A stretch of DNA of 35,572 bases from Hyphomicrobiales bacterium (GTDB taxonomy: Bacteria; Pseudomonadota; Alphaproteobacteria; Rhizobiales; Beijerinckiaceae). Both the position numbers and the translations under genes were made by a program. The number at the start of each line of letters is the position of its first letter. Positions within the stretch are counted from its first letter, which is position 1. Shown one piece after another: positions 1-35,572 of the stretch. The notes under the pieces are model-generated. The model was not told the origin of the DNA, did not search any database, and saw nothing but the letters and a program-made list of their open reading frames with translations. The stretch covers positions 1-35,572 of the forward strand of contig CANGIS010000028.1 of assembly GCA_947454055.1 (NCBI GenBank), in the 5' to 3' direction.

Positions 1-717
1 CCCCGTGCAGGGCCCCGCGCAGCGTTTGATTTGATAGAGCAGGCACGGCCTTGAGCGGTTCTCGTAATAGGAATCGGTGCAGGTGCGCAGCAAGAAGGCG
101 CGTTGCAACGCGGTAATCGTCCGGTTCACCGCCCACACGCTGGCAAAGGGACCGAAAAACTGCCCCTGCCGGTTCCGCGCGCCGCGATGCTTGGTGAGCT
201 GCGGGGCCACATGGTCGCTCGTCACCAGAATGTAGGGAAAGCTCTTGTCGTCGCGCAGGAGCACGTTGAAACGCGGCTTTAACTGCTTGATGTAATTGGC
301 TTCCAGCAGAAGCGCCTCGGATTCGGTCTCCGTGGTCACGAATTCCATCGAGGCCGTCTCGGCAATCATCCGCGCAATGCGGCTCGTATGCCCCAACCCG
401 CGCGCATAATTCGAGACACGCTTTTTGAGGCTTTTGGCTTTGCCGACATAAAGCACATCGCCCGCGCCATCGATCATCCGATAGACGCCCGGCGCATTCG
501 GCAGGGTCTTTAATGCCTTCTGGATGACTTCAACGCCCGCCCGCAGCCGTTGCGGCGCGGCTTCGCCCGAGAAATCAAGATCAATGCCCGAGCTTTCCTC
601 GCCGATAAGATCGGGGTCAGACGCCTCAATGTCCAGATCCTCGGACAGGCTGACATGGTCCGGCATATCCATCTCTGGAGCCGAATCGTCCGTGCGGGAA
701 GAGGGGGTGCGCGCCAT
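1..717 (-). CDS. uvrC: UvrABC excinuclease subunit C, N-terminal part (cut by window edge)
   Basis: UvrC makes the dual incisions of nucleotide excision repair together with UvrB. The reading frame is open from an ATG at 717 to base 1 (239 codons), so the C-terminal part lies outside. After an acidic, poorly conserved N-terminal extension of about 65 residues comes the GIY-YIG nuclease domain, with PNAPGVYRM, then [15 protein letters not shown], and the acidic [19 protein letters not shown] segment. Further on there is DDKSFPYI and the cysteine-rich [21 protein letters not shown] region, all typical of UvrC. The start is the only ATG before the conserved domain that keeps the extension, and it is not backed by a strong ribosome binding site. 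The extension is longer than in E. coli UvrC, but extensions of this kind are known in alphaproteobacteria. Identification is secure. Confidence 0.96.
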
Positions 718-778
718 CCACCGGATTTAAGAGGTTATCGACGAAGTTAAAAGGGGGATGTCATCCTCGCCTCTGCCC

Positions 779-1369
779 TTATTGGTCCGTACACACTTTC
801 CGCTCCTGATCCGCCGTCTTGGTCTTGGTGCAGGATTGCACCTTGATGCTCGACGGCTTCGGCGCACCCGCCACCCTCACCTCTTTCGGATGGGCAACGG
901 TATCGGGCAGGTTCGCCGCCGACAGAATTTTGTGCTTCGTCGCGCCGAACTCCACCATCACCGCCGCGCCAGGCTGGAAAACCGGATCGCCCGGCCCCTG
1001 CAGCTGATCGAGGATCTGCGTCGAGCCATCCGCAAAGGCGATGGTATATTCGATGCCATTATTGGCCTCCAAGGCATTCTGCGCCACCGCTCCCGCGATC
1101 GCGCCGGCCACAAGGCCCTCGAGCATCGCCGTTTGGGAATGGCCATAGGACGCGCCCACACCACCGCCGAGCAACGCCCCCGCGCCAACGCCAATATTGG
1201 GATCGGCATGAATATTGACGGCGTGTTGGGCCAGCACGGTGCCGAATTTGACCTTCGAGGATTGGCCCGCATCATCGGCGCTGATGTCATTGACCCCTTT
1301 CGTCACGCAAGCTGCGAGCGACAGGGCCGTCACCAACACAAGCGCCATGGATTTAAACCGCATGATCAT
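779..1369 (-). CDS. Glycine-zipper outer-membrane-type lipoprotein, unknown function
   Basis: This 196-residue protein has a lipoprotein signal: basic MRFK start, hydrophobic stretch ALVLVTALSL, then the lipobox LAAC, with Cys21 as the expected lipidated residue. Residues about 60-100 are rich in Gly and Ala (GVGAGALLGGGVGASYG, GLVAGAIAGAVAQ), a glycine-zipper pattern seen in SlyB/Pcp-like envelope lipoproteins. The C-terminal part is a small polar domain with two cysteines near the end, which could form a disulfide in the periplasm. Translation may begin at 1369 or at the second ATG at 1363; the latter gives a cleaner signal peptide. It is divergent from the M24 gene. The function is unknown; cell-envelope integrity is an inference from the family. 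Confidence 0.8.
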   Translation of the reverse strand: MIMRFKSMALVLVTALSLAACVTKGVNDISADDAGQSSKVKFGTVLAQHAVNIHADPNIGVGAGALLGGGVGASYGHSQTAMLEGLVAGAIAGAVAQNALEANNGIEYTIAFADGSTQILDQLQGPGDPVFQPGAAVMVEFGATKHKILSAANLPDTVAHPKEVRVAGAPKPSSIKVQSCTKTKTADQERKVCTDQ

Positions 1370-1456
1370 GCCCCGACGGGTGACTGTTCCAAACCGGGGG
1401 ACAGCCCGGACCAGTCACCCCTGAGGCTCGACCATAACGCCTCCGCCGCTTTTGAA

Positions 1457-1476
1457 ACCTGTCTGAAAGGACAGGT
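1457..1476. repeat. 20-base palindrome ACCTGTC-N6-GACAGGT, copy 1
   Basis: The sequence ACCTGTCTGAAAGGACAGGT has perfect 7-base arms around a 6-base centre. It sits in the divergent spacer between the lipoprotein and the M24 gene. Read as plus-strand RNA it gives a hairpin with a GAAA loop. A near-identical 20-mer lies at 18854-18873. The ACCTGT/ACAGGT half-sites at 20-base total length also match the classical lux box layout. Confidence 0.75.
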
Positions 1477-1544
1477 CCGCTGGCCCCGCGCACTCATGTG
1501 CCCTGCCCCCTGACAAAGAGCGGCGAATCTCGTATCAAAGCGGG

Positions 1545-2696
1545 ATGAGCACCCATTTTGACGAATTCGAATTCTTCCGCCGCCGTCACCGCCTGATCGA
1601 CGCCATGGAGGCGCGCGGGCTCGACGGCATGTTGCTGTTCCAGCAAGAGAGCATGTTTTGGCTGACGGGCTATGACACGTTCGGCTTCTGCTTCTTCCAG
1701 TGCCTTTATCTCGGCGCGGACGGCACCATGGCGCTGCTCACCCGCTCCGCCGACTTGCGGCAGGCGCAGCACACCTCGATTTTGAAAGACATCCGAATCT
1801 GGAAAGATGGCAAGGATGCCAACCCGTCGCGTGATCTCTTGGCCATGGTCCGCGACCTCGGTGGCACGGGCAAGCGCTTGGGCGTCGAGTTCGACAGCTA
1901 CGGCCTCACCCATTTCAGCGGCAAACGGCTGGAAGCGACCTTTGACGGCCAAGCAACGCTGATCGACGCGTCCGACATCGTTACACGTCTGCGCGCCATC
2001 AAATCGGAAGCGGAAATCGTCTATGTCCGCGAATCCGCCCGCCTTTCCGACCTCGCCGACACAGCAGGGATCGAGGCGATCCATGCGGGTGCCGACGAGG
2101 GCGAAATTTTGGCCGCCCAGCACAATGCGATCTTCGCCAATGGCGGCGATTATCCCGCCAACGAGTTCATCATCGGCTCGGGCCGCGACGCGCTGTTATG
2201 CCGCTATAAATCCGGACGGCGGAAGCTCGACGCGCAAGACCAGATCACCCTCGAATTTGCGGGCACCTACCGCCATTACCACGCAGCCTTGATGCGCACC
2301 GTTGTGGTGGGCGAGCCGCGCCCGCTGCATGTCGCCTATCACGCGGCGGCCAAAGAGGCGTTGCTCGCGTGCGAGGCAGCGTTGAAACCCGGCGCCACCG
2401 CGGGCGAGGTGTTCTCCGCCCATACGAGCGTGCTCGATGCGCACGGGCTTTCGCAGCATCGGCTCAACGCCTGCGGCTATTCACTGGGCGCCAAATTCAC
2501 CCCGAGCTGGATGGATTGGCCGATGTTCTACGAGAACAATGACTGGGTGATCGAGCCCGGCATGGTGATGTTCGCGCACATGATCCTGATGGATTCGGCC
2601 TCCGAGACCGCCATGTGCCTTGGCCGCACCTATCTCGTCGGTGAAAAGGGCGCCGAAGCCTTGAACGGGCATGATCTCGGCCTGATGCTGCGATAA
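1545..2696 (+). CDS. M24-family creatinase/ectoine-hydrolase-like protein without metal ligands
   Basis: The 383-residue protein has the two-domain aminopeptidase P/creatinase layout: an N-terminal creatinase domain (about 10-150) and a C-terminal pita-bread domain (about 155-380). The five metal ligands of true M24 peptidases are not where expected. The first Asp position is Glu237 in LEFAGTY, the second falls at Ala248 in HYHAALMRT, the GHG histidine is replaced in GYSLGAKF (Tyr312), and the EPG glutamate region reads FAHMILMD. This resembles creatinase and ectoine hydrolase (DoeA), which work without metal. It therefore probably hydrolyses a small C-N bond substrate rather than a peptide, but the substrate cannot be read from the sequence. 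The ATG at 1545 follows a weak GCGGG. It is transcribed alone, 134 bases before prs. Confidence 0.8.
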   Translation: MSTHFDEFEFFRRRHRLIDAMEARGLDGMLLFQQESMFWLTGYDTFGFCFFQCLYLGADGTMALLTRSADLRQAQHTSILKDIRIWKDGKDANPSRDLLAMVRDLGGTGKRLGVEFDSYGLTHFSGKRLEATFDGQATLIDASDIVTRLRAIKSEAEIVYVRESARLSDLADTAGIEAIHAGADEGEILAAQHNAIFANGGDYPANEFIIGSGRDALLCRYKSGRRKLDAQDQITLEFAGTYRHYHAALMRTVVVGEPRPLHVAYHAAAKEALLACEAALKPGATAGEVFSAHTSVLDAHGLSQHRLNACGYSLGAKFTPSWMDWPMFYENNDWVIEPGMVMFAHMILMDSASETAMCLGRTYLVGEKGAEALNGHDLGLMLR

Positions 2697-2830
2697 AAAC
2701 AAACCTAGGCCAAAGTTTTATGTGGTTTGCCGCATGTCGATATTGTGACACGCGGCTAGGGCTGGTAAGAGCCGGTCATAACCCCTCTTCGGCGTAGTTA
2801 ATGCCCTGTCGCGTGTAAGGAAAAAGCCCC

Positions 2831-3775
2831 ATGAAAGCGGATATCAAGCTCGTCGCGGGGAATTCGAACCGCGCGCTCGCCGAAGCCATAGGGGCCTATC
2901 TGTCGCTGCCTTTGGCCAAAGCGCAGGTCCGGCGCTTTGCCGACATGGAAATCTTCGTCGAAATTCAGGAAAATGTCCGCGGGCAGGATGTCTTCATCAT
3001 CCAGTCCACCTCGTTTCCGACCAATGACCATCTGATGGAATTGCTGATCATCACCGACGCGTTGCGCCGCGCCTCGGCCAAGCGCATCACGGCGGTGATC
3101 CCCTATTTCGGCTATGCCCGTCAGGACCGCAAAGCGGGTCCGCGCACGCCGATTTCGGCCAAGCTGGTCGCCAATCTGATCGCCCAATCCGGCGTTGACC
3201 GCATTCTGACGGTCGATCTGCACGCCGGCCAGATTCAGGGCTTCTTCGATATCCCAACCGACAATCTGTTCGCCGCCCCCTTGATGGCACGCGACATCAA
3301 AGAACATCTCGATACCTCGAACACGATGGTTGTGTCGCCCGACGTAGGCGGCGTGGTGCGCGCGCGTGCGCTGGCCAAACGCATCGATGCTCCGCTCGCC
3401 ATCGTCGACAAGCGCCGCGAACGCGCGGGCGAGTCGGAAGTTATGAACATCATCGGTGATGTCTCGGGTCGCTCGTGCATTCTGGTCGATGACATTGTCG
3501 ATTCAGGCGGCACGCTCTGCAACGCCGCCGACGCCTTGCTCGCCAATGGCGCCAAGGAAGTGTTCGCTTACATCACACATGGCGTGTTGTCAGGCGGAGC
3601 CGTTGCCCGTATCGCGTCCTCGCGGTTGAAAGAATTGGTACTCACCGACTCGATCCAGCCAACCGAGGCGGTAAAAGTCGCCAAGAACATCCGCGTGATT
3701 TCGGTTGCAACCCTGCTCGGAGAGGCCATCGGCCGCACTGCGACCGAGTCGAGCGTGTCGAGCTTGTTCGACTAA
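2831..3775 (+). CDS. prs: Ribose-phosphate pyrophosphokinase (PRPP synthetase)
   Basis: Makes phosphoribosyl pyrophosphate from ribose 5-phosphate and ATP for nucleotide, histidine and tryptophan synthesis in the cytosol. Its 314 residues are the normal length for class I enzymes. Visible motifs are [10 protein letters not shown] near the N terminus, the ATP-binding segment [11 protein letters not shown], the metal-binding [16 protein letters not shown], and the PRPP loop [14 protein letters not shown]. The ATG at 2831 has AAGGA about ten bases upstream. It stands alone and faces the DMGDH-like gene tail to tail. No sign of disruption; identification is secure. Confidence 0.98.
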
Positions 3776-3805
3776 AAACGCCACATCAACCTAGCGTCAT
3801 TGCAA

Positions 3806-3846
3806 GGTGAGGATCGTTTTGTCGCCTTTGGCGACCGCGCCTCACC
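3806..3846. terminator. Nested inverted repeat between convergent genes (possible bidirectional terminator)
   Basis: Outer arms GGTGAGG (3806-3812) and CCTCACC (3840-3846) enclose inner arms GTCGCC (3821-3826) and GGCGAC (3830-3835) with a TTT loop. The structure lies between prs and the DMGDH-like gene and overlaps the stop codon of the latter. Neither strand has a long T run after the stem, so termination is inferred from position and folding only. Confidence 0.45.
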
Positions 3847-6268
3847 CCCGCATCTTCTCGCCTTTTGGATCAAACAGCGCTTCGCGGATGATCTTTGCCT
3901 TGCGCCGCTCGCCGATGATTTCGATCTCGAACCCGTCGGTCTTGTCCGCCAATTCCTTAGGCACATAGCCCATGCCGATCGACGCCCTCACCGAATGGCC
4001 ATAGCCACCGGATGTGATCCAGCCCACAACCTTGCCGTCATGCCAGACCGGTTCGTCACCGATACAATCGGCATCCTTGGCCTCGATCACGAAACTCACC
4101 AACCGCAACGCGCCGCCACTGGCTTTTTCCTCAGCCGCCGCCGCACGACCGATAAAATCGTTCTTTTTGAGATCGACAAAGCGGCTCATCGCGCCTTCGA
4201 GCGGCCCGTAAATCGGGCGGTATTCGCGCGCCCATGTGCCGAAATTCTTCTCCAACCGCATCGAGTTCAACGCCCGCAAACCGAAATGGCCGATATTGAA
4301 TTCTTCGCCCGCTTTGAAAATGAGGTTGAGTAAAGCGCGCTGATATTCCGGCTTCACCCAGATTTCATAACCGAGATCGCCCGTAAACGTCACACGACCC
4401 ACAATGGCAGGGATCGCGCCAAGGTCCATCTTGCGAATGCCCATAAACGGGAAATGCGCACTGGAGAGATCCTGCAAGGTCAATTTCTGCATCACCGCGC
4501 GGGAATGCGGCCCCGCAACCGAAAGGCCAACCATATCAAGCCCCAAGGCTTCGATCCGGACACCCGTTTTCGGCAAATGCGCCTCGAACCAGCGCATATG
4601 GTATTGTTCGGCAGGACCAGAACCGATGATCAGAAATTCTTCCGCGCCCAATTTAGCGAGCGTGAAATCACCGATCAGCTTGCCATTATCGTTCAGCATC
4701 GGCGTCAGAACCATGCGGCCTTCTGCCGGAATTTTGTTCGCGAGAAGATGCGAGAGCCACGCCTCCGCCCCCTCGCCCGTCACGCGGTATTTCGCATAGC
4801 CCGACGTTTCCATCACGCCAACGCCATTACGAACGCGGTTCACCTCATTGCCGACATGCTGGAAATCGGTCGAGCGGCGGAACGAGAACACATCTTTGGC
4901 CACCTCGCCCTTCGGCGCGAACCACAGCGGATATTCAAGGCCATAGCTCTCGCCCATCACGGCATTATCGGCCAAAAGACGATCATAGATTGGCGTGGTG
5001 CGGAACGGACGAGCCGCATCCAGTTCCTCATTCGGGAAGCGGATACGGAAGCGGCGCGAATAATTCTCGCGCACCTTGGCATTGGTATAGGCAAGCGTCG
5101 CGTAATCGCCATAACGCGCCACATCCATGCCCCACACGTCAAAGCCCGGATCGCCTTTGACCATCCAGTTCGACAGCGCCAAACCCACGCCGCCGCCTTG
5201 GCTGAAGCCCGCCATAACGCCGCACGCCACCCAGAAATTCTTCAACCCGCGCACAGGCCCCACCAGCGGGTTGCCATCGGGGGCGAAGGTGAACGGGCCA
5301 TTGATAATCTTCTTGATGCCCGCATTGCCGTAAGACGGGAAATGCTCGAAACCCACTTCCAGTTCCGGCGCGATACGGTCGAGATCTGGCTCCAACAGAT
5401 TTTGCCCGAAATCCCAAGGCGTTTCCTGCTCGGACCACGGCTTGGCCGCCTTCTCATAGGTGCCCAGCAACATGCCGCCGCGCTCTTGGCGCGTGTAAAT
5501 CTCGCCCTCGAAATCCAGCGCGGTAATCACTTCCTTGCCCGTGGCTTTGTTGGCCTCGGCCACTTCCGGAATATCTTCCGTCAACAGATACATGTGTTCC
5601 ATCGCCAAAATCGGCAATTCAAGGCCAACCATGCGGCCAACTTCACGCGCCCACAACCCGCCCGCATTCACGACATGCTCGGCGTGGATGGTGCCCTGCT
5701 CGGTCACAACATCCCACGTACCATCGTCACGTTGGTTCAATTCCAGCACGCGGTTGCGCACAACAATTTCAGCGCCATTGATCTTGGCCGACTTCGCATA
5801 GGCATGCGTGGTGCCATAGGGATCAAGATGGCCCTCTAACGGATCATACATCGCGCCGACAAACTGCTTCTCGTCGATCAGCGGCATGCGCTTCTTGGCT
5901 TCTTCTGCCGAAATGATCTCGGTGTGCATGCCGAGATATCGGCCCTTGGCATGGGCCATCTTCAGCCAATCCATACGGTCCTCGGTGCCCGCCAGCATCA
6001 CACCACCGGTCAAATGCAAACCGCACGCGACGCCCGAGAGCTCCTCAATCTCTTTATAGAGTTCGACCGTGTATTGTTGAAGCTTGGCAACATTCGGGTC
6101 ACCGTTCAGCGTATGAAAACCGCCCGCCGCGTGCCAAGTCGAACCCGCAGTCAACTCGGCCCGCTCGATCAGCATCGCATCGGTCCAACCCGCTTTGGTG
6201 AGATGATACAGTACCGAACAACCGACGACACCGCCGCCAATCACAACAACTTTTGCACTCGTTTTCAT
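3842..6268 (-). CDS. FAD-dependent dimethylglycine/sarcosine dehydrogenase-type enzyme with GcvT domain
   Basis: Oxidative N-demethylase of the DMGDH/SarDH family: an N-methyl group is oxidised and passed to tetrahydrofolate as methylene-THF. The 808 residues comprise a DAO-type FAD domain (about 1-380) starting with VVVIGGGVVG at residues 7-16, a linker (FAO-type) region, and a C-terminal aminomethyltransferase/GcvT folate-binding region (about 420-800, with SVAGPHSRAVMQKL, GDLGYEIWV and GLRALNSMRLEK). His46 in GSTWHAAGG is at the place of the covalent FAD histidine of mammalian DMGDH. ATG 6268 is chosen because GGAGA lies eight bases upstream; a GTG two codons earlier has no such site. Substrate (dimethylglycine, sarcosine or another N-methyl compound) is not decidable from sequence; the nearby soxBDAG makes dimethylglycine attractive. 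It is a single-gene unit. Confidence 0.88.
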   Translation of the reverse strand: MKTSAKVVVIGGGVVGCSVLYHLTKAGWTDAMLIERAELTAGSTWHAAGGFHTLNGDPNVAKLQQYTVELYKEIEELSGVACGLHLTGGVMLAGTEDRMDWLKMAHAKGRYLGMHTEIISAEEAKKRMPLIDEKQFVGAMYDPLEGHLDPYGTTHAYAKSAKINGAEIVVRNRVLELNQRDDGTWDVVTEQGTIHAEHVVNAGGLWAREVGRMVGLELPILAMEHMYLLTEDIPEVAEANKATGKEVITALDFEGEIYTRQERGGMLLGTYEKAAKPWSEQETPWDFGQNLLEPDLDRIAPELEVGFEHFPSYGNAGIKKIINGPFTFAPDGNPLVGPVRGLKNFWVACGVMAGFSQGGGVGLALSNWMVKGDPGFDVWGMDVARYGDYATLAYTNAKVRENYSRRFRIRFPNEELDAARPFRTTPIYDRLLADNAVMGESYGLEYPLWFAPKGEVAKDVFSFRRSTDFQHVGNEVNRVRNGVGVMETSGYAKYRVTGEGAEAWLSHLLANKIPAEGRMVLTPMLNDNGKLIGDFTLAKLGAEEFLIIGSGPAEQYHMRWFEAHLPKTGVRIEALGLDMVGLSVAGPHSRAVMQKLTLQDLSSAHFPFMGIRKMDLGAIPAIVGRVTFTGDLGYEIWVKPEYQRALLNLIFKAGEEFNIGHFGLRALNSMRLEKNFGTWAREYRPIYGPLEGAMSRFVDLKKNDFIGRAAAAEEKASGGALRLVSFVIEAKDADCIGDEPVWHDGKVVGWITSGGYGHSVRASIGMGYVPKELADKTDGFEIEIIGERRKAKIIREALFDPKGEKMRG

Positions 6269-6417
6269 CGTCACATCTCCGGATCAGCATCGCAACCTGC
6301 GACAGGCTTCATCATCTCATCAGGAACCTACCCGACAGGCCCGTTTACGCATCGCCTTTTTTTTGGATAGGGCTATCGGGAAAGGGGGGAGGCTTAAAAA
6401 AAAGCCAAAAATGGAAT

Positions 6418-6431
6418 AGTAGCGCGCTACT
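6418..6431. promoter_or_regulatory. Perfect 14-base palindrome upstream of mazEF-like genes (possible operator)
   Basis: AGTAGCGCGCTACT is a perfect palindrome 46 bases before the antitoxin start. A TATGAT at 6440-6445 could be a -10 box, placing the palindrome over the -35 area, the usual place for an autoregulatory antitoxin operator. The -35 itself is poor. It could instead serve the divergent DMGDH-like gene. Confidence 0.45.
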
Positions 6432-6477
6432 TAATCTGATATGATGACCTTGAAGACACAAACATGAGAGATCCCTA

Positions 6478-6699
6478 ATGGCACGGCCTAAGCATGAGGA
6501 CGGATTGTCAAAGTTTCAACGCTATCGCGCGGCTCGCCAAAAGAGAGGTATGAAGCTTTTGCGCTTATGGGTACCCGATACCACCGCAGACACATTTCAT
6601 GCTGAAGCGGAGCGGCAAGCGGCATTAATCCGCGGCACATTGAGCGATGTTGAAGCGCTGCGCTTTATCGAGCAAAGCTTTGAGTGGCCTCAGCCGTGA
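6478..6699 (+). CDS. MazE-like antitoxin (DUF3018 family)
   Basis: A 73-residue basic protein whose N-terminal segment RPKHEDGLSKFQRYRAARQKRG followed by MKLLRLWVPD matches the antitoxin family usually found directly before MazF/PemK-type toxins in proteobacteria. The short first part would bind DNA and the C-terminal helix (about 40-70, ending EQSFEWPQP) would wrap the toxin; this is family knowledge, not visible here. The stop codon overlaps the start of the toxin gene, so the two are translationally coupled. Expected to repress its own promoter through the palindrome upstream. Confidence 0.85.
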   Translation: MARPKHEDGLSKFQRYRAARQKRGMKLLRLWVPDTTADTFHAEAERQAALIRGTLSDVEALRFIEQSFEWPQP

Positions 6700-7028
6700 A
6701 AAGAGGGGACATCGTTCTTGTCGCGCCACCCGGCGATTATGGCAAATCACGCCCTGCCGTCGTCATTCAATCAGACGCATTGAGCGGTTCAGATAGCGTT
6801 CTACTCGCACTCATGACGACGGACATAATAGAGGCACCGCTTTATCGCCAAACAGTGTTGCCCGATGCTCTCAACGGGTTGCACCAACCATCGCAAATCA
6901 TGATCGAAAAAATCATGGCCTTCCCGCGCCTCAAATGTCGCGGGCCGATCGGACGACTGGATGAACCTTCACTCTCGGCATTGGATCAGGCTCTTGCTGT
7001 CATGGTCGGCTTGGCTGATACGAGATAA
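6696..7028 (+). CDS. MazF/PemK-type endoribonuclease toxin
   Basis: This 110-residue protein begins VKRGDIVLVAPPGDYGKSRPAVVIQSD, the typical MazF first strands with the GKSRPAVV motif carrying the catalytic arginine. MTTD supplies the conserved threonine region, and IMIEKIMAFPRLKCRGPIGRL is the usual C-terminal core. Toxins of this fold cleave mRNA at short sequence motifs and are neutralised by the cognate antitoxin. The GTG start at 6696 overlaps the antitoxin stop as GTGA; an in-frame GTG at 6684 would add four residues not found in the family. The module sits between methylamine-type and sugar-acid-type metabolic genes. Whether the toxin is active cannot be seen, but no key segment is missing. 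Confidence 0.88.
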   Translation: MKRGDIVLVAPPGDYGKSRPAVVIQSDALSGSDSVLLALMTTDIIEAPLYRQTVLPDALNGLHQPSQIMIEKIMAFPRLKCRGPIGRLDEPSLSALDQALAVMVGLADTR

Positions 7029-7036
7029 CGGCAACC

Positions 7037-8017
7037 TCACACCCGAAACGGCGATCCCGCCTTCGTAACCATCCCTTCCACTGGCCCCTTGAGCCGCGAC
7101 GTCGGCCCATCGGCCAGATGCGCGGCAAAGCGGTTGATCAGCCAGGATCGGAACAGCGCCACCGCCTCATCGTTCAAATCTTCCGGATGGGTGGAGAGGT
7201 AATAGCCATAGCCGCCATCGACCACGACATCGAACGGGTTTACCAATTGCCCGGCCTCGATCTCGGCTTTGAACAGCATCGGGTCGACCAGCGCCAAACC
7301 CTCGCCCGATAGCGCATATTGCACCACCAACCGCGACGTATCGAACACCAGACCGCGATCCACATCGAGATCAGGCCGGCCGATGCCGCGCGCGAACAAA
7401 TCCCATTGGTGATGCCGCGAGCGGTTATCGAGCTTCATATGCAAAAGATCATTCGTCTCGATAAAGCTCGCCGGATCGCTCGGATCAGCCTTCGCCGCCA
7501 CCGAGGGGTGACATAAAATCGACAGACGCTCCATCCAGAGGAGATCAAGGACCGTATCGCTCACCGACGGCTCGGTGAACACCACGGCGACATCGGCCTC
7601 ATTGTCCAAGCCATGCCCCATATCGGATTCGATATCGAGCGTTACACCGGGATGCTCGGCGCGGAAATCTTTCAGGATCGGCACCGCCAATTGATGCGCA
7701 AAGGTGGCGGGTAGCGAGACCTTCAACGCCCGACGCGGCGAGCGGCCTTCTTTGATAATATCGGACAACGCCTGATCGATGCGATCAAAGCTCTTGCTGA
7801 CCACGGGCAGCAAATGCTGGCCTGCTTCGGTCAGCACCAATTGCTGCGGGCGACGCTCAAACAGTGGCACGCCGAGGAAATTCTCGAGCACGATCACATG
7901 GCGGCTCACAGCGCTTTGCGCCACGGTGAGGCTATTGGCCGCCGCCGTGAAACTCAAATGTTTGCCCGCGGCTTCAAAGGCGCGCAGGGCATTCAAGGGC
8001 AGCCATTTCCTGTCCAC
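7037..8017 (-). CDS. LysR-family regulator, GcvA-like
   Basis: The 326-residue protein has an N-terminal winged helix-turn-helix (about 5-65) with LNALRAFEAAGKHLSF, TVAQSAVSRHV and FLGVPLFER, the signature of the GcvA/AmpR branch of LysR regulators. The remainder is a periplasmic-binding-protein-like effector domain. The start is GTG at 8017, supported by GGGAGAG about eight bases before it. It lies 27 bases after the racemase-family gene on the same strand, so it is probably co-transcribed with the two enzymes and may control them. The inducer is unknown. Its 3' end lies only eight bases from the end of the convergent mazF-like gene. Confidence 0.9.
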   Translation of the reverse strand: MDRKWLPLNALRAFEAAGKHLSFTAAANSLTVAQSAVSRHVIVLENFLGVPLFERRPQQLVLTEAGQHLLPVVSKSFDRIDQALSDIIKEGRSPRRALKVSLPATFAHQLAVPILKDFRAEHPGVTLDIESDMGHGLDNEADVAVVFTEPSVSDTVLDLLWMERLSILCHPSVAAKADPSDPASFIETNDLLHMKLDNRSRHHQWDLFARGIGRPDLDVDRGLVFDTSRLVVQYALSGEGLALVDPMLFKAEIEAGQLVNPFDVVVDGGYGYYLSTHPEDLNDEAVALFRSWLINRFAAHLADGPTSRLKGPVEGMVTKAGSPFRV

Positions 8018-8044
8018 GCGTGTACTCTCCCATTGGCGAAGGAC

Positions 8045-9160
8045 TCAGCCGATCCGTGTCGCGGCGAGCCTCTCCTCGTCGAGAGTGTAGCCCATGCCCG
8101 GCGCATCGCTCAAGACGACCATGCCGTCTTTATCGACGCCGAGCGGCTTTTCCATCATGTAATCGCGCCGATCAAGGCTCCACTCCGGCGGATCATAGGG
8201 CATTTCGAGGAAGGGCGCGTCGCATACGCCTGCTGTCAGATGCGCATTGGCGACCACACCCATGCCATTGGTCCAGGTATGCGGGGTGAAAACCACGTTG
8301 TTTTCCTGCGCCAGAGCGGCCACGCGCTTTAACCCCGTAATACCGCCGACAAGCGCCGCATCGGGCTGCACCACATCAAGGCACCCGTCGCGGATCAGGT
8401 CGCGGAACTCGTACAGCTCACGCGTCATCTCGCCGCCCGCAATGCGCACATCCACCATTTCGCGTAAACGACGCATGCCTTCGCGGTCCGAGCGATGCAG
8501 GGGCTCCTCCATCCAGTAGACGCCGAGACGTTCCAATTCCCGCGCTACCGGAATGGCATCTTTCAGCGACCATGAGGAATAGGCATCCCACGACATCCGC
8601 CAGCCTTGGTTGCAATCGACCATCAGATCGAGCTTGTTGCCGATGCGGTTGCGTACGGCCTCCAAAGCCTTGATGTCCGCGCGCCAATCGCCGCGATGAA
8701 AGCGGATTTTCAGCGCCTTGAACCCTTCAGCAAGATATTTTTCCGAAGCATCGGCCAGAGCTTCCGGTGCGCGTAACGTGCCGGAGGAGGCATAAGCCCG
8801 CACGCTATTGGAAAGCCCGCCGACCAGCTTCCATACCGGCTGACCGGTGATCTTGCCTGCCAGATCCCACAGCGCGAGATCGAGCGGCCAGCAGCGGCCA
8901 TAATGGAACTGGATATTGTTCAGGATGCGATAATGCCGTTCGATCTGCATCGGGTCTTGGCCGATAAACAGATGCTCGTGGCCCGCAAACCCCACCATGA
9001 AATCCCCCGACGCCACGCCGGTAAGGCCTGCATCGGTATGCACCCGCACAATGCACGCATCAAAATGCCGTCGCGGCTGCGTATCCCAACTCGCATGAAA
9101 CGGCGGGTCGAGCGGCAAACGGTGGTTGGTGATTTCGATACTGGTGATTTTGATGGTCAT
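8045..9160 (-). CDS. Mandelate racemase/muconate lactonizing enzyme family (enolase superfamily)
   Basis: The 371-residue length is normal for the superfamily. An N-terminal capping domain (about 1-125) is followed by a barrel domain. The metal ligands are visible as Asp in LMVDCNQGW, Glu in YWMEEPLHR and Glu in IAGGEMTR. The first catalytic motif is LKIRFH, so the KxK pair reads K-I-R, and the opposite side has PDAALVGG and the FTPHTWTNGMG histidine. This pattern fits acid-sugar dehydratases and related racemases that abstract a proton next to a carboxylate, but not one named activity. It is followed by a LysR gene and preceded by an aldehyde dehydrogenase on the same strand, which suggests a short catabolic route. 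Confidence 0.87.
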   Translation of the reverse strand: MTIKITSIEITNHRLPLDPPFHASWDTQPRRHFDACIVRVHTDAGLTGVASGDFMVGFAGHEHLFIGQDPMQIERHYRILNNIQFHYGRCWPLDLALWDLAGKITGQPVWKLVGGLSNSVRAYASSGTLRAPEALADASEKYLAEGFKALKIRFHRGDWRADIKALEAVRNRIGNKLDLMVDCNQGWRMSWDAYSSWSLKDAIPVARELERLGVYWMEEPLHRSDREGMRRLREMVDVRIAGGEMTRELYEFRDLIRDGCLDVVQPDAALVGGITGLKRVAALAQENNVVFTPHTWTNGMGVVANAHLTAGVCDAPFLEMPYDPPEWSLDRRDYMMEKPLGVDKDGMVVLSDAPGMGYTLDEERLAATRIG

Positions 9161-9186
9161 GGGGGGCTCGTTGTTGGAATTATAGG

Positions 9187-9271
9187 AGCGAATGGCGAGT
9201 AGCGAATGGCGAATAGGGGCTAATGAATTGCCCGCCAGCCTCTATTCGCTACTCCCCATTCGCTATTCGCT
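9187..9271. repeat. Long imperfect inverted repeat made of GCGAAT(A/G)GCGA units
   Basis: Two 35-base arms (9187-9221 and 9237-9271) match at 28 of 35 positions when one is reverse-complemented, around a 15-base loop. Each arm is itself built of repeated GCGAATNGCGA-like units. It fills the gap between the aldehyde dehydrogenase stop and the racemase-family start and would fold as a long mRNA hairpin between two genes of one operon. It could attenuate, stabilise or process the transcript; it could also be a simple dispersed repeat. Confidence 0.75.
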
Positions 9272-9273
9272 TT

Positions 9274-10776
9274 TTATTCGTAAACCGTCCATATCGTCTT
9301 GAAATCCATATATTTATCCACCGCGTGCGGCGAGCGATCGCGACCGAAGCCGGATTGCTTGAACCCGCCAAACGGTGTCACGGGCGAGGATTTGTCATAG
9401 CAATTCACAAACACCGTGCCCGCGCGGATGGCGGATGATACCCGATGCGCGACATTCATATCCTTGGTCCACACCGAACCGCCGAGGCCGAAAATCGTAC
9501 CATTGGCAATGCCGACCGCTTCCTCTTCCGTGTCGAACGGAATGACCGCCAGCACGGGTCCGAAAATCTCTTCCTGCGCGATGCGCATATCGGGCTTCAC
9601 ATTGTCGAAAATCGTCGGCTCGATATAGAACCCGCCGGTCTCCTCCAACACGCGCTTGCCACCCAACGCGAGCGTCGCGCCTTCCTTCTCGCCAATCGCG
9701 ATATAATCGAGCACGCGCTCCATCTGCTTCTTTTCCACCATCGCGGCCATTTGCGCGTGGGGGTCAAACGAATGGCCCTGCGGGATTTGTGCTTTGGCTA
9801 CCGCTGCCACCTTCTCGATCAACCGATCCTTGATCGAGCGATGCGCAACCACGCGTGAACCGGCATGGCAGGTCTGGCCTTGGTTGTAATAGATCGACCA
9901 CGCAATCGCCTCCGCCGCTTTATCGAGATCGGCATCGGCCATCACGATTTGCGCGCTCTTGCCACCAAGCTCCAAGGCCACGCGCTTGATGTTGCTTTCG
10001 CTCGCATAGCGCATCATCAGCTTGCCGACTTCGGTCGAGCCGGTAAAGGCGATCATGTCGACATCCATATGCAAAGCGAGCGGTTTGCCGGTCTTCTCGC
10101 CGAAGCCGGGGACGATGTTCAACACGCCGTCCGGAATACCCGCCTCTTTCGCCAGCTTGCCCAGATAGAGCGAGGCGAAGGGCGATTGCTCGGCAGGCTT
10201 CAAGATCACCGAATTGCCAGCCACCAGCGCGGGACCGATTTTCCACGCCGCAATAATCAGCGGATAATTCCACGGCACAATCGCGCCCACCACACCGAGC
10301 GGCTCCTTGCGCACCAGCACCAGATCTTTCGGGCTCATCGGCGCGATCTCGTCATACATCTTGTCGGCGAGTTCGGCATAATACTGGATGCATTTATGGC
10401 ACGACGGCACATCGATGCTCAGCGAATTGCCGATCACCTTGCCGACATCCAGCGTCTCAAGCACGGCGATTTCATCGTTATGCGCTTCGATCAAAGCGGC
10501 AAAACGCAGCATGATGCGCTTCTTCTCGGTCGCCGGCAGGTCGCGCCAGCGCCCATCTTCAAACGCCGCGCGGGCGGCTTTCACCGCCTCGTCGATATCG
10601 GCCGCATCGCAATCGGCAACTTGGCCCGCCACAGATCCATCCATCGACGAAATCTTGGCAAAGGCTTTGCCGGATCTGGCCGCCACATACTGGCCATTGA
10701 TGAAGGCGCGGCCTTCGGGAACAGTAGCCCTTGCGCGGGCAATCCAGGCTTCTTTGGTGGTTGGGCGGTCCAGCAT
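9274..10776 (-). CDS. NAD(P)-dependent aldehyde dehydrogenase
   Basis: The 500-residue enzyme oxidises an aldehyde to the acid with NAD(P). Motifs in order: PWNYPLIIAAWKIGPALVAGN, the FTGSTEVGK cofactor-binding turn, LELGGKSAQIV with the catalytic base Glu, NQGQTCHAGSR with the catalytic Cys (about 303), and the closing segment PFGGFKQSGFGRD. This is closest in look to betaine-aldehyde and gamma-glutamyl-aminobutyraldehyde dehydrogenases (BetB/PuuC/AldA type), but the substrate cannot be fixed. The ATG at 10776 gives the usual N terminus. It is the first gene of the minus-strand group with the racemase-family and LysR genes. A 348-base divergent spacer precedes it. Confidence 0.92.
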   Translation of the reverse strand: MLDRPTTKEAWIARARATVPEGRAFINGQYVAARSGKAFAKISSMDGSVAGQVADCDAADIDEAVKAARAAFEDGRWRDLPATEKKRIMLRFAALIEAHNDEIAVLETLDVGKVIGNSLSIDVPSCHKCIQYYAELADKMYDEIAPMSPKDLVLVRKEPLGVVGAIVPWNYPLIIAAWKIGPALVAGNSVILKPAEQSPFASLYLGKLAKEAGIPDGVLNIVPGFGEKTGKPLALHMDVDMIAFTGSTEVGKLMMRYASESNIKRVALELGGKSAQIVMADADLDKAAEAIAWSIYYNQGQTCHAGSRVVAHRSIKDRLIEKVAAVAKAQIPQGHSFDPHAQMAAMVEKKQMERVLDYIAIGEKEGATLALGGKRVLEETGGFYIEPTIFDNVKPDMRIAQEEIFGPVLAVIPFDTEEEAVGIANGTIFGLGGSVWTKDMNVAHRVSSAIRAGTVFVNCYDKSSPVTPFGGFKQSGFGRDRSPHAVDKYMDFKTIWTVYE

Positions 10777-11124
10777 GGCGGCTCTTTCTTGATGGGTCTA
10801 AAAACGAAACAGTGACATCCCTCTTCTGTAGCCGATTGTGCCGGGATAAAACCAGTGATCAAGCCTTGAATGCGAATGGCCTGATCCAAAAATGCGGCGC
10901 ACGTCGAAAAGTCAGCCTCAGCATACATGGACGAGCCCGATCGATCATGCTAAAACCCCGGTTATGATCGGTTTGAACCCAGCCCAGCGGATTTCGCGAC
11001 GAGGATGATCCCGAAACGGGGCCGACGCCCCGACGGCACCCGCCTGCCCGAAACAGGCGTCTCATCCCCACCAAGCGGCCCGATCTCTTCGCCGCACCGT
11101 CCAGAAAACCGAGAGTTCACCGCC
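10777..11124. other. Divergent spacer with three small hairpins, no gene seen
   Basis: This 348-base stretch separates the aldehyde dehydrogenase (-) and the GNAT gene (+). It must carry both promoters, but I see no convincing -35/-10 pair. It holds inverted arms CGATCAT (10942-10948) and ATGATCG (10964-10970), and closer to the GNAT gene the hairpins CGGGGC-CGAC-GCCCCG and CGCCTG-N7-CAGGCG. An ATG at 11005 opens a frame continuous with the GNAT gene, but its translation is low-complexity Pro/Arg/Ser and is not supported as protein. Confidence 0.5.
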
Positions 11125-11640
11125 ATGGCCGATCTTCCCCTGATTCTTCGGCATGAACATGCCGCCGACCTTCCTTCGATCGAAAAGCTGCACGAGCGCG
11201 CCTTCGGCCCCGGCCGCTTTGCCAAAACGGCCTATCGGCTGCGCGAGGGCGTCGATCCTGTGCCTACCCTGTCCTTTGTTGCGCTTGTGGGCACGCTCAT
11301 TGTCGGCTCGATCCGTCTCACCCCCATTCTGGTGGGCCAGACCACGGCGCTCCTGCTCGGTCCGCTGGCGGTCGAACAGGCCTTTTCCTCGATCGGCATC
11401 GGCATGAGCCTTGTCGCCCGCGCGGTCGAAACCGCACGCGGCGAAGGCCACCGGCTGATTTTTCTGGTCGGCGACGAGCCGTTTTACAGCAGGGCAGGCT
11501 TTAAGGTCATGCCGTTCAACCGGGTAGAAATGCCCGGCCCCGTCGATCCCCGCCGCTTGCTGGTGCTGGAATTGGCCGAGGGTGCGCTGGAAGACGTGGC
11601 CGGCCGGATCAGCGGCATCAAACGGTCGGTCGCCGCCTGA
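11125..11640 (+). CDS. GNAT-family N-acetyltransferase
   Basis: A 171-residue acetyl-CoA-dependent acyltransferase. It has the usual order: N-terminal LILRHEHAADLPSIEKLHERAF, a strand with VGSIRLTPI, the acetyl-CoA loop region LLGPLAVEQAFSSIGIGMSLVARAVETA (a Q/R-x-x-G-x-G/A pattern with SIGIGMSL), and FLVGDEPFYSRAGF near the end. The DEPFYSRAGF signature is common in YhbS-type GNATs of Rhizobiales. The start at 11125 is chosen because similarity begins with MADLPLILRHE and a GAGAG lies nine bases upstream. Its last 23 bases overlap the 3' end of the convergent large membrane-protein gene. Substrate unknown. Confidence 0.88.
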   Translation: MADLPLILRHEHAADLPSIEKLHERAFGPGRFAKTAYRLREGVDPVPTLSFVALVGTLIVGSIRLTPILVGQTTALLLGPLAVEQAFSSIGIGMSLVARAVETARGEGHRLIFLVGDEPFYSRAGFKVMPFNRVEMPGPVDPRRLLVLELAEGALEDVAGRISGIKRSVAA

Positions 11641-13708
11641 GGCCAAAGCCTCTGCCCTCGCCGATCCAACAGGCCAGCAATCCCGCCACCAGCAAAGCCA
11701 GCCCGCCTAAGCCCGCGAAAACCGGCCACAGACTCAATCCGCGCACCACCGCGCTATCGGTCTTGCGGAACGCTAAAAAATCGCCGCCCGCAAACCGCGC
11801 ACCGCTGTGAAGCGAAACGAGATTCGGGACGAGCAATGGCCCGTCGGCCCTGTTTGCCAAGCGTCGAACCGAACCGCTGCTCGCCGACGCCAAGGGCAGA
11901 AGACGGTCAGGTGTCGAGAGCACCTGTTGAAACTCGCGCGGATTGGCGGGACCAAGGCTCGCGAAGGCAGAAAGATCACCCTCGTTGACGCGGTAAAGCC
12001 CCAGTTCTTTCGGCGAAAGCACCGCCTGCCAAAGGCCGGGCCGCACCGCTTCGAGTTCAACAGTTTGCGTTGCCCCCGAAGGCGCCACAAGCGTCACGGG
12101 CTTGGCCTGATCCGCCATGGTTTGCCGCTCGATGGTCAGCCGCTCGCCCTGCGCATGCGCGCGCAACGCTTCTTCCTCAAGCTCCGGCTCTTTCATCAGC
12201 CAATGGCCGGTCCGGCGCAACAGATCGAGATGCGGCCCTCCGCCCCTGAAATTGCGCGCCCACAACCAGGAATGATCGGACAGCAGCAAAGCCACCCGCC
12301 CCTTCTTCTCGTGTCGCAAAATCAGCAGCGGCTTGTTGTCATCCCCGCTCATCACGGTCATGCCGGAAACATTGCCGGTCGAAATCTGGCGCGTCCACTC
12401 GCCCCATTGCGGGGGTTCACTCCCGCCGCCCGATAGATCGCGCGTGACAGGATGGCGTTTGCCCGCATCCGTCAGACGCGGCAAAAACGGGTGTTCGATC
12501 ACGTCGCCATCGGGAAAGGCCGGCAACAGCGCGCGCAACGGCGTTTCCGCCGGACTTTCCGAACCTGCGAATTCCGGCCCCGCCGCTATCAAGAGCGCAC
12601 CGCCATTGCGCACATAAGTCACGATATTGCCGAAATAGGCGGGCGGCAAAATCGCCAGATCGGCATAGCGATCAAAGATGATCAGATCGAAATCGGCAAT
12701 CTTGGTTTCAAACAAGTCGCGGGTCGGAAACGCGATCAGCGACAATTCGCTCACCGGCGTTCCGTCCTGTTTTTCCGGTGGGCGCAAAATCGTAAAATGG
12801 ATGAGATCGACATTGGCATCCGATTTCAGCATGTTGCGCCATGTCCGCTCTCCGGGATGCGGCACGCCGGAAACCAGCAAGACTTTCAAACGGTCGCGAA
12901 TACCCTCCACCGTGATGACGGCTTTGTTGTTGATACCCGTCAATTCGCCGGGTGCAGCCTCCGCCTCGATCTCGATCACATTGGGTCCGCCATGCTCGAT
13001 CTTGACCGGAATGGCGATCAGTTGGCCGGGCTTGGCCGTGCCACCCGCAATATCAACCCCGTCGCGGCGCACCGAAACCGGTACCGGCTCGGAAAAACCC
13101 GGATCGGTTACCCGCAACCGGATCAATTGCTCTTTGCCGACAAGGCCGAATTGCGGTGTATCCACCAGTTCGATGCGCCGGTCCCGTTCGCCTTCAAAGC
13201 CGGTGATCAGCGCATGAACCGGCGCATGAAACCCCAACGCTTCGAGCGATTTCGGCACATCGTCCACAAGCCCGTCGGTGATCAGTAAAGCGCCGCCGAT
13301 CCGCTCGGGCGGTATATCGGCCAGCCCTTGCTGCAACGCGTCAAAGGCCCGCGTGCCATCCTCGCCCTTATCCGTCACCTCGATGGTTTTCACCTCGATG
13401 TCGCTCAGCTTTGCGAGCCGGCTTTTTACCTCGGCCACGGCCTTTTCCGTCTGGCCCGGCCTGACAGAAAGCGATTGCGAACCGCTATGGTCGATCACCA
13501 AGGCCACGACATCTTTCAGCGCTTCGCGGTTTTCCACCTCGATAGACGGATTGCCCAGCGCCGCAAGCAGCGCCAAGGCACCCAAGAGCCGGAACACCGC
13601 GCCGCCCTGCCGCTTGGCCAGCATCAGGAGAACCGGAACCACAAGCGCAAGGCCGAGCAGAACAAGCCAAGGTGTCGACAAAAACGGCGTCCAGACAAGC
13701 GTGATCAT
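11618..13708 (-). CDS. Large membrane protein with VWA-like and glutamine-amidotransferase-like regions, MoxR cluster
   Basis: A 696-residue protein with two N-terminal membrane segments (about 10-26 and 34-48), a periplasmic or cytosolic VWA-like region starting at DVVALVIDHSGSQS, a middle region with LKVLLVSGVPHPGERTWRNML and an amidotransferase-like fold (DLIIFDRYADLAILP, VRNGGALLIAAGPEF), and a C-terminal membrane segment (about 665-685). The VWA metal-site motif reads DHSGS instead of the standard DxSxS, so one ligand position (Asp, then His/Ser) is preserved and metal binding is possible. ATG 13708 starts one base after the stop of the preceding gene, which shows coupling; a longer frame from 13744 would overlap that gene. 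It is the last gene of the MoxR-type cluster. Its function is unknown. Confidence 0.85.
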   Translation of the reverse strand: MITLVWTPFLSTPWLVLLGLALVVPVLLMLAKRQGGAVFRLLGALALLAALGNPSIEVENREALKDVVALVIDHSGSQSLSVRPGQTEKAVAEVKSRLAKLSDIEVKTIEVTDKGEDGTRAFDALQQGLADIPPERIGGALLITDGLVDDVPKSLEALGFHAPVHALITGFEGERDRRIELVDTPQFGLVGKEQLIRLRVTDPGFSEPVPVSVRRDGVDIAGGTAKPGQLIAIPVKIEHGGPNVIEIEAEAAPGELTGINNKAVITVEGIRDRLKVLLVSGVPHPGERTWRNMLKSDANVDLIHFTILRPPEKQDGTPVSELSLIAFPTRDLFETKIADFDLIIFDRYADLAILPPAYFGNIVTYVRNGGALLIAAGPEFAGSESPAETPLRALLPAFPDGDVIEHPFLPRLTDAGKRHPVTRDLSGGGSEPPQWGEWTRQISTGNVSGMTVMSGDDNKPLLILRHEKKGRVALLLSDHSWLWARNFRGGGPHLDLLRRTGHWLMKEPELEEEALRAHAQGERLTIERQTMADQAKPVTLVAPSGATQTVELEAVRPGLWQAVLSPKELGLYRVNEGDLSAFASLGPANPREFQQVLSTPDRLLPLASASSGSVRRLANRADGPLLVPNLVSLHSGARFAGGDFLAFRKTDSAVVRGLSLWPVFAGLGGLALLVAGLLACWIGEGRGFGLRRRPTV

Positions 13709-13709
13709 G

Positions 13710-16493
13710 TCACTTCCCCAGCCGTTCGAGCAAAGCCGGGACATGCACCTGATCGGCTTTGTAATTGCCGGTCAGCACATACATCACGATGTTGGTACCC
13801 GCCCGCATCGCCATATCGCGTTGGCGCGGCATGGTTTGGGTGAGGGGATAGAGCGCATCGCCGTTTCGATCCACCGCCCATGCCGCGGCCAGATCATTCG
13901 AGGTGATCAGAATCGGCGATACCCCGTCGCCCGCTCGCGCCGGTTGGTCGGCATCGGGAGCGGCTTTGGGCAGGGCTTCGATCCATGTCTTGCCCTCGGC
14001 ATAACGACCGGGAAAGCGATTGATCAGATAAAACGCTTTGGTCAGCACATGGTCGGCGGGCACCGGCTCCAGTTCGGGCACGGCCAGGGCCGCAAGTAAG
14101 AGGCGCAGCGCGCGCAATTCAGGCGTTGCATCGCCATTCAACGAGGTAAATGCGGCATCATGCGTGTCGAAAATCACCGTGCCGCCATCGCGCATAAAGG
14201 CATCAACCTTGGCAAGGCTTGCGGGCGCAGGGAGCGGGCGGGCGGGCGCTATCGGCCAATAAAGCAGCGGATAGACGGCAAGATCGTCGCGGTCGAGATC
14301 GACCCCCACCACGTCGCCGGGTTCCAGCGCCGTACGCTGCGCAATATAAAGCGATAGTCCGGCAAGCCCCGCGCGGCTCTCCTCGTCAAGGGCCGCATCG
14401 CCCGTCACCACATAAGCAAGATGGGTTTGTAGCGCGCCTTCGGCATCTTTTGGCGCAATGACTCCGGCCTTAGCCCCAGACCCTATCCCGAGAAAACTCC
14501 ATGCCGCGATCACAAGCAGAACCGGCACGCTGATGGCAGGCCGCGGGAGGATCATTTTAAGCCCTCCGCGCAGCACAAACGTGGCCACCGTATCGGCAAT
14601 AAACAGCAGGGCGGCCAGCAGCAACAGCCAGAACCGGAGATCAACCACCGTCGCGGGTTCGAGCGGCAGGCGAAGCGCATCAAGACCCGAAAAATCAAGC
14701 CGCGTCAGCGTGTCGCCCTCGTCCAGAACGTTCAAGGCGAAGGGATTGTCCGGATCGCCATAAAGCCCCGCCGGATGGTCGCGGTCAGCCGTCTTCTGGC
14801 TTGAACGGTCGGCGGGCTTATTCTCGGGCGTCGGTTCGGCCAGCAGGCCAAAGCCGTTCAGCGTCTTGAACGGTGCCAAGGCGCCTTTGCCATCCGTAAC
14901 GCTCGACGGCGCGTCGGTCGCGCCGGAAAGCGCCACGATCCGCCGCAACATCTCCACGAAAACGCCGGAGAGCGGCAGGCTGGACCAGCTCGTATCCGCC
15001 GTGATGTGGAACAGGATAACGGAGCCGCGCTTGCGTTTTTCCGCCGTCACGATCGGTGTGCCATCGGACAATGCCGCCCATGTCTTATGCGACAAATTGG
15101 CATCCGGCTCTGCCAGCCATTGCCGCGTCACCGTAATCTCGGCAGGCGTATCAAGGCCCGCAAACGGGCTCTCCGGCGGAAAAGGCGCGAGCGTTTTGGG
15201 CGTCTCCCACGATAAGGCACCCCCCAATGCCCGGTCCCCGGGCCGGATACGCACCGGCATCAGCCCGTCGCGCACCGCGGCCATGCGGGGTCCGGCAAAG
15301 CGCAGCACCACGCCGCCGGCTTCGACATAGGTGGCCAGCCTTTGTTCAAGCTCGCTGGAAAGGCCACCAAGATCGGCCATGATGATCATCGACACTTTCG
15401 CATCGATCATGGCGCCGATAGCTTCGGTCGCTCCGCCCTTTGGCTCCATAAGATCGGCAAAAGGCCGCAAGGCTTGCGCAACAAACCAGACCGGCGAGAG
15501 CAGAGGCTGCGCCACATCGGCGGATGTGCCTGCCACAAGGCCGATGGTGCGGCGTCGATGTTGGCCATCGACCAAAGCCACCGACCCCGCCGAGCGCACG
15601 CCATCCCCTTCAACCCGCGCCATCTCGTTGCGCAATTCGGTCGGCACATCGAAGACGGCGGTGGTGCTGTTTGCTGTCCCTTCAAACCGGTAGGGCGCCT
15701 CGCCAATCACGCGGTTCTTGGCATCATAGGCGCGAACATGGCCCGATGGTGACGGGGTCGCCGCATCGCGCACCAGGCGTACCGACAGCCCGGCACTCGA
15801 ATTGCTCACTCCGGCCAAGGCCAGATGCGGATGGTCGGTCGCAAAAAGGGTCAGCCGATGCCCGCCCGCAAGAGTGGCCAGGCGGCTCAGGAATTCGGGA
15901 TCGCGTTGGCGCGATACGCCATCGGTCATGAACACGATATCGGCATCGGCATGGTCGGACAAAAAGGCTTCAAGCGTCGGCAGAAAGCCCGTCCGGTCCA
16001 CCGCGAAGGCCGACGGGGTAAGTGTGTTGAGCCGTTCCTTGATGCGGGCCGGTGGTTGCAGCACGAGCGAAGGGCCGATGTCGCCGGTCACCAAGAGCGC
16101 CATCGCGCGACCGGCCCGGTCGGCTTTCATCACCACATCCTCGGCGACGGCGAGACGATCCGTCCAATCGGCGGCCGCCGCCCAGCCTGAATCGAGGATC
16201 AGGACGACAGGACCCTTCCCCTCGATCACAAATTGCTCGCGATTGATCGAAGGGCCTGCGGTGGCTACCACAACACAGGCCACAAGTATCGAACGCAAAA
16301 CGACCAGCCAAAGCGGCAGGCGTCGCGGTTCCGGCTGTTGAATCAAGGTCTTAGCTAACAAAGGCAGGGGCGGAAACGGCACAGCCTTCGGGCGCGGCGG
16401 ATTGACCCGCAGCAGCAGCCAAAGCCCCGGCAACGCCAAGAGCGCCAACATGAGATAAGGGGCTGAAAAGCCCAGCGATAACAAGCCCGTCAT
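13710..16493 (-). CDS. DUF4159/BatA-like membrane protein of the MoxR cluster
   Basis: A 927-residue protein. The N terminus has the BatA-type double membrane anchor (LSLGFSAPYLMLALLALPGLWLLL, then PLWLVVLRSILVACVVVATAGP) around PFPPLPLLAKTL. A VWA-like domain follows (GPVVLILDSGWAAA, IVFMTDGVSRQRDPEF). Two further membrane segments lie near 640 and 690, and a C-terminal DUF4159 domain (about 710-927) has THLAYVVTGDAALDEESRAGLAGLS and GGTVIFDTHDA. The ATG at 16493 overlaps the DUF58 stop as ATGA. The family always travels with MoxR and DUF58 genes and is thought to act in envelope protein assembly or metal or cofactor insertion, but no target is known here. Confidence 0.87.
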   Translation of the reverse strand: MTGLLSLGFSAPYLMLALLALPGLWLLLRVNPPRPKAVPFPPLPLLAKTLIQQPEPRRLPLWLVVLRSILVACVVVATAGPSINREQFVIEGKGPVVLILDSGWAAAADWTDRLAVAEDVVMKADRAGRAMALLVTGDIGPSLVLQPPARIKERLNTLTPSAFAVDRTGFLPTLEAFLSDHADADIVFMTDGVSRQRDPEFLSRLATLAGGHRLTLFATDHPHLALAGVSNSSAGLSVRLVRDAATPSPSGHVRAYDAKNRVIGEAPYRFEGTANSTTAVFDVPTELRNEMARVEGDGVRSAGSVALVDGQHRRRTIGLVAGTSADVAQPLLSPVWFVAQALRPFADLMEPKGGATEAIGAMIDAKVSMIIMADLGGLSSELEQRLATYVEAGGVVLRFAGPRMAAVRDGLMPVRIRPGDRALGGALSWETPKTLAPFPPESPFAGLDTPAEITVTRQWLAEPDANLSHKTWAALSDGTPIVTAEKRKRGSVILFHITADTSWSSLPLSGVFVEMLRRIVALSGATDAPSSVTDGKGALAPFKTLNGFGLLAEPTPENKPADRSSQKTADRDHPAGLYGDPDNPFALNVLDEGDTLTRLDFSGLDALRLPLEPATVVDLRFWLLLLAALLFIADTVATFVLRGGLKMILPRPAISVPVLLVIAAWSFLGIGSGAKAGVIAPKDAEGALQTHLAYVVTGDAALDEESRAGLAGLSLYIAQRTALEPGDVVGVDLDRDDLAVYPLLYWPIAPARPLPAPASLAKVDAFMRDGGTVIFDTHDAAFTSLNGDATPELRALRLLLAALAVPELEPVPADHVLTKAFYLINRFPGRYAEGKTWIEALPKAAPDADQPARAGDGVSPILITSNDLAAAWAVDRNGDALYPLTQTMPRQRDMAMRAGTNIVMYVLTGNYKADQVHVPALLERLGK

Positions 16494-17389
16494 GGCCGCG
16501 CCATCCGCTGGATCAGGCCGAGCAACGCCGAGGAGGCCGGTTGATCCGTGGCATGCACCGAAAAATCCCACCCCTTTTGGGCGCAAAGCGTTTGAAGCGC
16601 CGCCTGATGGGCGTCCATCATCGCCAGATAGGGCTGGCGAAACGCCGAAGCATCCCCAATATCGAGGCTTGCTTGGTGTTCGACACCGAGCAATTCCGTT
16701 TCGCCGGTGAAAGGGAACAGTGCCTCCGCCGGATCCACAATCCGCAACACATGCCCCTTGGCGCCAAGCGATGCCAGCCGCGTGATCTTGGGTGCAAGTT
16801 CTGCTTCGGGTTCCAGAAAATCCCCGATCAGCACCGCTTCGCCGCGCGAGGAAAGCGGCAGCGACGGCAGTGTTTCATCCGGCTTGGCCGGTTCGGCAAG
16901 CAGCGCTTCGGCGAACAGGTCGATCACGCGTCGGGAAGCGACCGGCTTGGTCAGCCCCATCAGCGCCACGCTCTCGCCCGAACGCACAAGCAGATCGGCC
17001 AGCGCCAGACCGATCACCAACGCCCGATCCCCTTTGCTCGTTGACGCAAGATCGGACATGAACTGCATTGAGCCCGAGCGATCGATCCAGAGATGGACGG
17101 TATGCGCCGCTTCCCATTCGCGTTCACGCACAAAATACTGGTTTTCATGCCGCGCCGACCGTCGCCAATCGATCCGGCTCACCGCCTCGCCTGCCGAAAA
17201 CGGACGATATTGCCAGAAACTCTCGCCCGGCCCCGCCCGGCCACGGCCATGCAATCCCGCCGCCAACACCGCCGAAACGCGCCGCGCTTCCAGCACAATC
17301 GCAGGCAGGCGCGCGGCCAGCGCCGCAGCTGTCATGGCCCCAGTTGGAACCCCGCTCGGCGAAAGGGGGGAAAGCGTGACCCGTGTCAC
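16490..17389 (-). CDS. DUF58 domain protein
   Basis: A 299-residue protein with the DUF58 signature FWQYRPFSAGEAVSRIDWRRSARHENQYFVREREWEAAHTV (read here as FWQYRPFSAGEA, then RIDWRRSARH, then VREREWE) followed by WIDRSGSMQF, a VWA-type metal site motif DRSGSM. It is cytosolic and lacks a membrane segment. DUF58 proteins act with MoxR ATPases. The GTG at 17389 has AGAGG directly abutting it, too close for normal pairing; the in-frame ATG at 17335 is an equally good start and would remove 18 residues that look non-conserved. It follows MoxR by 14 bases. Confidence 0.9.
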   Translation of the reverse strand: MTRVTLSPLSPSGVPTGAMTAAALAARLPAIVLEARRVSAVLAAGLHGRGRAGPGESFWQYRPFSAGEAVSRIDWRRSARHENQYFVREREWEAAHTVHLWIDRSGSMQFMSDLASTSKGDRALVIGLALADLLVRSGESVALMGLTKPVASRRVIDLFAEALLAEPAKPDETLPSLPLSSRGEAVLIGDFLEPEAELAPKITRLASLGAKGHVLRIVDPAEALFPFTGETELLGVEHQASLDIGDASAFRQPYLAMMDAHQAALQTLCAQKGWDFSVHATDQPASSALLGLIQRMARP

Positions 17390-17403
17390 CTCTATCGTCC
17401 CGA

Positions 17404-18417
17404 TCAGAGAACGAAGTCGACGAGGCGGGCAATCAGCGCGTCAATCGTCTTGCCGTCGGCCCGCGCGGCAAAGGTCAGCGCCAAACGGTGTTTCAGAACC
17501 GGATTGGCCAGGGCCGCCACATCCTCGAGCGACGGCGCCAAGCGTCCCTGAATCAGGGCCCGCGCCCGAACCGCCAGCATCAAAGCCTGCCCCGCACGAG
17601 GCCCTGCTCCCCATGCCAGATAGCGGGTAACCTCGTCCCGCCCCTGACCGGGACGCGCCGCCCGCGTCAGCGTCAAAATGGCATCGACGACCTGCTCGCC
17701 GATCGGCATCCGGCGCACCAGCGCTTGAGCTGCGACAAGATCGGCAGCCCTTAGAACAGGCTTGGCCTGCTGGTCCATGCCCGACGTCGTCTCGATCAAA
17801 ATCCGCCGCTCGGTGGCCTCATCCGGATACGGCATGTCGACCTGCATCAAAAAGCGATCAAGCTGCGCCTCGGGCAACGGATAGGTACCCTCGTGCTCGA
17901 TCGGATTCTCGGTTGCCAACACATGGAACGGACGGGGCAAATCGTACCGCTCGCCCGCCACCGTGACATGGTATTCCTGCATCGCCTGCAACAGCGCCGA
18001 TTGCGTCCGCGGACTAGCGCGGTTGATTTCATCGGCCATCAAGAGCTGCGTAAAAACCGGCCCCTTGATAAAACGGAATTTCCGCCGGCCGTCACCCGCC
18101 TCCTCCATCACCTCCGAGCCGATAATATCGGACGGCATCAGATCCGGCGTGAACTGGATGCGGCTGCGATCGAGCCCCAGCACGATGCCCAGCGTGTCGA
18201 CAAGGCGCGTCTTGGCCAATCCCGGCACGCCGACCAACAGCGCATGACCGCCCGAAAGCAGGGTAACGAGCGTATTTTCAACCGCCTGTTGCTGGCCGAA
18301 AATCACCTCGCCAACCGCCGCGCGGGCCGCGATCCATTGGGCTGCCACGCTCTCGACGTGAGAGATCAGGTCATGGGCGGTCAGGTCATGGGCGTCGTCA
18401 AGCGGGGTATCATTCAT
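17404..18417 (-). CDS. MoxR-family AAA+ ATPase
   Basis: A 337-residue ATPase of the MoxR subgroup. Walker A is GVPGLAKT (residues 63-70), Walker B is LLMADEINRA (about 128-137), sensor 1 is VLATENPIEHEGTYPLPEAQLDRF-type (ATENP, then LPEAQLDRF), and the C-terminal lid domain follows from about 250. MoxR ATPases act as chaperones that mature multi-subunit or metal-containing proteins together with VWA partners, here the three downstream genes. A 15-base tandem duplication at 18366-18395 gives the repeated peptide HDLTA-HDLIS near the N terminus. A start at 18417 is used. Confidence 0.95.
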   Translation of the reverse strand: MNDTPLDDAHDLTAHDLISHVESVAAQWIAARAAVGEVIFGQQQAVENTLVTLLSGGHALLVGVPGLAKTRLVDTLGIVLGLDRSRIQFTPDLMPSDIIGSEVMEEAGDGRRKFRFIKGPVFTQLLMADEINRASPRTQSALLQAMQEYHVTVAGERYDLPRPFHVLATENPIEHEGTYPLPEAQLDRFLMQVDMPYPDEATERRILIETTSGMDQQAKPVLRAADLVAAQALVRRMPIGEQVVDAILTLTRAARPGQGRDEVTRYLAWGAGPRAGQALMLAVRARALIQGRLAPSLEDVAALANPVLKHRLALTFAARADGKTIDALIARLVDFVL

Positions 18418-18516
18418 CAGCAGGACTTTCGGAACAAGGCAAAGCGGCGTGGATCACATCCAACCCGAAGGTTGCGGGTTTTGACGGCGAAAGCAAGGCG
18501 GCAGGCACAATTGGCG

Positions 18517-18789
18517 TCAATCAGCACTGCGCAACCGGCGAATGGTGAACTCGATCTGCCCATCCTCGCATTCCCGCCACCATTCGATCTCGGTCATATA
18601 GGCGGCTTTCGGGAAGCGGGCGAAAAGCGCCCGTGCTTTTTCCCGCGCGTCGATTCGCGGCATCACATAGGTTTCGCGGTTCCATTGCCCGGCCTCCTTG
18701 CGAAACGCGTCGCCGACCGGCCCACCTTCCCTGCGCCGTTGGGACAGTCGATCGGCCACACTCGACGGACGCTTCGATGATGAAACCAT
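18517..18789 (-). CDS. Small conserved-looking protein of unknown function (90 aa)
   Basis: I do not recognise this protein. It is basic at the N terminus (SSSKRPSSVADRLSQRRREGG), has a mixed middle, and ends in an acidic-aromatic segment EIEWWRECEDGQIEF followed by TIRRLRSAD. No signal peptide or membrane segment. The start is decided by a perfect ribosome binding site: GGAGGT at 18802-18797, seven bases before ATG 18789. An ATG at 18804 overlaps that site and is not a good start. It lies between the CCA gene and moxR on the same strand, so it may belong to that operon. Good Shine-Dalgarno and position argue it is real. Confidence 0.7.
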   Translation of the reverse strand: MVSSSKRPSSVADRLSQRRREGGPVGDAFRKEAGQWNRETYVMPRIDAREKARALFARFPKAAYMTEIEWWRECEDGQIEFTIRRLRSAD

Positions 18790-18853
18790 AGCGCGCACCT
18801 CCATCAGAACCCCAGTTTAGCGTACCGAGGCTCCCGCCGTTAAGCCCAAAACC

Positions 18854-18873
18854 ACCTGTCCTTCAGGACAGGT
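18854..18873. terminator. 20-base palindrome ACCTGTC-N6-GACAGGT, copy 2, at the end of the CCA gene
   Basis: ACCTGTCCTTCAGGACAGGT pairs over nine bases on each side of a two-base centre, extended by one further base pair outside. On the minus strand it contains the stop codon of the CCA gene and is followed by GTTTT, which fits an intrinsic terminator. It is nearly the same 20-mer as at 1457-1476. Confidence 0.6.
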
Positions 18874-20092
18874 GAGCGATCGCCTCGTTGAGAATGATCT
18901 GCAACCGGTCGGGAGCAGCCGGAAAGTCCGCATCCATCCACCCGTCTTCGGCGCGCCGGATGATATCGCCCATCATGCGTCCGGGCTGCACGCCCCGCCG
19001 GATCAGCATATCGCCCGTAAAGGGAGAAACGGTCGGCGCTCCGCCAATTGCCGCATAATATTCGGACCGTATCGTGTAACTCCGCCGCGCTGCATCAATT
19101 TCAAGCGCTTCGCGTACCGTGTGACGACCCAGACGAAACGCCAATTTCCGCAGCGATGCTTCGGTCAGAGGCCGCGAAAGCCCCGATAGCCGCGTCAAGG
19201 CCTGCGCCATCTGCATCATCCGCTCGGCTTCGGCATTGGAAAGCCTGAGCCGCTCCTTCAAAGCGAGGGCATCATCGGGCCGGTGCAGACAAAGCGCTGC
19301 GAGGCGCAACAGCGCATCGGCTCCCGGGTCTTGGGCAAGCAGAGCCTCGATCGCCTCCACACTGACGGGCAAATCAATCAACAGGTCAAACAGGCCACGA
19401 TGGCTCATCGCCATCAAAACCGGCACAGCCCGCCGCGCCAGCAGCAATTTGAACAATTCGGAACGCACCCGCTCGGCCGACAATTTTTGCAGGCCGGATT
19501 TTTCTTCCTCGATCGCCCTTAAGCCCTCTTTGTCCATTTCCCCGCCGGCATAGTCGGCCGAGAACCGGAAAAAGCGCAAAATCCGGAGATAATCCTCCCG
19601 GATCCGTTCTTGGGCGTGGCCGATAAACCGCACGCGCCGAAAGAGAATGTCGTCCAACCCGCCCACATAGTCGAATACCTCGCCCGAAGCGTCGGCATAA
19701 AGCGCATTGATCGTAAAATCGCGCCGCGCCGCGTCCTTGGCAAAATCACTTCCGAAATGCACCGTGGCATGGCGGCCATCCGTCTCGACATCCTCGCGCA
19801 GCGTGGTGACTTCATAGGATTGACCCTCGGAAATGACCGTCACCGTCCCATGATCAATCCCCGTCGGAATGGCGCGCATGCCGGCCTCTGCCGCGCGTTC
19901 GACAACGGTGTAAGGACGTGCGGTGGTCGCCAGATCGATATCGCTGATCGGGTAGCCGATCAGCGCGTTACGAACTGCGCCTCCGACCAGCAAGGTGCGA
20001 TCGCCCCCGCTGGACAACACGTCCAGCAGCCGATGCAGACCCGGCTCCGCCAGCGCCCCTGTCATGGCAAGGCGTCGTTTGGAAATACTCAT
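18863..20092 (-). CDS. cca: CCA-adding tRNA nucleotidyltransferase
   Basis: Adds or repairs the 3' CCA end of tRNAs using CTP and ATP. The 409-residue protein has the class II head: LLVGGAVRNALIGYPISDIDLATTA with the catalytic DxD (DIDLA), then the second strand RRDFTINALYAD and the FRFSADYAG neck. The remainder is helical. ATG 20092 overlaps the DUF6111 stop as ATGA, so the start is firm. It is the last of four coupled genes reading DUF1285, CoA pyrophosphatase, DUF6111, CCA. The stop codon lies within the palindrome described separately. No odd features. Confidence 0.95.
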   Translation of the reverse strand: MSISKRRLAMTGALAEPGLHRLLDVLSSGGDRTLLVGGAVRNALIGYPISDIDLATTARPYTVVERAAEAGMRAIPTGIDHGTVTVISEGQSYEVTTLREDVETDGRHATVHFGSDFAKDAARRDFTINALYADASGEVFDYVGGLDDILFRRVRFIGHAQERIREDYLRILRFFRFSADYAGGEMDKEGLRAIEEEKSGLQKLSAERVRSELFKLLLARRAVPVLMAMSHRGLFDLLIDLPVSVEAIEALLAQDPGADALLRLAALCLHRPDDALALKERLRLSNAEAERMMQMAQALTRLSGLSRPLTEASLRKLAFRLGRHTVREALEIDAARRSYTIRSEYYAAIGGAPTVSPFTGDMLIRRGVQPGRMMGDIIRRAEDGWMDADFPAAPDRLQIILNEAIAHLS

Positions 20093-20346
20093 TTAAAACT
20101 GCCTGGAATCAATTCGCCATTCTCAACATGGGCGGGAACATAAGCCCCCAAATGCCGTTCGGCCAACACCCCTGATGCAACGAAAAACAGGGCAACAAGT
20201 ACCAATCCGGAAATCACCAGCCCAAGGCCTGCGCGGCTCCAATGCGACGGATCCAGTACCGACCTTTGGCCGATTTTGAGCCACAGCACGAACAGCACAA
20301 AGGGCACCAGAAACAGCACCAAGGTTTCAAACGTTACGCGGATCAT
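20089..20346 (-). CDS. DUF6111-type small membrane protein
   Basis: An 85-residue protein with an N-terminal membrane segment (about 8-26, TLVLFLVPFVLFVLWLKIG) and a second one (about 42-62, GLGLVISGLVLVALFFVASGV). After it comes the polar tail with AERHLGAYVPAHVENGELIPG. This short two-TM protein is characteristic of alphaproteobacteria and is found between CoA pyrophosphatase and CCA genes. ATGA overlaps at both ends with its neighbours fix its boundaries. Function unknown. Confidence 0.88.
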   Translation of the reverse strand: MIRVTFETLVLFLVPFVLFVLWLKIGQRSVLDPSHWSRAGLGLVISGLVLVALFFVASGVLAERHLGAYVPAHVENGELIPGSFK

Positions 20347-20996
20347 GCGCCATATACTTTCTCATAAAGGTTGCGCAGAATGCCTGCCGTCACACCCCAA
20401 ATATAATAATCGCCATAGGGCATGGCATAATAACGCCGCATCGCGCCCCGCCATTCCCGCTCGTGGGTTTCATGGCGTGCCGGATCCATCAAAAAGCCGA
20501 GCGGAACCTCAAACGTACTGTCGACCTCGCTTGGATCAATCCTCAGATCATGGGCCGGATCAACGATAGCGACGACCGGTATGATACGAAATCCTGTCGA
20601 GGAAAGATACGGATCAAGATAACCGATCGGCTCGACAAACCGGCGGGCCAGCCCGATCTCTTCCTCGGCTTCGCGGAGCGCAGTATCCAGCGGGGCTGCA
20701 TCGCCCCCATCCATTTTACCGCCCGGAAAGGCAATTTGTCCGGCATGATCTTTGAGATGGTCGGCACGTCGGGTGAGCAACACCGTGGCACCCTCCGGTC
20801 GAGCCATCACCGGAATGAGCACCGCAGCCGGTCGATGCAGAGAACCGTCCACCGAAGCCAGCATTTCCGCCAATCGATGATCGCCATGGGGTGGGACAAA
20901 GGCCGGATCAAAAGCCTCCGGTGCGGGCATTTTCAAAAGCCGCTCAGAGGCCCGTGTCAAGAAATCCTGAGAAGAGATCGGAGGAGAAACCTTCAT
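20343..20996 (-). CDS. Nudix CoA pyrophosphatase
   Basis: A 217-residue Nudix hydrolase that splits CoA and its derivatives into phosphopantetheine and 3',5'-ADP. The Nudix box reads GGKMDGGDAAPLDTALREAEEEIGL-like: GGKMDGG, then REAEEEIGL with the metal-binding REXXEE residues. The CoA-specific element just before it is LLTRRADHLKDHAGQIAFPGG, matching the family rule LL-x-R-x3-L-x2-H-x-G-x2-AFPGG. Starts eight bases after the DUF1285 stop; the next gene overlaps its stop. Likely role is coenzyme turnover. Confidence 0.93.
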   Translation of the reverse strand: MKVSPPISSQDFLTRASERLLKMPAPEAFDPAFVPPHGDHRLAEMLASVDGSLHRPAAVLIPVMARPEGATVLLTRRADHLKDHAGQIAFPGGKMDGGDAAPLDTALREAEEEIGLARRFVEPIGYLDPYLSSTGFRIIPVVAIVDPAHDLRIDPSEVDSTFEVPLGFLMDPARHETHEREWRGAMRRYYAMPYGDYYIWGVTAGILRNLYEKVYGA

Positions 20997-21004
20997 GTTC
21001 TACC

Positions 21005-21592
21005 TCAAAATTCGGTCAGACGGTCGGCCTCGATCATCGGGAAAAACGCCCCATTCGACGCGATACCGAACATGGTAACCCCCTCCACATCGCGCTCTTC
21101 GCCCAAGGCGGCCAAATCATAAAAAACCGGCCGCGATACTTTGGCCCAAAGCTCACCCCTAACCTTGATATAAGGTTTCATACCGCCGGTAGGGTCTTCT
21201 TCAAACCGGAGGGGATGTTCGGGGCCTGCGGTCACCTCGTCATCGACATTGGTACGAAAGGTGAGGCTTGGGCCTAAATTGCCGTCACCCTTTTCCATCG
21301 CAACCGCCAGAAACGGTGCATCCTCGACCACAATCCCGACCATTTCCACCGGTGTCACCAGCACAAATCGCTCAGGATCTTTCCGGAGGATCGAGGCAAA
21401 CAGCTTAACCAGTGCCGGTCGACCAATCGGTGTCCCCATATAAAACCACGTCCCGTCGGAAGCGATTCGCATATCAATGTCGCCGCAATAGTCCGGATGC
21501 CAAAGATGCACAGGCGGCGGCCCTTTGGCAGCCGCGCTTTTTGCGGTCGCGGTCAGGCTATCGAGCTGGGGAACGGGTGCGGGGTTCGACAT
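21005..21592 (-). CDS. DUF1285 family protein
   Basis: A 195-residue cytosolic protein. The segment PPVHLWHPDYCGDIDMRIASDGTWFYMGTPIGR marks DUF1285 (PPVHLWHPDYCGDID, then DGTWFYMGTPIGR). Later segments ILRKDPERFVLVTPVE and a metal-free-looking C-terminal beta domain follow. It is the first gene of the coupled set with CoA pyrophosphatase, DUF6111 and CCA. The role of the family is unknown. The hicA promoter lies on the other side, so the two are divergent over 180 bases. Confidence 0.92.
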   Translation of the reverse strand: MSNPAPVPQLDSLTATAKSAAAKGPPPVHLWHPDYCGDIDMRIASDGTWFYMGTPIGRPALVKLFASILRKDPERFVLVTPVEMVGIVVEDAPFLAVAMEKGDGNLGPSLTFRTNVDDEVTAGPEHPLRFEEDPTGGMKPYIKVRGELWAKVSRPVFYDLAALGEERDVEGVTMFGIASNGAFFPMIEADRLTEF

Positions 21593-21726
21593 CGGCAGAA
21601 TATAGGCATCGCAGGGAGCGCGGGCAAATGGTTATGAGGGGCAAGAGCGCCTGATAGCGATGTCGAGCAACCTTTCGCGGATTTACACCTCATCAAAGAA
21701 GCGGATCCAACCAAGACCGGCTAACA

Positions 21727-21767
21727 CAACAAAAGTGTTGACTTCACGAAACGCAACAAATATGTTG
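21727..21767 (+). promoter_or_regulatory. hicAB promoter with two operator palindromes
   Basis: A -35 TTGACT (21738-21743), a 17-base spacer and a -10 TATGTT (21761-21766) form a near-consensus promoter. Two copies of the palindrome CAACA-N4-TGTTG lie at 21727-21740 and 21754-21767, one covering the start of the -35 and the other covering the -10. Their centres are 27 bases apart. The transcript would start within a few bases of the hicA ATG at 21773, so the mRNA is probably leaderless. The palindromes are the likely binding sites of HicB. Confidence 0.75.
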
Positions 21768-21772
21768 TGTTG

Positions 21773-21958
21773 ATGAACAGTGGCCAAGCCAAACGCTATC
21801 TTGCGCGGAAGGGGGCTATCTTTTCTCCCGGCAAAGGCGGTCATTTAATTGTAATGTTAAATGGTAGACGTTCAATCTTGCCCCAACACGGCGGTTCTAA
21901 AGAGATCGGTAAAGGGCTTTGGCTCGCCATTTTGAAACAACTTGGTATCGAGGAATAG
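21773..21958 (+). CDS. hicA: HicA-type mRNA interferase toxin
   Basis: A 61-residue protein of the HicA double-stranded-RNA-binding-like fold. It starts MNSGQAKRYLARKGA and carries the catalytic histidine His24 in GKGGHLIV, followed by RRSILPQHGGSKEIGKGL and a terminal helix. HicA toxins cut mRNA and are held in check by HicB. The ATG at 21773 is used; GTG at 21767 is in frame but overlaps the -10 box, and no Shine-Dalgarno is found for either. It is immediately followed by hicB. Confidence 0.9.
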   Translation: MNSGQAKRYLARKGAIFSPGKGGHLIVMLNGRRSILPQHGGSKEIGKGLWLAILKQLGIEE

Positions 21959-21960
21959 TG

Positions 21961-22377
21961 ATGCGTTACACCGTTACATTGACCCCGGACGATAACGGAA
22001 CCTTGCTGGTAACTGTTCCAGATATTCCGCAGGCTGTAACCTTCGGCGAAGACAGGGAAGACGCTCTTACCCGTGCGGTTGATGCTATTGAAACGGCGTT
22101 GATGGGTTTTATCGATGCTCGCGAACCGATCCCCGCACCGAAAGCAAAAGGGGCGGATGGCGTATCGCTTCCCGCACTATCGGTTGCTAAAATCGGACTT
22201 TATGAAGCGATGCGGGCAGAAGGTATCGGCAAGGCCGTCCTTGCCCGCAGGCTTGGCGTTGCCTTACCCCAAATTGATCGGATGCTCGATCTGCGCCATC
22301 ACTCCCGCATGGATGCCATGGAGCGGGCACTGGCCGCGATGGGAAGGTCGTTGTCGGTTGCGGTTTTGGCGGCTTGA
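21961..22377 (+). CDS. hicB: HicB-type antitoxin with helix-turn-helix
   Basis: A 138-residue antitoxin. The N-terminal partially degraded RNase H-like domain is visible as YTVTLTPDDNGTLLVTVPDIPQAVTFGEDREDALTRAVDAIETAL (short blocks TVPDIPQAVTFG and DALTRAVDAIE). The C-terminal part (about 75-138) is a Xre-like helix-turn-helix: VLARRLGVALPQIDRMLDL. GAGGAA about seven bases upstream supports ATG 21961; a GTG just before it is also possible. It should bind the CAACA-N4-TGTTG operators, giving autoregulation. Confidence 0.9.
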   Translation: MRYTVTLTPDDNGTLLVTVPDIPQAVTFGEDREDALTRAVDAIETALMGFIDAREPIPAPKAKGADGVSLPALSVAKIGLYEAMRAEGIGKAVLARRLGVALPQIDRMLDLRHHSRMDAMERALAAMGRSLSVAVLAA

Positions 22378-22433
22378 AATTGGCGAAGCTGAAGTAAACC
22401 TCGGCAAGGGGTGATCCGTTAATCATCACCCAT

Positions 22434-22558
22434 TCCGTCCTTGCGAGCGATGAGCGAAGCAACCAAGCTCATAGAGCGCAAAAAGAGTGCCGTGTTGATA
22501 CTGCGCCTCTTCTTTCGCCATCAACTGGTTTGCTTCGCTCTCGCTTCGCAATGACGGT
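22434..22558. repeat. Inverted repeat with CGTCATTGCGAGCG-type arms between hicB and the mttB-like gene
   Basis: Left arm 22434-22465 (tccgtccttgcgagcg, then gagcgaagcaacca) and right arm 22526-22558 (tggtttgcttcgctctcg, then gcaatgacgg) are imperfect reverse complements around roughly 60 bases. Variants of this arm are common dispersed repeats in alphaproteobacteria. It lies between convergent genes and could act as a bidirectional terminator. A truncated arm-like cgtcattgcaaggtga also occurs at about 3795. Confidence 0.6.
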
Positions 22559-22572
22559 TGGTACACTTATTC

Positions 22573-24108
22573 TCAGAAATCCGTCGGCGCTCCGCCTTCC
22601 GACTTGCGCTTGGCGACAAACGCTTCGAGTTCGGCCTTGATGGCGTCATCAATCGGTGGCGGCGTAAAGGCGGCGAGGCGCTCTTTATACAAACGGTTAG
22701 CCTTGTCATAGGCCGTTGGCGATCCCGCCTCCTGCCAGGTCTCATAATTCCGCCAATCCGAAATCATCGGTGAGAAAAACGCGTTGCGATAGCGCGATTG
22801 CGTGTGTTCGCAGCCGAAGAAATGGCCGCCAGGGCCCACTTCCTTCATGGCGTCAAAGCCCAGATCATCATCGCTGAACGCCAGCGGACGCATGAACTCG
22901 GCCAACATGCCCAGAAGATCGGCATCAATCACCATTTTCTCGAAAGAAGCGTGCAACCCGCCTTCCATCCAGCCGGCGGCATGCATGATCAAATTGCCGC
23001 CGCCCATAATGGCGCCCCAGAGCGAAAACACGCTCTCATAGGCTGATTGCGCATCAATCGTATTGGCAGCGCACGTATTGGAAGAGCGATACGGCAAACC
23101 GTAACGGCGGGCGAGCTGTCCGCCAATGATCGCGGATTTCATCTGCTCAGGCGTGCCAAACGCAGGCGCACCCGATTTCATATCCACATTTGACGTAAAC
23201 GCCCCATAGACAAAGGGAGAGCCGGGATTGCAGCTCTGCGCAAAGACCAAACCGGCCAGAGCTTCGGCGTTCTGCTCAACAATGGCGCCCGCAATCGTCA
23301 CCGGTGCCATGGCTCCTGCGAGGGTGAAGGGCGTCAACACCACCGGCTGATTGCGCTTCGTCATTTGGATGATGCCTTCCATCATCGGGATGTCGAGACG
23401 CAAGGGCGAATTGGAGTTGATGATCGTGAAGACCGACGGTTCGCGATCAAGCGTCGCATCATCGACACCGCGGGCGATACGCACCATTTCGATGGCGTCA
23501 AGATTACGTTCGGCCCCGAGGGAATACGCGTGAATCGGCTTATCAGATAGCGTCAGCATATCATACAGCGCATCGAGATGGCGCACCGAGGCATGAATAT
23601 CGGCGGGCTCGACGGGATAACCACCCCATAAATGGACATTATCCAACGATTGCCCGAGCCGGATCAGGTTTTGAAAATCGACATGATTGCCAGGACGGCG
23701 CCCGCCATCGCGATCAGCGGCATTCGGAGCACTGGCGACCGAGCAAAAGGCAACCGCATCGCCCCCAATTTCGAGATTATTCTCGGGGTTGCGCGCATGA
23801 AGGGTAAAGGTTTTTGGTGCAAGACCGATGATGGATTCGACCAGATCACGGGGAAATCGGACCCGGCCGGTCTCATCATCAACAATTGCGCCTGCCTTTT
23901 TCAAAATTGCGCGCGCGCCGACATGCAGCACATCAATGCCCAATTCTTCAAGAACCCTGAGCGATTCTTGATGGATACGCTCGATTTGTTCCGGCGTTGC
24001 CAATTCGACCGGCGCAAAAGGACGCCGCGGTTGTGGTGCCTTTGGTGTCTTTCCAGCGCGCTCAGCACGACCCGCACGGCGGCGGCCACCTTCACTCATC
24101 AATTCCAT
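22573..24108 (-). CDS. MttB-family (non-pyrrolysine) corrinoid-dependent methyltransferase
   Basis: The 511-residue protein belongs to the trimethylamine:corrinoid methyltransferase superfamily and has no in-frame amber codon, so it is the non-pyrrolysine branch, which includes glycine betaine methyltransferase MtgB. Recognisable blocks: SLRVLEELGIDVLHVGAR near the N terminus, FSVFTIINSNSPLRLD-type (TIINSNSPLRLD), VLTPFTLAGAMAPVTIAGA, and GGGNLIMHAAGWMEGGL, near-complete length. The first 30 residues are basic (GRRRAGRAERAGK) and probably not part of the fold. ATG 24108 is selected for its GAGGA seven bases upstream; an upstream TTG is less likely. It would move a methyl from an N-methylated amine to a corrinoid protein. 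Neighbours suggest a methyl-transfer operon; the substrate is unknown. Confidence 0.9.
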   Translation of the reverse strand: MELMSEGGRRRAGRAERAGKTPKAPQPRRPFAPVELATPEQIERIHQESLRVLEELGIDVLHVGARAILKKAGAIVDDETGRVRFPRDLVESIIGLAPKTFTLHARNPENNLEIGGDAVAFCSVASAPNAADRDGGRRPGNHVDFQNLIRLGQSLDNVHLWGGYPVEPADIHASVRHLDALYDMLTLSDKPIHAYSLGAERNLDAIEMVRIARGVDDATLDREPSVFTIINSNSPLRLDIPMMEGIIQMTKRNQPVVLTPFTLAGAMAPVTIAGAIVEQNAEALAGLVFAQSCNPGSPFVYGAFTSNVDMKSGAPAFGTPEQMKSAIIGGQLARRYGLPYRSSNTCAANTIDAQSAYESVFSLWGAIMGGGNLIMHAAGWMEGGLHASFEKMVIDADLLGMLAEFMRPLAFSDDDLGFDAMKEVGPGGHFFGCEHTQSRYRNAFFSPMISDWRNYETWQEAGSPTAYDKANRLYKERLAAFTPPPIDDAIKAELEAFVAKRKSEGGAPTDF

Positions 24109-24222
24109 GGCGTTATCCTCAATCGGCAAAAGGAACTTTTCTGGACAAAAACCTACCCGCTAAGGCCCACGCCGCAAAGCATGATCCGGTGCGGATGATA
24201 TATGTTTTCTAGATAGCGTTCC

Positions 24223-25884
24223 TTAAACCCGGCTGCGCCGGTCGGTCCGTCGACCGCGCGCCGCCTCGTCATTATCGGAAAGGGCAACCCGCGCACCAAG
24301 CAGCGGATAGCCCAGTCGGCTATGGGGCAACCCCATCGCGCCGATCTGCTCCATCTGAAAATCTGGATCGAGCACGGTTTCAATGACCCGCGTCTCACGC
24401 GCCAGCCGTGCCATTCCCAAACGGGCAGAACGGCTCAACAAGGCTGCTTTTGCGCCTTCAAGTGCGGCATTTTCGCTAAAACTGATGTGGTCAAGATCAC
24501 AATCGGGAAACAGGCCGATGATAGCGGCGCGGACAGGATCAATCGCGGCACCCGAGCCGCTGGTGAGCACCACCCGATCAAGGGCCGCGCCACCATGGCG
24601 TTTGAGTAAAATCCGTGCCGCTGCCTGAACCGCCGCCTTCGCCATTTGCAAGGTGCGAATATCATGCTGGGTCAGCGCGATACGGGGCCCATCTTCCTGA
24701 ACAAGATAGGTTGAAGACCGGTATTCCTCCCGAATACGCGGCGTTATCGCCGCTTTATCCGGATCAAGTGCTCCATCGCGCGCCATCAGCCCCGACCGTC
24801 TAAGTTCCGCCAAGGCATCAATCAGGCCGGACCGGCAGAACCCGCCGAGGTCCAGCGCGTCAATCGAAGCGGCAAAGTCTGGATCATCAGACCATAAAGG
24901 CGAGCCGATGACCCTAAAACGGGGCTCAAATGTTTCGGCATCAATGCAAAGGGCATCAATGGCACCCGGCACCGCATGCCGGCCTGCTTCGATCTGGACG
25001 CCTTCAAGCGCCGTACCCGCCGGAGGAGCAGCCGCCAAAAGCTGGCCTTTGGAGCCCAAAACTACGTTGGTCGTGGTGCCAAGATCGACGAGCAGCGTCA
25101 CCCGTTCATCCTGTCCAAGGCCTGAGCAATAGGCCGCCGCAAGCGTATCGCTTCCAACCTGACCGCCCAGCAAAGGCAGGGCATGGACCATCGCACCGGG
25201 GGCAATATGAAGTCCGAGGGTCTCGGCCAGCACATCAACCGGCTCCGAGACCACCTGTGTATAGGGGGCACTGCCCAGCTCGGATGGGTCGAACCCCAAC
25301 AACAAATGATGGGTGACCGGATCGGCCACCATGACGGCATCAACAACGCTCTCGCGGGTAAGGCCCGCTTCCACCGTCAGCGAGCCCACCGCGCCATCAA
25401 GCGTCCGACGAAGCAGGTCGGTCATTTCGGCAACGGCATCGGGCGTCATCATACCATGGGCAATCCGGCTGATCGGATCAACGCCAAAGCGCACGAGCGG
25501 GTTAACGAGGCTGGTTTTCGCTAAATTTTTACCTGATTCGAGATCATCGAGATGAATTTCAATCGAACTCACACCGATATCGAGTGCGAGACCTGCACTA
25601 TTTATCGGAGCACCTGCACTATTTATCTCAAATGGCGCTTCCAACGCCACCAAATGGCGTCCATTCAGCACCGCCGTGACGCGCCATTGGCCCTTCCGAA
25701 GCGCCTTTTGCAGCGTCGCCAAAACCCCGAGCGGGATCTCCAGTCCAAAGATAGCGTGTTGATCTGCAAGGGCTTTTTCAAGCCGACGCGCATCACTGGA
25801 AGGGTCATGGACATCAGGCTCCGCAACCGTAACACTCAAGCGGCGGATGACCCGATCAGGATGCTCGGCAAGACCAAAAATCAA
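24223..25884 (-). CDS. RamA-like ASKHA corrinoid-activating protein lacking a ferredoxin domain
   Basis: The 553-residue protein matches the ASKHA (DUF4445) proteins that re-reduce oxidised corrinoid proteins with ATP. The phosphate-binding elements are LALDIGVSS (about 98-106, the usual DIGTT turned to DIGVS) and LLVDLGTTTNVVLG (about 265-278). Other features are SPLW-type and FVLTSGSGAAIDP (VVLTSGSGAA near 460). Family members usually carry an N-terminal [2Fe-2S] ferredoxin domain; here the protein starts about where that domain would end, and no C-x5-C-x2-C-x(n)-C cluster is present. The start is TTG at 25884, overlapping the stop of the homocysteine methyltransferase as TTGA. A 21-base tandem repeat at 25591-25627 adds seven residues (INSAGAP-INSAGLA) before the first ATP motif. 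Confidence 0.85.
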   Translation of the reverse strand: MIFGLAEHPDRVIRRLSVTVAEPDVHDPSSDARRLEKALADQHAIFGLEIPLGVLATLQKALRKGQWRVTAVLNGRHLVALEAPFEINSAGAPINSAGLALDIGVSSIEIHLDDLESGKNLAKTSLVNPLVRFGVDPISRIAHGMMTPDAVAEMTDLLRRTLDGAVGSLTVEAGLTRESVVDAVMVADPVTHHLLLGFDPSELGSAPYTQVVSEPVDVLAETLGLHIAPGAMVHALPLLGGQVGSDTLAAAYCSGLGQDERVTLLVDLGTTTNVVLGSKGQLLAAAPPAGTALEGVQIEAGRHAVPGAIDALCIDAETFEPRFRVIGSPLWSDDPDFAASIDALDLGGFCRSGLIDALAELRRSGLMARDGALDPDKAAITPRIREEYRSSTYLVQEDGPRIALTQHDIRTLQMAKAAVQAAARILLKRHGGAALDRVVLTSGSGAAIDPVRAAIIGLFPDCDLDHISFSENAALEGAKAALLSRSARLGMARLARETRVIETVLDPDFQMEQIGAMGLPHSRLGYPLLGARVALSDNDEAARGRRTDRRSRV

Positions 25885-26870
25885 TGCCTCCGACGCCCCC
25901 GCCTCTCCCCACCCTCGTTCTTCGAAGGAGGCGCCTGTAGAGGTCCAAGTATTTGAATTACCTTATCTTCTTCCGGTCTTACATCTTTTAGATGACTGTT
26001 CACCGCGGCCCGAATCGCGGCAAGATGCACAAAGCCAGTACCGCAACATCCGCCAATAATTTGGGCTCCGGAATCGATTGCCAAACAGGCATAATTTCCC
26101 ATCAATTCCGGTGTTCCAGTATAATGAATATGCTCGCCAACAAAATGCGGAATACCCGCATTAGCCTTTGCAATGATTGGAATTCCTGCCTTTTTTGCAC
26201 TCATCCCGAGAATGCTCATCACAAGATCAGAAGCGCCGACGCCACAATTTGCCCCGATGGCCAAAGGTTTCGGATGAAGGCTCTCGGCAAATTCAACAAG
26301 AGCCTCAGGTGTAATACCCATCATGGTGCGGCCAGCGGTATCAAAACTTGCTGTAAACGTATAAGGTAACCCAACTTTAATCGCAGCATGAGCGGCAGCA
26401 CGAATTTCTTCCAACGAAGACATGGTTTCAATCCAAGCGACGTCGGCACCACCTTCCTTTAAACCGATCATCTGATCCACGAATACTTCAACAGCGTCCG
26501 CTTCCGTCAACGGTCCCAGTGGCGCGAAGAGATCACCCGTCGGCCCCACCGACCCCGCAACAACAACCGGGCGCCCAGCTTTCCCTGCCACAGCCTTGGC
26601 GATGCCAGCCGCCAAGCGGTTGATTTCACGAGATTTTTCTTGCATCCCATGCAACATCAAGCGCCTGGCATTAGCACCAAACGTATTTGTCAAAATAATA
26701 TCGGCACCGGCATCAACAAAGCCTTGATGCAAAGCGGTCACTCGATCCGGATGCTCGTAATTCCAAACTTCAGGAGCTTCGCCGGCGACAAGCCCCATTT
26801 CAAAAAGGTTCGTCCCCGTAGCACCGTCGGCAACCAGCAATTTTCCAGAAGATAAAAGTGAGGCAAGCAT
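25881..26870 (-). CDS. Homocysteine S-methyltransferase (betaine-homocysteine or split methionine-synthase type)
   Basis: The 329-residue barrel enzyme would transfer a methyl group to homocysteine, giving methionine. The zinc ligands are seen as Cys209 in GANCGVG and Cys275-Cys276 in GGCCGTG, and the substrate loop is LLVADGATGTNL. Length and motifs fit both betaine-homocysteine methyltransferase and the free-standing homocysteine domain of split cobalamin-dependent methionine synthases. Its place before an ASKHA protein and an MttB homologue favours the cobalamin version. ATG 26870 has AAGG eight bases upstream. The last 20 residues (PPSKNEGGERRGRRRH) are low-complexity and unlike the family end, so the tail may be read from a repeat-like insertion. 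Confidence 0.86.
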   Translation of the reverse strand: MLASLLSSGKLLVADGATGTNLFEMGLVAGEAPEVWNYEHPDRVTALHQGFVDAGADIILTNTFGANARRLMLHGMQEKSREINRLAAGIAKAVAGKAGRPVVVAGSVGPTGDLFAPLGPLTEADAVEVFVDQMIGLKEGGADVAWIETMSSLEEIRAAAHAAIKVGLPYTFTASFDTAGRTMMGITPEALVEFAESLHPKPLAIGANCGVGASDLVMSILGMSAKKAGIPIIAKANAGIPHFVGEHIHYTGTPELMGNYACLAIDSGAQIIGGCCGTGFVHLAAIRAAVNSHLKDVRPEEDKVIQILGPLQAPPSKNEGGERRGRRRH

Positions 26871-27057
26871 CAAAACAACCTTTCGGACCTGTAGCAATTA
26901 CCATTTAGGCGCTTGGCCCAATGCCGCCAAGGGGAAAGGCCGACGATATGAAAAATAAATCAATTATCGCCATTTCATCCCCGCCAAAATCTAAGAATGC
27001 CGAGCGAAAGCTTTGACCTCGAACCGCGAGATAGAATACCTTGGCGTTCAAAAGGAT

Positions 27058-27738
27058 ATGACCACCATGGACGATAAAGCCTTAGAATCGCGTATTACAA
27101 GTTCTGATCCCTTGAATGGGATAGATTTGATGGATGCTGTCCGACGCGCCAGGATCGAACAGGCTGAAAAATCAAGTATTGCCAATGAGTTGCGGGCCGC
27201 AGAATTCACGCGTCTTGAGTTTCTGAAAAATAGTCTTTCACCCATTTTGGCACAGCTTCCGCGTGATGCTGAACTTTTCAATCATGGACTGGTTCCGGGA
27301 GAACGCCCGCGTTTCTATGTCGATATGATTGCTTTTGTCGAAATGGGCCGCGACCGCAGAACCTACCGATTTCTTATGGATTCGCCTGCAGGCCGACAAA
27401 TGTTGGGTGAAAGCGATGATATTTCGATTATGGCAGGCGCCATTACAAATTATTTAGGACGTAGGCTGGTTGAACGGGAGTTCGCCATTCAGCATGCTAT
27501 GAGCTTTGAAGCAGTCGAACCACATTCGATGGCAAAGACTCTGGAGCTTGAGCATTCGGCATCAATCGCAACAATGCCGGTCATCACGGAAGTAAGGCGC
27601 CCCGACAGCGGTCGACTATTCCTTGCATTCATCATCGGAATTATTGCCGGTATTGCTGCGGTTTATGCAGGGGTCCATTGGGATGCCTTGATTGTGCCCC
27701 AAATTACCCACTTTACGGAGTATTTCAGCGTTCACTGA
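27058..27738 (+). CDS. Conserved alphaproteobacterial one-TM protein, unknown function
   Basis: A 226-residue protein. The N-terminal 190 residues are soluble and charged, with the conserved-looking core AEFTRLEFLKNSLSPIL, ELFNHGLVPGERPRFYVDMIAFVEMGRDRRTYRFL (LVPGERPRFYVDMIAFVEMG). One membrane segment lies near the C terminus (LFLAFIIGIIAGIAAVYAGV, about 188-207). I recall this pattern from Rhizobiales genomes but know no function. ATG 27058 follows AAAAGG too closely; ATG 27067 would be nine bases further from it and is also possible. It is divergent from the homocysteine methyltransferase. Confidence 0.8.
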   Translation: MTTMDDKALESRITSSDPLNGIDLMDAVRRARIEQAEKSSIANELRAAEFTRLEFLKNSLSPILAQLPRDAELFNHGLVPGERPRFYVDMIAFVEMGRDRRTYRFLMDSPAGRQMLGESDDISIMAGAITNYLGRRLVEREFAIQHAMSFEAVEPHSMAKTLELEHSASIATMPVITEVRRPDSGRLFLAFIIGIIAGIAAVYAGVHWDALIVPQITHFTEYFSVH

Positions 27739-27743
27739 AATAC
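27720..27743. terminator. Perfect 9-bp hairpin over the ends of two convergent genes
   Basis: GTATTTCAG (27720-27728) and CTGAAATAC (27735-27743) form a perfect stem with a six-base loop. It contains the stop codon of the one-TM gene and ends two bases before the stop of the metallophosphoesterase gene. It has no T tract, so it is a probable bidirectional end signal rather than a textbook terminator. Confidence 0.55.
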
Positions 27744-27744
27744 G

Positions 27745-28632
27745 CTATGCCTTGAGCTTTAATACGCCAATCGGGCCAATTTCGCCATTTTCGAGTAATC
27801 CCCGCGTATGACCAGCTATTGAAACGCCGCGTTCCGTCATATCAAAATCAAAGACGTGATAACCCGCGCGATGGCCTGCGGTACCGCGCGCCGCAGAGGC
27901 AGAAGGTGCACCTACAACTGGAACCAACCCGTCCGGACCCTCAAGAAAAGCAATAGATGTACGATGATTGTGTCCATGCAGAATGAGCTCTGCACCAGTT
28001 TCTGCAATAATTGCCTCAAAAGCAGCCGCATCCGTTAGCGTTCGCCCGAGGGTCGCTCCCCCGCGATACGGTGGGTGGTGAATCAGGATGACACGTGCGA
28101 GCCCTTGGTTCTTCAAGAAGGTTAAGGATGCTTTCAATCGATCCCGCTGAATTTTACCTAACCGCCCTGTCGCCAGCAATGGCCATGTCGAAATTCCAGA
28201 ACACAGGCCGATGATCGCTAACGGCCCCATCAGTCGAATAAAGGGAAACCCCTCAAACCTGCCGGAGTCGCTCGTCATCCACGGCCCCCAATGCCGTTCA
28301 ATTTCAGGTTGGGCGGACGCGACATAGGCATCGTGGTTGCCTGGAACGAGGCTTGCGTGCGCAGGAGCTCCAAGCCGATGCATAAATTGAGCAGCAGGCG
28401 GGAATTCGGCCGGAAGCGAGATATTGATCAAATCCCCTGCACAGGCAACGTGATCGGGCTTCTGATCATGGATGTCCGACACAATTCGGCCGAGCAGACC
28501 CATATCATGGGACGTACGGCGTCGCAGTGCCCAGTTCATATATCCGGCAAACCGCTTTCCGACGAGATCGAACGGGCGGGGAACTGGAATTGGACCAAGA
28601 TGCGGATCAGAAAGATGAATGAGGCGAAACAT
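27745..28632 (-). CDS. Calcineurin-like metallophosphoesterase
   Basis: The 295-residue enzyme has all five metal-binding motifs of the family: SDPHL, AGDLIN, PGNHD, LIHHPP and HGHNH. It is similar in layout to class III phosphodiesterases such as cAMP phosphodiesterase CpdA, so a cyclic or phosphate diester substrate is possible but not proved. The start is set by AGGGA at 28643-28639, six bases before ATG 28632; the ATG at 28638 touches that site and cannot use it. It follows mbfA by 32 bases on the same strand and may be co-transcribed. Confidence 0.9.
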   Translation of the reverse strand: MFRLIHLSDPHLGPIPVPRPFDLVGKRFAGYMNWALRRRTSHDMGLLGRIVSDIHDQKPDHVACAGDLINISLPAEFPPAAQFMHRLGAPAHASLVPGNHDAYVASAQPEIERHWGPWMTSDSGRFEGFPFIRLMGPLAIIGLCSGISTWPLLATGRLGKIQRDRLKASLTFLKNQGLARVILIHHPPYRGGATLGRTLTDAAAFEAIIAETGAELILHGHNHRTSIAFLEGPDGLVPVVGAPSASAARGTAGHRAGYHVFDFDMTERGVSIAGHTRGLLENGEIGPIGVLKLKA

Positions 28633-28664
28633 TGACATTCCCTGCCCGCCCTACCCCCTCCACG

Positions 28665-29645
28665 TCAAGCACTACCGATCAGAATACCCGCAATGAAAAC
28701 CAGCGCTCCGCCTGCAACGACCTGAAATGCAGCCTGCAAGAACGGGGTATCCATAAATTTTGCACGGATCCAAGCAATCACCCAAAGTTCTGCAAGAACG
28801 ATCGCCGTCGCAATACCCGTCGCGACCAAAAAGGCATTAGGAACGCTATCTGGCACGAGATAGGGTATCGTATGCCCAATTCCGCCTATCGTCGTCATCA
28901 ATCCGCAAATTGCACCTCTAATCCAAGGTGAACCGCGCCCCGTCAACGAACCATCATCGGACAGTGCCTCTGCAAAGCCCATACTTATGCCCGCTCCTAT
29001 CGAAGCCGCCAATCCAACAAGGAACGTTGGCCAGTTGCCATGGGTTGCAAAGGCGGCAGCAAAAACCGGGGCCAATGTCGATACCGAGCCGTCCATGAGA
29101 CCAGCAAGGCCAGGCTGAACATATTGGAGCACAAACATTCGCTTCTTTGTTTCTGCCTCCTCGTCGGCTACAGTGCCTTTGGCCGTTGCCTCCATCATAC
29201 CCGCTGTCTTTTTTTCATGGCTTCGCTCAAGTTCAGCCAATTTCAACAAAAGACTACGAATACTAATGTCCAGCACGCGATCTGCTGATTTTTCATAAAA
29301 ATTGGCGGCCTGCATCTCCATGATTTCGGCTTCCTGACGCATTTTGTCGACGCCTAGATTCTGAATAAGCCAGACTGGACGTCTCTTCAGAAATCCTTTT
29401 ACATCTTCGCGTCGGATGGGCGAAAGATGATCCCCAAATCGGGTTTTATAGAGATCATACAGCATATCGCGATGGCCACGTTCATCCTCAGCCATTTCCT
29501 CAAAAACGGCTGCAGAATGAGGATATATCCCTCGAACCTGATCGGCAAAACACTGATAAATCCTAGAATCTTCCTCTTCATTGGAAATTGCCAGGGTCAA
29601 GATATCTCGTTCGGTAAGCTCGGATAGAGCAAGTTGCGACATCAT
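28665..29645 (-). CDS. mbfA: Membrane-bound ferritin-like iron exporter MbfA (erythrin-VIT1)
   Basis: The 326-residue protein joins an N-terminal ferritin/rubrerythrin-like di-iron domain (about 1-160) to a C-terminal VIT1/CCC1 transporter domain (about 175-326, five membrane segments). Di-iron ligands appear as SNEEEDSRIY, EDERGH, EAEIMEMQA and ELERSH, each in the expected helix order. MbfA proteins bring iron out of the cytosol and protect against peroxide when iron is high. The ATG at 29645 has AAAGGG about eight bases upstream; a longer frame from 29705 is not supported. The Irr-box-like site described separately lies over the likely promoter. Confidence 0.93.
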   Translation of the reverse strand: MMSQLALSELTERDILTLAISNEEEDSRIYQCFADQVRGIYPHSAAVFEEMAEDERGHRDMLYDLYKTRFGDHLSPIRREDVKGFLKRRPVWLIQNLGVDKMRQEAEIMEMQAANFYEKSADRVLDISIRSLLLKLAELERSHEKKTAGMMEATAKGTVADEEAETKKRMFVLQYVQPGLAGLMDGSVSTLAPVFAAAFATHGNWPTFLVGLAASIGAGISMGFAEALSDDGSLTGRGSPWIRGAICGLMTTIGGIGHTIPYLVPDSVPNAFLVATGIATAIVLAELWVIAWIRAKFMDTPFLQAAFQVVAGGALVFIAGILIGSA

Positions 29646-29668
29646 TAAAACCCTTTCGTCGGTCATTC

Positions 29669-29685
29669 TTTGGAAAACTTCTAAA
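29669..29685 (-). promoter_or_regulatory. Irr-box (iron control element)-like palindrome upstream of mbfA
   Basis: On the minus strand the sequence TTTAGAAGTTTTCCAAA has arms TTTAGAA and TTCCAAA with a three-base spacer; one arm differs from the perfect reverse complement by one base. It lies 24 bases upstream of the mbfA start. A possible -35 TTGCAA at 29700-29705 places its -10 within the first arm. Irr-type regulators of Rhizobiales and Rhodobacterales bind TTTAGAA-N3-TTCTAAA-type sites and repress mbfA when iron is low. Confidence 0.7.
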
Positions 29686-29929
29686 CTGGCAAATTGGAAT
29701 TGCAACCCCCTCTAGATAAGCCGCCGGGTTCAGCGTCCGGGGACGGAGCCTGACATTAAATCGAGGGCAAATTTGGTCTGTCCGGCAAAAAACAATGTAG
29801 CCCATCAAAATTGAGCATCACTTACCCCCTTGAAGATATGCTGAAAGTGTCGAAAGATCGTCTTCACTTCCGCAAGTTCCGAAAACGGGAGCTTTGGATT
29901 GCAATCCTTGTTCGACAGAGGCACCTTTG

Positions 29930-31180
29930 ATGAAATACTCCGTTTTTAGTTTAATTCATCAAGCATTTCGGGGCCAAAAAGATTGGCAGCCTGCATGGCG
30001 CTATCCTGAACCGAAAGAGGAATATGATATTGTTCTCATCGGTGGAGGAGGTCATGGGCTGGCAACCGCCTATTATCTAGCTAAAGAACACGGTTTAAAA
30101 AATATCGCTGTGATTGAGAAAGGATATCTCGGCGGCGGCTCGGTCGGGCGGAACACCACCATTGTCCGCTCGAACTACCAAGAGCCTGGCAATATTCCGT
30201 TTTACGAGTGGTCATTGAAATTATGGGAAGGTCTTGAACAGGACTTTAATTACAACGCCATGATGAGCCAACGTGGCGTGTTGAACCTGTACCATTCCGA
30301 TAGTCAACGTGATGAATATGCACGTCGTGGCAACGCAATGATGATGCATGGCGTACCTTGCGATCTCCTCGACAAAGAAGGAGTAAGGAAGCTCGTTCCT
30401 TTTCTGGATTTTGACAATGCACGTTTTCCCGTTCACGGCGGATTATTGCAAAAACGCGGAGGTACAGCCCGACATGACGCCGTCGCATGGGGTTTTGCTC
30501 GGGGTGCGGATAGTCGCGGCGTTGATATTTTACAAAATACCGAAGCCAAGCAGATACGCGTCGAAAATGGACGGGCCGTCGGCGTTGAAACCAGCCGCGG
30601 ATTTATCAGAGCTAAGAAAATTGGAATTGTTGCTGCCGGCAATACGACGCGTATCGCCGAGACGGCCGGCCTAAGCCTTCCAATTGAATCCTATGTCTTG
30701 CAAGCCTTCGTCTCTGAAGCAATCAAGCCGCTGATACCGTCGGTTGTAACCTTTGGCGCGGGTCATTTTTATATCAGCCAATCGGACAAAGGGGGGTTGG
30801 TTTTCGGCGCATCGCTGGATGGCTATTCATCCTATGCTGCACGCGGCAATCTACCTGGTGTTGAGGATACGATCGAAGAGGCGATGGCGATTATGCCCTC
30901 CATCAGTCGCGTTAAGCTTTTACGACACTGGGGTGGTATTATGGACATGTCCATGGATGGATCGCCAATTATTGATAAAACTGGAATTGACGGACTCTAT
31001 ATCAATTGTGGCTGGTGCTATGGCGGGTTCAAAGCAACACCGGGATCGGGGTGGTGTTTTGCCCATCTGATTGCAACAGATGAGACCCATCCGAATGCAA
31101 AGGCTCTGCGCCTCGATCGTTTCGAAAGCGGCCATGTCATCGATGAAGCTGGCACTGGTGCCCAACCCAACCTGCATTGA
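29930..31180 (+). CDS. soxB: Heterotetrameric sarcosine oxidase, beta subunit
   Basis: The flavin catalytic subunit that demethylates sarcosine, with FAD at the substrate site and a covalent FMN. The 416 residues begin with MKYSVFSLIHQAFRG and reach IVLIGGGGHGLATAYYLA, the dinucleotide-binding motif (about 35-50). The GGTARHDAVAWG segment (about 178-188) carries the histidine expected to bind FMN. GWCYGGFKATPGSGW near the C terminus is a soxB signature. ATG 29930 has AGAGG eight bases upstream. It opens the operon soxB-soxD-soxA-soxG; no promoter is recognised in the 284-base divergent spacer to mbfA. Confidence 0.96.
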   Translation: MKYSVFSLIHQAFRGQKDWQPAWRYPEPKEEYDIVLIGGGGHGLATAYYLAKEHGLKNIAVIEKGYLGGGSVGRNTTIVRSNYQEPGNIPFYEWSLKLWEGLEQDFNYNAMMSQRGVLNLYHSDSQRDEYARRGNAMMMHGVPCDLLDKEGVRKLVPFLDFDNARFPVHGGLLQKRGGTARHDAVAWGFARGADSRGVDILQNTEAKQIRVENGRAVGVETSRGFIRAKKIGIVAAGNTTRIAETAGLSLPIESYVLQAFVSEAIKPLIPSVVTFGAGHFYISQSDKGGLVFGASLDGYSSYAARGNLPGVEDTIEEAMAIMPSISRVKLLRHWGGIMDMSMDGSPIIDKTGIDGLYINCGWCYGGFKATPGSGWCFAHLIATDETHPNAKALRLDRFESGHVIDEAGTGAQPNLH

Positions 31181-31192
31181 AGGCATCATATC

Positions 31193-31471
31193 ATGCGTAT
31201 TCCATGTCCCTTCTGCGGCGAGCGCGATTCTCAAGAGTTTTCATATCTTGGACAAGCAGGCCTATCACGACCAGATCCCTCTGCACCGGACGCGCAGAAG
31301 GCCTTTCACGATTATGTCCATATTAGAAAAAACCCGGCCGGACCTAACTCTGAACTGTGGCTGCATGCCAATGGCTGCCGGTCCTGGATCGTTGTGACGC
31401 GAAACACACTAACGCACGAAATCTTGGGGTCAGATTATGCGTCTCCAGTTCTAAGGGAGACAATGAAATGA
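31193..31471 (+). CDS. soxD: Heterotetrameric sarcosine oxidase, delta subunit
   Basis: The small zinc-binding subunit (92 residues). The four zinc ligands are in place: Cys5 and Cys8 in IPCPFCGERD, and His58 and Cys62 in LHANGCRSWIVVTRNT. It is short of the C-terminal extension in some homologues but normal for this family. It starts 12 bases after soxB and overlaps soxA as ATGA, so both junctions are tight. Confidence 0.95.
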   Translation: MRIPCPFCGERDSQEFSYLGQAGLSRPDPSAPDAQKAFHDYVHIRKNPAGPNSELWLHANGCRSWIVVTRNTLTHEILGSDYASPVLRETMK

Positions 31472-34392
31472 GCAACCAAATCAATCGCCTGGCAATAGGC
31501 GGACTCATTGACCGTACAAAAGCTCTTTCCTTCACCTTTGATCAGAAAAAATATATCGGCTTTCAAGGTGATACACTAGCCTCGGCGTTGATTGCGAATG
31601 GCGTCTCCCTGATGGGACGTTCCTTTAAATATCATCGACCACGCGGTGCTCTTACTGCTGGTTCCGAAGAGCCGAATGCGCTTGTGGAAATGCGTTCCGG
31701 TTCAAGGCGAGAGCCCAATATTCGTGCAACGGTCGCTGAGCTTTATGAGGGCCTTAGCGCAACGAGCCAAAATCGCTGGCCTTCTCTCGATTTTGACGTG
31801 ATGGCTGTTAATTCGTTGTTGAGTCCGTTTTTGGCCGCTGGATTTTATTACAAGACATTCATGTGGCCGGCATCATTCTGGGAAAAAATATATGAGCCCG
31901 CGATCCGTCGTGCGGCTGGCCTTGGTCGTCCGCCCGAAGGAGACGATCCTGATCATTATGAGAAATCATTTGCACATTGCGACGTGTTGGTCATAGGAGG
32001 AGGACCTTCTGGTCTTTCCGCCGCCCTGTCGGCTGGACGTTCCGGTGCGCGTGTTATTCTTTGCGACGAAGGTCCATTGCTTGGTGGCCGGTTGCTATCG
32101 GACAATCGAGTAATCGATCATAATTCCGGGCTGGATTGGATCAAGGTAACGGAAGCTGAGCTCGCCAGCCTCCCCAATGTCCGCATCATGCGACGTACCA
32201 CGGTATTCGGCGTTTATGACCACGGTGTTTATGGCGCTCTGGAACAGATCAACGACCACTTAGCAATCCCTGCACCCTTTCAAGCCCGTCAACGCAGCTA
32301 TCGAATCAAGGCAAAGAACGCCGTTCTGGCAGCCGGCGCCATCGAACGGCCGATGGTTTTTGGCGACAATGATCGGCCGGGGGTCATGCTCGGGTCGGCT
32401 ATTAGGACTTATGTTAATCGGTATGCTGTTGTGCCTGGCAATAAGGCCGTTATTTTCACAAGTTCCGACGAGGGGCACACGACTGCCCGAACCCTTGAAG
32501 GCGCGGGCGCGCGGGTTGAGACCATCGTCGATACCCGCAAGGGTGAACGGATCCAGCGGGCTCTGGGTGGAAAACATGTGGAAGCTATTGAAATCATTGA
32601 CGCATCAGGCCAGGTCCGCATTGTTGAGTGCAATCTTTTGGCCTGCTCCAATGGCTGGAACCCTGCGCTCCACCTGACATGTCATCTTGGCGGGCGTCCA
32701 ATTTGGGACGACCAAGTCAACGCCTTTTTGCCAGGAAATATTCCCTCTGGGCTAACCGTTGCAGGTTCGGCTCAAGGGCGCTTTACGCTAACCAATGCAT
32801 TGGACGATGGAATGCGTCTTGGCGCCGAAGCTGCGCGGGCTGCCGGCTTCAGTGCAACGGTTCCAGACACACCGTTAACCGACCCTGAAAGTACCGAGCA
32901 CAAACCCGTATGGCGCATCGTTTCGGGCAAGGGCAAACGCTTTGTCGATTTCCAGCATGACGTTACCGATTCAGATATAGAATTGGCCAATCGTGAAGGG
33001 TTTCGATCTGTTGAACATATGAAGCGTTACACCACCTTAGGCATGGCAACGGACCAAGGTAAAACAGCCAATATAGCTGGCCTCGCCATCCTTGGTGAGG
33101 TTTCGGGCCGAACGATCGGTGAGGTTGGGACAACGATTTTCCGACCACCTTATACCCCCGTATCTCTTGGGGCGTTAGCGGGCCATCATGTTCACAAAGA
33201 TTTTAGGCCGATCCGCTATACACCCTCCCATCAATGGGCCGAGGAAAAGAAGGCCGTTTTTATGGAAACAGGCCCATGGATGCGTGCCCAATATTTCCCA
33301 AAAACGGCGGGTGAAGACTGGCTCACCGCTATGTGCCGTGAAGTTACTGTAACTCGTCAACGAGTAGGCGTGTGCGACGTATCAACACTTGGCAAGATCG
33401 ATATCCGCGGCAAAGATTCAGCGATCTTCCTTGATCGTGTATATACCGGAACATTCTCGACGTTACCGATCGGCCGGGTGCGATATGGCTTGATGATGCG
33501 TGAAGACGGCTTTGTCTTTGATGACGGAACAACTGCGCGTCTGGGAGAGCACCACTACCTCATGACCACCACAACGGCAGGCGCGGGAAAGGTGATGGCG
33601 CATCTCGAATTCTGCCATCAGGTACTCTGGCCTGAGCTTGATATTGCCTTCACATCGGTAACCGAACAATGGGCCCAATATTCGATTGCGGGCCCTAACG
33701 CCCGTGACGTGCTACGAAAGCTTATTGATCCTGCCATTGATGTATCGAACGAGGCATTTCCTTACATGGCAGCCCGATCGGTTACCTTGAAAGGAGGCAT
33801 ATCTGCGAGACTTTTTCGCATCTCCTTCTCTGGTGAACTGGCGTACGAGATTGGTGTCCCCAACAGCTATGGCGATGCTATGATCCGCGCGATCGAGGCC
33901 GCCGGCGAGGAATTCGGGATAATTCCTTACGGTCTTGAAGCCCTATCGACGATGCGAATTGAAAAGGGCCACGTTGCAGGCGGTGAATTGAATGGCCAAA
34001 CCACTCCCCTCGACTTGGGGCTCGGAAAAATGGTTTCGCAACAGAAGGATTGTATTGGCAAACATATGTCCGAGCGACCTGCGATGCTCGAACCGGATCG
34101 GCCAATATTTGTGGGTTTAAAACCCCTGAATGGGACGTCGAAACTAACCGGAGGTGCGCATTTTCTCGATATCGGGATGAAGCCATCCCTTTCGGCGGAT
34201 CTGGGCCATATGATGTCAACGGCATACTCGCCGGTGTTGCAGAGCTGGATTGGTCTTGGCATTTTGAAAAATGGACGCGAGCGTATCGGCGAAACCATAC
34301 GCGCCGTCGATTTCATGCGTGGAACAGATATTGAAGTTGAAATCTGCGACCCCGTATTTTTCGATTCTAATGGGGAGCGTCTTCGTGGCTGA
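31468..34392 (+). CDS. soxA: Heterotetrameric sarcosine oxidase, alpha subunit
   Basis: The 974-residue large subunit. The N-terminal part (about 20-100) has the ferredoxin-like GDTLASALIANGVSLMGRSF, KYHRPRG fold that here has no iron-sulfur cysteines. An NAD-binding domain follows (DVLVIGGGPSGLSAALSAGRSGARV, seen as VIGGGPSGLSAA near 171). The last 380 residues form an aminomethyltransferase-type folate domain (GSDLAYEIGV-type: GELAYEIGVP, IPYGLEALSTMRIEKG), which receives the methylene group onto tetrahydrofolate. Start ATG 31468 overlaps the soxD stop. Length is normal and all parts are intact. Confidence 0.96.
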   Translation: MSNQINRLAIGGLIDRTKALSFTFDQKKYIGFQGDTLASALIANGVSLMGRSFKYHRPRGALTAGSEEPNALVEMRSGSRREPNIRATVAELYEGLSATSQNRWPSLDFDVMAVNSLLSPFLAAGFYYKTFMWPASFWEKIYEPAIRRAAGLGRPPEGDDPDHYEKSFAHCDVLVIGGGPSGLSAALSAGRSGARVILCDEGPLLGGRLLSDNRVIDHNSGLDWIKVTEAELASLPNVRIMRRTTVFGVYDHGVYGALEQINDHLAIPAPFQARQRSYRIKAKNAVLAAGAIERPMVFGDNDRPGVMLGSAIRTYVNRYAVVPGNKAVIFTSSDEGHTTARTLEGAGARVETIVDTRKGERIQRALGGKHVEAIEIIDASGQVRIVECNLLACSNGWNPALHLTCHLGGRPIWDDQVNAFLPGNIPSGLTVAGSAQGRFTLTNALDDGMRLGAEAARAAGFSATVPDTPLTDPESTEHKPVWRIVSGKGKRFVDFQHDVTDSDIELANREGFRSVEHMKRYTTLGMATDQGKTANIAGLAILGEVSGRTIGEVGTTIFRPPYTPVSLGALAGHHVHKDFRPIRYTPSHQWAEEKKAVFMETGPWMRAQYFPKTAGEDWLTAMCREVTVTRQRVGVCDVSTLGKIDIRGKDSAIFLDRVYTGTFSTLPIGRVRYGLMMREDGFVFDDGTTARLGEHHYLMTTTTAGAGKVMAHLEFCHQVLWPELDIAFTSVTEQWAQYSIAGPNARDVLRKLIDPAIDVSNEAFPYMAARSVTLKGGISARLFRISFSGELAYEIGVPNSYGDAMIRAIEAAGEEFGIIPYGLEALSTMRIEKGHVAGGELNGQTTPLDLGLGKMVSQQKDCIGKHMSERPAMLEPDRPIFVGLKPLNGTSKLTGGAHFLDIGMKPSLSADLGHMMSTAYSPVLQSWIGLGILKNGRERIGETIRAVDFMRGTDIEVEICDPVFFDSNGERLRG

Positions 34393-34996
34393 TTTTCATC
34401 TTTTACCTCGCTCGGCGCTCGCACCGTTTATCAAAGCAGGGCATCATGGTGCTCCTACGCCAAAACCTGGCGTTTTGATCCGTGAAGTGACAAATTTTTC
34501 ACTGGCTTATCTGACGGCCTTCAAGGGCAAAGGGATTGAATTATCCGGAATAATTGAAAAACATTTTGGAATTGAATTACCGGTAGCCTCAAAAACAACA
34601 TCAAAAAACAGCGTCACATTTATAAGCGTTGGGCCCAGCCAATGGCTTGCATTGGCAGAATCCACCGAGGCGGAAAAATTTATCTCTACACTTGAAACTT
34701 TGGCAGGCTCAATTGCCGCCATCGTCGACCAATCCGATGCCCGCGCCATTGTCGAAATTTCCGGCTCTATGGTGCGACAGACATTGGAAAAAGGTGTGTC
34801 GATTGATCTTCATCCGACAAACTTCGCTCTTGGGGACGCTGCAACGACATTTGCAGCCCATCTTTGGATAACACTCTGGCAAACGCGAAGCGACCCCGCC
34901 TATCGCATCGCGGTATTCCGCGGCTTTGGATCCCCGATGCTTGATTGGCTCATCAACTCGGGAGCTGAGTTCGGCTGTCACATTCTCGGCGAATGA
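34385..34996 (+). CDS. soxG: Heterotetrameric sarcosine oxidase, gamma subunit
   Basis: The 203-residue gamma subunit of the complex, sharing the GcvT-like fold. It starts VADFHLLPRSAL in the usual family way and ends with SPAYRI/AVFRGFGSPMLDWLI-type region (FRGFGSPMLDWLI). The start GTG 34385 is preceded by GGGGAG eight bases upstream; an ATG at 34370 is in frame and would add five residues before it but leaves that ribosome site unused. It overlaps the soxA stop by eight bases. Confidence 0.92.
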   Translation: MADFHLLPRSALAPFIKAGHHGAPTPKPGVLIREVTNFSLAYLTAFKGKGIELSGIIEKHFGIELPVASKTTSKNSVTFISVGPSQWLALAESTEAEKFISTLETLAGSIAAIVDQSDARAIVEISGSMVRQTLEKGVSIDLHPTNFALGDAATTFAAHLWITLWQTRSDPAYRIAVFRGFGSPMLDWLINSGAEFGCHILGE

Positions 34997-35152
34997 TTTT
35001 TCATATGGCACTTTGATTTTAAAATTATAACGATCGAGGCGCGGGATCAGCTGGTCGATATTTTGCGTGCCTCGGTTCAATGGACCCATCGGCACCATTT
35101 GCCATTCCGACATTTCTGTGGATAATTACGTTAGGGAAGACCTGTTCAGAAT

Positions 35153-35173
35153 GATGCCTGCCTCGGGGGCATC
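35153..35173. other. Inverted repeat GATGCC-N9-GGCATC between soxG and the LuxR-type gene
   Basis: Six-base arms at 35153-35158 and 35168-35173 flank nine bases; two further C-G pairs are possible inside. On the plus strand only TTT follows. It could end the sox transcript or serve as an operator for the following regulator. Between 34997 and 35152 I see no gene. Confidence 0.35.
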
Positions 35174-35213
35174 TTTGCGACGGGAAATGGCCATAGCGAA
35201 TGGGAGACAGAAA

Positions 35214-35572
35214 ATGTACATCAGAAAATTAAATACTGATTTTGAAGAAGATGCGCTTTATTCAATCATTGAACGCGTCGATAAAATTAGAAAAAGCCTT
35301 GAATTATCAAGCATTTTGAAAGAAGCAAAGGAAAATTATGGTCTAAAAAATCTTTCCTATGCTGGCTTTAACATGGGTGAAATGACTGTTAACAAGCCAT
35401 TTGTAGCTGTTACCTATAAAAATGAGTGGATTAAACATTACAATGAAAAACATTATTATGAAGTCGATCCCGTTTTAAAAATAATAAACAAAACAATTAT
35501 TCCAATTGATTGGCAATCCTTTGATATCAATAATAAAAAAATCAGAAATTTTTTTGCCGAAGCTGAAGAGGC
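35214..35572 (+). CDS. LuxR-type regulator, N-terminal autoinducer-binding part (cut by window edge)
   Basis: The frame is open from ATG 35214 to the end of the window (119 codons), preceded by GGGAG seven bases upstream. The segment YKNEWIKHYNEKHYYEVDPVLK is the autoinducer-binding signature of LuxR/TraR proteins: a Trp, Tyr and Asp (W..HY..., Y..VDPV) that contact the acyl-homoserine lactone, followed by PIDWQSF. The DNA-binding C-terminal domain would lie outside. The coding sequence is far richer in A and T (15 of 60 GC in line 35281) than the rest of the window. No LuxI synthase gene is in view. Confidence 0.85.
   Translation, partial: MYIRKLNTDFEEDALYSIIERVDKIRKSLELSSILKEAKENYGLKNLSYAGFNMGEMTVNKPFVAVTYKNEWIKHYNEKHYYEVDPVLKIINKTIIPIDWQSFDINNKKIRNFFAEAEE

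Follow-up and report, generated by a model that had tools for sequence, protein, structure and literature searches.

Methionine synthase systems divided into separate proteins have been published for Phaeobacter and Ruegeria (Price 2018, Mausz 2025; PMC5764234, PMC12478193). According to the available parts of these papers, the three synthase pieces, RamA and DUF1638 of Phaeobacter all give methionine phenotypes (PMC5764234), and Ruegeria mutants of mtgC and mtgD are methionine auxotrophs that do not use glycine betaine, whether methionine is added or not (PMC12478193). Nothing nearer to the locus described here than PMC12478193 was found in the open-access literature searched. The split system with its shared carrier is already known; what remains is a ferredoxin-less RACo/RamA paralogue, hereafter RACoS, and a catabolic gene set linked to a methyltransferase of the MttB superfamily.

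The window, i.e. the whole stretch of 35,572 nucleotides that was analysed, is an entire contig of a Hyphomicrobiales genome of 2.67 Mb rated 100% complete. It carries the three co-directional genes (homocysteine methyltransferase, ASKHA, MttB-like) that the original prediction had recognized, and profile searches confirmed them by Pfam matches far over cut-off, all on the minus strand (Table 1). The mtgE-like gene comes first and overlaps the RACo-like gene by 4 bases, which is followed after 93 bases by mttB, an operon-like order maintained across the genus. This three-gene row belongs to the system published as a split methionine synthase and demethylase of glycine betaine. The likely start of mtgE is the in-frame ATG at 26870, the longer ORF beginning with TTG. 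A SAM or cobalamin riboswitch upstream of this gene was rejected: Rfam gave no match at gathering level anywhere in the window, and the two matches upstream of mtgE, with E values of 2.6 and 4.8, are at chance level.

Table 1. Features of the window and of contig C13 of the same genome, with the sequence matches on which their names are based
Feature	Position	Strand	Basis
FAD/GcvT dehydrogenase (dimethylglycine dehydrogenase-like)	3842..6274	-	DAO, FAO_M, GCV_T, GCV_T_C
LysR-type regulator	7037..8017	-	GcvA-like LysR match, under cut-off
Enolase-superfamily (mandelate racemase-like) enzyme	8045..9160	-	PF13378
Aldehyde dehydrogenase (PuuC/BADH-like)	9274..10776	-	PF00171, E 3e-171
MttB-superfamily methyltransferase (non-pyrrolysine)	22573..24129	-	PF06253 (MTTB), E 5e-201
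RACoS (ferredoxin-less RACo/RamA paralogue)	24223..25884	-	Pfam domains of RACo (linker, middle, C-terminal), E 4e-20 to 4e-58
mtgE-like homocysteine S-methyltransferase module	25881..26897	-	PF02574 (S-methyl_trans), E 5e-63
Sarcosine oxidase beta subunit (soxB)	29894..31180	+	TIGR01373, 670 bits, cut-off 529
Sarcosine oxidase alpha subunit (soxA)	31357..34392	+	TIGR01372, 1329 bits, cut-off 1164
Sarcosine oxidase gamma-like subunit (soxG)	34271..34996	+	TIGR01375, 96 bits, cut-off 144 not reached
MtgC corrinoid protein, free-standing	C13:37142-37831		229 aa, PF02607 + PF02310, full DxHxxG pattern
MtgD-like pterin-binding methyltransferase	C13		PF00809, 106 bits; NF005719, 366 bits, cut-off 259
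Complete RamA	C13		2Fe-2S (Fer2) domain

It had also been stated that the window shows no corrinoid protein and that its coding frames hold no DxHxxG motif. The absence of a corrinoid protein stands, as PF02310 matches only two places in the whole genome and none on this contig. Six-frame stop-to-stop segments of at least 100 codons hold five bare DxHxxG matches in the window. None of these five continues with the SxL/GG pattern that we take to complete the B12-binding signature, and the only full match of the same scan lies on contig C13, inside the mtgC gene. The two B12-binding places are a methylmalonyl-CoA mutase on contig C3 and this free-standing MtgC, with its cap and B12 domains. The expectation that the carrier is shared from elsewhere was supported, although already in print, and the genome search that had been suggested found a free-standing B12-binding and a free-standing pterin-binding gene. 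Besides mtgC, mtgD and ramA, C13 harbours the only DUF1638 gene of the genome and three further mttB genes. Its OpuAC transporter, GMC oxidoreductase and FAD/GcvT genes, together with MetF2-like and L-serine ammonia-lyase-like genes (these two named by sequence reading only), are in line with the published pathway. An intact metH, which would have contradicted the original prediction, was not found in the genome, and the MetE family PF01717 has zero matches across it, the absence of both being typical of MtgBCDE systems without being required. With a shared MtgC and no MetH or MetE match, a split methionine synthase fits. The predicted feeding of methyl groups directly into methionine is not supported, as they would pass via MtgC. 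C13 bears a second member of the homocysteine methyltransferase family; this gene counts against the split-system reading and could provide an alternative methionine route.

We consider it likely that a methyl-transfer system of the MtgBCDE type, dependent on cobalamin, is dispersed in this genome with one of its halves in the window, and that RACoS probably docks without reducing. In the series of reactions that we infer, MttB/MtgB-family proteins would transfer methyl groups from quaternary amines to MtgC, the sole free corrinoid protein, encoded on C13, MtgD would exchange them between MtgC and tetrahydrofolate, and the window MtgE would pass them from MtgC to homocysteine, the apparent methionine route of this genome. 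The C13 RamA and DUF1638 would hold the corrinoid in its reduced state.

The mtgE-like protein is a free-standing homocysteine methyltransferase module with Cys218, Cys284 and Cys285, presumably its zinc ligands. It scores 482 bits against NCBIfam NF005718 (cut-off 338), whose name, betaine-homocysteine methyltransferase, counts against the split-system reading and raises the alternative of a true enzyme of that kind with no need for a corrinoid. Earlier work on a Sinorhizobium Bhmt, as told in the available text of PMC12478193, also speaks for this alternative, to which we attach very little probability. In a comparison with PDB sequences, methionine synthases come out on top (122 bits) and 1lt7, the highest-scoring betaine-homocysteine methyltransferase, only eighth (56 bits), and the same available text argues that the Sinorhizobium homologue lacks betaine-binding residues and acts as a corrinoid-dependent module. 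The pieces of the system can separate, given that another genome (G029, 98% complete) possesses a C13-type cluster without a close mtgE; this likewise counts against the split-system reading.

No in-frame stop or amber codon was found in the window mttB and its product reaches 315 bits against TIGR02369, under the cut-off of 525, so that it does not qualify as a pyrrolysine trimethylamine methyltransferase. It shares 28-39% identity with the three C13 MttBs and 49% with the MttB of contig C21, distances that were counted against the split-system reading. Its genomic context points to catabolism: among 15 outgroup genomes, the stretch around mttB includes copies of the FAD/GcvT dehydrogenase in 10 (69-74% identical), of the LysR regulator in seven (60-64%), of the enolase-superfamily enzyme in seven (78-83%) and of the aldehyde dehydrogenase in five (67-71%). 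This recurrence in other families counts for the preferred explanation; the five outgroup genomes in which all four partners are absent at an identity of at least 60%, and the presence of mtgE in this stretch in only one of the 15, count against the split-system reading. The window carries all four linked genes and a sarcosine oxidase, the catabolic genes having been overlooked in the original prediction. The TIGR01375 match covers residues 95-233 of the soxG ORF, whose genuine start is probably internal.

One could alternatively regard the three genes as a dedicated route, apart from the glycine betaine system, bringing methyl groups from the MttB substrate through MtgE to methionine. The operon-like order retained in the genus agrees with this, but a second free corrinoid protein was not found in the genome, so MtgC would have to be shared, and mttB lies near catabolic genes in other families, with mtgE in its stretch in one of the 15 outgroup genomes; we judge this route very unlikely. 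We rather favour the dispersed system, in which the window MttB would be part of a separate catabolic set with the FAD/GcvT demethylase, the LysR regulator, the enolase-superfamily enzyme and the aldehyde dehydrogenase, and most likely begins the breakdown of a quaternary amine, one that is probably not glycine betaine. Neither the names of neighbouring enzymes nor the literature searched gave a clear answer on this substrate, nor did plasmid neighbours (three records, one of them unannotated there), and no methylated substrate for the conserved gene set was found in the same literature. The best match of the enolase-superfamily enzyme among solved structures (147 bits) is not a close one, and the aldehyde dehydrogenase reaches the cut-off of none of the 25 NCBIfam families listed out of 41.

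RACoS retains the linker, middle and C-terminal domains of RACo, and a Pfam search detected no Fer2 domain in it. Its stop-to-stop frame of 579 codons leaves only 26 open codons upstream of the match, and a ferredoxin domain hidden upstream was rejected on this ground. In one locus (L059), a tblastn match that extended RamA into the region of mtgE was discarded as chance, this place holding two stops there and five in a second locus (L057). The cysteine pattern of the 2Fe-2S cluster (CxxxxxCxxC-type) occurs in 54/54 other RACo/RamA rows versus 0/13 RACoS rows from seven genomes, leaving aside L041, a fragment also without the pattern, and an extra C13 entry, a duplicate of L049 missed owing to the position where the pattern was sought. 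Moreover, compared with 51 RamA rows, the canonical nucleotide-site motifs of ASKHA proteins are changed in all eight RACoS rows, DIGSTT being replaced by DIGASS, DIGVSS, HIGASS, DVGTTI and similar, GAFG by GGSG and similar, and CGSG by CRSG, CRAG or CSSG. These motifs presumably correspond to the phosphate and adenosine sites that bind ATP. Of the 181 columns that are invariant in RamA, 42 are lost throughout RACoS, counting the rows that carry a letter at the column concerned. In a gapless reading, the cobalt-binding Ser398 of RACo (PMC4934906) aligns with a RamA proline beside a conserved SS pair, a position read as AP in seven of eight RACoS rows and as SP in one. Judged by its sequence, the window activase is a second, diverged RamA paralogue. 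The missing cysteine pattern, the altered motifs and the complete RamA on C13 do not support the proposed role of this ASKHA protein as corrinoid repairer, a function that would be better assigned to the C13 RamA.

A still working activase, which would bind MtgC, perhaps only when MtgE-bound, and be reduced by a ferredoxin or flavodoxin encoded as a protein of its own, is nevertheless conceivable. Reduction of E. coli MetH by flavodoxin offers a model for such a donor. The retained fold domains, the 93 of 181 RamA-invariant columns that are preserved throughout RACoS on the same count, and the location of RACoS directly behind mtgE in all seven genus genomes whose contig continues would agree with it; in two others (G140 and G154) the contig stops just past mtgE. 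We nonetheless judge it quite unlikely in view of the nucleotide-site changes and of the Fe-S clusters, one 2Fe-2S or two 4Fe-4S, borne by the monomeric corrinoid activators described in the available part of PMC6739815.

RACoS was found in one genus only. The named relatives are metagenome-assembled genomes, the isolate names of which suggest lakes or ponds; the word “freshwater” is absent from the available text of PMC12478193. RACoS has a long branch (1.57) and evolves fast. Its dN/dS exceeds the values of mtgE and mttB by a factor of 2 to 6 when the same pairs are compared, but the value of the divergent gene at 27013-27738 by a factor of only about 1.5, and a fragment beginning at a contig edge in one genome (G097) contains an in-frame TAA. 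These features could reflect a decaying ramA duplicate whose frame is kept open mainly by its place between two needed genes, a possibility of low but appreciable probability. Against it, RACoS is under purifying selection, the three pairs with the least saturation having a dN/dS of about 0.10, its frame is free of stops in the seven other genomes carrying it, and blocks such as EPDIHDPSSD and TQHDIR are conserved. A structure prediction of RACoS based on five sequences had a mean pLDDT of 49.

Within the preferred dispersed system, RACoS would probably still dock with the corrinoid machinery without reducing the corrinoid. A more specific and rather improbable proposal is that RACoS acts as a pseudo-activase: non-reducing and co-produced with MtgE, it would hold MtgC or hand it over and thereby steer its methyl group to methionine versus folate and catabolism. 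To our knowledge, no such allocation factor is known for a corrinoid carrier common to anabolism and catabolism. How the cell apportions its carrier becomes a question once one B12 protein is used both in methionine synthesis and in breaking down several methylated amines, and a genus retaining a non-canonical activase copy behind mtgE provides a concrete candidate for the control of this sharing. A ferredoxin-less RamA/RACo or pseudo-activase is described neither in the open-access titles and abstracts searched nor in the available part of PMC10418091. These results also extend the published split system to small-genome Hyphomicrobiales MAGs and highlight the conserved set formed by MttB, the FAD/GcvT demethylase, the enolase-superfamily enzyme, the aldehyde dehydrogenase and the LysR regulator.

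Among solved structures, the linker, middle and ASKHA domains of Carboxydothermus hydrogenoformans RACo (PDB 3zyy, 4c1n) align to RACoS residues 9-524 (202 bits), from which RACoS differs by the missing N-terminal 2Fe-2S domain and the changed nucleotide-site motifs. The window MttB belongs to the same non-pyrrolysine superfamily as MtgB (PDB 9yce; 2qne) and 4yyc, with near full-length matches. Its closest solved relative is 4yyc (372 bits), which we take to be from Sinorhizobium, followed by the glycine betaine methyltransferase 9yce (352 bits), and 4yyc is much nearer the C13 MttB at 32675-34171 (792 bits). Phaeobacter inhibens has the same three synthase pieces with RamA-like and DUF1638 helpers but, in the available text of PMC5764234, a single RamA-like protein with a ferredoxin domain, whereas the present genome has an additional ferredoxin-less copy. 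The Ruegeria pomeroyi MtgBCDE system, as given in the available text of PMC12478193, shares with it free MtgC, MtgD and MtgE, MttB-family proteins, RamA and DUF1638, and, together with its relatives, several MttB paralogues for one carrier and no MetH or MetE found. Compared with the systems of that text, we describe here a Hyphomicrobiales genome without metH, in which mtgE lies on a different contig from mtgC, mtgD and ramA and has as its neighbours RACoS, the RamA paralogue that lacks ferredoxin, and an mttB gene from a separate catabolic set.

Three genes of the window, an mtgE-like homocysteine methyltransferase gene, a RACo/RamA-like ASKHA gene and an MttB-superfamily gene, stand in a row, with a four-base overlap between the first and second and a 93-base gap between the second and third. 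The genome comprises 2,671,137 bases in 64 contigs, with a completeness rating of 100%, and the window is exactly contig C28. The original prediction of a three-gene row devoid of a corrinoid protein on its own contig was borne out by a PF02310 search of the genome and a motif scan. A HicB-like antitoxin gene (window:21919-22377, plus strand) lies between a DUF1285 gene and mttB and looks inserted, since only about 87 bases separate these two genes in the kin locus L060.

Genes of the methyl-transfer row in the window
Feature	Coordinates	Strand
mtgE-like homocysteine methyltransferase gene	26897-25881	minus
RACo/RamA-like ASKHA gene	25884-24223	minus
MttB-superfamily gene	24129-22573	minus

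The B12-binding domain PF02310 occurs at just two places in the whole genome, a protein of 229 residues with cap and B12 domains on contig C13 and the methylmalonyl-CoA mutase on C3 (1071 bits versus a cut-off of 876), leaving one candidate carrier and no MetH, the latter not being found by this genome-wide search. The MetE family PF01717 was not found in the genome either. The pterin-binding domain PF00809 is also present at two places, an MtgD-like protein on C13 and a protein on C46 that is probably a dihydropteroate synthase. DUF1638 has a single place, on C13, the RACo C-terminal domain two (C13 and the window), S-methyl_trans two (the window gene and C13:15129-15995) and MTTB five (three on C13, one on C21 and one in the window). 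About 36 kb of C13 gather an OpuAC transporter, a GMC oxidoreductase, MttB genes, FAD/GcvT dehydrogenases, MtgC, DUF1638, MtgD and RamA, together with MetF2-like and serine ammonia-lyase-like genes named by sequence reading only.

Other members of these families were observed outside the window. A second homocysteine methyltransferase-family gene, on C13 (L012:15099-16157, minus), shows by eye a His at the first zinc cysteine position, with LMHTG where NCG is expected; copies 71-100% identical are found in 9 of the 12 genus genomes, its own included. The Rfam model PYLIS_3 (pyrrolysine insertion sequence of mttB) scores above gathering at L014:12452-12551 on C13, inside the MttB gene C13:51342-52961, whose mttB-like frame has no in-frame stop. 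C21 (L016:1396-5393) carries another MttB with an FAD/GcvT dehydrogenase, 49% and 42% identical to their respective window counterparts; this pair perhaps serves a further methylated substrate.

The middle gene of the row had been predicted to repair corrinoid, a label that is probably wrong given the absence of a Fer2 domain from its product in a profile search and its changed ASKHA motifs. The RamA of C13, complete with Fer2, linker, middle and C-terminal RACo domains, is the better candidate for corrinoid repair. The 2Fe-2S cysteine pattern was sought in the reading frames at 68 loci, plus one duplicate entry. None of the 13 rows of the window-type paralogue, hereafter RACoS (7 genomes, one genus), has it, and all 54 other RACo/RamA rows do; the short fragment L041 is outside these counts, and the C13 entry (protein identical to L049) missed the pattern only through the place where it was sought. 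A core alignment of 8 RACoS rows (7 genomes; L058 and L066 at distance zero) and 51 others, omitting 9 rows and the duplicate entry as duplicates or fragments, showed DIGSTT replaced in RACoS by DIGASS, VDVGTNAE by IDIGTTTE and GAFGSHID by GGSGVSID, each with variants, and CGSG by CRSG, CRAG or CSSG. With 5 distant rows excluded, 46 RamA orthologues define 181 columns that do not vary in at least 97% of them; RACoS rows with a letter at the position uniformly retain 93 of these columns and uniformly lack 42. No description of a ferredoxin-less RamA or pseudo-activase was found in the open-access papers searched.

RACoS rows form a single clade (support 100/100) on a branch of length 1.57, compared with terminal branches of 0.01-0.07 for RamA rows of the same genus (n=4); their exact place in the tree is unsure because long branches meet. 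Many pairs were saturated for dN/dS. The three least saturated (L051-L057, L051-L058 and L057-L058) each gave 0.10 for RACoS, against 0.03-0.05 for mtgE and 0.02 for mttB, with 0.06-0.07 for the divergent gene 27013-27738; RamA gave 0.02-0.05 in other pairs. RACoS is thus fast-evolving yet constrained, although one in-frame TAA in the fragment of genome G097 counts against constraint. Equal match values served to equate L057, L058 and L060 with genomes G151, G153 and G152, respectively.

A close mtgE is present in 10 of the 12 genus genomes, and RACoS directly follows it in all seven whose contig continues. In the other three (G140:C88, G154:C71 and G097:C72), locus lengths show that the contig stops only 16 to 78 bases past the mtgE match, at the expected start of the paralogue; strain variation may have broken the assembly there. 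Direct search recovered RACoS in 8 of the 12 genomes, including G097, only RamA-type matches in G029 and G140, and no match in G150 and G154. G029, 98% complete, harbours the mtgC/mtgD/ramA cluster, and a close mtgE was not found in it. Close relatives of the paralogue in five named loci, obtained by a pattern scan that detects close relatives only, belong to MAGs labelled Beijerinckiaceae, Hyphomicrobiales or Rhizobiales bacterium, from lakes and ponds according to our reading of isolate names. At least 140 of 397 genomes of the order have a RACo/RamA match, and all 28 further order loci read among the matches listed carry the cysteine pattern. Outside the loci read lie a 561-codon frame starting near a contig edge (G200) and several distant rows, which share 31-34% identity, align mainly downstream of residue 93 and have frames of about 560-620 codons; one row of this distant kind that was read, L045 (579 codons), has the pattern. 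RACoS was therefore seen in one genus only, an observation short of proof. What remains of interest is the reason for which this genus has retained, behind mtgE, a RamA copy with altered motifs and no ferredoxin domain.

At E values up to 1e-150, 70 of 249 genomes in the order contain orthologues and paralogues of the window's MttB, the best match sharing 77% identity. Surroundings were compared in 15 genomes, picked by eye among the better matches with preference for ramA on the same contig, so that the presence of ramA and mtgD within the mttB stretch in 9 of 15 is biased upward for ramA; mtgE is there in one. Near mttB were found an FAD/GcvT dehydrogenase (69-74% identical to window 3842-6274; 10/15), an enolase-superfamily gene (78-83%; 7/15), a LysR gene (60-64%; 7/15) and an aldehyde dehydrogenase (67-71%; 5/15), none of the four occurring at 60% identity or more in the stretches of G277, G192, G158, G197 and G191. 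In the window all four are present, separated from mttB by gaps of some 12 to 16 kb, and soxB and soxA are there too, both above family cut-offs; in L058, soxA, soxB, mtgE, the paralogue, mttB and the four partners lie within 21.6 kb. The MttB-linked set looks like one for removing methyl groups step by step from a putative quaternary amine substrate and oxidising the remainder.

A carrier shared from elsewhere, as originally predicted, proved correct, with MtgC on C13, but the idea is already in print. In Phaeobacter inhibens, methionine synthase is split into three genes, with RamA-like and DUF1638 proteins also involved (Price et al. 2018, PMC5764234). Mutants of Ruegeria pomeroyi revealed that MtgC and MtgD are common to methionine synthesis and glycine betaine demethylation (Mausz et al. 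2025, PMC12478193), a study that gave the names MtgB, MtgC, MtgD and MtgE and noted multiple MttB paralogues. The central idea is right and already published, since the gene content matches this system, and the three-gene operon is a variant member of it; compared with the Mtg system as portrayed in that article, the present genome differs by lacking metH and otherwise matches in gene content.
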